A DNA stretch of 48,866 bases from Thermoanaerobaculia bacterium (GCA_027069135.1 JALXFE010000385.1:1-48866), one strand, 5' to 3'; shown: positions 1 to 48,866, counted from the first letter of the stretch. Translations and numbers: made by a program. The notes: generated by a model from the sequence alone, not told the origin.

Positions 1-2132
1 GGGTATCCGGGGGATGCCTCGGCCATGAATGTCTTCCATAGAGGCAGGGCACCGGCACTCCCGGTTAGGCCCAGCGGGGAGCCGTCGTCGAGCCCGACCC
101 AGACTGCTGTGACCAAAGAGCCGGCTCCACCGACGAACCAGGCGTCTCGAAGGTCGGAGGAGGAACCGGTCTTTCCCCAAACCTCGACACCTTCGAGGCG
201 GGCCGCCGAACCGGTACCGTGTTCCACCACATCCTTCAGGAGGTCTCGGACAAGATAGGCGCTGGAGGCCCTGGAAGCTCGTTTCCTTCCCCCTCCGGGG
301 CTGTCCAGCGTCCGTCCACCGGGCCGGCTGAGCCGACGAAGGGGGCTGGGCTCGATCCGCTGGCCCAGAGGTTCCAGGAAGACCGTGAACGCCTCGGCCA
401 GGGCCAGCGGCGAGGTCTCGACGGCCCCCAGGACGAAGGATGGCGGCGGGGCCTTGGGAATCTTGAGGCCGGCTTTTCGAAGGCGGGTGGCGGTGGCCTC
501 GAAGCCGCAATGGCGGGCGACGCGGACAAAGGGGATGTTCAGACTGTCCACGGTGGCCTGTCGAAGGGTCACCGGACCACGGAAGCGACCGTCGTAGTTT
601 CGTGGTTCCCAAGGACCGTTCGGCAACGGCAGCCGGATCGCTCTATCCAAGACTCTCCGAGCCGGGTAGAGGGGATCCTTGCCCCCACATCGCCCGAAGG
701 CTTCGAGCAGGACGAACGGTTTGATCGCCGAGCCCGGTTGGCGCCGAGCCTCTCGAGCACGGTCGAAGGCCTCCCCCTTTCGATGAGGATCCCCGGCGAC
801 ATAGGCGAGGACCGCGCCGGTCGTACCGTCGAGAGCGATGAGGGCGGCCCCCAAGGGCCGGGAACGTAGACGGCGGTGCCGCGAGCGAAGTCGTTTCAGA
901 TGCTGGGCCAGCGCGGTTTCGGCCTTTTCCTGAAGGTGGCTGTCGAGGGTGGTCTCGAAGAGGGCTCCCCGGCCTTCTTCCGCTCGCTTGGGGGCTACGT
1001 CTTCGAAGATCTCTCGCAGCCAGCTGAGGAATTGAGGGGATCCCTCGGCCCGGGGGCGGGTGATTTTCAGCGGCGGGAGGCCCCGGCGGCGGGCGCCCTT
1101 AAGGGCCGAGGAGGAAGCCCATTCCAGCTCTTCGAGGCGAGAGAGCACCCAGCGTTGGCGGGCCAGGGCTCGCTTCGGGTTGCGCCGGGGCGAAAGACCG
1201 TTGGGGCCTTGGACCATGCCGGCCAGCAAAGCCGCTTCCCCCAGAGACAGATCTTTGGGGTGTTTGGAAAAAAAGGCCCGGGCCGCGGCTCCGATGCCGT
1301 AGAGGCTGACACCTTCCAGATGACCGTAGTAGACGACGTTCAAGTAGGCCTCTAGGATCTCCTCCTTATCGTATTGGGCCTCTACCTCCAGGGCTCGAAA
1401 CGCCTCCGAGACCTTCCGTCCGAGAGTTCGTTTGGGGGTCAGGTCCCGCATCTTGATCAACTGTTGAGTGATGGTGCTGCCGCCTTGTGTCACCTTCCCC
1501 GCGCGAGCGTTCTTGAGCAGAGCGCGAGCAATCCCTCGGGTATCGAGGCCCGAGTGCTCAAAGAAGCGCGAGTCCTCCGCCGCCAGGAGCGGCCGCCAAA
1601 TTCGCTCCGGGAGATCTTCGAACCGGATGGGTATTCGGGGCGCTCGGGACGCCTCGAGGGATTCCGCGATGAGCTCCGGCTCGAGCCACCTTCGGTCCGG
1701 CACGTGATCCCCCGTGGCTCCCAAGTCCAGGATGCGGCCGTCTTCGCGGCGCAGCTTCAGGCTCCAGAGCTCTTCCGGATAGGTGCGGCCGTTCGTCGAG
1801 TGAGCCTTTTGAAAGATCCAGAAGCGTTCGTAGCCCCAGAAGAACTCACCGGGCTTGTGGGGTTTTCGCCGAACGCGCCGGTAGCCCAGCCGCTCCAGGC
1901 GACCCGGCAAGTCGGCTCCGGCGACGGTCGTCCCGATTCGGATTTCGTAGGCCGCTGAGGTGACCCGGATCTCGCTACGGCCGATCTCGTCTCCCAATCC
2001 GGCGGCGGCTGCCAGCGGGAGCAGGAGGAGTACGAAGGTGAGGGAGGTCTCGCGTCGCACGCTCCGGACGACCCCGAACCCCACGAGGGTGCGGCCGGAG
2101 AGGAGGGCGAGTAGGGCGGAGAGGGCGCTCAT
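1..2132 (-). CDS. mrcB: Penicillin-binding protein 1B-type bifunctional peptidoglycan synthase (3' truncated by window edge)
   Basis: Class A PBP that polymerises lipid II into glycan strands and cross-links the stem peptides on the periplasmic face of the inner membrane. I translated 710 codons from the ATG at 2132-2130; the reading frame runs off the left edge without a stop. In order I see a hydrophobic anchor (about residues 31-47) and a UB2H-like region (about 58-108, typical of PBP1b). The GT51 transglycosylase follows, with EDSRFFEH (catalytic Glu about 186), GGSTITQQ (218-224) and RKVSEAFRA (239-247). The transpeptidase has SAIK (Ser468, Lys471), SLN (530-532) and KTGSS (654-658). All catalytic residues are present. 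The gene is divergent from the CCA-adding enzyme. A TACAAT hexamer lies 10 nt before the start codon, but I see no convincing -35 box. The UB2H region favours PBP1B over PBP1A or PBP1C. Confidence 0.93.
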   Translation of the reverse strand, partial: MSALSALLALLSGRTLVGFGVVRSVRRETSLTFVLLLLPLAAAAGLGDEIGRSEIRVTSAAYEIRIGTTVAGADLPGRLERLGYRRVRRKPHKPGEFFWGYERFWIFQKAHSTNGRTYPEELWSLKLRREDGRILDLGATGDHVPDRRWLEPELIAESLEASRAPRIPIRFEDLPERIWRPLLAAEDSRFFEHSGLDTRGIARALLKNARAGKVTQGGSTITQQLIKMRDLTPKRTLGRKVSEAFRALEVEAQYDKEEILEAYLNVVYYGHLEGVSLYGIGAAARAFFSKHPKDLSLGEAALLAGMVQGPNGLSPRRNPKRALARQRWVLSRLEELEWASSSALKGARRRGLPPLKITRPRAEGSPQFLSWLREIFEDVAPKRAEEGRGALFETTLDSHLQEKAETALAQHLKRLRSRHRRLRSRPLGAALIALDGTTGAVLAYVAGDPHRKGEAFDRAREARRQPGSAIKPFVLLEAFGRCGGKDPLYPARRVLDRAIRLPLPNGPWEPRNYDGRFRGPVTLRQATVDSLNIPFVRVARHCGFEATATRLRKAGLKIPKAPPPSFVLGAVETSPLALAEAFTVFLEPLGQRIEPSPLRRLSRPGGRTLDSPGGGRKRASRASSAYLVRDLLKDVVEHGTGSAARLEGVEVWGKTGSSSDLRDAWFVGGAGSLVTAVWVGLDDGSPLGLTGSAGALPLWKTFMAEASPGY

Positions 2133-2216
2133 GGATCACCCCATTGTAGCCTCATGTTAGGCTTGAAAGCCCTCGTACCGAAGGCCAGGATCTTAGAGCT
2201 CTTGAAACCCCATTCC

Positions 2217-3611
2217 ATGCCTCCGGATCTACCCATCGAGCCCCGAATCCTGGCTATCGCCCAAAGGCTCCGGCAGGCCGGAGGGCGGGCGATCCTCGTC
2301 GGGGGCATCGTCCGCGACCATCTCTTGGGTGCCCCGTCGAAGGATTATGACCTCGAGATCTACGGCCTGCCGATTCGCCGTCTGGAGCAGGAGCTCTCTC
2401 GTTTCGGCGAGGTGATCGCCATCGGCAGAGCCTTCGGAGTTCTGCGGATCAAAGGGTTGGAGGCAGATTTTTCGATTCCCCGACGGGATTCGAAAGTGGG
2501 CCAAGGGCATCGGGGTTTCATCGTGGAGCTCGATCCGGACCTGGATTTCACCGAGGCCGCCCGTCGACGGGATCTCACCATCAATAGCATGGGGTTCGAT
2601 CCCTTGACGGGGGAGCTTCTGGATCCCTTCGACGGGTGTCGTGACCTGGAGCGAGGGATTCTCCGAGCGACCGACCGGGAACATTTTGCTGAGGACTCGC
2701 TGCGCGGATTGCGTGTGGCCCAATTCCATGGCCGATTGGAGATGGCTCCGGATGAGGAGCTTCTCGGCCTCTGCCGGAATCTGGACCTCTCGGATCTGGC
2801 CGGTGAGCGGATCTTCGACGAGCTCAAGAAGCTCCTGCTCAGGGCCCGTAGGCCTTCGTTGGGTTTCAAGTTTTTGCAGGCAACCGGTCTGCTCCGCTTC
2901 TTTCCGGAGCTCGTTGGGATGGTCGGAGTGCCCCAGGATCCCCAATGGCATCCGGAGGGGACGGTCTGGGAGCACACATTGATGGTGGTCGACGAGGCCG
3001 CGGGGCTGCGGACCGGTGATGAAGCCGAGGATTTGGCCCTGATGTGGGGAGCTTTGCTGCACGACGTGGGGAAGCCACCGACGACGGTAGAAGTCGACGG
3101 CAGGATTCGTTCGCCGGCCCATGATGACGTTGGGGCTCCGATGGCCGAGGCCCTGCTCTTGAGGTTGCGAGGATCGAAGGCTCTCATCGAGCGGGTCTGC
3201 GCCCTGGTGCGTCACCATCTGGCACCGGCCCAGCTACCCTCCGGCGGCGCCAAGCTCAAGGCCTACCGGCGGTTGGCCCGTCGCCTGGCCGAGGCTGGAA
3301 CCGGATATGAGCTTCTCTTGCGTCTGGCTTCGGCAGATCATTTCGGCCGAACGACTCCGGATGCTTTGGCCCGGGAGTTTCCCGATGGGGAGAAGTTTCG
3401 AGAAGCGATGGAAGGCCTTGCGGCGGCGGAGCACACGGTTCGAGATGTGGTTCTGGGGCGTCACCTCCTGGCGCGAGGATTCTCTCCCGGGCCCTCTCTG
3501 GGTCCGATCCTGGCGGCTTGTCGCGATGTGCAGGACGAAACCGGATGGAGCGACCCGGATCGCATTTTGAATCAGGTCCTGCCGCGATTAGCGGATGACA
3601 CCACTTCCTAG
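2217..3611 (+). CDS. cca: CCA-adding enzyme / tRNA nucleotidyltransferase with HD domain
   Basis: Class II nucleotidyltransferase that adds or repairs the 3' CCA end of tRNA; a poly(A) polymerase of the same family is the alternative. The head domain has GGIVRD (residues 29-34) followed by DYDLE with the metal-binding DxD (Asp43, Asp45). Next comes an RNA-binding region rich in RRDLTINSMGFD-type motifs, then a C-terminal HD phosphohydrolase domain with LLHDVGKP near residue 282. I chose the ATG at 2217 (464 aa) over an in-frame ATG at 2154. Family members usually start about 10 residues before the first helix, and 2154 would leave only 21 bp to the divergent PBP gene. A TTGAAA-N17-CAGGAT sequence at 2163-2191 could then serve as promoter. 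The 3' end overlaps the convergent mnmA by 24 nt. Confidence 0.92.
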   Translation: MPPDLPIEPRILAIAQRLRQAGGRAILVGGIVRDHLLGAPSKDYDLEIYGLPIRRLEQELSRFGEVIAIGRAFGVLRIKGLEADFSIPRRDSKVGQGHRGFIVELDPDLDFTEAARRRDLTINSMGFDPLTGELLDPFDGCRDLERGILRATDREHFAEDSLRGLRVAQFHGRLEMAPDEELLGLCRNLDLSDLAGERIFDELKKLLLRARRPSLGFKFLQATGLLRFFPELVGMVGVPQDPQWHPEGTVWEHTLMVVDEAAGLRTGDEAEDLALMWGALLHDVGKPPTTVEVDGRIRSPAHDDVGAPMAEALLLRLRGSKALIERVCALVRHHLAPAQLPSGGAKLKAYRRLARRLAEAGTGYELLLRLASADHFGRTTPDALAREFPDGEKFREAMEGLAAAEHTVRDVVLGRHLLARGFSPGPSLGPILAACRDVQDETGWSDPDRILNQVLPRLADDTTS

Positions 3612-4640
3612 GCAATACTCTTCGGAGTAAAAGACCGCGAACTGGCCCGGAGCGATGCCCGGGTCTCCGGTTTCGAGGGTCACCTCGCCTCGGCCTTCTC
3701 CCCGCAGCTCCAAACGGCAGGGAACGAGATTCGGGCCGTGACGCAACTTGACGCCCAGAGCCACGGTTTCCGGAGGGCCGTCGATCCAATGGAGTCGTTC
3801 GACTCGAAAGCGGGTTCGCAGAGCGCTCTCCATATGGTCCAGATGGGCTACCAGGAGCAGATTCTCCTCGACAACCTTCTCGATGACGTACCAGGGACCT
3901 CCGGAGAGCCCAAGGCCGCGGCGCTGGCCGATCGTGTGGAACCAATAGCCGCGATGCTCGCCGAGCTTTCGACCGGTGCGGGCCTCCCGGATTTCCCCCG
4001 GCTTTTCGCCCAGATGGTGGCGAATAAAGCCGTCGAAGGGGATTTTTCCCAGGAAGCAGATTCCCTGGCTGTCCGGCCGGGAACGGGTCGGTAGGTCGTA
4101 ATCTTTAGCGAGAGCTCGGACTTGAGCCTTGGTCAAGGCTCCGAGGGGAAACTCACAACGGGCGAGTTGCTCTTGCGAGAGAAGCGCCAGGAAGTAGGTT
4201 TGGTCCTTGACCGGGTCCGGGCTACGGGCCAACCGCCAACGGGTGCCTACCGCCTCCCGGCGGGCGTAGTGGCCCGAGGCCACTCGATCAAACCCCGACC
4301 CGACGTGGTCCAGGAAGGCACCAAACTTGATTTGCTGATTGCAGAGTAAATCCGAGCTCGGCGTGCCGCCAGCCTTGAGCTCCTCGAGGGCATATTCAAC
4401 GACGCGGTCCCGGTACTCTCTTTGAAACGGCACGACTTCGAGAGGGATCTTGGCCTGAGTGCAGATCTGCTGGGCAAATTCGAGATCCTCCTGCCAAGGA
4501 CAATCTCCAAGACCCGCAAGCTCTTCTTCCAACCAGACTTTGAGATAGAAGGCGGTGAGCTCATGGTGTCCTCGGTCCATCAGGAGACGGAGAGCGACAG
4601 AGCTATCAACCCCTCCCGAAAGCAAGACAGCGATCTTCAT
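3588..4640 (-). CDS. mnmA: tRNA-specific 2-thiouridylase MnmA
   Basis: Catalyses ATP-dependent sulfur transfer to U34 of Lys, Glu and Gln tRNAs in the cytoplasm. The 350-residue product has the PP-loop SGGVDSS (8-14), the two catalytic cysteines Cys100 (in DLLCNQQIKFG) and Cys195 (in GICFLG), and a C-terminal beta-barrel region ending in GSGVIR. Length and motif order are normal for the family. I start at the ATG at 4640, giving MKIAVLLSGG as in known MnmA proteins; a GTG at 4658 would add only six residues. The gene is convergent with cca and overlaps its last 24 nt. It is divergent from the receiver-domain gene starting at 4718. Confidence 0.95.
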   Translation of the reverse strand: MKIAVLLSGGVDSSVALRLLMDRGHHELTAFYLKVWLEEELAGLGDCPWQEDLEFAQQICTQAKIPLEVVPFQREYRDRVVEYALEELKAGGTPSSDLLCNQQIKFGAFLDHVGSGFDRVASGHYARREAVGTRWRLARSPDPVKDQTYFLALLSQEQLARCEFPLGALTKAQVRALAKDYDLPTRSRPDSQGICFLGKIPFDGFIRHHLGEKPGEIREARTGRKLGEHRGYWFHTIGQRRGLGLSGGPWYVIEKVVEENLLLVAHLDHMESALRTRFRVERLHWIDGPPETVALGVKLRHGPNLVPCRLELRGEGRGEVTLETGDPGIAPGQFAVFYSEEYCLGSGVIR

Positions 4641-4717
4641 TCCACATACCTCGAACACCGCAGTTTACCCCGGCGGTTGCTCAAAGGGATGGTAAAATCT
4701 CTCTTGAGGAGCCCCGA

Positions 4718-5113
4718 ATGCCGAGAATTGCCGTCATCGAAGATAACGCGGACAACCGCCTGCTGCTAGAAGTCATGCTCTGTGATCACTTCGACCTGAC
4801 GGAGTACGAAACCGGAGCGGAGGGGTTGGAAGGAATGCGGCGGCAACGGCCGGATCTTCTACTTCTCGATATATCCCTTCCGGGGATGGACGGGTTGGAG
4901 GTCCTCCGAGAGGTCCGTGATGACCTCAGCCTGCGGGAGCTTCCGGTCATAGCCCTGACTGCGCATGCCATGAGCGGAGATCGCGAGCGATTGTTGGAGG
5001 CCGGTTTTGACGGCTACTTCGCCAAACCGATCCTCGATGAGAATGCCTTTCTTGCAGAAATCGAGGCCCAGCTCCGGCGTAAGGTGGTCTCGACGGCCCG
5101 CGTCCCTTCCTGA
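4718..5113 (+). CDS. Stand-alone response regulator receiver protein (CheY/DivK type)
   Basis: A 131-residue single-domain receiver without an output domain. It carries the acidic pocket (Glu8, Asp9), the phospho-acceptor Asp51 in LLLLDISLPGMDG, the switch Thr81 and the conserved Lys103 in FAKPI. Such proteins pass a phosphoryl signal from a histidine kinase to a protein partner, as CheY or DivK do. The AHAMSGDRERLLEAGFDGY segment resembles DivK and phosphorelay receivers more than flagellar CheY. A good ribosome site (TTGAGGAG) lies about 9 nt before the ATG. No kinase is encoded nearby, so the partner must be elsewhere. The C-terminal tail after about residue 122 is not part of the domain. 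Confidence 0.9.
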   Translation: MPRIAVIEDNADNRLLLEVMLCDHFDLTEYETGAEGLEGMRRQRPDLLLLDISLPGMDGLEVLREVRDDLSLRELPVIALTAHAMSGDRERLLEAGFDGYFAKPILDENAFLAEIEAQLRRKVVSTARVPS

Positions 5114-5181
5114 GGACAGCCCTTCCTCCATAGATTCTCTTCTACCGCCTCATCCCCATCGTGCCTTCTTGCCAGTGGATA

Positions 5182-5206
5182 GCGATAGGTGGGTCGCGAT
5201 AGGTGG
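5182..5206 (+). repeat. Tandem 11-bp direct repeat GCGATAGGTGG upstream of the XRE gene
   Basis: Two exact copies of GCGATAGGTGG at 5182-5192 and 5196-5206, a 14-bp period, end six bases before a possible -35 box. The position suits an operator, possibly for the XRE protein encoded just downstream. No function can be proved from sequence alone. Confidence 0.5.
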
Positions 5207-5211
5207 ACAGG

Positions 5212-5238
5212 TTGCATTCGCCTTGAGGAATATAGAAT
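5212..5238 (+). promoter_or_regulatory. Possible sigma-70 promoter of the XRE gene at 5288
   Basis: TTGCAT (5212-5217) and TAGAAT (5233-5238) are separated by 15 bp, shorter than the usual 17. A well-matched -10 box in locally AT-rich sequence, about 50 nt before the gene, supports it weakly. Confidence 0.35.
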
Positions 5239-5287
5239 AGTTTAACTGTTTATGTTCTACGGTTGCGGCCGGGTCGAGCGTTCCGGT

Positions 5288-5680
5288 ATGATTCATAGTG
5301 TGATCGATTTCCGGAATATTGGAAAAGCGCTTCGAATGCTGCGTATTCAGAGGGTGAAGAAACAGCGCGAAATCGCTGCCGCCGCAGGCATTACCCCGGC
5401 GATGTTGAGTGCCTACGAGACGGGCAAGCATCGCCCCAGCCTGGACACCGCCGAGCGCGTCCTGCAGGCTCTGAAATGCGACGTGGTGGACCTGACTCAC
5501 GCCCTTCAGGAGATCAAGCGACAAGAGGCCCAGGAACAGGAAGCGAACTCTGGCGCTGCGGCGCTATCGTCCTTTGTCGAGGGTAATATCGGGTCCGTCC
5601 GTCTGGACTTGGAAGAAAGAGAAATCCTTGGGAGTCTCCTCCCGGGTGTGCTCAACCTGATCCGTTACCTGAAGCGCTAG
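5288..5680 (+). CDS. XRE-family helix-turn-helix regulator
   Basis: A 130-residue DNA-binding protein with a Cro/C1-type HTH at about residues 9-66. The recognition region is GITPAMLSAYETGKHRPSLDTAERVLQAL. A short helical linker rich in Glu and Gln follows, then a conserved-looking C-terminal helix region (LDLEEREILGSLLPG). The ATG at 5288 is preferred to an ATG 12 codons upstream because the extra residues are not HTH-like. It is a single gene, convergent with pilB (21-bp gap). The 11-bp direct repeat at 5182-5206 may be its own operator. The target regulon is unknown. It is similar in size and fold to the second XRE protein at 16964-17338, but is not an obvious duplicate of it. Confidence 0.85.
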   Translation: MIHSVIDFRNIGKALRMLRIQRVKKQREIAAAAGITPAMLSAYETGKHRPSLDTAERVLQALKCDVVDLTHALQEIKRQEAQEQEANSGAAALSSFVEGNIGSVRLDLEEREILGSLLPGVLNLIRYLKR

Positions 5681-5701
5681 CCTTTCCTTTGCACTGGGCT
5701 G

Positions 5702-7417
5702 CTAGGCCACGGTCTCTCGCAGGACCTCTTCGAGGGTGGTCACACCGTCGCGAATCTTCTGCAGCCCGCTCGAGCGCAAGGTGATCATGCCGAGTTCCTT
5801 GGCTCGTTCCCGTAGTTCGAAGGAGCTTCCTCCGGAGAGAACCATCTCGCGAAGATCGTCCCCGACCTCCATGATCTCGTAGAGCCCGATCCGCCCCTTG
5901 TACCCCGTTCCGTTACAGCGGTCGCAGCCCCGACCCTTGAAGAGTTTCAGGCCGCGAGCTTCGCGCTCGCCGAAGCCGATATTGACCAGGGCCGCCGGCG
6001 GTACGTCGTTGGGCTCTTTGCAGTAGCTACAGATTCGGCGCACCAATCTCTGGGCTACGACCATGTGAACGGAGGTAGCCACCAAGAAGGGCTCGATACC
6101 CATGTTCATCAATCGGCTGATGGAGGAGGGCGCATCATTGGTATGGAGAGTCGAGAGCACGAGATGGCCCGTCATCGCCGCCTTGATGGCCACCTCGGCA
6201 GTTTCGAAATCCCGGATCTCGCCCACCAGAATGATGTTTGGGTCCTGGCGCAGGAAGGAGCGAAGGGTGTTCGCGAAATTTAGCCCGATCTGCTCCTTCA
6301 TCTGTACCTGGTTGATCCCGTGAAGGTTGTATTCCACGGGATCCTCAGCGGTCATGATGTTGACCTCCGGGGTGTTGATACGCGAGAGAGCAGAGTAAAG
6401 GGTGTTCGTTTTGCCGGACCCCGTCGGACCGGTGACCAACACCATGCCATAGGGCTTGAGGATGGCTTGTTCGAAAATTCTCAGGGAGTCGGCCTCGAAC
6501 CCGAGGCGGGAGAGGTCGAGCATCAGGTTGTCTTTGTCCAGAAGACGCAGGACGATCTTCTCCCCGAAGAGGGTGGGAAGCACAGATACGCGATAGTCGA
6601 GAGACTTCAGCCGCCCACCGATGCGGGTGCGAATCTTGATGCGCCCATCCTGAGGGAGCCTTTTTTCGGCGATATCCAGCTTCGCCATGATTTTCGATCG
6701 GCTGGTGATGGCTTCCCGGAGCTTCAGCGGCGGGCGCATGACCTCGTAGAGGATGCCGTCGATGCGGTATCGGACACGGAACTCTTTCTCGTAGGGTTCG
6801 ATATGAATATCCGAGGCGCCGCGCTTGATCGCATCCGTGAGGATCAGGTTGACGAGTTTGACGACGGGAGCTGTCTCGGACTCCTCTTCCAGTGATTCAA
6901 GATCGAGATCTTCCTCTTCTTCGAGGACTTCCAGATCCGCATCGGCATCGTCCGTCAGGTCGTCCATGACCCGCTTGAGCTCCACGGCATGGGTGGAGCC
7001 GTAGTAGTGGTCGATGGCCTTGCGCAGCGCCGACTCGGAGGCCAAAACCGGGGCGACCTGGTATCCCGTCATGAACTTGATGTCGTCCATGGCGAAGACG
7101 TTGCTCGGGTCGTTCATGGCCAAGGTGACCTTGGCCCCGGCTTTCGACACCGGTAGGACGGTGTATTTGCGAGCAATATCCGCAGGGATGATCTTGATGA
7201 CGTTCTCTTCGATCACCATGTTGCTGAGATCGACGGCAGGGACGCCAAAATGCTTCGCCAGGAAGTCGGTGAGATCCGTCTCCTCCAAGAAGCTCAGCTG
7301 GACCAAAGCGGAGCCTAGGCGACCTCCATGATCCTTCTGATACTGGAGCGCTTCTTTCAGCTGGCCCTTGTCGATCTTGCCTGCGCCGATCAGCGCCTGT
7401 CCGAATCGTTCCTGCAT
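5702..7417 (-). CDS. pilB: Type IV pilus assembly / type II secretion ATPase (PilB/GspE)
   Basis: Hexameric cytoplasmic ATPase that powers pilin polymerisation or type II secretion. The 571 residues include an N-terminal MshEN-like domain (about 1-150: QALIGAGKIDKGQLKEALQY, then FLAKHFGVPAVDLS). An acidic linker follows, then the catalytic core with Walker A GPTGSGKT near residue 330 and Walker B/Asp box VGEIRD. Two CxxC pairs near residues 463 and 497 (ICSYC, CDRC) form the zinc site typical of PilB and GspE. I start at the ATG at 7417 (MQERFGQALI), where homology begins, not at a start 19 codons upstream. It is the last gene of a leftward run, 122 bp after the GT9 gene, and no other pilus gene is present. 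The zinc site and extension function favour PilB over the retraction ATPase PilT. Confidence 0.92.
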   Translation of the reverse strand: MQERFGQALIGAGKIDKGQLKEALQYQKDHGGRLGSALVQLSFLEETDLTDFLAKHFGVPAVDLSNMVIEENVIKIIPADIARKYTVLPVSKAGAKVTLAMNDPSNVFAMDDIKFMTGYQVAPVLASESALRKAIDHYYGSTHAVELKRVMDDLTDDADADLEVLEEEEDLDLESLEEESETAPVVKLVNLILTDAIKRGASDIHIEPYEKEFRVRYRIDGILYEVMRPPLKLREAITSRSKIMAKLDIAEKRLPQDGRIKIRTRIGGRLKSLDYRVSVLPTLFGEKIVLRLLDKDNLMLDLSRLGFEADSLRIFEQAILKPYGMVLVTGPTGSGKTNTLYSALSRINTPEVNIMTAEDPVEYNLHGINQVQMKEQIGLNFANTLRSFLRQDPNIILVGEIRDFETAEVAIKAAMTGHLVLSTLHTNDAPSSISRLMNMGIEPFLVATSVHMVVAQRLVRRICSYCKEPNDVPPAALVNIGFGEREARGLKLFKGRGCDRCNGTGYKGRIGLYEIMEVGDDLREMVLSGGSSFELRERAKELGMITLRSSGLQKIRDGVTTLEEVLRETVA

Positions 7418-7539
7418 CGTGTTTCCTATGCCGTTCCCGTCCGGGCCGGTGGCTGAGCCGCGAGCTCGAGCCAAGCGGAGGTGGTTTGCTTATTTAGGGT
7501 GCCGCGATGGAGGAGTCTAGCAATCGGCGGTCTGTAGGG

Positions 7540-8577
7540 TCAATTGATGGCCAAATGAACATGAGCGTTAAGGATTTTCACCGCTTGGTCCGCTACTCGG
7601 TGGGCGGGGAGGGCCTTCATGCAAGCCTTGGGCTCCTCCATTCTCCGGTAGCAGCCGCTGCAAGGCAGGGAAAGCGCCAGGGCAAGCTCCGGGGCACCGT
7701 AGGGGCCGTGTTTGGCCGGATCCGTAGGACCCATGATGCTGAGCACCGGGGTACCCAACGCGTGGGCGAGATGCAGAGGCCCGGTATCCCCACCCAAGAA
7801 GAGGCGTGAGCGCCGAATGAGCCAAGCCAGGGTGGGGAGGTCCGTGGGGCCAATGAGGCGGACCTTCTCGTGGCCGCCGGAGACGACGGCTTCCGCCAGG
7901 GCTTGCTCCCCGGGCCCACAGGTGACCCAAACCTCGACGGGAGCGCTCTCGGCCAAGCGCTGGGCAGCCTCGGCCCAAGATTGCGTCGGATATCGCTTGT
8001 TGTGCCAGCCCGCGCCGGGAGATAGAAGGACATAGGGCTTGGCCGAGGCTGTCAGGCGATCCGCTTCGGCACTCGGTTGGCGGAAGAGCTTCTCTCCCTC
8101 GAAGTCGACTCGATCCTCTCGAATGCCCAGGGCCCCAAGGGTAGACATGGCCCGATCGATGGCGTGGTCGCCTTGCGGGGGGACGGTCTCGTTGATCCAC
8201 ACCGCACTCGAAGGCTCCCGGCGAGCCCTACGCTCGAGGCCCACGCGGCGGCGGCAACCGGAAAGCAGGGCCAACGCTCCCGCCTTGTGGTTGCCCATGA
8301 GATCGAGGACCACGTCCGCTTGAAAGGCACGGAGGCGGCGGCGCAGGTCCAAGATTTCTTGCCGCGTCTGGCGGGCCGTCAACCGGTGACGCCAGGCTCG
8401 CATGCCTACGACGAAGAGCTCGTCGAGGTCCGGATGGCCTCGGAGAACGGGTTCCATGGCGCCTTCGACGACCCAGGCGATGGCAGCCTCCGGGAGGTTG
8501 CGGCGCAGGGACGAAAGAACGGGAAGGCAGTGAACCACGTCGCCCAAGGCGCTGGTCCGGATCATGAGAACTCGCAT
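7540..8577 (-). CDS. Glycosyltransferase family 9 (heptosyltransferase-like)
   Basis: Transfers heptose or a related sugar from an ADP-sugar to the lipopolysaccharide core at the inner face of the inner membrane. The 345-residue protein starts MRVLMIRTSALGDVVHCLPVL, the classic ADP-heptose-LPS heptosyltransferase N-terminus. The C-terminal donor-binding half contains LGGDTGPLHLAHALGTPVLSIMGPTDP. The ATG at 8577 is chosen because it begins the family motif and lies only 2 nt after the stop of the upstream heptose nucleotidyltransferase gene, so the two are co-transcribed. Four cysteines cluster near the C-terminus (CSGCYRR, CMKAL). I cannot tell WaaC from WaaF or another GT9 by eye. Confidence 0.88.
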   Translation of the reverse strand: MRVLMIRTSALGDVVHCLPVLSSLRRNLPEAAIAWVVEGAMEPVLRGHPDLDELFVVGMRAWRHRLTARQTRQEILDLRRRLRAFQADVVLDLMGNHKAGALALLSGCRRRVGLERRARREPSSAVWINETVPPQGDHAIDRAMSTLGALGIREDRVDFEGEKLFRQPSAEADRLTASAKPYVLLSPGAGWHNKRYPTQSWAEAAQRLAESAPVEVWVTCGPGEQALAEAVVSGGHEKVRLIGPTDLPTLAWLIRRSRLFLGGDTGPLHLAHALGTPVLSIMGPTDPAKHGPYGAPELALALSLPCSGCYRRMEEPKACMKALPAHRVADQAVKILNAHVHLAIN

Positions 8578-8579
8578 GG

Positions 8580-9059
8580 TCAATCGGGCTGTAGAGGAAG
8601 ATTCCGAACAGACGCGATGAGATCCGTGGTGTTGTGGTCCTTGGGATCTCCCACCAATCGCGTGGAGCCGCCGTAGGCGCGCACCACTTCGAACTCCGGC
8701 ACCCGCTCCGGGCTTCCATAGTCGGGCCCTTTGCAATGGATTTCCGGCTTGAGGATCGCGAGGAGCTCGGCGGGGCTATCTCCTTCGAAGACGACGACGA
8801 AATCTACCGGGGCCAGCGCCGCCAGCAGCTCCGCTCGCTCCGCGGCGGGCACGATGGGGCGTCCGCGTCCTTTGAGTCGTTCAACGGAGCGATCTGAGTT
8901 GATCCCGACCACGAGGGCGTCGCCCTGAGCCCGCGCGTCTTTCAAGTAGCGCAGATGCCCGACGTGGAGAAGGTCGAAATGACCGTTGGCGAAGGCGAGC
9001 GACCGGCCTTTTTCCCGCAGCCGGCTTGCCGCTGCCAACAATTGGTCGAGATTTACCAC
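8580..9059 (-). CDS. hldE2: D-glycero-beta-D-manno-heptose 1-phosphate adenylyltransferase
   Basis: Produces ADP-D-beta-D-heptose from heptose 1-phosphate and ATP. It corresponds to the C-terminal half of E. coli HldE (also called RfaE2). The 159-residue protein has the cytidylyltransferase-fold signature FANGHFDLLHVGHLRYL and the substrate motif GINSDRSVERLKG, with the conserved CKGPDY later. The start is a GTG at 9059 that overlaps the stop of the kinase gene in GTGGTAA, which suggests translational coupling. A longer upstream start would sit inside the kinase gene and is rejected. With the kinase before it and GT9 after it, it forms a three-gene LPS heptose operon. Confidence 0.92.
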   Translation of the reverse strand: MVNLDQLLAAASRLREKGRSLAFANGHFDLLHVGHLRYLKDARAQGDALVVGINSDRSVERLKGRGRPIVPAAERAELLAALAPVDFVVVFEGDSPAELLAILKPEIHCKGPDYGSPERVPEFEVVRAYGGSTRLVGDPKDHNTTDLIASVRNLPLQPD

Positions 9060-10111
9060 TTGACCCAAGAGATTCCCTCCAGCCAGGTTGGGCGGGTTTG
9101 GACGGCGGCCCGTAGCTCTTCGCGGTCCAGGGTAGCGGTTCCCATTTTCATCACCACGATACCGCCCGCGTAGTTGGCCAGGAGGCTCGCTTCGAGGGGC
9201 GTCGCACCCGCGGCGAGGGCCAGGGCGAAGGTCCCGATGACCGTGTCTCCGGCACCGGTCACATCCGCCACCTGGTCTGTACCGAAGACCGGGATATGGC
9301 ATGCCCTTCCCTCGGCGAAAAGAGACATTCCCCGGCTGCCCCGGGTGACCAGCAAGAAGGCAGCTTCGAGCTCTTCGAGAAGCTTCCTTCCCCCCTCTTC
9401 CAGGCGGCTCATATCGTCTCCCAGGGGACCTCCTAGCATCGCCTCCGCCTCCTCCTCGTTTGGAGTGGCACCATCGAGGCCCTTGAAATCTCCCAACCGG
9501 TAACGGCTGTCCACCAAGACTTGGCCGGAAGCTCCTAGGGCCTTTCGGACAGGCTCGAGAAGTGTGGGGGCGACGGTTCCGTAGCCATAATCGCTGAGCA
9601 CGGCGACGGACGCCTGACCGTGGAATCGCTCGAGGGCGCCCTCCAACCGGGTGAGGTCCTCCGGCCCGAGGACGAGCTTCTCCTCGATGTCATAGCGCAC
9701 GATCTGTTGTTTGATGGAGTGACGTCCCCCGCCCAGAATCCGGGTCTTGGTCGGGGTCCGATAGCCGGGTCTTTGGATCAGGCCACCGGTCTCGATGCCG
9801 AGAGCCGTCAACGCTTCGAGAAGCGAGGTCCCGTGGGCGTCGTCCCCGAGAATTCCAATGCCCAGGGGAACCCCGCCGAGGGAGCTGACGTTCGCCAGGG
9901 CGTTGGCACCGCCACCGGGGGTCAGGGTCTCGGACTCGAATTCCAGAATCAGTACCGGTGCCTCGCGGCTGACGCGCTTGGGGACGCCGGTGATGAATCG
10001 ATCCGCGACGAGATCCACGAGCATGACTACCGGGCGTCCCGCCATCGCGTCGATGACGGCACAGAGGCGTTCCGGCGAGGGGCGCTCCAGGGTGGAAGGT
10101 CGGTTCTTCAT
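9053..10111 (-). CDS. hldE1: D-glycero-beta-D-manno-heptose 7-phosphate kinase (PfkB family)
   Basis: Ribokinase-fold kinase that phosphorylates heptose 7-phosphate at C1, the first half-reaction of HldE (RfaE1). The 352-residue product has LTPGGGANALANVSSLGG near the N-terminus and the PfkB signature with catalytic Asp in DVTGAGDTVIGTFALALAAGA near the C-terminus. The ATG at 10111 is chosen because family similarity begins soon after it; an upstream start would add 28 non-homologous residues. It is the first gene of the leftward heptose operon and is divergent from the ECF sigma gene. I recognise nothing firm in the 276-bp spacer at 10112-10387. Confidence 0.91.
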   Translation of the reverse strand: MKNRPSTLERPSPERLCAVIDAMAGRPVVMLVDLVADRFITGVPKRVSREAPVLILEFESETLTPGGGANALANVSSLGGVPLGIGILGDDAHGTSLLEALTALGIETGGLIQRPGYRTPTKTRILGGGRHSIKQQIVRYDIEEKLVLGPEDLTRLEGALERFHGQASVAVLSDYGYGTVAPTLLEPVRKALGASGQVLVDSRYRLGDFKGLDGATPNEEEAEAMLGGPLGDDMSRLEEGGRKLLEELEAAFLLVTRGSRGMSLFAEGRACHIPVFGTDQVADVTGAGDTVIGTFALALAAGATPLEASLLANYAGGIVVMKMGTATLDREELRAAVQTRPTWLEGISWVKW

Positions 10112-10387
10112 CGTCCGGTGAACTCGGGCCAGCCTAGGGGGGTATTGAGGAACATCCTGCCCGAGAGGGTCATCGACCGAGGTTGGGCGCAGCATATACC
10201 AGCTGCACCACCGAGGTGCTCGTCAACTCTCGGAGCAAGAGCGTCCGCCACAGAGGACGAGACCGTCCGCTTTTGAAGTTAGAGGGCCAGCCCTGGAATC
10301 AAGGGGAGCCGCGGCCTCCGCTATTCGAGAAAATTTAGGATCCCTGGCACCGATCGTGCTTCATGTAGGGCGAGGGAGCATTGAACC

Positions 10388-11029
10388 ATGAATGTCGTAG
10401 AAACCTACAAATCTCCGGGAAACCAGCTGCGTAGTTGGGATTTTGAGTCTGCGGCCATGCCTTTCGTAAACTCTCTCTACAACACGGCCTACCGCATGGC
10501 GCGGAACTCCGAGGACGCGGAAGATCTTCTCCAAGAGACCTACTTGAAGGCCTATAAGTACTACGACAAATTCCAAGAGGGGACGAATTTTAAGGCCTGG
10601 CTCTTCAAAATTTTGAAGAACACGTTCATCAATTCGTATCGAAAGCGACAGCAAGCCCCTCCCGAAAGTGATTTTTCAGAGATCGAAGACTCTTTCGAGA
10701 GCCTCCTCAGTGAAGAAGTCACCCGCAAGTCCAGGAGTCCCGAAGAGGAATTTCTCGCCAACGTCCTCGACGAAGATATCCAGTTGGCCCTCCAAGCTCT
10801 TTCCGACGACTTCCGCATGGTGGTCCTTCTAGCGGACCTGGAAGGGTTCAGCTACAAGGAGATCGCCGAGATTCTGGGGGTGCCGGTGGGTACCGTCATG
10901 AGCCGCCTCTACCGGGGCCGGCGCCTGCTCGAATCGGCGATGCTCAAATACGCCCGAGATCACGGCTATTTGCGGGACGGATCGCCCTCGAAAATGCGCA
11001 GTCGCCAGAGCGAACCGCTCCCTTCCTAG
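10388..11029 (+). CDS. ECF-family RNA polymerase sigma factor (RpoE-like)
   Basis: A 213-residue extracytoplasmic-function sigma factor. The sigma-2 region (about residues 22-90) contains [23 protein letters not shown] and the -10-recognising [19 protein letters not shown]. The sigma-4 region (about 140-190) has [28 protein letters not shown], the -35-binding HTH. There is no sigma-1.1 or sigma-3. The ATG follows AGGGCGAGGGAG by about 10 nt. The next gene encodes a small zinc-binding anti-sigma factor, so this is a classic ECF pair responding to envelope or thiol stress. The final 20 residues after GYLRDG are extra to the domain. Confidence 0.92.
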
Positions 11030-11166
11030 CCCTTCCCTCCCGTCGTCTTTTTCGTCCCGCGGAATTTCTTGCGCGCGGTTTCAGTTTAGAATGCAAGACC
11101 GAAGAGCTCAGGACCATGAGCCTCCTCGGTCCTCCAGAGCAAGGAATTTCGGGACAAGGAACGACT

Positions 11167-11409
11167 ATGGATTGCGACCAGATCCTCCAAACGATCTACC
11201 TGTCTTTCGATGGCGAGATGGACGGCAACGGCCTGGACTCTCTCGAAGCTCATTTGGCGACCTGCTCTCCGTGTGCTCGTCGTCGCCAGTTCGCTGGAAG
11301 GTTTCTCCTGATGTTTCGCAAGCGAGCGGCCCGCATGGAGGCTCCTCCGGAGTTGAGACGTAGAATCCTCCAAGCTCTCCCGCACCGACAGCAGGTTCAC
11401 GGAGCCTAG
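11167..11409 (+). CDS. Zinc-binding anti-sigma factor (ZAS-like)
   Basis: An 80-residue soluble protein with His29-x3-Cys33-x2-Cys36 (HLATCSPC) and an upstream Cys3, the zinc ligand pattern of ZAS anti-sigma factors such as RsrA. Such proteins hold the cognate ECF sigma factor inactive until thiol oxidation or another signal releases it. It has no membrane segment, so a cytoplasmic signal is likely. The ATG at 11167 is supported by AAGGA eight bases upstream; a start at 11116 would put 17 unrelated residues before the MDC motif. It lies 137 nt after the sigma gene and 6 nt before the thioredoxin-like gene. Confidence 0.82.
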   Translation: MDCDQILQTIYLSFDGEMDGNGLDSLEAHLATCSPCARRRQFAGRFLLMFRKRAARMEAPPELRRRILQALPHRQQVHGA

Positions 11410-11415
11410 CGTCCC

Positions 11416-11880
11416 GTGCTTCTCTCTCTCCAGAGATCCACCCTTCTCTTCTTGGTGGGCGTGCTGCTGCCTTTGGCTCTCTTCGGCCAGGAGCGGGGTC
11501 TTCGATTGGATGGCCTACGGGAAGGCAGCTTTAACGAGAGCGAGCTCAAGACGGGCAAGACGATTCTCATATTTTGGGCGTCCTGGTCGCCGAAATGTAG
11601 AGATATCGTGGATCGGGTCAATGCGATTGCGGACCAGTGGAGCGCTCCGACTCGGTTGATCACGGTAGATTTTCAAGAAAACGCAGCGGATATCGAGCGA
11701 TTTCTAGAGGGCAAGGCTCTCGCGGCACCGGTGTACCTGGATCGAAGCGGTGCCTTCGCCAAGAAATACGGAGTGGCGACCTTGCCGAGTCTCGTCCTGC
11801 TCGAGGACGGCAAGGAGGTCTACAAGGGAGCTCTGCCGGCGGATGCGGGGCGGCTGATCCGGGAAAAATTCCACGACTGA
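11416..11880 (+). CDS. Exported thioredoxin-fold (TlpA-like) protein with single active-site Cys
   Basis: A 154-residue protein with an N-terminal hydrophobic segment (about residues 8-24, STLLFLVGVLLPLALFG), so periplasmic or membrane-anchored. The thioredoxin fold is recognisable from ILIFWASWSPKC, the later cis-Pro loop ATLPSLVLLEDGKEVYKG and the spacing between them. The active site is unusual: the normal WCxxC reads Trp57-Ser58-Pro-Lys-Cys61, so the nucleophilic first cysteine is a serine. Classical disulfide reduction is therefore unlikely; a sensing, chaperone-like or monothiol role is possible. The start is GTG, 6 nt after the anti-sigma stop, so the gene probably belongs to the ECF operon and may modulate thiol signalling. 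That functional link is inference. Confidence 0.8.
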   Translation: MLLSLQRSTLLFLVGVLLPLALFGQERGLRLDGLREGSFNESELKTGKTILIFWASWSPKCRDIVDRVNAIADQWSAPTRLITVDFQENAADIERFLEGKALAAPVYLDRSGAFAKKYGVATLPSLVLLEDGKEVYKGALPADAGRLIREKFHD

Positions 11881-11917
11881 CCCTCCCCTCGCCTCTTCCA
11901 TTCACGGGCCTGGCTCC

Positions 11918-12089
11918 GCTTTCGAGATCTCACCATTTCCAGGCGCCGATGGTTTCTTCCGGCGGGTAGATTCCCGGACTCTCCCCGGGCCGCCCCCCCC
12001 CGATGAATTTGTCAGCGGCTATGCTACGATCAGCAGGCTGGAATAAGTAACACCTACCGCCGTTTGAGTCTTCGGCTTTCGAGATCTCA
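11918..12089 (+). repeat. 15-bp direct repeat pair flanking the spacer before the M23 gene
   Basis: GCTTTCGAGATCTCA occurs exactly at 11918-11932 and 12075-12089, 157 bp apart, in the non-coding spacer. Each copy contains the palindrome GAGATCTC. The second copy ends 11 bases before the GTG of the M23 gene. It could be a paired regulator site or the trace of a small duplication. The rest of the spacer shows no clear promoter. Confidence 0.4.
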
Positions 12090-12100
12090 AAAAAATACAT

Positions 12101-13480
12101 GTGGGTCATCAGGGAAACAACTCGGGGCATGGGCGAAGGTTGAAGAAACAGCGGCTCATTTTCGGATCCGTCCTGGCTGGGCTCGGTGCTCTGTGGATCG
12201 GATTGTCTCCTGAGAGCAAACCCGCGGAGCCGGTCCTCGTCTCCCAAGCCCCGAGGCTCGGCATGGATGCCGAGCCCGCGGCCGGCTCGGACGCCGGGGT
12301 CATATCCTCCACGCAAATCCCTTTCAAGTTCGTGATCGAGTCCGGGGAGAACCTCGGGAGCCTCCTCGCGGGCCTGCACCTCGAGACTCCGGATGCCCAG
12401 GCGATCACGAAGGCCCTTGCCGACTACGTGGATTTCCGCAAATTGCGCCCCGGCGATACCTATACGGCGTATGTCGACGGGGAGGGGCGAACCCGGGCCT
12501 TCGAGCTCGTGGTCGAAGATCGTGGGGAGGTGCGCGTCGCCCTAGGACACGGCGGCGAATGGATTCCCCGGTGGAGAGAATTCGAGCGAGAGATCCAAGT
12601 GCGCCGCATCGAAGGGGCCTTGGAAGCTACTTTGGAGGGAGCGATCCGCGAGACCGGAGCGTCCCCCATGCTCGCCTATTCCATGGCGGATGCGCTGCAG
12701 TGGGATCTGGACTTCACGAGGGACCTGCGCCTCGGGGATCGCTTTCGGGTGGTTTTCGAACAGCTCTTCGTCGATGGCAAGGATCGTGGCCCCCATCGGA
12801 TCCTGGCTTTGCATTACGAAAACCGTGGAGAGGTGTACGAAGCGTTCCGGTTCGGCGACGATGGTGGGTTCTACGATTCCGAAGGTCGCCCCATGAAGAA
12901 AATGTTTCTGCGATCGCCGCTGCGATTCTCCCGGGTCACCTCCCGGTTCAGCCGTCGTCGATTTCATCCGGTGCTCAAGGTTTACCGCCCGCATTATGGT
13001 GTGGACTACGGCGCCTCGACCGGCACACCGGTTCGGGCTACGGGGAGCGGTACCGTGGTTACAGCGGCCTGGAAGGGAGGGGGAGGACGAACCGTAACGG
13101 TGCGGCATCCCAACGACTACCAAACCTCCTATCTCCACCTTTCCCGTTTCGCGAAAGGAATTCGTTCCGGACGCCGAGTTCAACAAGGAGAGGTCATCGG
13201 GTATGTAGGTTCCACCGGGTTGGCCACCGCCCCTCACCTCGATTACCGGGTCAAGCACCGAGGCCGTTGGATCAACCCCCTTTCCATCAAGAGCGTTCCG
13301 GCCCGACCCATTCCCCAAAAAGAGCTTCCGGAGTTCGTCGCCTGGAGGGATGCCCTGAGGCGCAGCTTAGATTCGGGTGATCCCTTGTCCGAACCGCAGC
13401 TGGCTCGTGCTGTGCCCCTTCCTATCGAAGAACCGGAGCCTTCACCGGGCACCCCCAAACCCAAAGTTTTGGGTCGTTGA
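12101..13480 (+). CDS. M23 metallopeptidase (MepM-like murein endopeptidase)
   Basis: A 459-residue exported or inner-membrane-anchored peptidoglycan hydrolase. A basic N-terminus precedes a hydrophobic segment (about residues 19-35). An OapA/LysM-like region (FVIESGENLGSLLAGL, about 77-135) and a second beta domain follow. The LytM domain has the zinc ligands in HYGVDYGA near residue 298, HLS near 344 and HLDYRV near 378. These enzymes cut peptide cross-links to allow wall growth. The start is a GTG at 12101 without a clear ribosome site, so the exact N-terminus is uncertain. The stop TGA overlaps the TTG start of the GHMP kinase gene. A proline-rich tail follows the catalytic domain. Confidence 0.87.
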   Translation: MGHQGNNSGHGRRLKKQRLIFGSVLAGLGALWIGLSPESKPAEPVLVSQAPRLGMDAEPAAGSDAGVISSTQIPFKFVIESGENLGSLLAGLHLETPDAQAITKALADYVDFRKLRPGDTYTAYVDGEGRTRAFELVVEDRGEVRVALGHGGEWIPRWREFEREIQVRRIEGALEATLEGAIRETGASPMLAYSMADALQWDLDFTRDLRLGDRFRVVFEQLFVDGKDRGPHRILALHYENRGEVYEAFRFGDDGGFYDSEGRPMKKMFLRSPLRFSRVTSRFSRRRFHPVLKVYRPHYGVDYGASTGTPVRATGSGTVVTAAWKGGGGRTVTVRHPNDYQTSYLHLSRFAKGIRSGRRVQQGEVIGYVGSTGLATAPHLDYRVKHRGRWINPLSIKSVPARPIPQKELPEFVAWRDALRRSLDSGDPLSEPQLARAVPLPIEEPEPSPGTPKPKVLGR

Positions 13481-14571
13481 GCCTCCAAGAATCCTTGAGA
13501 GCCCCTTCCGCGAACCCGCCCCGGCAGGCGAGGGCTCGAGCCTGGTGCCGCGTAGATCTTGCCGGGGGAACCCTGGATATCTGGCCTCTGGGCCTCCTCC
13601 ACGCAGGTGCGAGCACCGTCAATGTCGCGGTGGATTGCGCCGTGACGGCGGGGCTGGGCGAGAGCTACGACGATCACTACACCGTGGAGCAGGGGGGGCG
13701 GCAGGTTCGGGAGCCGGAGGTCGCCGGCCTCAAACGTCGCCGGGAGACCGCCCTAGTGGGGTTGGTGGCTGAATACTTCTCTTTGGAGCCTTTTCGCTGC
13801 GAGATTCAGAGCGGATCTCCCCAGGGGGGCGGCCTCGGCGCGAGCTCTGCCCTGACGGTCGCCCTGATCCGGGTGGCGGAGCGGTGGTCCGGGCGAACAC
13901 CTCGAGACGATGCCGCCGTGATGCGGTTGGCCCGCGATCTCGAGGCACGGCTCATGCATCTTCCTACCGGCACCCAAGACCACGCCGCGGCTCTCCATGG
14001 TGGGGCCTTGGAGCTCACCTACCCTCCCGGGGACGTCTTGGTTCGTCCTCTTCAGGAGGTAGATCTGCTCCGGCTGGGAGATTCCTTGCTTCTGGTGTAC
14101 TCCGGCCAGAGTCATTTTTCAGCCGGGAACAACTGGCGGGTCGTCCGGCGTCGCCTGGATGGAGAACCGGAGATCACTCGGTGTTTCGATGCCTTGGCAG
14201 AGACGGCTCAGAAGATGTCGGCCTCTTTGCGTGCCAACGATCTGCCCACCGTCGGGAAGCTCATGAGTCAGGAATGGAGCTTTCGACGGCAGCTCTCCGA
14301 GGGTATTTCCACTCGGGTGATCGAAGAGCTGCTCGGGCTTGCCCAAGCCCATGGGGCCTGGGGCGGCAAGGCTTGTGGAGCGGGTGGGGGAGGGTGCATT
14401 GCTGTGCTCTGTCCGCCGGAAGTGAAGGCGTCTCTCCGGGGCATCTATTCGACCGCCGGGTACCGGGTCATCGAGGCCTTGCCAACGCCAAAGCCTCTGG
14501 CAATCTGGGAAAGCGATCTCGACGAAAGGTCCGATGAAAGGCCTGCTGCTTCGAAGCTCTCAGCCGGATGA
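13477..14571 (+). CDS. GHMP-family sugar kinase of unknown substrate
   Basis: A 364-residue small-molecule kinase. The N-terminal motif RVDLAGGTLDIWP is the sugar-binding element seen in galactokinase and heptose kinases. The ATP loop is SPQGGGLGASSALTVAL (about residues 113-129) and the third motif is KACGAGGGGCIAVL near the C-terminus. It most resembles the D-glycero-alpha-D-manno-heptose 7-phosphate kinase (HddA)/fucokinase branch, but the substrate cannot be read from sequence. Translation starts at TTG overlapping the stop of the M23 gene (TTGA), which suggests coupling. The heptose genes nearby on the other strand follow the beta pathway, so an alpha-heptose role here would be a second route. 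It is convergent with the exported-protein gene at 14587, 15 bp apart. Confidence 0.82.
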   Translation: MSLQESLRAPSANPPRQARARAWCRVDLAGGTLDIWPLGLLHAGASTVNVAVDCAVTAGLGESYDDHYTVEQGGRQVREPEVAGLKRRRETALVGLVAEYFSLEPFRCEIQSGSPQGGGLGASSALTVALIRVAERWSGRTPRDDAAVMRLARDLEARLMHLPTGTQDHAAALHGGALELTYPPGDVLVRPLQEVDLLRLGDSLLLVYSGQSHFSAGNNWRVVRRRLDGEPEITRCFDALAETAQKMSASLRANDLPTVGKLMSQEWSFRRQLSEGISTRVIEELLGLAQAHGAWGGKACGAGGGGCIAVLCPPEVKASLRGIYSTAGYRVIEALPTPKPLAIWESDLDERSDERPAASKLSAG

Positions 14572-14586
14572 GGTCAGCAAAGGCTG

Positions 14587-15963
14587 CTAGCGGTTCTCGG
14601 CGCGCTGCCGGAGGATCTCTAGAGCGGAATCGAGGCTCAAGCCCCCCGTCCCGAAGAGAAGGTTCGATTCTGCGCTCCAACCCCCGGAATCGCTCTCGAC
14701 ATAGCTCAACCGTTCTTCACCTTGCCATGCCACGAGGACCTCGCGGCCGTCGGAGGAAAGGTACAGCCTGGTAGGCGCGGCGGGCGTAGAAGGTGCCGGC
14801 CGGCTCGAGAGGACCCGCGTCGTAAAGACGTGCGAGGGGCCCGCTTCTCCACCGGACCGATCACCGAATTCGACCATCCGGGGCCGGAGAGCGTCGGACA
14901 CGTTGACAAGCCGATCGCTCAGGAGCAGGTTGCCCAGCTCCACGACGAGGCTGCGAGCTTCGCTAGCCAGGGACTCCGCATCGAAGGTGGCGGGGTCAGT
15001 GTTGATCACGAGCTGGAACACCTGCTGAGCCAGGTACGAACGGACACCCGGGTTGAGGCGCGCACGGATAGAAAGCTGGACGACTTCCTGACGGACGAGG
15101 GCCGCCAAAGCGGGAAGGTCTGCGCGGAGGTCGGCCTCGCTGCCGAATTCCACCATCCGTGGCCGCAGCCCGTCTGCGACTCGGCTGATAGCGCCGGGAG
15201 TCGGGCGAATCTCGACGGTCCGAATTTGGGCGGTCCTAGGGTCTGTAAAGCCTAGCAGGATGGTATCTGCATCCCGGCCGTTACGGATGGCCACGGTTTG
15301 AAGCAACTCCTCGGACAGGGCTTCGTAGGCCCCGGTCTCCCCACTCTCTTCGAGGTCTGCCATCGAAATGACGGAGTGGTTTCCAAGGTAGACACCGTTC
15401 TCGAGGATGATCGGGGTGTAGAAGACGGCGTCTCCTGTATCGCTGGCCTCCCACCACGCCAAGTGAAGAATCGTGCGCTGGATCACCCGGGAGTCTCCGC
15501 CGACATCGATATCGTACTTGTCCCGAGTCACGGCGATATGGGGCTTTCCGCGAGGCGTCAGCCACCCCCCGTGGACGGAGATCGGATCCGACCAGAATTC
15601 CCCGTCGAAGCTTGCGACTTTGAGCACCGAATGGATGTAGTTGACCCGGCTGTCCCAGACGAGAAATAGCGTCTGGGAGGATTGCTCAAAGATTAGAGCG
15701 GCAGTGGATTCGATGTCTTCGCCGGTATCGGTGCCCGGAATCACCATCAGGTCCGACGATCCGTCCTGGCGAGTGATCTCCAAAGCCAAGAGGAAGGTGT
15801 CGGAATCCGACGATGCTGGGAAAATCTCGCTACGGTAGCCGAGGTGGAGCTGGTACACCTCGCCATCAGATCCCAAGACCATATTCTGTGGTTCCGCAGA
15901 GGAGGGGATACCGGTCAGGGCGAGGGCTGCGGTGAGGGTGATGGCGGCCGTAAGAAATTTCAT
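14587..15963 (-). CDS. Exported protein of unknown family, copy A of the TPR-linked pair
   Basis: A 458-residue protein with a clear signal peptide (MKFLTAAITLTAALALTGIPSSA). I do not recognise a named domain. Repeated beta-rich elements (LFLVWDSR, ILHLAWWEA, VLVAWQGEERLSYVESD) suggest a propeller-like or sandwich fold. The element LRPRMVEFG occurs twice (about residues 266-274 and 359-367), with a weaker ARSLVVELG between. It is collinear with the exported protein at 18640-20064: shared blocks include the ESS.T.FL.W.SR region, RTILH(L/I).W and the C-terminal SSDG...W...YLESD...EILR.R. The ATG at 15963 follows the TPR gene stop by 11 nt, so the TPR protein and this protein are co-expressed. 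Upstream in-frame starts would lie within the TPR gene and lack a signal peptide. Confidence 0.8.
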   Translation of the reverse strand: MKFLTAAITLTAALALTGIPSSAEPQNMVLGSDGEVYQLHLGYRSEIFPASSDSDTFLLALEITRQDGSSDLMVIPGTDTGEDIESTAALIFEQSSQTLFLVWDSRVNYIHSVLKVASFDGEFWSDPISVHGGWLTPRGKPHIAVTRDKYDIDVGGDSRVIQRTILHLAWWEASDTGDAVFYTPIILENGVYLGNHSVISMADLEESGETGAYEALSEELLQTVAIRNGRDADTILLGFTDPRTAQIRTVEIRPTPGAISRVADGLRPRMVEFGSEADLRADLPALAALVRQEVVQLSIRARLNPGVRSYLAQQVFQLVINTDPATFDAESLASEARSLVVELGNLLLSDRLVNVSDALRPRMVEFGDRSGGEAGPSHVFTTRVLSSRPAPSTPAAPTRLYLSSDGREVLVAWQGEERLSYVESDSGGWSAESNLLFGTGGLSLDSALEILRQRAENR

Positions 15964-15974
15964 GACATAAGCAC

Positions 15975-16898
15975 CTATGCTCTCAGGTTCAGCAGCGGCC
16001 GAACGTCTACAGCATGGAGAAAACTCGAGACTTCCGGTGACTCCGGGAAGAACTCTTCCTGAAGCCATTGGAAGAAACCGGCGGCACGATTCGAATGCCC
16101 TGCTAGCCGGGACGCCTGGCCCAGGATGTAGAGGGCATTGCGCTTCATCTCGGCATATCCGTGTTGCTCTGCGATCTGTAATCCAGCCATGGCGTGTCTG
16201 GCCGCGTAGCGATAGCGGGCAGCCTCCAAGAGAGCAAAACTGAGATCGATATGGGCGATCATCAGTTCCTCGAAGGTGCTGGTGCGACGAATCCCTCGAA
16301 AGCCCCGATAGAGGAGCTTGAGGCCCTTGCGTGTCATCCCCATGCAGACGGCGCAGTACCCCAGATTCTCGATCAGGAGGAAGCGGCGCCGTTCCTCGTC
16401 GGCGGGCAGGTGCTCGAAGGCTTCTTCGTAGGTCGCGGTAGCTTGGTCGAAGAGGCTGTCGCCGAGGAGGCAGTTACCCAATTGGTTCAGGCCTGCGACT
16501 CTCCACTCAGCTTTGTCGAGGTTCCGCGCGAGTTTATCGGCGACTCGAGCGTAAAAGGCGCCCTTCTTGAACTCCTTGCGGCCCTCATACATCATGCTGA
16601 GGTTGTAGGCTGCTAGCCAGGAGTTTGTGTCGTTGAGGTGGTGGTTCAGGACGTTGCGCAACTCGGTGATGACTTCCGCGGAGGCACCGATGACGACATC
16701 GACAGCGGCCCGGTTGCAGATCGCGCGGTCAATGAGGTCAGGATCTTCGGTGCTGCGGGCGACCCGTAGCGCATCCTGAAAGAGCCCATGCGCTTCAGCG
16801 ATCTGACCGGCCCGAAAGGCGGTTTCCGCGCGATCTCGCAGATCCTGGTACTCCGTGAGGATCGAGATGTCCGGCGCTTGGTAGCTATTCCTGTTCAT
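15975..16898 (-). CDS. TPR-repeat protein, copy A of the duplicated cassette
   Basis: A 307-residue all-helical protein built from tetratricopeptide-like repeats, for example RAETAFRAGQIAEAHGLFQDAL, LNQLGNCLLGDSLFDQATATYEEAF and NALYILGQASRLAGHSNRAAGFF. It has no signal peptide, so it is cytoplasmic. It is the same length as, and collinear with, the rightward TPR protein at 17708-18631. Both have a LIDRAI.NR block, LAAYNL, the YC centre and a C-terminal motif F(F/Y)P..P....L..VD.R...NL(R/K)A. It sits 65 bp after the XRE gene and 11 bp before the exported-protein gene on the same strand. XRE plus TPR recalls the RRNPP peptide-sensing regulators, but here the HTH and TPR are separate proteins. 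Peptide sensing is inference only. Confidence 0.83.
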   Translation of the reverse strand: MNRNSYQAPDISILTEYQDLRDRAETAFRAGQIAEAHGLFQDALRVARSTEDPDLIDRAICNRAAVDVVIGASAEVITELRNVLNHHLNDTNSWLAAYNLSMMYEGRKEFKKGAFYARVADKLARNLDKAEWRVAGLNQLGNCLLGDSLFDQATATYEEAFEHLPADEERRRFLLIENLGYCAVCMGMTRKGLKLLYRGFRGIRRTSTFEELMIAHIDLSFALLEAARYRYAARHAMAGLQIAEQHGYAEMKRNALYILGQASRLAGHSNRAAGFFQWLQEEFFPESPEVSSFLHAVDVRPLLNLRA

Positions 16899-16963
16899 AT
16901 AGTCGGCTCTTTGCTTGAGTCTGGAGTCCTTAAGAAGGTGGGTCGCAGGCGCCCGGTGAGGCC

Positions 16964-17338
16964 CTAACGCCCGTCCCCTTCGGCTCTTTGTTCTCCCGGA
17001 CCTTGTATTCGCTTGAAGGCGATAAATTCTTGGACCTCTCGCTGTGCCTCTCCGGGGAGGGAGTTGAATTCACGCACCAAGCTGACGTCGCGGTGAGTAA
17101 AGCTCTCTTCAGCCATCCCGTCGAAGAATTCTCCTACACCCATGTCGAAATCTCCCAGGATCCGGAAGAGGGTGTCCAGGCTGACCCGGTATTCACCCTT
17201 CTCCATGCGGGAAAGGTCGGACTGCTGGATGCCGATCCGCCCGGCAAGCTCGGTCTGGGTCAGGCTCCGCTGCTTGCGCAATTCACGGATTTTCTTACCC
17301 ACGAGTTGGACTTGTCGGATCTTCGCTGGCTTCGCCAT
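16964..17338 (-). CDS. XRE-family HTH regulator heading the TPR/exported-protein cassette
   Basis: A 124-residue DNA-binding protein with a Cro/C1 HTH at about residues 13-70 (LTQTELAGRIGIQQSDLSRMEKGEYRVS, then LDTLFRILGDFD). The short C-terminal part is acidic then basic, ending in a low-complexity tail. The ATG at 17338 has AAGGAC nine bases upstream; a start 22 codons further up has no ribosome site. A TTGACA-N18-TACCAT promoter lies about 65 bp upstream on the same strand. It leads the leftward XRE, TPR, exported-protein run and faces the second TPR/exported pair, so it probably regulates both. It lacks any ligand domain of its own. Confidence 0.87.
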   Translation of the reverse strand: MAKPAKIRQVQLVGKKIRELRKQRSLTQTELAGRIGIQQSDLSRMEKGEYRVSLDTLFRILGDFDMGVGEFFDGMAEESFTHRDVSLVREFNSLPGEAQREVQEFIAFKRIQGPGEQRAEGDGR

Positions 17339-17403
17339 TAGGGATCGTCCTTCTACTGAGCCTAGATTGTACTCGGCACGGGTCCGTAAATACAGGAAGA
17401 ACA

Positions 17404-17433
17404 TGGTATTGCGGCGGGCTCATATGTGTCAAC
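17404..17433 (-). promoter_or_regulatory. Sigma-70-like promoter for the leftward XRE-TPR-exported operon
   Basis: Read on the minus strand, TTGACA (17433-17428) is followed after 18 bp by TACCAT (17409-17404). The -35 is a full consensus match and the -10 matches four of six. The leader to the XRE ATG would be about 60 nt. Confidence 0.55.
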
Positions 17434-17504
17434 CCCATAGCTCCGTGGAATCTGGGGCTCATGACAGCAGATGGGTTAGCCGAGAGTCGGGCCTGAGCGT
17501 TGTT

Positions 17505-17534
17505 CCTGGTTCCGAGTTCCACCTGGTTCCGAGT
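17505..17534 (+). repeat. 13-bp direct repeats (iterons) between the divergent operons
   Basis: CCTGGTTCCGAGT is present exactly at 17505-17517 and 17522-17534, a 17-bp period, ending six bases before the TTGACG -35 box of the rightward promoter. Direct repeats at this position are typical of activator sites, and the adjacent XRE gene is the obvious candidate binder. The rest of the 369-bp spacer (17339-17707) holds the two promoter-like sequences and no further gene that I can support. Confidence 0.6.
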
Positions 17535-17540
17535 CTGGTC

Positions 17541-17570
17541 TTGACGGGAGCCAAAATGGCGCTGTAGCAT
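17541..17570 (+). promoter_or_regulatory. Sigma-70-like promoter for the rightward TPR-exported operon
   Basis: TTGACG (17541-17546), an 18-bp spacer and TAGCAT (17565-17570). Five of six bases match at -35 and four of six at -10. The leader to the ATG at 17708 would be about 130 nt. The 13-bp direct repeats lie directly upstream. Confidence 0.5.
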
Positions 17571-17707
17571 TAGAGGGCTTTGTCTATCGAACAAACTCGT
17601 CGCGAAGGGTGTCAAACGCCTGGCGCGGGGACGTAGCGAGCGATAACATCTAGAGACTCGGCGTCGCGGGCTATAAGGGCTGCTTGCTGGAGGAGATCAA
17701 GAAACTC

Positions 17708-18631
17708 ATGGCGGATCATCTCAAGGCTGAAATTCAAGCAGAGCTTCTCGCTAGGTATGAGGACTTCCGCTCGGAAGTCCGGAAGAAGTTGGCTTTAGGT
17801 AGGCTCTCGGAGGCCCTCGAGATCTGCGACTCGGCGATCGAGTTTGCCCGGGCTCACGACGCACCGGAGCTCATAGACCGGGCGATTGTGAATCGGATCG
17901 GCGTCTCGATCGAGATGGGTTCTACGCAGAGCGAGATCGCCGAGTTAGGCAAGATTCTGCTCCGCGCTTCCAGTCAAGAAGTCCGCTTCTTGGCGGCCTA
18001 TAACCTCGCCTGGGCCTACAAGGGGCGTGAGGAAGTCGAGCGGGCGATCTCCTACGCGAGCCGAGCCTTGCGAGTGGCGGAGACCCTTGGGAACGCCGAA
18101 TGGAAAGCCTCTGCTCTCAATGTCCTAGGACTCTCCCATCTCTCCGGTAGTTATTTTCAAGAGGCGACTACTTTTTTTGCCGAAGGCCTGGAGCTTCTCC
18201 CGGACCGGCGAGAGAGACGCTATGCCGCGCTATTGGATAACTACGGGTATTGCCTGGTCGTACAAGGACTCTTCCGAGAGGGATTTCGAGCCCTCTTGGA
18301 GAGCTTGCGGACGCTACGGCGGCTCGGCGAGAGTTGGGTCGAGACCGCCCCACATATAAGCCTGAGCTTCGCCTACTTGGAACTCGGCAAGGCTCGACCA
18401 GCGAAGCGCCACGGACTTTCAGCTCTGCGGCTGGCCGAGGAAATGGGGGATTCCAAGAGCATCAAGGCTTCCCTCTACCTGCTTGGGGAAGCCGCAAAGC
18501 AAGAAGGGGATGAATTTGCCGCTCGGCGTTTTTTTCAGCGCCTCCAGGAGTCTTTCTATCCGAAGGCGCCCGATCTCATTGATCTCCTCCTCGTCGTTGA
18601 TGCAAGAACGATGGTCAACTTGAAAGCGTAG
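17708..18631 (+). CDS. TPR-repeat protein, copy B of the duplicated cassette
   Basis: A 307-residue tetratricopeptide-type helical protein, paralogous over its whole length to the leftward TPR protein at 15975-16898. Visible repeats include RKKLALGRLSEALEICDSAI, LNVLGLSHLSGSYFQEATTF and SLYLLGEAAKQEGDEFAARRFF. The C-terminal motif FYPKAPDLIDLLLVVDAR...NLKA matches copy A. It has no signal peptide. The ATG at 17708 is chosen because GGAGGAG (17689-17695) precedes it and it gives exactly the same length as copy A; a TTG at 17684 is the alternative. Its stop codon overlaps the AGGA ribosome site of the exported-protein gene 8 nt downstream, so the two are tightly coupled. No HTH is fused to it. 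Confidence 0.83.
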   Translation: MADHLKAEIQAELLARYEDFRSEVRKKLALGRLSEALEICDSAIEFARAHDAPELIDRAIVNRIGVSIEMGSTQSEIAELGKILLRASSQEVRFLAAYNLAWAYKGREEVERAISYASRALRVAETLGNAEWKASALNVLGLSHLSGSYFQEATTFFAEGLELLPDRRERRYAALLDNYGYCLVVQGLFREGFRALLESLRTLRRLGESWVETAPHISLSFAYLELGKARPAKRHGLSALRLAEEMGDSKSIKASLYLLGEAAKQEGDEFAARRFFQRLQESFYPKAPDLIDLLLVVDARTMVNLKA

Positions 18632-18639
18632 GAATCACG

Positions 18640-20064
18640 ATGGACACCCCGAATCGTTGCCGCTATCTGACGCTTTTTGTCCTAGGACTGGTTCTTGGTT
18701 CGCCCTCTTCGGCGTTCGGAAGTAGCGCTCTAATCGACGCGCACGGCCAGGTTTTCTCCGTACAGGTGGGTTCCTTCGACGACCTCTTCCCTGGAGATAA
18801 GGCATGCCTCGGCGAAGAAACCGTAGTTGCTCTGGACAGACACAGCATTTCAGGGACTTTGGAGCGCTTGTTGGTTCCAGGCACTTGCAACGCTGAGGAA
18901 GAGGTCTCTCCGACGTTGATCTATGAGGAGTCCTCCGGCACGGTATTCCTCCTCTGGGAGAGCAGGTCGGGGGCGGAGACCTCTCGGATCTACCTCTCCT
19001 ATCTGGTGGCCGATACATGGTTCGGAGCTCTTGAAGTTACCGGACACCCCGCTACGCTTCGGGGTTCGGCGCAGCTCGTGACGACGCAAGATCAAATCTC
19101 CGTTTTCCAATCCGACGGCACCGCCAGAACCGCCGACCGCAGAATTCTGCATATCGTGTGGTCTGAGGTCGTGGCCACGGGATCCGTCGAGACCTTCTAC
19201 GCTCCGGTCATTCTCGTAGATGGCGAGTTCCTCGGGCATATTCCGCGGCTCTCTCTGCAGGATCTCCCTGCTGGCGCAATAGAGGTAGGCGAGGGATCAG
19301 CGTCGGGTTCTTTCGATCTGTTTCAGCCGGAGTTGATCAGCGGAGTCGATAACAAATCCGTCATGATCGGCTACCTGAACCCTGATTCTCAGCGAGTGGT
19401 TGCGGTTGAGGTGCGGCAACTTCCAGCCGTGCTGTCGTCGATGGCGGCGGAAGCTGCAGACTTTACGGAGGAGGTTGGCTCCTCTCAGCTGAACCGCCCG
19501 GGCGGTATCGAGAGCTTGGCCGGGCAAGTAGGGGCTCGAATCATAGAGCTCGGCCTAGGCGTTCACATCAGCATCCGCGCCTATCTCGCGGCAGAAGTGG
19601 AGCAGGTCATTCTGGAGGAGTCCTTGGGGGCGTCGGGGCCCGGTATTCCTCTCGATCATCTCGCGGGCTCTGTTGGGGCACGGATTATCGAGCTGGGTTC
19701 GAAGATTTTCGGAACCGATGGTCTCGAGAGGGTCTACGAGGACGATCGTCTGAGCGTGATCGCGATTTCCGGAACCGAATCTGAGGGTGAGGATCAGATT
19801 TCTTCCGCAGGTGCTCAGCACCTCCTGCGCTTCTACGCGGTCTCCAGTCGGCCCGTCCCTGAGATCGAGGGGCATAGCGTCAGCTTCCTGGCCTCTAGCG
19901 ACGGGGAGAACGGCCTCCTCTGCTGGCAGGAAGGTGCCTCGGAGATCCGTTATCTCGAGAGCGATGGCGAGGCTTGGGGACCTATCCGAGCGTTGCCGAT
20001 GTCTTCCGGGTTTAGTTACCAGCAGATCCGGGAGATTCTTCGAGAACGAGTCCAGAAGCGCTAG
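18640..20064 (+). CDS. Exported protein of unknown family, copy B of the TPR-linked pair
   Basis: A 474-residue protein with a signal peptide (hydrophobic residues 10-27, likely cut after AFG or nearby). It is collinear with the exported protein at 14587-15963. Shared blocks include LIYEESSGTVFLLWESR, RRILHIVWSE, FYAPVILVDGEFLG and the C-terminal SSDGENGLLCWQ...IRYLESD...REILRERV. The internal element VGARIIELG is repeated (about residues 297-305 and 345-353), as LRPRMVEFG is in copy A. I recognise no named domain or catalytic motif. Copy B has three cysteines in its first 83 residues (Cys7, Cys56, Cys83) and one later (Cys429); mature copy A appears to have none. It is translated 8 nt after the TPR gene. 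The downstream permease gene begins 88 bp later in the same direction. Confidence 0.8.
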   Translation: MDTPNRCRYLTLFVLGLVLGSPSSAFGSSALIDAHGQVFSVQVGSFDDLFPGDKACLGEETVVALDRHSISGTLERLLVPGTCNAEEEVSPTLIYEESSGTVFLLWESRSGAETSRIYLSYLVADTWFGALEVTGHPATLRGSAQLVTTQDQISVFQSDGTARTADRRILHIVWSEVVATGSVETFYAPVILVDGEFLGHIPRLSLQDLPAGAIEVGEGSASGSFDLFQPELISGVDNKSVMIGYLNPDSQRVVAVEVRQLPAVLSSMAAEAADFTEEVGSSQLNRPGGIESLAGQVGARIIELGLGVHISIRAYLAAEVEQVILEESLGASGPGIPLDHLAGSVGARIIELGSKIFGTDGLERVYEDDRLSVIAISGTESEGEDQISSAGAQHLLRFYAVSSRPVPEIEGHSVSFLASSDGENGLLCWQEGASEIRYLESDGEAWGPIRALPMSSGFSYQQIREILRERVQKR

Positions 20065-20152
20065 CTCTGCTCACCGCGCAGCCTTCCCTGCCGGGGGCGC
20101 GCAGGGTCGGCACCCTGAGCATCCGGTGATCGCTGCCTGTTAAGGCCCTATC

Positions 20153-20923
20153 GTGACTCAGCACCTTTTCCTTCTCAGAGAGTTCGTGCGCCGAGATTTC
20201 AAGGGGCGCTATGCCGGGTCGGCGTTGGGCTTCCTGTGGTCCTTCGTTCAGCCTCTCTTCCAGCTCGTCCTCTTCAACTTTGTTTTCGCCACTGTGATGA
20301 ATCTATCGCCGGCTGGGGAGCGGACGGAGAATTTCGCTGTCTTCTTGTTCTGCGGTCTCCTGCCCTGGACGGCTTTTAGTGAAGGTGTACAGCGGGCCTC
20401 GACCGCGATCACGGAAAACGCGATTCTGGTCAAAAAGCTGAACTTCCCCTCCGAGATTCTCGTGTTGGCGGTGTGTATGGCGGCGCTTCTCCATGAGGGG
20501 ATCGCCGCGGTCGTATTCCTGGTGATTCTCGGTCTCTTCGATCAGCTGTCGCTGGCGGGATTGCCGGTACTTCTCATCGCGCTGCCACTCCAGATGGCCC
20601 TGACTCTGGGGCTGGGCCTGATGCTCAGCTCGGTCCAGGTGTTCTTTCGGGACACGGCTCAAGTCTTGGGCATGATCTTCATGGGATGGTTCTACATGAC
20701 CCCCATCGTTTACCCCTTGAGCCTTGTTCCGATCGAGTTTCGACCGTGGTTGGAGTTGAATCCGCTGACGACTTTGGTGGGGCTCTATCGGCAAGCCTTC
20801 CTGGGCGGAACGGTGCCTTGGGGGCCGGGGCTGGGTTGGCTGGCCGTGGCTAGCGGGGCTAGCCTGGTCATCGGCCTACGGGTGTTCCGTTCGCTCAAGC
20901 CCGCCTTCGCCGACGAAATCTAG
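20153..20923 (+). CDS. wzm: ABC-2 type polysaccharide export permease (Wzm/KpsM/TagG-like)
   Basis: A 256-residue integral membrane permease with about six hydrophobic segments. The N-terminal cytoplasmic motif REFVRRDFKGRYAGSALGFLWSFVQPLFQL is the classic Wzm/TagG start, and GWFYMTPIVYPLSL is the conserved late loop. It moves undecaprenol-linked O-antigen or capsule polysaccharide across the inner membrane with an ATPase partner. The start is GTG at 20153. Unusually, the ATPase gene is not adjacent: the matching Wzt-like gene starts at 34242, after 13.3 kb of secreted-protein genes. It is convergent with the PKD gene ending at 21010; the 86-bp gap shows no clear terminator. Confidence 0.88.
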   Translation: MTQHLFLLREFVRRDFKGRYAGSALGFLWSFVQPLFQLVLFNFVFATVMNLSPAGERTENFAVFLFCGLLPWTAFSEGVQRASTAITENAILVKKLNFPSEILVLAVCMAALLHEGIAAVVFLVILGLFDQLSLAGLPVLLIALPLQMALTLGLGLMLSSVQVFFRDTAQVLGMIFMGWFYMTPIVYPLSLVPIEFRPWLELNPLTTLVGLYRQAFLGGTVPWGPGLGWLAVASGASLVIGLRVFRSLKPAFADEI

Positions 20924-21009
20924 CCCAGACGCCCACCCGCGGAGACCGAGGCCGGCCCCAGAATCTTCTGAAGCCGGCGAGGTCTGCCGTGGTCGATGGG
21001 GGCTCTTCG

Positions 21010-23820
21010 TCAGGGAATTGTCGCAGACCAGGCGGAGGTGTTCCCGCTCTCAAATCCGTCTGAAAAGAGGGTGTTTCCGCCGAGGATATTCACTGTCGCC
21101 ATGCCGGTGATTCCGTTACAGCCGGTATTCGTCGCGGTCAGGGTCTTTACCCCCTCGGTATCCCAGCTGACGGCCAGGCTCGAGCTATTCGAGGAGCCGG
21201 TTCCGCCGTCCGTCGTCCACGTCCAACCGTCGGAAACCCCGCGGCAGTCGTCAGCGCTCGCCGTGAAGCTGAGGTTCGTTCCCGTCGAGCCGGTGGCTGG
21301 GCCGGAGATCTGGATGACCGGATTGGCCGTCGCGCCGCCGACGTTGATCGTCGGATGCCCTTCGAAAAGATCCTCGGCCCCTCCGCGGCGAATCTTCAAC
21401 GTGGGGAAGTAGACGCCGGAGGCACTGTAGGAATGGGAGGTCACGGGAGCGGCGTTTCCTGAGTTTTCAAACACAGCGTCGCCGTCCCAGTCATAGTCCC
21501 AAAAGTCCGGGCTGCCTACCGAGGAGTCGAGAAAGACGATATTTTGCCCAGGATCAGCGAAGCAGGTATTTCCCTGGCAAAAGAGGTTCGCCATGAAGTT
21601 GGCCTCGAGAGGGGTGGTATCCACGATGTCGACCGAGATGGCGCTGCTCTCCCGCTCCGCCTCGACGCAGTTACGGACTTTGACCCGAACACTGTAGGTG
21701 GCGATGGCGGTGTAGGTGTGTTGCGGGTTGGGCCCGGCGAGGGGGTCGGAAGTCCAACCCTCATAGCCATCGCCATCAGGCCCACCGCCGGGATTGTCAC
21801 CGAAATTCCAATTCCATTCTGTAGCGCCGGCGACGGTGGCGTGGAATTGCACCGTCGGCGAGGCTGGCGGGGCTGGTTGGCCGTCGTAAGTCGGGGCGAA
21901 GCCATCGGCCGGAGGTAAGGCCGCCAGGGGGTTGAGAGTGACGGCGGCGCTGGTTGCCATGGCGGAGCCGTCCGCATTGGTGACGGTGATTTCTGCGACG
22001 TAGGTGACGCCGGTCGCATCGCCCGGATCACTGGTCCAGACGAAGGGGTTGACGTTGCCTCCGGTCGCCACCGTGCCCCCTCCCGTGAGGTTAACTTGCC
22101 AGGAGAAGGTGTTGGGCGGCCTGCCGGTGACGCCTTCGGCGGTAAAGGTGACCGGTTGGCAGACCAGGGCTGGGTTCGGCGATGCAGAGACACTGGCCAC
22201 GACCGGTGCCGGGTCGAGAACCTGAAGCACCTGGTTGGTCGAGCCGCTTCCGGCCCCATTGGTGGCGAGGAGACTCACGGTCTTGCTTCCTACGGTGGGG
22301 AAGTTGATCCCGGTCGGGTTTTGCTGGGTCGATGTCGAGGGAATTCCATCGGGTAAGAAATCCCAACTCCACGCCGCCGGTCCTCCGGTGGATTGGTCCG
22401 AGAAGTTTATGGGCGTCCCGGGATAGATCTCCGCCGGGGTGAAGCCGAAATCAGCAACCGGCGGGGAGCCGCCGGTCCGTCGGTGGATATCGAAGATTGA
22501 ATGAGCCGCCCGGTAGAAATGGTCGTTGTAGAACTTGCCCATACGGGGCGCGACCCGATTGAAGCCGTGAACGCCGTTGCGGCGGTAATACCAACCCCAA
22601 TAGCTCACTGCCTCGCCGTTGACCACCACCGTGCCCTGGGGTGAGATGTCGTTCGGAGAGGAGGGGTTCGTGACATCGAAAAGCCATTCGTTCTGGTTGC
22701 CGCCTTGGCAATCTTCTTCCCGTCCGAAGTAGAGGAACGGGGTTGCATTACTTTGGGAGAACGTCACTGTACCCGCGGAGGAGATGGGCATCGCCTGGGA
22801 CCAGAGAGCACCGCCGAGCCCGCAGCTTCCACCGGTGATGCAGCTCACGTTGTAGATACGGCCCTGGTCCAGAGTTCTCACCGCCAGGTAATGGCTGGAG
22901 CCCTGCTGGAAGAGGGCCAGACTATAGATCGCGTCTCCGGTGAGACCTGTCATCACCCTGCTTGGCGAGGCCGGGCTGCTGACGTTCCAGATCTCGAAGC
23001 CCCGGACGGAAAGGCCGGAAGCGATGGCCACGAAATCGCCGGCGCCGTCTATCGACTGGACGCGGGTCCGTGTGCCGATCTTGCCTACGAAGACTCCGGG
23101 GCAGACGCTGCCTCCCGTCGTTTCGTCGCAACGTCCGGTGAGGTTCTTGGCCGCCGTCATGTTGTAGGCGAAAAATCCGCCTTGAACAGAGGTCGCCTGG
23201 TCGACGGCCGAAAATGCGTAGTCGGTTCCGCCGATGGTCGTGGCGTAGACTTGACTCGCCCAGAAGCCTCCACCGTGATGCTGGTATTTCAGAACCGGGT
23301 TCGACTCCGTAGAGGTGTCGAAGATTGCCGTTCCGACCCCGTAGCGGCCGACCAGCGCTAGAGCTTTCGAGTTGCCGTCGGGAGCATCGATGTCCTCGTA
23401 AATGAAAAAGGCGTGGGCGTCCGGGGTCCAGGTAAGACCGGAGCTACGAAATCCAACGTCGTAGACCCTTGAGGGAGTTCCCGGGTTGCTTCGCGCATTC
23501 CAGACTTGGAGGCGGCGATTCGCCACCATGAACACCCAACCATTCTCTACGTCGAGGGCAGTGCTGTAGGGGTTGACCTCGAAATCACCGATTTGATCGA
23601 AGCCGGTGTTGTCGCGGTTGGCGGGGAGCATGCCGCCATCCGTGGCTTCCAGACTGCCCCAGAGTTGCGAAGGAGCACCGGTGGCCGGAGTGTGGCATTC
23701 AGAGTAGGTGCATTGGCCATGAAAGCAATCCTGGCCACCTAGAGCGGCGGGGGCTGTCATGAGGAAGAGGGACAGCGCGGCCGAGCGCATCGGGTCTAGA
23801 CGGAAAAACAACCGCTTCAT
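21010..23820 (-). CDS. Secreted LVIVD-propeller/PKD protein with DGFESG C-terminal tail (936 aa)
   Basis: Large secreted protein with a signal peptide (MRSAALSLFLMTAPAALGG region). Right after the cleavage site is a cysteine cluster, CFHGQCTYSECHTPA. Residues about 40-450 form a propeller-like region with repeated (I/V)WN...P..P elements (LQVWNARSNPGTP, FEIWNVSSPASP, LFDVTNPSSP), like LVIVD repeats. PKD-type sandwiches follow from about residue 460 (FSDQSTGGPAAWSWDFLPDG; EWNWNFGDNPGG; FWDYDWDGD). The last residues are DGFESGNTSAWSATIP. It is a close paralogue of the first half of the 29374-34203 protein, in opposite orientation. Extracellular adhesion or binding is likely, but the ligand is unknown. 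An inverted repeat lies about 115 bp upstream. Confidence 0.85.
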   Translation of the reverse strand: MKRLFFRLDPMRSAALSLFLMTAPAALGGQDCFHGQCTYSECHTPATGAPSQLWGSLEATDGGMLPANRDNTGFDQIGDFEVNPYSTALDVENGWVFMVANRRLQVWNARSNPGTPSRVYDVGFRSSGLTWTPDAHAFFIYEDIDAPDGNSKALALVGRYGVGTAIFDTSTESNPVLKYQHHGGGFWASQVYATTIGGTDYAFSAVDQATSVQGGFFAYNMTAAKNLTGRCDETTGGSVCPGVFVGKIGTRTRVQSIDGAGDFVAIASGLSVRGFEIWNVSSPASPSRVMTGLTGDAIYSLALFQQGSSHYLAVRTLDQGRIYNVSCITGGSCGLGGALWSQAMPISSAGTVTFSQSNATPFLYFGREEDCQGGNQNEWLFDVTNPSSPNDISPQGTVVVNGEAVSYWGWYYRRNGVHGFNRVAPRMGKFYNDHFYRAAHSIFDIHRRTGGSPPVADFGFTPAEIYPGTPINFSDQSTGGPAAWSWDFLPDGIPSTSTQQNPTGINFPTVGSKTVSLLATNGAGSGSTNQVLQVLDPAPVVASVSASPNPALVCQPVTFTAEGVTGRPPNTFSWQVNLTGGGTVATGGNVNPFVWTSDPGDATGVTYVAEITVTNADGSAMATSAAVTLNPLAALPPADGFAPTYDGQPAPPASPTVQFHATVAGATEWNWNFGDNPGGGPDGDGYEGWTSDPLAGPNPQHTYTAIATYSVRVKVRNCVEAERESSAISVDIVDTTPLEANFMANLFCQGNTCFADPGQNIVFLDSSVGSPDFWDYDWDGDAVFENSGNAAPVTSHSYSASGVYFPTLKIRRGGAEDLFEGHPTINVGGATANPVIQISGPATGSTGTNLSFTASADDCRGVSDGWTWTTDGGTGSSNSSSLAVSWDTEGVKTLTATNTGCNGITGMATVNILGGNTLFSDGFESGNTSAWSATIP

Positions 23821-24164
23821 GGCTTGATGGTCTCCTGAGGTCGACGGGGAGGCGAAATGTATTCGATGCTCCCTGCCTGCGAGGACCGTTAGCGCCCTGA
23901 CTCAAGCAAGGAATTTCGGCGAAGTATGGCATTTTCCTATGAGCTTTGTAAACCTCATAGGAGGGATTCTGGGGCTATCCGGGTGCTAGAACTTCGATCA
24001 TCTATCTGCTAGAGTTCCCGCTGGCCAGGGCGCGGCAGCGCCATTCCACTCGATGCTGCCTGAAGAAGCCCGGCTTATTTTCGCCCAACAAGGCTTCCCA
24101 GGCCGGTGGTTCTGCCGGATGATGCCCCTTTCCCAGAGATTCGGATGACAGCAAGGGAGTTGGA
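23821..24164. other. 344-bp divergent spacer between the PKD gene and the FG-GAP gene
   Basis: No gene is supportable here. The spacer holds the inverted repeat at 23935-23962. On the minus strand a TTTACA-N18-CATACT sequence overlaps that repeat and could drive the PKD gene. The rightward FG-GAP gene is preceded by AAGGGAG, but I see no good promoter for it. Confidence 0.5.
23935..23962. promoter_or_regulatory. Perfect 9-bp inverted repeat, operator-like
   Basis: TCCTATGAG (23935-23943) and its exact reverse complement CTCATAGGA (23954-23962) are separated by 10 bp (CTTTGTAAAC). The symmetry and half-site spacing suit a dimeric regulator. It overlaps a possible leftward promoter of the PKD gene. 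No T-run follows, so a terminator is unlikely. Confidence 0.5.
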
Positions 24165-25895
24165 ATGATGGATCCCCATAAGAGATCTCGGTTTTGGCAT
24201 TTCACCATCGGCGTGTGCATGTTGGCGGTGTTCGGCTGGACGCCGCCCGCGGCCAGTGGTGAGGCGACCAGTGCTCAGGAAGGGTTTGCGCGGGAGTATG
24301 GAGCCCCGGCAGAGGACGTTCCGGATCCGCTGGACGATTTGGGTTCCCTGGCGCCGGAGGACGGCAAGTGGCTGAAAGGCGAAGACGGTCGGGAGTACTT
24401 CGTCAAGAAGCTGCGCAAGGAAAAGGGCGCCTACCAATGGATCGACGCCGAGCACACGAAGATCCGCTATAAAAGGTGGTACACGTTCACCGTGCTCAAA
24501 GCCGATTCGGAGTATCTCTATCTGAAGCTCTACCGCCCAGCCTCTTCGCCGGACCTGGTCGCTGCCCGCAAGGAGACGGAGGCCCGAGAAAAGAAAGAGT
24601 TAAGGGCTATCGCTGCGACGTATCGGCCTCATGCGGGCCGCTCGGATAGCCTTACGTTCAGCCCCTTCGACCGTGGATTGCCCAAGCGAGGCATGTGGCG
24701 AAACGGCCTGGACGTCGCGGATGTCAACGGAGACGGGCATTTGGACGTCGTTCATGGCCCGGCCCGAAAAGGGGCTTTGATACCGCGGATTTTTCTGGGG
24801 GACGGCAAGGGCCAGTGGCGTCAGTGGTCCGAAGCCCGCTACCCGCAAGCGCCCTACGAGTACGGCGATGCCGCGGCCGGTGACTTCAACGGCGACGGCC
24901 TCATGGACCTGGCCTTCGGTTTTCATCTGAAAGGTCTCTTGGTGTTGATCCAGGAGTCGCCGGGCCAGTTCCGCCGCTGGAGCGAGGGCTTGGACCTTCA
25001 AATCCCCGGCCAGGGGGATGACGCCAGTGGCTTTTCAACCCGAGAGATCGAAGTCGCAGATTGGAATAGCGACGGCAAGCTCGACATCATCGCTCTGGGC
25101 GAGGGGCCTCGACCCGGTGGCACCACGGATGGCAAGCGGCGGGGAATCCTGACCTCGTTCGCCCACGGTGGAGTCGTTTACGAGAATCATGGGGACGGGA
25201 CCTGGACGCGGATCGATAAAGGCCTCGAACACCAGGGGATCTTCGGGGATTCCTTGGCCCTTGGTGACTTCGACGGCAACGGTCGCCTCGACTTCCTCAC
25301 TTCCTCGAATGTCTTGAACCGTAGTGACGTATTGAATCTGGGGCATGTGGGTTCTTCGGAGTGGGACCGGCTTGGAAACGATCTCTTCCGGCCCATGGCG
25401 TTGATTCAATCGGTGGCATCCGGGGACTTCAATGGAGACGGCCGCGACGACATGGCTCTCGCCTTTGCAAGCTGGGAGAAGAAAATTTGGAGGACGGGCC
25501 TCGACGTCCTGCTGAGTGACCCAGAAGGCTCGTGGACGCGCTCGACCCTGAGTGCTGAGGAAGGGCGGAGAAGCCTCTGGGCTCTCGATAGCGGTGATCT
25601 GAACGCTGACGGTGATCTGGACTTGGTCGCCTCCACCGGCGATGGCGAGGTGTGGGTCTTCCTGGGCGACGGCGAAGGCGGTTTCGACCGGGAAGCCTCC
25701 CCGGAGATCGCCAGTCCTCGCGGCTGCCGTGGCTATGACATCCTTCTGGTGGACGTCGACAAGGACGGCCGCGACGACATCGTGGCCAGCTTTGCGGGTG
25801 AGGGCTCAGCCTTGCCGTTGGCGGAGTTTGCCGTCTCATGCCGTTCCGGCGGTCAAATCGCCGTGTGGCGGTCCTCTCCCAGGGAAGTTCCCTAA
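24165..25895 (+). CDS. Secreted FG-GAP/VCBS seven-repeat beta-propeller protein
   Basis: A 576-residue exported protein. The signal peptide covers about residues 12-32 (FTIGVCMLAVFGWTPPAASG). After a charged N-terminal domain of about 140 residues come seven calcium-binding DxDxDG-type repeats: DVNGDGHLD, DFNGDGLMD, DWNSDGKLD, DFDGNGRLD, DFNGDGRDD, DLNADGDLD, DVDKDGRDD. Seven repeats fit a complete integrin-alpha-like propeller. I see no catalytic residues. The start is ATG at 24165 or the next codon 24168, after AAGGGAG. It stands alone on its strand, 9 bp before the strong promoter of the next gene. Likely function is surface binding; the ligand is unknown. Confidence 0.85.
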   Translation: MMDPHKRSRFWHFTIGVCMLAVFGWTPPAASGEATSAQEGFAREYGAPAEDVPDPLDDLGSLAPEDGKWLKGEDGREYFVKKLRKEKGAYQWIDAEHTKIRYKRWYTFTVLKADSEYLYLKLYRPASSPDLVAARKETEAREKKELRAIAATYRPHAGRSDSLTFSPFDRGLPKRGMWRNGLDVADVNGDGHLDVVHGPARKGALIPRIFLGDGKGQWRQWSEARYPQAPYEYGDAAAGDFNGDGLMDLAFGFHLKGLLVLIQESPGQFRRWSEGLDLQIPGQGDDASGFSTREIEVADWNSDGKLDIIALGEGPRPGGTTDGKRRGILTSFAHGGVVYENHGDGTWTRIDKGLEHQGIFGDSLALGDFDGNGRLDFLTSSNVLNRSDVLNLGHVGSSEWDRLGNDLFRPMALIQSVASGDFNGDGRDDMALAFASWEKKIWRTGLDVLLSDPEGSWTRSTLSAEEGRRSLWALDSGDLNADGDLDLVASTGDGEVWVFLGDGEGGFDREASPEIASPRGCRGYDILLVDVDKDGRDDIVASFAGEGSALPLAEFAVSCRSGGQIAVWRSSPREVP

Positions 25896-25904
25896 GAAGA
25901 ACAC

Positions 25905-25933
25905 TTGACAGCGGTACCTTACCGTCCTATATT
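25905..25933 (+). promoter_or_regulatory. Near-consensus sigma-70 promoter for the secreted protein at 26224
   Basis: TTGACA (25905-25910), a 17-bp spacer and TATATT (25928-25933): a full match at -35, five of six at -10 and ideal spacing. It is the best promoter in the window and lies about 280 nt before the gene it must serve. Confidence 0.8.
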
Positions 25934-25939
25934 TCAGTC

Positions 25940-26223
25940 CAGACTCCGGCCTCAATCTGTGTTCAAGGCTTCTGCACGTTGAGAACCGCTTCACGATGGG
26001 GCCAGTCGGGATAGATATTCAGGCTTTACAGCTATGAAGAGTTTTTGAGCAGGAGGTGATGTCGCTCTTTTAGAAGAGGAGAAGAGGAGTTAAGTAGTTG
26101 CCGCCGCGGAGATCTCTGCGGATCGGTAACCTGTCGTCTCTGGGAACCGGAGGCGGCTCTTTATCCAGCTCACATAGAGGCACTGTGCCTCAGTGGAGCT
26201 AAATTGAACGGAGATTGTTAGTA
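25940..26223 (+). promoter_or_regulatory. Long structured 5' leader of the abundant secreted-protein gene
   Basis: The transcript from the promoter at 25905 would carry about 284 untranslated nt. Visible structure includes an imperfect palindrome CCGCGGAGATCTCTGCGG (26104-26121). There is also a strong hairpin with inner arms GAGGCA/TGCCTC (26177-26191), extended by AGCTC (26168-26172) pairing with GAGCT (26196-26200). GGAG (26210-26213) sits 10 nt before the ATG, just outside the hairpin. I do not recognise a known riboswitch class. Roles in mRNA stability or translational control are inference. Confidence 0.5.
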
Positions 26224-27561
26224 ATGAAGAAATTCATTGCCTTGATTGCCTTTGCCGGCCTGCTCGTGCTCGGTGGCCAGGCGTTCGCGGAAATCGGCGC
26301 GATTGATTCGGTGCCGGCCGCAACCCTGCTGCTTCCCTACTTCGAGGTCGGTCTCGAGAACAGCGGCAGCGGTGTGACCACCCTGTTTTCTGTCAACAAC
26401 GCCTCGGCCGCCCCGGTCGTGGCTCACGTTACCCTGTGGACCAAGCTGGCCCGCCCGACCATCGATTTCGACCTGTATCTCACGGGTTATGACGTCGTAA
26501 CGGTCAACCTGCGCGACATCTTCACCACCGGTGCGATCCCGCAGACCGGCCCGAACTTCGACATCGGCGACGATCCGATCTCGCCGAATGCCCCGGGTGA
26601 GTTCTCCGATCCGGACGCGGCCCCTCCGGGCTGCTCCTTCCCGTTGCCGGCGACCATTCCCGCTTCCCTGCGTGAGTACATCCGCAACCTGCACACCGGT
26701 CTTGCGGCCCCTCCGGGCTTCGACAACTCCGGCCTCTGCGGCGCCCAGGATGAAGGCAACGCTACGGCGGCGGACGGTATCGCTACCGGCTACATCACCA
26801 TCGACGTGGTCAACGACTGCTCGCTGCTCTTTCCCGGTAACCCCGGTTACTTCGCAGACGGTGGCACGGGTATCGCCTCCAACCTCAACGCCCTCTGGGG
26901 CGACTACTTCCTGGCCGATCCGGCAAATGCCTTCGCTCAGGGTGACTCTCTCGTCCACGTCGAGGCCATGGACTCCGTACAGGCGGGCTTCTGGGCTCCC
27001 GGCGACTACACCTTCTACGGTCGCTACCTCGCTTTCGATGCGAGCGACAACCGCGAGCCCCTGGCTACCACCTGGGCCACGCGCTACTTCGCCGGAACCG
27101 TCGGACCTTTCAACGACGATTCCGACATCATCTGCTGGCGTGACTCCGGTCTCGACGACAGTGCCTTCTTCGCTTGTGGCACCACCCCGCCGCCGTACCC
27201 GCTGAACCAGAACCAGATCGTCATTTTCGACGAGCAGGAGAACCCGGTAGTCGTCGAAGGCTCCCCGTTCTCCCCGCCGCCGGTTGGCGACACGGTCCTG
27301 CCTTGCGATTGCGCGACGACGCGTGCGAATGCCTCCGATTTCGGCACCATCTTCGACTTCGGTTGGTTCTACATGAACCTCAACACCAGCACGGGTGCCA
27401 TTCCGGACCCGATCAAGCAGTCCTTCGTGACCACTGTTCACAGTGCTTCCGGATTGTTCAGTGTCGGTTTCCAGGCTGTCCACCTCGACAGCGCGCTGGC
27501 CAAGACCTTCTCGGTCACCACCGCGCCCGCCGATGTGAACCTGCCTGTCGAGGCTCCGTAA
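26224..27561 (+). CDS. Abundant secreted protein of unknown family, tandem copy 1
   Basis: A 445-residue exported protein with a textbook signal peptide (MKKFIALIAFAGLLVLGGQAFA, cleaved before EIGAID). I recognise no named family. The mature part is acidic and rich in Asp, Pro and aromatic residues. It has paired-looking cysteines (PGCSF, GLCG, NDCSL, ICWRD, FACG, PCDC) that probably form disulfides. The ATG at 26224 has GGAG 10 nt upstream; a TTG three codons earlier is unlikely. Codon choice is strikingly biased towards GGC, ACC, GAC, CTG and AAG compared with neighbours, and there is a near-consensus promoter and a strong terminator. Together these suggest very high expression. It is followed by a paralogue at 27761-29101. 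Confidence 0.8.
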   Translation: MKKFIALIAFAGLLVLGGQAFAEIGAIDSVPAATLLLPYFEVGLENSGSGVTTLFSVNNASAAPVVAHVTLWTKLARPTIDFDLYLTGYDVVTVNLRDIFTTGAIPQTGPNFDIGDDPISPNAPGEFSDPDAAPPGCSFPLPATIPASLREYIRNLHTGLAAPPGFDNSGLCGAQDEGNATAADGIATGYITIDVVNDCSLLFPGNPGYFADGGTGIASNLNALWGDYFLADPANAFAQGDSLVHVEAMDSVQAGFWAPGDYTFYGRYLAFDASDNREPLATTWATRYFAGTVGPFNDDSDIICWRDSGLDDSAFFACGTTPPPYPLNQNQIVIFDEQENPVVVEGSPFSPPPVGDTVLPCDCATTRANASDFGTIFDFGWFYMNLNTSTGAIPDPIKQSFVTTVHSASGLFSVGFQAVHLDSALAKTFSVTTAPADVNLPVEAP

Positions 27562-27593
27562 GCTTCGTCCGTCACCTAGTGTGACCACAGGAG

Positions 27594-27629
27594 AGAGGGT
27601 GAGCCCATTTGGGTTCACCCTCTTTTTCT
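27594..27629 (+). terminator. Rho-independent terminator after tandem copy 1
   Basis: AGAGGGTGAGCCC (27594-27606) pairs with GGGTTCACCCTCT (27610-27622, one G-T wobble) across a 3-nt loop, followed by TTTTCTT. The stem is long and GC-rich, so it should separate copy 1 from copy 2 transcription. Confidence 0.85.
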
Positions 27630-27665
27630 TTGGGAGGGACTCCGGAGACGGAATTTGCGAAGAGC

Positions 27666-27694
27666 TTCAAAAAACGAGCCAACGGAGTTAGAAT
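27666..27694 (+). promoter_or_regulatory. Possible promoter of tandem copy 2
   Basis: TTCAAA (27666-27671), 17 bp, TAGAAT (27689-27694). It lies downstream of the terminator and about 65 nt before the ATG at 27761. The match is weaker than for copy 1, in line with the weaker codon bias of copy 2. Confidence 0.4.
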
Positions 27695-27760
27695 CTCTAT
27701 TGGGTAGAGGACTGCGAGTCGTCTGCCTGCGCTACTTTCACCGAACAGGAGAGCACGGAG

Positions 27761-29101
27761 ATGAAGAATTGGGTCCTTGTTGGGGTCGTGTGCGGGCTAC
27801 TGGGAATGGCGGCTGGGTCCGCTCACGCAGAGATCGGTGCCATCGATGCTGTGCCGGCAGCCACACTCCTTCTTCCGTACTTCGAGGTCGGTCTGGAGAG
27901 CTGCGCCGAGCAACCTACGACCCTTTTCTCGGTCAACAACGCGTCCGCGGCCCCGGTGATAGCGCACGTGACGCTGTGGACCAAGTTGGCCCGGCCAACC
28001 ATCGATTTCGACATCTATCTCACGGGCTATGATGTCTTCACGGTCAATCTTGCAGATCTCTTCATTCGAGGCACCCTTCCCCAGACCGGGCCGAATTTCG
28101 ATATCGGGGACGACCCCATAAGTCCGAATGCGCCGGGAGAGTTTTCTGACCCGGATGCAGCGCCACCGGGATGTTCGTTTCCCCTTCCTAGCCAAATTCC
28201 GGCCAGCCTCCTGCAATATATCCGGAACCTCCATACCGGATTTCCGGCTCCTGCCGGCTTCGATAATGCAGGGCTCTGCGGTGCCCAGCCGCAAGGTCTA
28301 GCGACACCGGCGGAGGGGGTGGCGACGGGCTACATCACGATCGATGTCGTCAATGATTGTTCGCTGCTCTTTCCGGGAAACCCTGGCTACTTTGCAGACG
28401 AAGGCACGGGAATCGCAGCCAACGACAACGTTCTTTGGGGTGACTACTTTCTTGCCAACCCGAACGAGAGTTTTGCCCAAGGCGACTCCTTGGTGCATAT
28501 CGAGTCCATGAGCTCCGTACGAAATGGATTTTGGGCACCGGGGGACTACACCTTCTATGGTCGCTACCTCTCCTTCGATGCGAGCGATAACCGCGAACCT
28601 CTCGCAACGACCTGGGCGACTCGCTATTTTGCCGGGACCGTTGCTCCCTTTGACGATGATTCCGACATCATCTGCTGGCGGGACTCCGGGCTGGACGATA
28701 GCTTTTTCTTCGATTGCGGGGTGACGCCGAGCCCGTATCCTTTGGGCCAGAATCAGATCGTGATGTTCGATGAACAGGAGAACCCGGTGGTGGTCGAGGG
28801 CTCGCCCTTTTCTCCCCCTCCCGTAGGCATAACGGTGGTGCCCTGCGCCTGCGCGACAACACGGGCCAACGCCAACGACTTCGGAGCGATTTTCGACTTC
28901 GGTTGGCTGTACCTGAATCTGAATACATCGACGGGATCGCTCGTCGATCCGATCAAACAATCGTTCTTAACCACTATCCACAGTGCCTCGGGTCTATTCA
29001 GCGTCGGCTTTCAGGCGGTGCACCTGGACAGTGCGCTGGCCAAGACCTTCTCGGTCACCTCTTCACCCGCCGATGTAAATTTGCCCGTCGAAGACGATTA
29101 G
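27761..29101 (+). CDS. Secreted protein of unknown family, tandem copy 2
   Basis: A 446-residue paralogue of the upstream protein, collinear from the signal peptide (MKNWVLVGVVCGLLGMAAGSAHA, then EIGAID) to the end (ADVNLPVEDD). Most differences are conservative and the cysteines of copy 1 are kept, with one added near mature residue 25 (ESCAEQ). Codon choice is much less biased than in copy 1, so copy 2 is probably expressed at a lower level or under other conditions. The ATG follows AGGAG and CGGAG sequences. It has its own possible promoter beyond the terminator. Function is unknown; an abundant outer-surface or matrix component is a guess. Confidence 0.8.
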   Translation: MKNWVLVGVVCGLLGMAAGSAHAEIGAIDAVPAATLLLPYFEVGLESCAEQPTTLFSVNNASAAPVIAHVTLWTKLARPTIDFDIYLTGYDVFTVNLADLFIRGTLPQTGPNFDIGDDPISPNAPGEFSDPDAAPPGCSFPLPSQIPASLLQYIRNLHTGFPAPAGFDNAGLCGAQPQGLATPAEGVATGYITIDVVNDCSLLFPGNPGYFADEGTGIAANDNVLWGDYFLANPNESFAQGDSLVHIESMSSVRNGFWAPGDYTFYGRYLSFDASDNREPLATTWATRYFAGTVAPFDDDSDIICWRDSGLDDSFFFDCGVTPSPYPLGQNQIVMFDEQENPVVVEGSPFSPPPVGITVVPCACATTRANANDFGAIFDFGWLYLNLNTSTGSLVDPIKQSFLTTIHSASGLFSVGFQAVHLDSALAKTFSVTSSPADVNLPVEDD

Positions 29102-29244
29102 AGGCGCGAGATCTAGGTTGCTACGGCATGCGAAAGTGGGCAGGGGAAAGAGTCCGGATCCACCGGATCTCCCCAGTTCTTCGCGGCAAGTGCTGCCGAT
29201 AGCCCGGTATTCTACATTTCTTGGGTGGGTCCCTCAGGGGCCTG

Positions 29245-29273
29245 TTGCGGGGTGCGGCGGATTTTGCTATAAC
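29245..29273 (+). promoter_or_regulatory. Probable promoter of the 1609-aa PKD protein gene
   Basis: TTGCGG (29245-29250), 17 bp, TATAAC (29268-29273). The leader to the ATG at 29374 is about 95 nt and contains AGGAG eight bases before the start. It lies in the 272-bp spacer after tandem copy 2, which otherwise shows nothing I can name. Confidence 0.5.
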
Positions 29274-29373
29274 AGCATGTCCAGGCGATCCGCATTCAAC
29301 AGGAGCCCAACAAGCCTAATCCGGCCCTTCAACGGAGGCATCTCCGGGTCCGGAGCGAAACACAGGAGTTCAA

Positions 29374-32300
29374 ATGCTCATCTCCCGTCCCAGTTTTCCC
29401 AAGTCGAATAGTCAGAGCTCTGTTTCGATCCTGACTCTTGCTGCCGTGACTGCGGCCGTTGCACTGATCATCCCCGTTACACCTGCCCTGGGGCAGTGCT
29501 TTCACGGCCAGTGCACGTTTTCTGAATGTCATACACCAGCTCGAGGGGCGTCCCCTCAGCTCTGGGGTGAGTTAGCACCCACCGACGGCGGCCAACTTCC
29601 GGCGACGCGCGACAACACCGATTTCGATCAAATCGGTGACTTCGAGGTCAATCCCTACAGCACTGCCCTCGACGTGGAAAATGGTTGGGTGTTCATGGCC
29701 GCTAACCGCAGGCTCCAAGTCTGGGACGCTCGGGGCGCCAAGGCAGGGAATCCAACCCGGCTCTTCAACCAGGGTTTCCGTAGCTCCGGCCTGACCTGGA
29801 CCCCGGATGCCCACGCCTTTTTCATCTTCGAAGATATCGACGCTCCCGACGGCGACTCGAAGGTCCTCGCACTGGTCGGCCGCTACGGAGTCGGTACGGC
29901 GATCTTCGACACCTCTACGGAGTCGAACCCGATTCTGAAATACCAGCACCACGGTGGAGGCTTTTGGGCCAGTCAGGTGTACGCCACGACCATCGGCGGG
30001 ACCGACTACGCATTCTCGGCCATCGACCAGCCGACCGCGGTCCAGGGCGGATTCTTTGCTTACAACATGACGGCGGCCAAGAACCTCACCGGACGTTGCG
30101 ATGAGACCACCGGAGGCAGTGTCTGCCCCGGCGTCTTCGTTCGCAAGATCGGTACACGGACCCGAGTGCTTTCAGTAGACGGCGCCAGCAATTTCGTCGC
30201 CATCGCCTCCGGTCATTTCATCCGCGGCTTCGAGATCTGGAACGTAAGCAACCCGGCCTCGCCGAATAGGGTCATGGAAGGTCTCTCGGGAGACGCGGTC
30301 TATAGTCTAGCCCTCTTCCAGCAGGGCTCCAGCCATTACCTGGCAGTCAGAACTCTCAACCAGGGCCGTATCTACAACGTGAGCTGCATCACCGGGGGAA
30401 CCTGTGGCCTTGGCGGCGCGATCTGGTCCCAGACGATGCCCTCCTCCTCCGCAGGAACCGTGACCTTCTCTCGGAGTAATGCGACCCCGTTTCTCTATTT
30501 TGGACGGGAAGAAGATTGCCAAGGCGGCGACCAGAACGAATGGCTTTTCGATGTCACGAACCCCTCCTCTCCCAACGACATCTCACCCCAGGGCACGGTG
30601 GTGGTCAACGGCGAGGCGGTGAGCTATTGGGGTTGGTATTACCGCCGCAACGGCGTTCACGGCTTCAACCGGGTCGCGCCCCGTATGGGCAAGTTCTTCA
30701 ACGATCATTTCTACCGGGCGGCTCATTCGATCTTCGATATCCATCGCCGTACCGGAGGTTCTCCGCCAGCAGCCAATTTCGCCCATTCCCCCTTGGAAAT
30801 TTACCCGGGAACCCCGATCAATTTCACGGACCAAAGCAGTGGAGCCCCGACCGCATGGGATTGGGATTTCTTACCCGACGGCAACCCCGCGAGCTCTACA
30901 GCGCGCAACCCCAGCGGGGTCCAATTTCCGACGGAAGGTAGCAAGACGGTCAATCTGCAAGTGACCAACGCTGCCGGGAGTGACTCTACGAGCCAGACTT
31001 TGCAAGTCCTGGATCCGGCACCGTCGGTGGGCAGCGTCTCGGCTTCGCCCAATCCGGCTCTCCTCTGCCAGCCGGTCACTTTTGGCGCCCAGAATGTTAC
31101 CGGTCGGCCACCTCGGGCGTTCTCTTGGGAGGTCAGCCAGACCGGGGGTGGAGTGGTCGCCAATGGCGGCAACGTCAACCCCTTCGTATGGACCAGCTTA
31201 CCTAACGATGCAACGGGGGTCACCTATACCGCCCAGGTCACGGTGACCAGCGCAGACGGCTCGGACTCAGCGACCAGCGCGGCGGTGACTCTGAACCCCC
31301 TGGTGGCTCTCCCCCCCTCCGACAGCTTCGCGCCGACCTACGTCGGTCAACCCAACGATCCACCTACCGGGACTGTGGACTTCAATGTCTCCGTGCCCGG
31401 TGCTACGGAATGGAATTGGAATTTCGGGGACAATGCCGGCGGTGGGCCCGACGGCGATGGCTATGAAGGCTGGACCTCGGATCCGGTCGCCGGCCCGAGC
31501 CCGACCCACAGTTACACACAGACGGGCACGTACAACGTCCGGGCCAAGGTTCGCAATTGCGTCGAGGCGGAGCGGGAAAGCTCTGCCATCAGCGTCAATA
31601 TCACTAGCATCACTCCCCTCGAGGCGAGTTTTGCCGCCACCGGAGGCGTCTCCTGTGGTGGGGGAACTTGCTTCGGGCAAGTAGGGACTCCGATCGTATT
31701 CACGGATAGCTCCACAGGCGGACCGACTACCTACGACTACGATTGGGACGGTAACGGAGCTTTCGAGGACATCAACAATCCAGCGCCGGTGACGAGCCAT
31801 ACCTACACAGCGACGGGGAGCTTCCATCCGAGGTTGCGGGTAAAGCTCGGCGCTCAGCAAGACATCTTCACCCACGTCGCACGGATCACGATAGATGGTG
31901 GCGGTGGTGGCGGAGGTGTTTCGATCACGGTTACCGGGCCGACAAGCGGTACCGTCGGCCAGTCTCTACGATACTCAGCGTCTGCTTCCGGATGTACCCC
32001 GACGGCTACCGGGTGGAATTGGGCGACCGGCGGCGGGTCTATCAGTGGTACCCGCAACGGGCCCTCGATCAACGTATCCTGGTCGAGCTCCGGCTCCAAG
32101 CTCATTCGCGTTACGAATATCAGCTGCGGGGCGACTCAGGGAAATCGCTCTGTGACGATCACTGGTGGTGGCGGCGGAGGCGGTGGTGGTGGTGGTGGAA
32201 ATGGCGGCCTCGACGCGGTCCTTAACTTCTCTCCACCGACACCGGAGGTCGGGGAGACCGTGAATTTCAACGGCAGTTCCTCCCGGGGCGGGCCGACGAG

Positions 32301-34203
32301 CTTCATCTGGAATTTCGGAGACGGTGGATCCGCGAATTCAGCCCAGGCTACCCACACCTACACGAGGGCGGGTTCCTACTCCGTCACCTTGAGCATTTCG
32401 AAGCAGGATAGCTCCTGCACCTTCGGCACCTGCTCTGACGAGGAGACCCAAACGGTCGTCGTCAGTGACAACGGTCCACCGCCGCTGGTCGCAAGGTTCT
32501 CCGTCAACGCAGGTTGTTTTGGTACTTCAGGCCAGGAAATTTGCGATGCCGATGTCGGCCAGGAGCTGCAGTTCAACGATATTTCTCTCGGTGATGTGAC
32601 GAATCGCAGTTGGGCTTTCGGTGATGGTGCGACCTCGACGGCGGCTACACCAACCCATACCTTCACGGCGCCCGGTACCTACATCGTCCGCCTCAGCGTC
32701 AGCAATGCCGACGAGCAAGACGACGCCGCGAAGACCATAAATATCGAGGGACCGCCGCCGCCGGAGCTACCGGATTCCGTACTCCTGCCGTGGGTAGCCC
32801 AGAGCGACGGCGCCTTGGATCAAGTTAGCGCCGTCTACGTTCACAATCCGGATAGCCAACCGCGAAGCTACGTCCTGCGCTTCTTGGAGAGGAGAGCACC
32901 TTCCAACACCGATCCGGCGCCGGAGATGACCATGAATCTTGCAGCGGGCGCCACCGCCTATTTCCCGGACATTCTCGGGGACCAATTCGGCGTGGCCAAT
33001 GTCTCGGGCTTCATCGAAATCGAGGCCCAGGCCGAAGGAGCCCTCGCTCCGACCGCGGTTTCCTACCACCGGACGTTCAACCCGGACGGTTTGACCTTCG
33101 GGCATGCGGTACCCGCCGTCACCGCCGTCGATTTCCCCCGCTCGGTGGGTGGCAGTCTCAACGGAACCTTCCATCTGATGGGCCTCAACGACAACGGCGA
33201 GCGCTTGGCGTTCTTCGGTCTGACCAACCCGGGAGACTCAGCGGCCCAATTTCAGCTTCGGTTCTTCAACCAGCTCGGCGAAGTGATTGGCAATACCCCG
33301 GCCCCCATGTCCATCGGGGCCAAGAACAACCGGCAGTTCCAGGTCGAATCCTTACGCCAGGTTTTCGGGGTCGAGGAGACCTCCGATTACCGGATCGAGA
33401 TCGAGATCCTCAGAAACGGGCCGCTGTTCATTTATGGCGCCAACCTGAGGTTACCGGCGCTCGATCCATCCTACGTCCGCCCTGGGGATCCCACCGTGGC
33501 CAAGACCTACCTGCTGGGCGTCTTGGCGACAGAAGGTCTCAACAACACGCAATGGCAGACCGACGCGGTTATCGCCAACGTCGCAAACACCCAGGTCGAA
33601 GCGAGGGTCTCCTTCACCAGCGCAGGCAACGGAGCGCAACCTCTGGAGGCAATCGTCCAAACCCTGCTTCCGGGTGAGACGCTACGCTTGGCGAATATTC
33701 TCGCGGATCGTTTTGGGTTGGATGCAGATAGCAGCCTTGGCTTTGTCACCATCGAGAGCGACGGCGTCAATGGTTCCTACCCCATCGTCCAGGCGGAGAC
33801 CTACGACGTGGCCAATCCGACAGGACGGTTTGGGCAGTTCATGCCAGCCCTGCGGGACGACCAGTCGGCGTCGGCCGGCCAGCGCCAGATCTTGACCGGT
33901 CTGCAACAGGACGAAGCCTCCCGCTCGACCCTTTGGCTCCTCAATCCCGGTGACGTCGCCGGCGAGTACGACCTCATTTATCGGGCGCTGAACGGATCCG
34001 AACTAGGTCGTATCTCCGCCTATCGAGTGGCCGCCGGGAGTATGCGTCAGATCAACCCTGGGGCCCATCCCCTGGCCGACGGGGCCGCCGCCGACGGATT
34101 CACGATCCAGATCGTGATTCGTCGGGGCTCCCTGCTGAGTGCGGCGCAGGTGGTCAATAGCATTACCAACGACCCCGCCTTCGTCGCCGGCGTCACCCGA
34201 TAG
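29374..34203 (+). CDS. Giant secreted LVIVD-propeller/multi-PKD protein with four C-terminal repeats (1609 aa)
   Basis: Signal peptide with cleavage near VTPALG/QCFHGQC, then the cysteine cluster CFHGQCTFSECHTPA. Residues about 40-460 match the propeller region of the 21010-23820 protein almost residue for residue. PKD-like domains follow (about 462-550, 650-750, 750-840, 845-930, 948-1035, 1035-1128), with typical WNFGDG/WAFGDGATS motifs. A run of 12 glycines (codons 32164-32199) acts as a linker. From about 1131 to 1607 there are four tandem repeats of about 120 residues (for example AVYVHNPDSQPRSYVLRF, LWLLNPGDVAGEYDLIYR) with no counterpart in the shorter paralogue. The DGFESG tail is absent. 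AGGAG precedes the ATG. Extracellular adhesion or matrix role inferred; ligand unknown. Confidence 0.86.
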   Translation: MLISRPSFPKSNSQSSVSILTLAAVTAAVALIIPVTPALGQCFHGQCTFSECHTPARGASPQLWGELAPTDGGQLPATRDNTDFDQIGDFEVNPYSTALDVENGWVFMAANRRLQVWDARGAKAGNPTRLFNQGFRSSGLTWTPDAHAFFIFEDIDAPDGDSKVLALVGRYGVGTAIFDTSTESNPILKYQHHGGGFWASQVYATTIGGTDYAFSAIDQPTAVQGGFFAYNMTAAKNLTGRCDETTGGSVCPGVFVRKIGTRTRVLSVDGASNFVAIASGHFIRGFEIWNVSNPASPNRVMEGLSGDAVYSLALFQQGSSHYLAVRTLNQGRIYNVSCITGGTCGLGGAIWSQTMPSSSAGTVTFSRSNATPFLYFGREEDCQGGDQNEWLFDVTNPSSPNDISPQGTVVVNGEAVSYWGWYYRRNGVHGFNRVAPRMGKFFNDHFYRAAHSIFDIHRRTGGSPPAANFAHSPLEIYPGTPINFTDQSSGAPTAWDWDFLPDGNPASSTARNPSGVQFPTEGSKTVNLQVTNAAGSDSTSQTLQVLDPAPSVGSVSASPNPALLCQPVTFGAQNVTGRPPRAFSWEVSQTGGGVVANGGNVNPFVWTSLPNDATGVTYTAQVTVTSADGSDSATSAAVTLNPLVALPPSDSFAPTYVGQPNDPPTGTVDFNVSVPGATEWNWNFGDNAGGGPDGDGYEGWTSDPVAGPSPTHSYTQTGTYNVRAKVRNCVEAERESSAISVNITSITPLEASFAATGGVSCGGGTCFGQVGTPIVFTDSSTGGPTTYDYDWDGNGAFEDINNPAPVTSHTYTATGSFHPRLRVKLGAQQDIFTHVARITIDGGGGGGGVSITVTGPTSGTVGQSLRYSASASGCTPTATGWNWATGGGSISGTRNGPSINVSWSSSGSKLIRVTNISCGATQGNRSVTITGGGGGGGGGGGGNGGLDAVLNFSPPTPEVGETVNFNGSSSRGGPTSFIWNFGDGGSANSAQATHTYTRAGSYSVTLSISKQDSSCTFGTCSDEETQTVVVSDNGPPPLVARFSVNAGCFGTSGQEICDADVGQELQFNDISLGDVTNRSWAFGDGATSTAATPTHTFTAPGTYIVRLSVSNADEQDDAAKTINIEGPPPPELPDSVLLPWVAQSDGALDQVSAVYVHNPDSQPRSYVLRFLERRAPSNTDPAPEMTMNLAAGATAYFPDILGDQFGVANVSGFIEIEAQAEGALAPTAVSYHRTFNPDGLTFGHAVPAVTAVDFPRSVGGSLNGTFHLMGLNDNGERLAFFGLTNPGDSAAQFQLRFFNQLGEVIGNTPAPMSIGAKNNRQFQVESLRQVFGVEETSDYRIEIEILRNGPLFIYGANLRLPALDPSYVRPGDPTVAKTYLLGVLATEGLNNTQWQTDAVIANVANTQVEARVSFTSAGNGAQPLEAIVQTLLPGETLRLANILADRFGLDADSSLGFVTIESDGVNGSYPIVQAETYDVANPTGRFGQFMPALRDDQSASAGQRQILTGLQQDEASRSTLWLLNPGDVAGEYDLIYRALNGSELGRISAYRVAAGSMRQINPGAHPLADGAAADGFTIQIVIRRGSLLSAAQVVNSITNDPAFVAGVTR

Positions 34204-34241
34204 GCGGGTCATAGGCTCCCCGCCCGGCTTCGCTGGAAGCG

Positions 34242-35498
34242 ATGAGTGAATCTCTGGTTTCCGTTCGAGGATTGTCGAAGGTCTACAAGGTCTACTCCAG
34301 TCCTTGGGATCGCCTTCTGGAGGGCGTACTTCGTCGCCAACGACACCGGGACTTTGTGGCCCTGGAGGAAATCGCTCTCGACCTTGCCCCGGGGGAAGCC
34401 TTAGGGATCATCGGCGAGAACGGCGCCGGCAAGAGCACCCTGATGAAAATCCTTGCGGGGGTCACGGCGGCGACCTCCGGCGAGGTCTCGATCCGGGGGA
34501 AGGTGGCATCGATCCTGGAGCTCGGCTCCGGGTTTCATCCGGAGTTCTCCGGTCGGGAAAACATCGTTCTCAATGCCGCCATGTTGGGGTTGAGCCCCGG
34601 CGAGGTCGAGGCCAAGACCCCGGAGATCATCGCTTTTAGCGAATTGGGTGATTTCATCGATCAGCCGGTCAAGGTCTACTCCTCCGGAATGGCGATGCGG
34701 CTCGGTTTCGCCATCGCGACCCAGGTAGAGCCACAGGTTCTCATCATCGACGAAGCTCTCTCCGTGGGCGACGGCTACTTCCAGAAGAAGTGTGTGGACC
34801 GATTGGTGGAATTCGTGGACGAGGGCGGTTCCCTGATCTTCTGCTCCCACGCCCTGTACTACGTTTCCGCTTTCTGCCAGCGGGCTCTGTGGCTGAAGAA
34901 CGGAAAGATCGAGGCCTTGGGTCCGGCGGGTAGTGTCATTCGGCGCTATGAGTCATTCTTGTTGGAGAAGTCTCAAGCCGCGAGCCCCGAGGACCGACCG
35001 GAGCAGGAAACGGTCCTCTCCCCGACGCGAATTACCGAGGTGCGCTTGAAGAAGGGGAGCTCTTCTAAGGAGGCCTCGACCTTTCGCTATGGAGAGCCGT
35101 TGTTTCTCGAGTTGACCTTCGAGTCCGAGACGAAGGATCAGGAGCTCCATCTGGGTTTGGGCATCGATCGATTGGACGGAGTTCAAGTGGCGGCGTTTTC
35201 GACCTTCCACGATGGATTGGCGCCCTTTTCCGGAAGTACGAGCTACACGCTATCCCTCGAGCTGCCTCACCTCCCGCTGGCCAGTGGCGAGTTTGCGATC
35301 CATGTCTTCCTCGCCGGTGAGCGAGCCCTCCACGTCTACGATACAAAGCTGGTTCGCCCCGCCTTCCTTCTCCAAGGAGAGGAATTCGAGGTCGGGCTCA
35401 CCCGGATTCCCCACCGTTGGCACACTCCCGACGGAGAGACCGTGCCGCCGGCGGGGCTTTCGGATGCTGGCTTGATCTCCGTCCGCGCTCCACGATGA
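34242..35498 (+). CDS. wzt: ABC transporter ATPase for polysaccharide export with C-terminal cargo-binding domain (Wzt-like)
   Basis: A 418-residue ATPase that drives O-antigen or capsule export with the Wzm permease. The N-terminal ABC domain has Walker A GENGAGKST (58-66), the signature region YSSGMAMRLGFAIA (about 146-159) and Walker B VLIIDEAL (about 165). The Wzt-specific block LGSGFHPEFSGRENI is present. Residues about 255-410 form a beta-rich domain (FRYGEPLFLELTFES, LGLGIDRLDG) like the Wzt C-terminal domain, which recognises the chain terminus of finished polymer. So export here is probably coupled to a capping modification. Its permease partner lies 13.3 kb upstream. The stop overlaps the next gene as ATGA. 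Confidence 0.9.
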   Translation: MSESLVSVRGLSKVYKVYSSPWDRLLEGVLRRQRHRDFVALEEIALDLAPGEALGIIGENGAGKSTLMKILAGVTAATSGEVSIRGKVASILELGSGFHPEFSGRENIVLNAAMLGLSPGEVEAKTPEIIAFSELGDFIDQPVKVYSSGMAMRLGFAIATQVEPQVLIIDEALSVGDGYFQKKCVDRLVEFVDEGGSLIFCSHALYYVSAFCQRALWLKNGKIEALGPAGSVIRRYESFLLEKSQAASPEDRPEQETVLSPTRITEVRLKKGSSSKEASTFRYGEPLFLELTFESETKDQELHLGLGIDRLDGVQVAAFSTFHDGLAPFSGSTSYTLSLELPHLPLASGEFAIHVFLAGERALHVYDTKLVRPAFLLQGEEFEVGLTRIPHRWHTPDGETVPPAGLSDAGLISVRAPR

Positions 35499-36535
35499 AG
35501 CTCCGCATCGTCTACCTGCTGGAAGACACGGCCCTTTTTGGCGGCGTCAAAGTTGTCCTCCAGCAGGCAAACTTGCTGGCCCGGCGAGGGCACAAGGTTA
35601 CGGTCGTGAGCAAGGGGGCGGCTCCCCATTGGTACGAGCTCGAGGCGGGGTTCCGCAAAGTGGAGGATTTCAGCGCCCAGAACCTCCCGGTGGCGGATGT
35701 AACCGTGGCCACATTCTGGACGACGCTCGGTCCTGCGATGGCAAGCGGGACAGGCTCGGTGACCCACCTCTGTCAGGGTTTCGAGGGTGACCTGACCCAC
35801 AATCGGGAGGAGCATCCGGCAATTCTTGACGCCTATCGGTGCCCGGTCCCGGCCCTGGTCGTCGCTCCCCATCTGGGCCGTTTGCTGGAGGAGCGCTTCG
35901 GGAGGCCCTCGCGTCTGGTGAGGCAGAGTCTGGAGGGCTTCTGGCAGACCGAGGGACCGTTCCGCGAGATGCCAGCGCCGACCCCTCGGGTGCTCGTCAC
36001 GGCACCGTTTGAGTTCTATGTCAAGGGAGTGGACGTTGCTTTGGCCGCTGTGGTGGAAATGCGCAAGCAGGGCCTAGCGTGTTCCCTGATTCGCCTCTCC
36101 CAATGGCCCGTCTGCGCGGAAGAGTCCGCCCTGGCCGTCGCTGATGAGTATCACCAATCTCTGCTGCCCCGACAGGTCGCCGAGCTCATGCGTTGCAGTG
36201 ACCTGCTTCTGGCTCCGTCCTGGCCTCAGGAAGGGTTCGGCCTGCCGGTCTTAGAAGCGATGGCCTGTGGCCTGCCGGCGGTGGTTTCAGACATTCCCGC
36301 GTTTCGTGGTTTCGCCGCCGATGCGGCCTGTCTCGTAAAGTTCGATTCGCCGGTTGCCTTCGCCACCGCTGCCCGAGAGATTCTCGAAAATCCGAGTCGC
36401 TGGCGCCAGATGAGGGCAAGAGGCCTGGAGGTCGCCGCGCGATACTCCCCGCAAGCCGCTGCGGACCAGCTCGAAGAAGCCTTGCGCTGGGTCGTCGCAG
36501 GTGCCTGGCGCCGGGAGCTGCGCGGAGCCGGCTAG
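35495..36535 (+). CDS. GT4-type glycosyltransferase
   Basis: A 346-residue cytoplasmic glycosyltransferase of the GT-B fold. The N-terminus MKLRIVYLLEDTALFGGVKVVLQQANLLARRGH is a typical acceptor domain. The C-terminal donor motif is PSWPQEGFGLPVLEAMACGLPAVVSDIPAF, with the retaining-enzyme E-x7-E. The ATG at 35495 overlaps the wzt stop (ATGA); a longer start inside wzt is rejected. It resembles GT4 enzymes of the rhamnan/O-antigen type, but the sugar cannot be read. It is part of the rightward polysaccharide operon. Confidence 0.87.
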   Translation: MKLRIVYLLEDTALFGGVKVVLQQANLLARRGHKVTVVSKGAAPHWYELEAGFRKVEDFSAQNLPVADVTVATFWTTLGPAMASGTGSVTHLCQGFEGDLTHNREEHPAILDAYRCPVPALVVAPHLGRLLEERFGRPSRLVRQSLEGFWQTEGPFREMPAPTPRVLVTAPFEFYVKGVDVALAAVVEMRKQGLACSLIRLSQWPVCAEESALAVADEYHQSLLPRQVAELMRCSDLLLAPSWPQEGFGLPVLEAMACGLPAVVSDIPAFRGFAADAACLVKFDSPVAFATAAREILENPSRWRQMRARGLEVAARYSPQAAADQLEEALRWVVAGAWRRELRGAG

Positions 36536-36546
36536 AATTGCAATCG

Positions 36547-37650
36547 ATGAGCCTTTCTCCGGACCTTTCCATCGTTATCGTCCACTACCGTACTCCGGAG
36601 CTGGTGGGGCCGTGTGTCGCGGCGCTGCGCCAGGATCTCGAGGCAGCGGGATTGACGGCCGATTGGTGGTTGGTGGACAACGGCAGCGAGGAAGGAGATC
36701 GGCAGGGGTTTGAGGACCTGGGTCTCCAAAGGCTGGATCCGGGAAGCAACCTGGGCTACGCCGGAGGGGTCAACCGTGGCGTTCACGAAGCGGCTGCCGA
36801 TCGGTGGGTGATCATGAATCCGGATGTCCTCGTTCGCCCGGGATGTCTACCGAGGCTCTTAGCGGCGTTGGAGGACGGCTATTTCGCCGCCGGACCCCGT
36901 TTCGTCTGGGATTCCGGTGGACGGCTGGTCTTGCCTCCGAACGAGCCCCGTCGACGGGGTTGGGAGCTCCGAGCCAGCCTTGCTCCGAGCAGCCCCCGGT
37001 GGGCCCGTCGCGCTCGCGAAGTGTGGAGAAAGCACGCCCGGCACCATTGGTCGGCGCGGGAAGTGCTCCCATCCTTCGAGTTGAGCGGAGCTCTTTTGGC
37101 TCTGCGCCGGGACGCCTGGGAGAAGGTCGGTCCTTTCGACGACGGCTACCCCCTCTATTTCGAGGAGACGGATTGGCTCCACCGCCTCCGTCGGTCCGGG
37201 GGGAGGGCCGCCTACGTACCCACCGCTGAAGCGGTGCACCTCTACGATCAGAGCGCCCGCCGGGAACCTCGAGCCACCGCCTGGTTCGAGGAGTCTCGGC
37301 GTCGGTTCCAGGCCCGACACTATGGACGTTGGTTCGTCCATCTCATCGAGAGGATCGAGGCCTGGGCGAGCTCCTCGGCTATCGTGGGAACTCCCCGGCC
37401 GGCGGAATCCGGAGCGCCGAGGCTGATTCTCAAGGCGGCGGGACCGGTTTGGGTCGAGGTTTCCCCTCGGGAGGTCGGGTTTCCTGCCGCTGCCCAATTC
37501 CTCGAGGACGGCGGCGAAATCTGGCAGCTTCCGGCGGACGTCTGGGATCGTCTCGGCCCCGGGACCTATTGGCTTCGAGAGGTCGATACGGCCGGGAAAG
37601 AGCTGGCTTGCGAGAGCTTTACCAAGGCTTCAAGCTCCCGCCGGGCCTGA
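36547..37650 (+). CDS. GT2 glycosyltransferase (rhamnosyltransferase-like) with extra C-terminal domain
   Basis: A 367-residue GT-A enzyme. It has SIVIVHYRTPELVGPCVAAL, the nucleotide-binding WWLVDNGS and LGYAGGVNRG, and MNPDVLVRPGC in the place of the metal-binding DxD (the sequence reads NPD, as in many rhamnosyltransferases). ELSGALLALRRDAWEKVGPFDDGYPLYFEETDW is the acceptor motif. After about residue 275 an extra domain follows that I do not recognise (LILKAAGPVWVEVSPREVGF). The ATG at 36547 is chosen; a TTG at 36538 is possible. It starts 11 nt after the GT4 gene. Confidence 0.86.
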   Translation: MSLSPDLSIVIVHYRTPELVGPCVAALRQDLEAAGLTADWWLVDNGSEEGDRQGFEDLGLQRLDPGSNLGYAGGVNRGVHEAAADRWVIMNPDVLVRPGCLPRLLAALEDGYFAAGPRFVWDSGGRLVLPPNEPRRRGWELRASLAPSSPRWARRAREVWRKHARHHWSAREVLPSFELSGALLALRRDAWEKVGPFDDGYPLYFEETDWLHRLRRSGGRAAYVPTAEAVHLYDQSARREPRATAWFEESRRRFQARHYGRWFVHLIERIEAWASSSAIVGTPRPAESGAPRLILKAAGPVWVEVSPREVGFPAAAQFLEDGGEIWQLPADVWDRLGPGTYWLREVDTAGKELACESFTKASSSRRA

Positions 37651-37654
37651 CTTC

Positions 37655-39211
37655 TTAAAAGAGGTCGCTATCTCCCAGGGTGTAGAAGAGCTCGGTTTTG
37701 AGGGTCTTTGCGGAGGGCTCGGACTCGAAGGGCGAGAGCATCAGGGCGAGATCTTGGGGCTCCGGCTCTGCTTTGAAGCCGAGGCGGAGGAGCTCCCGGC
37801 GGAAGAAAGCAGGTTGCGGAGCGAACCAACCATCGATTTGAGACACGCCCTGGGCAAAGGGACTGGCTAGGGCTTCGGCGAGGAGATACTCGGCCCAACG
37901 GGGCGCCTGGGAATCCAAGAGACCGTCTCCCCAGATCAGCCGGTGACCCTCTCGTCGAAACACGCCCCAGGCCATGAGACGACCTCGATCGAAGCCCGCG
38001 AAGATGTGGTAGCGAAATCCCGGGCGCTCCAGGTAGCGCCACTTCAAATAAGCCCGATCTCTCGATACCAGGAAGCCGTACTCCGGGGCTACTCCTCGGA
38101 GGAATCGATCCCAACGCTCGTCCAGGGTCTGGACTTCTTCGACGCGGGCCCCTAACCAACGGCGCCAGGGAGATGGGTTTCGAAGCTTCGGGGGGCCCAC
38201 CGAGCGGCTCCAAAAGGTCACCGGAGCGACCCTCTTGGCTTTGAGGATCAGCATCGAGAATCGTTGGATATTCCCCACGTTGAAGCCGTAATTGAAGAAG
38301 ACCTGACCCTCGCAGAAGCGGGCGAAGAAATGGCGAGCGGTGCGGCCGAGCAGACTCGTGGGCCCGCGGCCGATGCCGCGTACCGAAGGGCGCGTCATGG
38401 TGTCCCCGACCTGATGGCAGGGGAGGGTCTCGAGCTTGCCGTCTTCGAGGCGCAGAAACGCCACCGGGTAGGCAGCATATTGGGCCACCAGCTGGCCTTG
38501 TTCATCAAAGGCCAGACTGAGCTTCACAGATCCCTGGGGATTCGATCGGTATTGCCAGCTCCAATGCGCCGGGCCACGGTCGTGATGGAAGGCCTCCCGG
38601 AAGAGCTCGAGGATCTGGTCCTCGTCGCCTTCTCGATAGGGGCGTATCCGGTAGGGATCGCGGCGAGCCCCCACGATCCAGTAGACGGCCCGGCCTTGCC
38701 GGAGGCGGACGAGCCGCTCCCGGCTCTCGAGGTCGTCGGCAAAGTCCGAGGCGTCGATATCCTTCTGACGCCGGACGCAGAACCCCGCTTCCGCCAGCGC
38801 CGCATCGAGGTGAGCCGTCAACAAGGCAGATCCCGGTGGCTCTCCCAGGGTCGGGAGCTCCAGGACTCCTGCCAGGATCAACACTCCGGACTCCGTGAGG
38901 AGATTCCTGAGGGTCTCGAGCAGGTGGGGGAGCTCGGTGCCCTCCGCCAGGACCTCCAGAAGCACGATTCCGGCGAATGGGGGAACCGGGCTTTCTGCCT
39001 CCTGCCGTTCGCTTTCTGTCCCCCGCCCCTCGGTGGCCGGTACGTCTCGAGAACAGGTGAGATCGTAACCGGCAGCTGAAAGCTGCTCAGCGTAGAAGCT
39101 GGTCCGGGAACCCACGAGGAGGATCGGGCACGGGGCTTTCGGGAGCCATTTCCGGAGGCAGGAGAGCAGCGGGTCGAGGGGGTTCTTAGGGAGGGGCGCA
39201 GATCTGTCCAT
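37655..39211 (-). CDS. Methyltransferase-like/GNAT acetyltransferase fusion protein
   Basis: A 518-residue two-part protein. Residues about 28-150 look like a degenerate SAM-methyltransferase fold (CPILLVGSRTSFYAEQLSAAGYDLTCSR; IVLLEVLAEGTELPHLLETLRNLLTESGVLILAG), but the usual GxGxG loop is absent, so it may be inactive. Residues about 186-500 form a GNAT-like acetyltransferase (YRIRPYREGDEDQILELFREAF; KWRYLERPGFRYHIFAGF), of the long type seen in polysaccharide loci. It is the only leftward gene in the polysaccharide locus and is convergent with the GT2 gene ending at 37650. A role in acylating a sugar or lipid is inference. Confidence 0.72.
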   Translation of the reverse strand: MDRSAPLPKNPLDPLLSCLRKWLPKAPCPILLVGSRTSFYAEQLSAAGYDLTCSRDVPATEGRGTESERQEAESPVPPFAGIVLLEVLAEGTELPHLLETLRNLLTESGVLILAGVLELPTLGEPPGSALLTAHLDAALAEAGFCVRRQKDIDASDFADDLESRERLVRLRQGRAVYWIVGARRDPYRIRPYREGDEDQILELFREAFHHDRGPAHWSWQYRSNPQGSVKLSLAFDEQGQLVAQYAAYPVAFLRLEDGKLETLPCHQVGDTMTRPSVRGIGRGPTSLLGRTARHFFARFCEGQVFFNYGFNVGNIQRFSMLILKAKRVAPVTFWSRSVGPPKLRNPSPWRRWLGARVEEVQTLDERWDRFLRGVAPEYGFLVSRDRAYLKWRYLERPGFRYHIFAGFDRGRLMAWGVFRREGHRLIWGDGLLDSQAPRWAEYLLAEALASPFAQGVSQIDGWFAPQPAFFRRELLRLGFKAEPEPQDLALMLSPFESEPSAKTLKTELFYTLGDSDLF

Positions 39212-39270
39212 GGAGGGGGTATCTTACTCTTCCGCAGGAAGTCGCAGCGCAGACTATAATCCGCCTCGGC

Positions 39271-39981
39271 ATGCGCCTTTCCGTCGTCATCCCAGCCTAC
39301 AACGAGGCCACCCGGTTACCGCCGACTCTGGAGCGGGTCTGTTCCTATCTGGAGGAGCGGATTCCGGAGGCCGGCGGATTCGAAGTGATCGTGGTGGACG
39401 ACGGCAGCCAGGACGACACCGCCGCCGTCGCCGAGGCCTGGGAGCATCCCGCCGTGCAGGTCCGGAAGCTGGAGAAAAATCGCGGCAAGGGCGCCGCCCT
39501 TCAGGCCGGTGTGTCGGCGAGCCGTGGGGATCGCGTGCTCCTATGTGACGCCGACCTTTCCACCCCCATCGAAGACCTGGAACGTCTGGAGAGCCGCGCG
39601 GACCAGGCAGCGCTGGTGTTGGGGAGCCGTGCGACCGCAGGATCCCAAGTGACGCGACGCCAGCCCCTGTATCGAGAGTTGATGGGCAAGACCTTCAACT
39701 TCCTCATCCGGATCCTAGGGATGACGGCCCTGCGGGATACTCAATGCGGCTTCAAGCTGCTGGACGGGAAGGTCGCCCGGGAGATCTTTCGAGATCTTAC
39801 CGTGGAGCGTTTCGCTTGCGACGTGGAATTGGTGCTCCTGGCCCAGGAGCGAGGGCTCCGCGTCGTCGAGGTCGGTGTTCGCTGGGAGAACTCACCCGTG
39901 TCTAGGGTAGACCCTTTCTCGGATTCCCTAGGCATGTTCTGGGACGTGCTGCGCCTACGCCTGGGACGCCGGAGGCACTGA
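39271..39981 (+). CDS. GT2 polyprenyl-phosphate glycosyltransferase (dolichyl-phosphate glucosyltransferase-like)
   Basis: A 236-residue GT-A enzyme resembling Alg5 and dolichol-phosphate mannosyltransferases. It has SVVIPAYNEATRLPPTLERV, VIVVDDGSQDDT, KNRGKGAALQAGV, the metal-binding LLCDADLSTPIEDL and GSRATAGS, and the family mark DTQCGFKLLDGKVAREIF. It probably makes a polyprenyl-phosphate sugar used as donor on the periplasmic side. No flippase or C-type transferase is visible nearby. A perfect TATAAT lies at 39255-39260, only 10 nt before the ATG, so a very short or absent leader is possible. It is divergent from the GNAT fusion gene and 4 nt before the sulfatase-like gene. Confidence 0.88.
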   Translation: MRLSVVIPAYNEATRLPPTLERVCSYLEERIPEAGGFEVIVVDDGSQDDTAAVAEAWEHPAVQVRKLEKNRGKGAALQAGVSASRGDRVLLCDADLSTPIEDLERLESRADQAALVLGSRATAGSQVTRRQPLYRELMGKTFNFLIRILGMTALRDTQCGFKLLDGKVAREIFRDLTVERFACDVELVLLAQERGLRVVEVGVRWENSPVSRVDPFSDSLGMFWDVLRLRLGRRRH

Positions 39982-39985
39982 GCCT

Positions 39986-42274
39986 ATGTTTGGAAAACAT
40001 CTCGGGATTCGGACGCTCTCCTCAACCTTTTTACTCGGGCTGGTGCTTCTAGCAGCCTGCCCGGCGAGGCCGCCCGCTGCCGGTTTCTCGATGGGGGATG
40101 CGGTGGGTCGAGGGGATTTCAGTCTCGCCCCGGAGGTCGCCCCGGGTCTGGTATTCACCGACGAGCCCCATATCCGCACGGTCGAGGTAGATCACCAACG
40201 CCGAGAAGCGGTGATTGCGCCCGCTGGCCGGTGGTCCTTTAGGGGCATAGTTCCCAGCGGCGGGCGTCTTTATGTAGGCGTTGCGGCTTTGGGGGAGCAG
40301 AAGGCGATTCCGGGCTTGTTTGCGGTGAGCGTCGATTCCGGGGACGGGCCGCAGATCGTCGAAGAGATCCGGCGGCCGAGAGCCGGAAAACGTTGGGCGG
40401 ATTTCGAAGTCGATCTGGAACCCTGGGCCGGCGAGGAGATCACCCTCGAGGGGTCCGCGAGCTTCGCCCTGGACCCGCCGCCCCCGGTGGCCTGGGGTCC
40501 GGTGATCCTGCGCCCGGGCCCCGGGGCTCGACGCGGGGCTCCGGAGGCCTTCCGTCGACCGAATATCCTCCTCGTCTTGGTGGACACCCTGCGCCATGAT
40601 CATCTGTCCTCCTACGGCTATCCGCGCTCTACGACCCCTCGTATCGATGCCCTCCTGGCGGAGAAAGGAGTGCTCTTCGAAGATGCCTACGCCCAGGCTC
40701 CCTGGACCCTTCCTTCCTTGGTGTCTTTGATGACCGGGCGCTATCCGACGGAGCTCCTTCCGGAGCGCCAAGCGGCCTATCGGATTCCTGACGAGGTCCC
40801 CGCCATTTCGGAGATGTTGGGGGCCCTCGGCTATGAGACGGCGGCCTTTTACGCCAATCCGGCCCTTCATGAAGGCACGGGTTTCGGCCGGGGGTTCGAC
40901 ACCTTCTTCGCGCCGCCGGGATCCTTCGATTGGTTCAACCGCCACGCCGACGATCTGAGCGCTCGAGTATTGCCTTGGGTCCGAGCCCACCGGGACGGGC
41001 CGTTTTTCCTTTACGCTCATTACCTGGACCCCCACGACCCCTACGAGAACCCGGATATGGTCGCCGGGCAGTCCCCCTTCAATCCAGGCTACGACGGGAC
41101 GGTGACCGGCCGCTCCGTACACCGTATCTACGGCGGCTACGATCCCCTACCGGATCCTTCCAAGGACGTGCCCCAGCTCACCGCCCTCTACGACAGCGAG
41201 ATCTCCTATGTCGACCGTTTCGTTGGGGAGTTATTGGGCGCCCTCGGGCCCGAGGTGTTGGCCAATACCCTGGTGATCTTCACCTCCGACCACGGCGAAG
41301 AGCTCTACGACCACGGTGGATTCAAGCACGGCCAATCCCTGTACGAGGAGCAGATCCACGTACCGCTCCTGATGCGCTGGGACGGTCGATTGCCGGCCGG
41401 TCGACGGATCGAGGGAACCGTCGAGTTGTTGGATATCGTTCCCACGGTGATGGCGGCCGTCGAGGGCCCGAAGGACCCTCGTTGGCAGGGGAAAAACCTC
41501 CTCCCGGTCGCCTCGGGAGCCGAGGTCTTGCGTCGCCGCCCCGCCTTTTTTCAGCACCTGGCGGCGGGGCCCCTCCGTGCGGGTATGGTCCTCGATCATC
41601 ATAAGTTGATCTTCTTCAACCGGGAGGAACCCTTCGATCCCCCGGATCCGTTCCAGGCCTATCTTTGGAAGAAGGATCTTCGGCGGTTCCAAGAGGTGGA
41701 GCTTTACGATGTATCTTCAGACCCTAGAGAAGAGCGAAACCTGGCAGCGAGCTCACCGAATCTGGTCTGGCGGCTCAGCGAGGTCATTCACCGTCGGTTG
41801 GATCGCCGATATTCAGGTCTCCGGCTGATGGTCGATCGGCTGCCGTCGGGGGCGAGGCTTTCCGGGCGGCTCCTTTTCGAGGTGGAGCCGGAGGGTTGGC
41901 AACCCTATTTCCTGGGACCTGAAGACCGGGTGGAGCTCGTAGGGCGGGAGCTTTCCTTCGAGCTGGTAGGCGGGGCTGAGCGGGTGCCCGGGCGGGGTCT
42001 GCGGGTGCCTGGAGCTCCACCCTCAGTAGAGCTCCGGGAGGTTTCCCTGGACGGCGTGCCCGTCCCGGCTTCCGCCGTGCGCCTCGGCGGCGGGGGTCCA
42101 TGGTCCGGAGGGGTGCTCGGGGAACATGAGCTGCGAGCCCCGCGGTGGCTTGAGATGGAGGATCGTCCGGGACTTCGCCTTTGGCTCCCACCCCGAGGGA
42201 TCCAGCTCAAGGACGGCGAGGAGGACGAAGAAACCATCCGACGCCTCAAGGCCCTGGGTTACCTATTACAATGA
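39986..42274 (+). CDS. Sulfatase-superfamily lipoprotein with Thr at the nucleophile position
   Basis: A 762-residue lipoprotein: signal peptide with lipobox LVLLAAC, lipidated Cys25. An N-terminal beta domain (about 40-185) precedes the alkaline-phosphatase/sulfatase core. Core metal motifs are LVLVDTLRHDHLSSYGYPRSTTP (about 194-216) and TSDHGEELYDHGGFKHGQS (about 431-450). The usual sulfatase site C/S-x-P-x-R instead reads TLPSL (in APWTLPSLVSLMTGRYP, near residue 240), so formylglycine cannot form there. The enzyme may be a phospho- or phosphoglycerol-transferase-like hydrolase rather than a true sulfatase. A C-terminal beta domain ends in ETIRRLKALGYLLQ, a common end of this group. Substrate unknown; the locus suggests an envelope glycan. 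Confidence 0.82.
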   Translation: MFGKHLGIRTLSSTFLLGLVLLAACPARPPAAGFSMGDAVGRGDFSLAPEVAPGLVFTDEPHIRTVEVDHQRREAVIAPAGRWSFRGIVPSGGRLYVGVAALGEQKAIPGLFAVSVDSGDGPQIVEEIRRPRAGKRWADFEVDLEPWAGEEITLEGSASFALDPPPPVAWGPVILRPGPGARRGAPEAFRRPNILLVLVDTLRHDHLSSYGYPRSTTPRIDALLAEKGVLFEDAYAQAPWTLPSLVSLMTGRYPTELLPERQAAYRIPDEVPAISEMLGALGYETAAFYANPALHEGTGFGRGFDTFFAPPGSFDWFNRHADDLSARVLPWVRAHRDGPFFLYAHYLDPHDPYENPDMVAGQSPFNPGYDGTVTGRSVHRIYGGYDPLPDPSKDVPQLTALYDSEISYVDRFVGELLGALGPEVLANTLVIFTSDHGEELYDHGGFKHGQSLYEEQIHVPLLMRWDGRLPAGRRIEGTVELLDIVPTVMAAVEGPKDPRWQGKNLLPVASGAEVLRRRPAFFQHLAAGPLRAGMVLDHHKLIFFNREEPFDPPDPFQAYLWKKDLRRFQEVELYDVSSDPREERNLAASSPNLVWRLSEVIHRRLDRRYSGLRLMVDRLPSGARLSGRLLFEVEPEGWQPYFLGPEDRVELVGRELSFELVGGAERVPGRGLRVPGAPPSVELREVSLDGVPVPASAVRLGGGGPWSGGVLGEHELRAPRWLEMEDRPGLRLWLPPRGIQLKDGEEDEETIRRLKALGYLLQ

Positions 42275-42317
42275 GGGGGTCAAGGATCTGACCGAGCCCA
42301 CCAATTTTAGGAAGCCG

Positions 42318-44243
42318 ATGACCGCACCCCCAGGCCAAACTGAAGAGATCCGATGTCGGCGCGCCCTCGTCCTGGCACCCCATTACGACGACGAGATCCT
42401 CGGCTGCGGCGGTCTCCTCTCGTGCTTGCTCGCTGCGGGTAGCGAAGTGCGCGTTCTTTTTCTCTCGGATAGCGCTGGCGGAGTCGAAGAGGTGGGGGAC
42501 CGTTCAGCCTACGCGGTGAAGCGGCGGCAGGAGGCTCAGGAAGTCGCGGATTTCATGGGTTTCACCGGGGTGGAGCATGTAGGTCTTCCGGACGGCGGAC
42601 TCGAAGGGGCTCTTCCCCGGGTGAGTGGCGCGATCTCCTCTGCTCTCGGAAGCCATCTTCCGGACCTCGTACTCGTACCGTCCCCCCTCGAGACGACCCC
42701 GGATCACCGGGCCGTTTTTCGAGCCCTCCACCAGGTTCTGAGCCCACAGCGGCAGACTCCGGGCGACGGCGACGGGACCGAGGATTTGACCGTTCTCGTC
42801 TACGAGATCAACCACCCGTTCTATCCGGAGGTCTTGGTCGACGTCGGTGAGCACCGGGAGCGGATCGAGGGCGCGATGGAGCTCTACCGGAGCCAGCAGG
42901 AGCGCCATGATTACGCCGCGGCGGCTCTCGGGTTGCGTCGCTACCGGACGCTCAGTCTCGATCCGACGGTCGAGGCGGCGGAGGGCTTCGTCCGTCTGCA
43001 AGCCGAGGATTTCACGACCCGCAGCAACCACCAATTGGTGCGTCGCCTGGGGGGAGAGCCGCAGCTGCTTGAAGTCTTCGAGGGGCCGCTGATATCGATC
43101 GTGGTTAGGACTCGTGATCGCCCCGAGCTGCTTGCGGAAGCTTTGGCGAGCCTGGCTGAGAGCACCTATCGGCGGGTCGAAGTCGTCCTGGTCAACGACG
43201 GGGGGACACCGCCGGAGATCCCGGAAGATTTCCCTCTGGCCCTGCAGCGGGTCGACCTGGCGGAGAATCTCGGCCGGGCCGGTGCTGCCAACGCCGGGGT
43301 CGAGGCGGCGACGGGCGACTTTGTGGGATTTCTCGACGACGACGATCTGGCAGCTCCGGAGCACCTCGAGACCCTCGCCCGTCTGGTTTCAGCGCCCGGG
43401 GTGCGGGTGGCCTACACCGACGCCGCGGTGGCGATCTACGAATTGGACGGCGAGCAGGGCTGGAATTGCGTCGAGCGCCGGCTGCCCTACAGCCGAGACT
43501 TTGATCGAGACCTTCTCACTCTCGACAACTACATCCCCTTCAATACCCTGCTGATCGAACGGGCTCTCCTGCGAGAGGTGGGCCCCTTCGACGCCGCCTT
43601 GCCGTTCTTCGAAGATTGGGAGCTTCTGTTGCGCCTGGCGGCCCGGGTGCCTTTCCACCACCGGGCGCAGGTGACCTGTGAGTATCGGCATTTCCGTGGA
43701 GGCAGCCACCAGGTCTTTGGCGAGAGCCCCCGGGAACGGTCGGATTTCTTGGAGGTCAAAGCGAGGGTCCTGGCTCGGCACACCGAGATTCTCGGGGCGG
43801 AGGGCCTGGCTCGGGCGGTCGATACCTTGCGCCGGGAGTCCGTCGAACGATTCGAAGAAGCTCGTTCCCAGCGCCGGGAGGCCCGGGAGCTGCGCCGTCG
43901 GTTGACGGATCGGGACGGGGCTTTCTTTCGTCTCAACGGTCGCCTGGCAGCTCTCAAGGGGGATTACGAGCGCCTGCAGAGGGCCTTCGACGAGACCCGC
44001 GACGCCTTTCAGGTCAAGGCGGACGAAGAGAAAGAGTTGCGCCGGGTGGTCGCGGATCAGGAGGGACACCTGGCCAGGACCTACGAGGAGATCGAAAAGC
44101 TGACCGGGGTCGTTCAGGACCACGGTGAGCACCTGGCGAAGACCTATGCGGAAATCGAGCGCCTCGGCGGAATCCTCCGGTCGATGGAAGGCACCCGTGC
44201 TTGGCGGTTCCACCAGTGGATCCAAGGTCGCCGGCGAGGCTGA
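42318..44243 (+). CDS. PIG-L deacetylase - GT2 glycosyltransferase - coiled-coil fusion
   Basis: A 641-residue fusion. Residues about 14-235 are a PIG-L/LmbE deacetylase with PHYDDEILGCGG (21-32; the common PHPDDE with Tyr for Pro) and TTPDHRAVFRALH with the second zinc His. Residues about 256-480 are a GT2 glycosyltransferase with ISIVVRTRDRPELLAEAL, VVLVNDGG, NLGRAGAANAGVEAA and VGFLDDDDLAAPEHL. The C-terminus (about 500-635) is a charged coiled coil with repeated (H/E)LA(R/K)TY.EIE.L. The domains could deacetylate an N-acetylhexosamine and then extend the chain. The ATG at 42318 follows AGGAAG; a longer start inside the sulfatase-like gene is rejected. Confidence 0.83.
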   Translation: MTAPPGQTEEIRCRRALVLAPHYDDEILGCGGLLSCLLAAGSEVRVLFLSDSAGGVEEVGDRSAYAVKRRQEAQEVADFMGFTGVEHVGLPDGGLEGALPRVSGAISSALGSHLPDLVLVPSPLETTPDHRAVFRALHQVLSPQRQTPGDGDGTEDLTVLVYEINHPFYPEVLVDVGEHRERIEGAMELYRSQQERHDYAAAALGLRRYRTLSLDPTVEAAEGFVRLQAEDFTTRSNHQLVRRLGGEPQLLEVFEGPLISIVVRTRDRPELLAEALASLAESTYRRVEVVLVNDGGTPPEIPEDFPLALQRVDLAENLGRAGAANAGVEAATGDFVGFLDDDDLAAPEHLETLARLVSAPGVRVAYTDAAVAIYELDGEQGWNCVERRLPYSRDFDRDLLTLDNYIPFNTLLIERALLREVGPFDAALPFFEDWELLLRLAARVPFHHRAQVTCEYRHFRGGSHQVFGESPRERSDFLEVKARVLARHTEILGAEGLARAVDTLRRESVERFEEARSQRREARELRRRLTDRDGAFFRLNGRLAALKGDYERLQRAFDETRDAFQVKADEEKELRRVVADQEGHLARTYEEIEKLTGVVQDHGEHLAKTYAEIERLGGILRSMEGTRAWRFHQWIQGRRRG

Positions 44244-44246
44244 TCG

Positions 44247-45506
44247 ATGCCGCGGATCGCTCTGGTACCCAGTGAGCCCCTGGGCCTCCGTATGGCGGGG
44301 ATCGGCATTCGCTACCTGGAGATGGCTCGACGGCTGCCGGAGGCGGGACTCGAGATCGTCTTGTTGACGGCGGGGGATCCGGGGCAGGTACCGTCGTTGC
44401 CGGAGGCCGTCGAAGTTCGGGCCTTCGAGCGGGGGAAACTCTCGTCATTGCTGGCGGATTGCGACGCGGTCGTGGCCCAAGGGCAGCTCGCCAACGACGT
44501 TCTTCTCGAGATGCCGGCCCTGCCTTCAGCGATCGACCTCTACGATCCCTGGTTGGTGGAAAACCTCCACTATCGCGACACTTTGGGGCTCGATCCCTAC
44601 CGCAACGACCACGCGACCTGGGTGCTTCAGCTTTCCCGGGGAGATTTCTTTCTCTGCTCATCGCAGGAGCAGAGGGCCTACTACCTCGGTTTTCTTACCG
44701 CTCTGGGACGGGTCAATCCGGATCGGGTGGCCGGGGACTCGGACCTCGCGGGCTTGATCGCGCCGGTCCCCTTCGGGTTGCCGGAGGAGCTGCCTCCCTA
44801 CCAGCCGCTCCTCGAGAGGACGGGGGAGGGGGTGCGCCGTCTCCTCTTCGGCGGCCTCTATGATTGGTACGACCCCTGGACTCTGCTCCGGGCCCTCGAG
44901 AGCTTGGAGGCTAAGGGTTCGACAGCCTGGCAGCTGTTGGTGGTGCGCAATCCCAACGCGGAGGGCACGCCCCAGCGTCTCTTCGGCGAGGTGGAGGCTT
45001 GGTGCCGCGAGCGGGGCTGGTGGGATAGCAAAGTCCTGGCCATCGATTGGGTGGAGGCCCACCGGCGCTACGATTTGCTTCGGGACGCAGACCTCATGGT
45101 CTCCCCCCATCGGCCGAGTCTCGAGACTCGCCTGTCTTTGAGAACCCGTTTCTTGGATGCCCTGGCCGCGGGTTGCCCGGCCATCTGCACGGAAGGCGGG
45201 GCCATGAGTCGGCTTCTCCAGGAATACCAGGCCGGTTGGGTGGTGCCAGCAGAGGATCCGGAAGCCCTCGCCGCAGCCTTGAAGGAGGTGTTGGAGGATC
45301 CCGCCGCCCTGGCGCAGAAGCGCCGTGGAGCCGAGGCCTTGAGGGAGCGCTTCGCCTGGCCGACGGTGCTCGAGCCCCTGGTAAAATTTTGCCGAAACCC
45401 GCGCCAGGATCCGACCAAGGAAGATTTCGCTTTTCGACCGGCCACCGTAGCACCCCCCGATGGCCTGGGGTTTCGGTTCAAGAGATGGTGGAGGCGCTGG
45501 GCTTAA
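44247..45506 (+). CDS. GT4-type glycosyltransferase
   Basis: A 419-residue GT-B glycosyltransferase. It has MAGIGIRYLEMARRLPEAGLEIVLLT, an unusual acceptor domain with SAIDLYDPWLVENLHYR and FLCSSQEQRAYYLGFL, and a donor domain with RLLFGGLYDWYDPWTLLRALE, SPHRPSLETRLSLRTRFLDALAAGCPAICTEGG and VVPAEDPEALAAAL. DLYDPWLVENLHY is characteristic of a subgroup I have seen in O-antigen clusters, but the donor is unknown. It starts 3 nt after the fusion gene, so it is in the same operon. Confidence 0.85.
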   Translation: MPRIALVPSEPLGLRMAGIGIRYLEMARRLPEAGLEIVLLTAGDPGQVPSLPEAVEVRAFERGKLSSLLADCDAVVAQGQLANDVLLEMPALPSAIDLYDPWLVENLHYRDTLGLDPYRNDHATWVLQLSRGDFFLCSSQEQRAYYLGFLTALGRVNPDRVAGDSDLAGLIAPVPFGLPEELPPYQPLLERTGEGVRRLLFGGLYDWYDPWTLLRALESLEAKGSTAWQLLVVRNPNAEGTPQRLFGEVEAWCRERGWWDSKVLAIDWVEAHRRYDLLRDADLMVSPHRPSLETRLSLRTRFLDALAAGCPAICTEGGAMSRLLQEYQAGWVVPAEDPEALAAALKEVLEDPAALAQKRRGAEALRERFAWPTVLEPLVKFCRNPRQDPTKEDFAFRPATVAPPDGLGFRFKRWWRRWA

Positions 45507-45542
45507 CGGCCCTTCGTCCCGGGTCAGGAGGATCCGCTCAAG

Positions 45543-46859
45543 GTGTCTCAAGTAGAGAAAGTCTCGGTCGCAATTCTGAGCTGGAACGGTCGCCAGCACC
45601 TGGAAGTTTGCCTTCCCGCTCTCAAAGCCCAGGAATCGCCGGGGGTCGAGTGGGAGATTGTCGTTTTCGACAACGGGTCGACGGACGGCACTCTCGATTG
45701 GCTCCGCCGTGAGCATCCGCAGGTTCGATGCCTTAAGAGCCCGGCGAATCTGGGTTTCTGCGGCGGCAACAACCGGATCTTTGAAGAGGTCGACGGGGAT
45801 GCCGTCGCGCTCCTGAACAACGATACGCGTCCGCGTCGGGATTGGCTCAAACATCTGGTCGCAGCCCTGAAAGAAGCCCCCCGGGACGTCGCCGCCGTAG
45901 GTGGGCTCATCGTGGACTGGGAAGGGGAACGTCTGGATTTCGGCCGTGGTCTCATGACCTTCGACGGCCACGCCTTTCAGCTGGACTTTCGCAAACCCCT
46001 CGAGAGCGCGCGAATCCCCGCCGAAGGCGAGGAGATACCCTTCGCCTGCGGTGGCAATATGCTCATCCGGCGGGAATCCTTTAGGGCTGCCGGCGGCTTT
46101 GATGAGAGCTACTTCGCCTACCTGGAGGACGTCGACCTGGGTTGGCGGCTGTGGTCCGGTGGGGAACGGGTTCTGGCCGCACCGGAGGCCGTCGTCCACC
46201 ATCGCTCCAGCGCCACGAGCGATCTTCTGGGTCTCTACAACCGCGGCTTCCTCTTCGAACGCAACGCCTTTCTCACCGCTTACAAGAATTACGACGAGGA
46301 GCTGTGGCCGAAGATTCTGCCGGTAGTGGAGCTCACACTCCTTTCCCGTTTGCAAACGATGCTCGAGGAACACAATCCCGGTGGCGGCCTTCTGGCTCTC
46401 GATCCCTACGACGGCCATATCGCGGCCACCCAAGCCCGGGGCTCCACGGCTCCCGCGACGGCAGCTCCCGTCGAGATCCACGCCTCCCGTCGCCAACGTT
46501 GGCGACGCTACGGCCTGCGGGAGTTGGCCGGACGAGGGCTCCTCAAGCTGACCAAGAAAATCTGGCCCCAGGCCCCGTCTCTAATCCCTCCCTGCATCAC
46601 CGATCCCCGCACCGTCGCCCAACTTCGGGCCCATTCCTTCCTGCTAAAAAACCTTGATGAAGCGGCAGAGAAACGAAAGAATATCCAAGCCCGCCGCCGC
46701 CGTTGCGATCGGGAAATCTTCGAAAGGTTTCCCGTCTACCGAGTCCCCACCTACCCCGGCGACGAAAAACTCTTTCAATCCACAGGTTTCCGATCCTGGT
46801 GGCCCGAAGACCTGCCCTCCATCGAATGTGACCTGGCGGACCTGATGGAGATGGGGTGA
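45543..46859 (+). CDS. GT2 glycosyltransferase (rhamnosyltransferase-like) with C-terminal extension
   Basis: A 438-residue GT-A enzyme: VAILSWNGRQHLEVCLPAL, IVVFDNGSTDGTLDWL, NLGFCGGNNRIF, LLNNDTRPRRDWLKHLVAAL, then the acceptor motif CGGNMLIRRESFRAAGGFDESYFAYLEDVDLGWRL. Residues about 255-440 are a helical, basic extension of unknown role. The start is GTG at 45543 with AGGAGG about 10 nt upstream. It is the last gene of the rightward polysaccharide run; no terminator is obvious in the 256-bp gap after it. Confidence 0.87.
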   Translation: MSQVEKVSVAILSWNGRQHLEVCLPALKAQESPGVEWEIVVFDNGSTDGTLDWLRREHPQVRCLKSPANLGFCGGNNRIFEEVDGDAVALLNNDTRPRRDWLKHLVAALKEAPRDVAAVGGLIVDWEGERLDFGRGLMTFDGHAFQLDFRKPLESARIPAEGEEIPFACGGNMLIRRESFRAAGGFDESYFAYLEDVDLGWRLWSGGERVLAAPEAVVHHRSSATSDLLGLYNRGFLFERNAFLTAYKNYDEELWPKILPVVELTLLSRLQTMLEEHNPGGGLLALDPYDGHIAATQARGSTAPATAAPVEIHASRRQRWRRYGLRELAGRGLLKLTKKIWPQAPSLIPPCITDPRTVAQLRAHSFLLKNLDEAAEKRKNIQARRRRCDREIFERFPVYRVPTYPGDEKLFQSTGFRSWWPEDLPSIECDLADLMEMG

Positions 46860-46989
46860 ATAACCAAACTGGAACCTCCGTCAGCGAGCGATCCGGGTAA
46901 GTCCGTAGGGTTTGAGGCTTACGAGGACCTTACTTTGCCTACGGCCCTTCGGCGCAATTGGCCTAGTAGCGAGGCTCGATATATAGGTC

Positions 46990-47018
46990 TTGAAGACTGT
47001 AGAAATTCTTTGTAATAT
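46990..47018 (+). promoter_or_regulatory. Probable promoter of the exported-protein/metzincin pair
   Basis: TTGAAG (46990-46995), 17 bp, TAATAT (47013-47018), in AT-richer sequence about 97 nt before the GTG at 47116. The remainder of the 256-bp spacer (46860-47115) shows no gene. Confidence 0.5.
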
Positions 47019-47115
47019 TTCGGGTAGGCGGCTCGAGCCGTGGATCTACCAGCCGTTTCGGCCTGTCTGCGACGTTAGAATTTCGCACCGACTTTAGATA
47101 CTTCAGGAGAAAATA

Positions 47116-47946
47116 GTGAAGCAGCGATTTGGAATAGCCATGGTGATTGGATTTTTCCTTGGGTTTGCTGCCAGCTCTTCGGATCTCAAGCTGGCCCAGG
47201 TCGAATCGGCGTTGATAGCGGAGCGGGCTAGCATTGAGGCCCCGCGCCCCTTCGTGCCTGCCTATTTGCTAGAGCAACTCGAACAGCTCAGTCCTCCTGA
47301 GTTGGAGCAGGTGATCTCAAGAGTGAGTACCGATACCGATCTGATTCGTGAAGCGCTTCAGAGTGCTCACAATGCACTATCCTTCAGGCAAACCCTGAGG
47401 TCGAGGGGTGCCCTTCTAGAGAGTGGATGCCGTCATGCTAGTGGAAGTGGCTTTGAAGGATCCTTCACAGAGTCAAGAGAACCGAGGATCGACCTAGAAG
47501 AACTCGCCACACGAGCCTACGGTGCAGTGCTCGTCAAGATCATTGAGGCGCGAAGCGGTTACAATGGATTTAGTTTCTCGACTCGAATCGTTGCAGAAGT
47601 GTTGGAGAACACAGGAGGGTCTCCGATTTCCTTGGAGCAAGGAAACCAGATCGAGTATATACAAGGGCACTACTCTCTCAAGTTTGGTGAACATCTCCTT
47701 TGCGCTGAGCGGCCGGGGTTCGATCAACCTAAAGCTGGCGACCTCATTCTCATTCTAGGTGCTGAACCTACGGGCCTGCAAGCCCCTGACAGCCTGGTTC
47801 CAGCTCTCATGTTTCCGGTACGAGACGGAGAAGTGGTCTATCAACCCTATCACTTCCTCACACGCGACGTCCCCGTGACACTAGATGACCTTCGACTTGA
47901 ACTAGTCAACGGGGGAGATATGGATGGTTATAAGCGTCTTCGATAA
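47116..47946 (+). CDS. Exported protein of unknown family
   Basis: A 276-residue protein with a short signal peptide (MKQRFGIAMVIGFFLGFAASS). I recognise no named domain. The N-terminal part is helical (SPPELEQVISRVSTD). The C-terminal part is beta-rich, with GAVLVKIIEARSGYNG, TRIVAEVLENTGG and GDLILILGAEP, which resembles an OB-fold or tissue-inhibitor-like barrel. That would be interesting next to a metzincin protease, but is only a suggestion. The start is GTG after AGGAGA. Codon use is less GC-biased than in the polysaccharide genes. Its last 23 nt overlap the protease gene in another frame, so the two are probably co-translated. Confidence 0.72.
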   Translation: MKQRFGIAMVIGFFLGFAASSSDLKLAQVESALIAERASIEAPRPFVPAYLLEQLEQLSPPELEQVISRVSTDTDLIREALQSAHNALSFRQTLRSRGALLESGCRHASGSGFEGSFTESREPRIDLEELATRAYGAVLVKIIEARSGYNGFSFSTRIVAEVLENTGGSPISLEQGNQIEYIQGHYSLKFGEHLLCAERPGFDQPKAGDLILILGAEPTGLQAPDSLVPALMFPVRDGEVVYQPYHFLTRDVPVTLDDLRLELVNGGDMDGYKRLR

Positions 47947-48866
47947 GCCATACATCTGGACGAGACGGACCTACTCTCTCTCCTTACTTCTGATCTCGTT
48001 ACTCTCTTGTTGTTCGCAGGCAAGCGCAACAGATCTGGGCGAGTGCAGGACGACTCCAGATCAACCCGTCCCAAAATGTGGCACTCCGCATTCCCTGACT
48101 CGGCAGGTCCAGCGTCCACGTATGAAGATTTATGTGTCTGAGGGAGGCGGGCAGGCAGCTATCTATAACAAGCTATCTTGTCTTGCAAGCAAGGCAAGTA
48201 GAAAATGGTCGCAAGCATGTCCAGCAATAGAAGGCGTAGCCCGTATCCCGGAGATCGAGGTTGTGCGGGGAGACCGTCCTACCGAGAATCAAGCAGACTT
48301 AGAAATTAAGTACTCGACTGCCGTAATTGGACACGCTCAGTGGGATCCCGATAGAAATTCCATTGGTTTTAACGACACGAAATCCTGGAATTGCGACCCC
48401 GGGACTCCAAGTCCGACCGCAGAGGAGCAGCTTTTCATCGATATCGCCACCCATGAAATCGGCCATGCCATGGGCCTGTGCCACGACTCTTGTGGCGGGC
48501 AGGCGGGACCGTCAATCATGTCACGGATCCCTCGCGAAGGGACCTCCTACGGTATCCATCCGGAGCACTGCGCGGCGATCAAGAAGACCAACTATTGCCG
48601 TGATGGCCAGTGCTCACCTTCCTCTGTCAACGCCTGCGATGACTCACCTACGGGACCGTGTCGTTTCTACGACGGGTTTCCAAGGTTTATGGATCTTTGT
48701 CGATCGATGGCTCTGCCCATCGCTTGCGGGCAGACGATCCCACCCTCCAGTGAGCTCTGCTACCACATTACCGCTGGGCGGATCGGTCGGCGAACGACGA
48801 CTCAGGTTCTCTATGATCCTGCGACGGGAACGACCTATGAGTCTACCGAGGTGGAGGTTGTGGACG
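47924..48866 (+). CDS. Metzincin zinc metalloprotease lipoprotein (3' truncated by window edge)
   Basis: Translated by hand from the ATG at 47924; 314 codons are open to the window edge with no stop. The N-terminus has a hydrophobic stretch ending ISLLSCCSQASA, a likely lipobox, so probably a lipoprotein. The catalytic motif HEIGHAMGLCHD gives the full metzincin zinc site (three His and Glu), followed about 14 residues later by IMSRI, the likely Met-turn. The domain best fits a matrixin/M10-like protease. It contains many cysteines (SCLASK, WNCDPG, CHDSCGG, EHCAA, NYCRDGQC), suggesting disulfides in an extracytoplasmic enzyme. It overlaps the preceding gene by 23 nt. Confidence 0.82.
   Translation, partial: MVISVFDKPYIWTRRTYSLSLLLISLLSCCSQASATDLGECRTTPDQPVPKCGTPHSLTRQVQRPRMKIYVSEGGGQAAIYNKLSCLASKASRKWSQACPAIEGVARIPEIEVVRGDRPTENQADLEIKYSTAVIGHAQWDPDRNSIGFNDTKSWNCDPGTPSPTAEEQLFIDIATHEIGHAMGLCHDSCGGQAGPSIMSRIPREGTSYGIHPEHCAAIKKTNYCRDGQCSPSSVNACDDSPTGPCRFYDGFPRFMDLCRSMALPIACGQTIPPSSELCYHITAGRIGRRTTTQVLYDPATGTTYESTEVEVVD

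Follow-up and report, generated by a model that had tools for sequence, protein, structure and literature searches.

A few Bacillus mRNAs are known to carry stand-alone Shine–Dalgarno elements, the effect of which is explained there by RNase J. In the STAB-SD of Bacillus thuringiensis cry3A, found near position −129 (PMC4113751), a 30S subunit bound to the element blocks this 5′-to-3′ exonuclease and stabilises the mRNA. For RNase E, scanning and its block have been modelled by Richards and Belasco, as cited in PMC11012335, and in E. coli lacZ gains no protection from this enzyme when a ribosome sits at the 5′ end (reviewed in PMC3997798). On the protein side, the ASRAH superfamily groups predicted sugar binders whose secreted forms are dyads or tetrads; binding of sugars or other small molecules has been proposed for them, and their signature pairs a Trp at the start of strand 1 with a nearly invariant Asn that closes strand 2 (De Souza et al., PMC2739507). 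The tandem genes considered here, from an order of the Thermoanaerobaculia (Acidobacteriota), touch on both subjects. Their best explanation, which is proposed with moderate confidence, is that a dedicated 30S-docking leader boosts a dominant exported protein, encoded by the first gene (copy 1).

The window, that is the whole stretch of 48,866 nucleotides analysed, is one contig (C385) of a 7.17 Mb genome that is 97% complete; the genomes of the order studied are assemblies, apparently mostly MAGs. All features lie on the + strand. An earlier note on this DNA had described a promoter, a long leader and a strong terminator framing the first of two paralogous genes, and each of them was recovered where it had been placed. 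The sigma-70-type promoter of copy 1 (TTGACA-N17-TATATT, 25905–25933) agrees with the consensus at 11 of 12 bases and is the sole match of this quality in the 48.9 kb, which bears out its description as the best promoter of the window. Many leader-bearing copies of relatives have a consensus match of the same type upstream (TTGACA-N17/18-TATAGT). With the transcription start placed from the promoter, the 5′ leader would span 284 nt (25940–26223), so that it is long, as had been noted; the main feature of this leader, a Shine–Dalgarno element, had been overlooked. The leader ends with an ordinary, weaker ribosome-binding site (RBS), GGAGATTGTTAGTA (26210–26223), of the GGAGATTGT type common to many relatives, just before the ATG at 26224. 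The coding sequence (26224–27561) is strongly codon-biased and specifies 445 residues predicted to be Sec-exported; the predicted signal peptide, residues 1–22 (26224–26289), as read from the sequence, ends …GGQAFA↓EIG, and its Ala22 is invariant in a 32-member alignment (A1). This N-terminal signal sequence agrees with the earlier description of the protein as secreted. The intrinsic terminator (27595–27631) combines a 12-bp stem and a T-run, and the region 27585–27640 folds at −33.3 kcal/mol (z −6.2), a strong structure indeed, which a simple scanner overlooked. An antisense open reading frame over copy 1 is longer than copy 1 itself.

Copy 2 (27761–29101, 446 residues) has no leader element and average codon usage. 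The promoter-like site before it (TTCAAA-N17-TAGAAT, 27666–27694) matches 9 of 12 consensus bases, which is near chance level and weaker than the promoter of copy 1, as had been noted. The two copies are clearly paralogous, with 82% identical protein and 73% identical DNA. Where the amino acid is the same, only 49% of third codon positions agree, so that the duplication must be old; such widely differing third positions also rule out recent gene conversion between the copies. A third, distant paralogue lies on another contig (C138) of the same genome.

Alignment of upstream regions reveals a block that is kept while the remaining leader has diverged. This element, AnnYTTnAnCRGGAGGTGAT, looks like a stand-alone extended Shine–Dalgarno; it occupies 26040–26061 in copy 1, ends with TTTTTGAGCAGGAGGTGATG, and lies 77–211 nt upstream of the start codon in the leaders examined. 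Among the 80 family members collected, 19 have it at 80–210 nt from the start codon. Its consensus was built from 24 leaders with GGAGGTGA as the selection criterion, the other positions being free of selection for most rows; outside this selected core, conservation is seen at A-12, T-7, T-6, A-4 and C-2. The strict pattern has exactly five matches in 59 genomes, all upstream of family members, and its reversed control none. With the relaxed pattern YTTTNANNRGGAGGTGA, 28 matches were obtained against a single one for the reversed pattern: 16 lie before family members, including one deduced from a gene that the contig end truncates, 11 belong to genus g5 and lie before another secreted protein, and one is apparently unrelated. 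Most genomes have one element-bearing copy, and one genome (G001) has two. In a survey of 396 genomes of the phylum, the pattern with the final T was found in 15 of the 24 sampled genomes of the order versus 11 of the 372 others, for which the controls gave five. A long composite pattern, applied to the whole class, proved too strict to be of use. These counts treat related genomes as separate, lineage-collapsed values being given where computed.

The second half of the element, RGGAGGTGAT, is a 10-nt complement of the 16S rRNA 3′ end TGGATCACCTCCT, with a purine in the core at the position facing a U of the 16S. This 3′ end was found in eight of 12 genomes of the order; a search of the genome carrying the locus did not find it, the rRNA operon being perhaps missing from the assembly. 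Pairing with the 16S does not account for the upstream half, AnnYTTnAnC. At the productive spacing of 4–12 nt after GGAGG, none of 25 leaders has an ATG, GTG or TTG, although the remainder of these leaders would predict 9.5 (P about 2e-6; with one leader per lineage, 4e-5). From this complementarity and this avoidance of start codons, we infer that the element would dock the 30S subunit. About two thirds of the leaders do have an AUG (or GUG/UUG) only 2–3 nt after GGAGG, which counts against the docking reading.

Folding and promoter distances add constraints on how such a leader might work. The copy 1 leader with its first codons is more folded than expected (z −3.2), and the spacer downstream of the element is on average more folded than shuffles (mean z −1.9). 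The predicted accessibility of the element is not raised, with a mean percentile of 0.35 among stretches of the same leaders, and folding thus gives no support to free access of the 30S. From the best promoter match to the element, the distance is 22–28 nt in about 11 of 28 leaders and roughly 110–200 nt in most others. No single model of the 5′ end fits therefore all leaders, and the idea that a proximal promoter always belongs to the element was discarded, only these 11 or so leaders having one.

High expression of copy 1, proposed in the earlier note, is suggested by its codons. Compared with 118 genes of at least 200 codons from the same genome, a small part of it, copy 1 has an effective number of codons (ENC) of 35.0, below all of them, and an EF-Tu-likeness (z 3.7) above all of them. 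Its fraction of CGC/CGT and GGC/GGT codons reaches 0.94, while the sampled genes average 0.50 ± 0.09 with a maximum of 0.73. The strong bias claimed for copy 1 is thus found, and the observation named beforehand as speaking against high expression, a bias no higher than the genome average, was looked for and is not what copy 1 displays. Copy 2, said to have mixed codons, is indeed average (ENC 52, fraction 0.46), which suggests a weakly expressed paralogue from a family often present in many copies. The roles given in the earlier note, a major structural protein for copy 1 and a backup or conditional variant for copy 2, are conjectural. The ribosomal proteins, to which copy 1 was to be compared, were dropped as a yardstick after this comparison, since they have almost no codon bias in this genome; EF-Tu is therefore the better reference, and copy 1 exceeds it (0.94 versus 0.80).

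The same trend recurs across genomes. In each of the 12 genomes holding both leader-bearing and leaderless copies, the ENC of the leader-bearing copy is below the mean of its paralogues, and its share of preferred Arg/Gly codons is above that of every paralogue (sign test p 0.00024). Strong terminators are also commoner after leader-bearing copies (13 of 22) than after the others (19 of 84). This recurrent codon selection and the conserved leader back the proposal of very high expression at the level of sequence, and copy 1 would thus encode a highly expressed exported protein. Bacteria of this order, which live in soil and water, appear to reserve the leader with the element for their most heavily made exported protein.

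The protein family is present in 33 of 59 genomes of the order, with 1–17 matches per genome, often in tandem. Beyond the order, record titles indicate a few members in Binatia, Schekmanbacteria, Myxococcales, Lysobacteraceae (including the isolate Chiayiivirga flava) and others. No match was obtained by a Pfam scan of 77 members or by an NCBIfam scan of copies 1 and 2, and sequence searches of the PDB and of families found no relative. For copy 1, a Pfam AIRS hit that fell short of the cut-off (E 0.014) was set aside as a chance match, no member passing E 0.01. The impression that no family could be recognised holds in these databases, but not for the fold, which is recognisable in the model as two ASRAH/TM1070-like sandwiches.

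The AlphaFold2 model of copy 1, obtained with a 77-member alignment, has a pLDDT of 87.4 and a pTM of 0.89. An N-terminal β-sandwich with a long insertion is predicted for residues 30–248 (26311–26967), and a C-terminal one for residues 250–440 (26971–27543). The best solved match of the N-domain is Thermotoga TM1070 (1nc7; Z 8.8, 111 residues aligned, rmsd 3.2), followed by Anabaena ASRT (Z 6.4) and by unrelated entries from 4.0. For the C-domain modelled alone, 1nc7 is again the first match (Z 7.9, 107 residues aligned, rmsd 3.5), well ahead of the next entry at 4.2. Two separate domains of the eight-stranded TM1070 type share thus the same top match, keeping in mind that a Z near 8 can reflect a common arrangement; Foldseek E-values for the copy 1 model are weak. 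Asn59 closes strand 2 (residues 52–59) of the N-domain in 76 of 77 members, as in the ASRAH signature, whereas the C-domain showed no such Asn. Strand 1 begins with PAATLLLP in place of the Trp, and no column among residues 20–59 has a Trp in more than three of 77 members. Searches of PDB sequences by hmmsearch with A2 (E up to 1) and A4 (E up to 10) did not list 1nc7 or 2ii7. Since the signature Trp is absent and a sequence link was not found, ASRAH membership is not claimed. A kinship of the N-domain with the four C-terminal repeats of the neighbouring PKD protein was dropped after a negative hhalign comparison. Copy 1 looks like a secreted dyad of ASRAH type, with a signal peptide and two TM1070/ASRAH-like β-sandwiches, and probably binds sugars or glycans as a surface or extracellular protein, where binding is suggested by fold similarity alone and location outside the cell by the signal sequence.

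The leader is separable from the protein it precedes. In genus g5, 11 genomes have the element and no family homologue was found there; they have a promoter of the same type, together with the element and a signal peptide that stays constant, in front of an unrelated secreted protein, the mature part of which differs greatly from species to species. When the leader label is mapped on the protein tree, 16 changes are required, a number similar to that for shuffled labels, which rules out that leader-bearing copies form one orthologous clade. Loss from duplicates and exchange of the coding sequence behind the leader are both possible. A broader reading is offered tentatively: the leader may be a portable single-gene ribosome-docking cassette, about one per genome, installed before the dominant exported protein, whichever this is, and working in cells free of RNase J through a 30S parked on untranslated RNA, by standby or by a block of RNase E scanning.

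In the mechanism proposed for copy 1, output would be set by a cassette made of the strong sigma-70 promoter, the long leader with its stand-alone Shine–Dalgarno, the ordinary RBS downstream and the strong terminator. The element would pair with the 16S rRNA 3′ end and dock a 30S on the untranslated leader, with no start of translation there. The docked subunit would then raise output. It could be a standby site from which the ordinary RBS is supplied over a mostly folded spacer, or it could block the leader against decay initiated by RNase E, and these two options are given about equal weight. Tandem copies such as copy 2, devoid of the cassette, would be weakly expressed.

One alternative to this docking model is a stabiliser working as in cry3A. 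It would account for a Shine–Dalgarno without productive start codon in the long 5′ UTR of a heavily expressed gene, at a distance similar to that of the cry3A element; in the 11 or so leaders where a promoter-like site ends 22–28 nt upstream, the element would moreover lie near the 5′ end (z 3.8 at 24 nt). However, the RNase J family was detected in none of 40 genomes of the order, against 10 of 14 control genomes, and the genome of copy 1 has RNase E/G instead. The Bacillus route through RNase J1 appears thus unlikely and was rejected in this form. The nuclease half of STAB-SD has no counterpart here for the same reason, which leaves room for a block of RNase E scanning, although the lacZ result in E. 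coli speaks against protection of this kind too. A regulatory RNA or protein-binding site (a riboswitch, or the target of an sRNA or regulator) resembling a Shine–Dalgarno by chance would explain why the upstream half is conserved beyond 16S pairing and why the leaders are folded. Yet Rfam searches of the leaders gave no match to a known leader or riboswitch family at gathering or even permissive thresholds, no conserved structure was identified among divergent leaders, and the conserved core is the exact 16S complement, down to the purine facing U, so that this reading seems quite improbable.

Translation itself could be the purpose of the element if the AUG overlapping GGAGGTGATG were used for a very short leader peptide, with its translation or re-initiation controlling the downstream gene. 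A G follows GGAGGTGAT in 15 of 24 leaders, creating this AUG, and short leader genes are widespread in bacteria, Acidobacteria among them (PMC4833913). But with a spacing of 2 nt this AUG is too near for normal initiation, it is missing in several lineages (GATC, GATA, GATT, GAGT), and known re-initiation peaks about 10–16 nt before a gene, not about 150 nt. The reading frames opened by the overlapping AUG range from 2 to 67 codons without visible conservation while productive start codons are avoided, and the leader peptide, with very little to be expected of it, was rejected. That nothing special is going on, an ordinary strong gene having a long leader and an element inherited by descent without function, is the least credible reading, for which we see hardly any chance. 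The case is indeed built on genome assemblies only; however, the element was kept while the surrounding leader diverged beyond alignment between families, leader-bearing copies form no clade on the protein tree, and the element is both specific and associated with codon choice.

The docking model matters in several respects. A conserved element in an RNase J-free order makes it testable whether a parked 30S alone raises output. The locus points to what probably dominates among the exported proteins of the Thermoanaerobaculia, a widespread group that has hardly been cultured, and the predicted structure provides a handle on a protein family without a database name. The element could also serve as a marker for the dominant exported protein in related genomes, even if this protein is unrelated.

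Compared with the described systems, the protein shares with secreted actinobacterial ASRAH dyads (PMC2739507) the predicted eight-stranded sandwich of the N-domain, the Asn ending strand 2 there and two domains per secreted protein. It differs from them in lacking a sequence link, the strand 1 Trp and a lipobox, in the long insertion of its N-domain and in its phylum. The leader resembles the cry3A STAB-SD and related Bacillus 5′ stabilisers: a stand-alone, 16S-complementary Shine–Dalgarno lies in a long 5′ UTR, it appears not to direct initiation, as is the case for a STAB-SD, and the gene behind it is heavily expressed, as judged here from codons. In contrast to cry3A, the order is devoid of RNase J, the element has a conserved upstream half outside the Shine–Dalgarno, it occurs about once per genome, and its position relative to the promoter varies. 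In E. coli tisB, a distal standby site lets ribosomes land some 100 nt or more ahead of the real RBS, on the far side of a structured region, and the putative docking site of copy 1 is placed likewise. For this landing, tisB has a single-stranded region together with a pseudoknot that binds S1/30S (PMC7708055), whereas in the copy 1 leader the putative docking site would be a perfect Shine–Dalgarno.

Copy 1 exceeds both the ribosomal protein genes and EF-Tu in codon bias, as judged by ENC as well as by the preferred Arg/Gly codons. In this genome (locus L070, contig C82 of G000), codon bias is almost absent from the ribosomal protein genes, whereas it is present in EF-Tu.

In most leaders, an AUG overlaps the Shine-Dalgarno sequence of the element (GGAGGTGATG), at window positions 26059–26061 and at the matching position in the relatives, a spacing too short for normal initiation. 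A GUG is found at 3 nt in two leaders, and a UUG at 3 nt in one. The secreted protein of genus g5 (loci L100–L110) lies about 215 nt downstream of the element. Leader and signal peptide are constant there, the mature part being very variable between species of this one genus, and the protein looks like a fast-evolving surface protein.

The region of copies 1 and 2 is flanked by two paralogous, large secreted PKD-domain proteins on opposite strands (21010–23820, minus; 29374–34203, plus), with very similar N-terminal halves. The longer one (29374–34203) ends C-terminally in four repeats of about 100 residues each, of unknown family. The genes for an ABC permease and its ATPase, of the polysaccharide-export type (20153–20923 and 34242–35498), are separated by 13 kb; the genes for secreted proteins, copies 1 and 2 among them, are located in this interval, and glycosyltransferase-like genes come next. 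Two divergent modules occupy positions 14587–20064, each pairing a TPR-like protein gene (15975–16898, minus; 17684–18631, plus) with an adjoining secreted-protein gene (14587–16068, minus; 18640–20064, plus); they look like paralogues in mirror arrangement.
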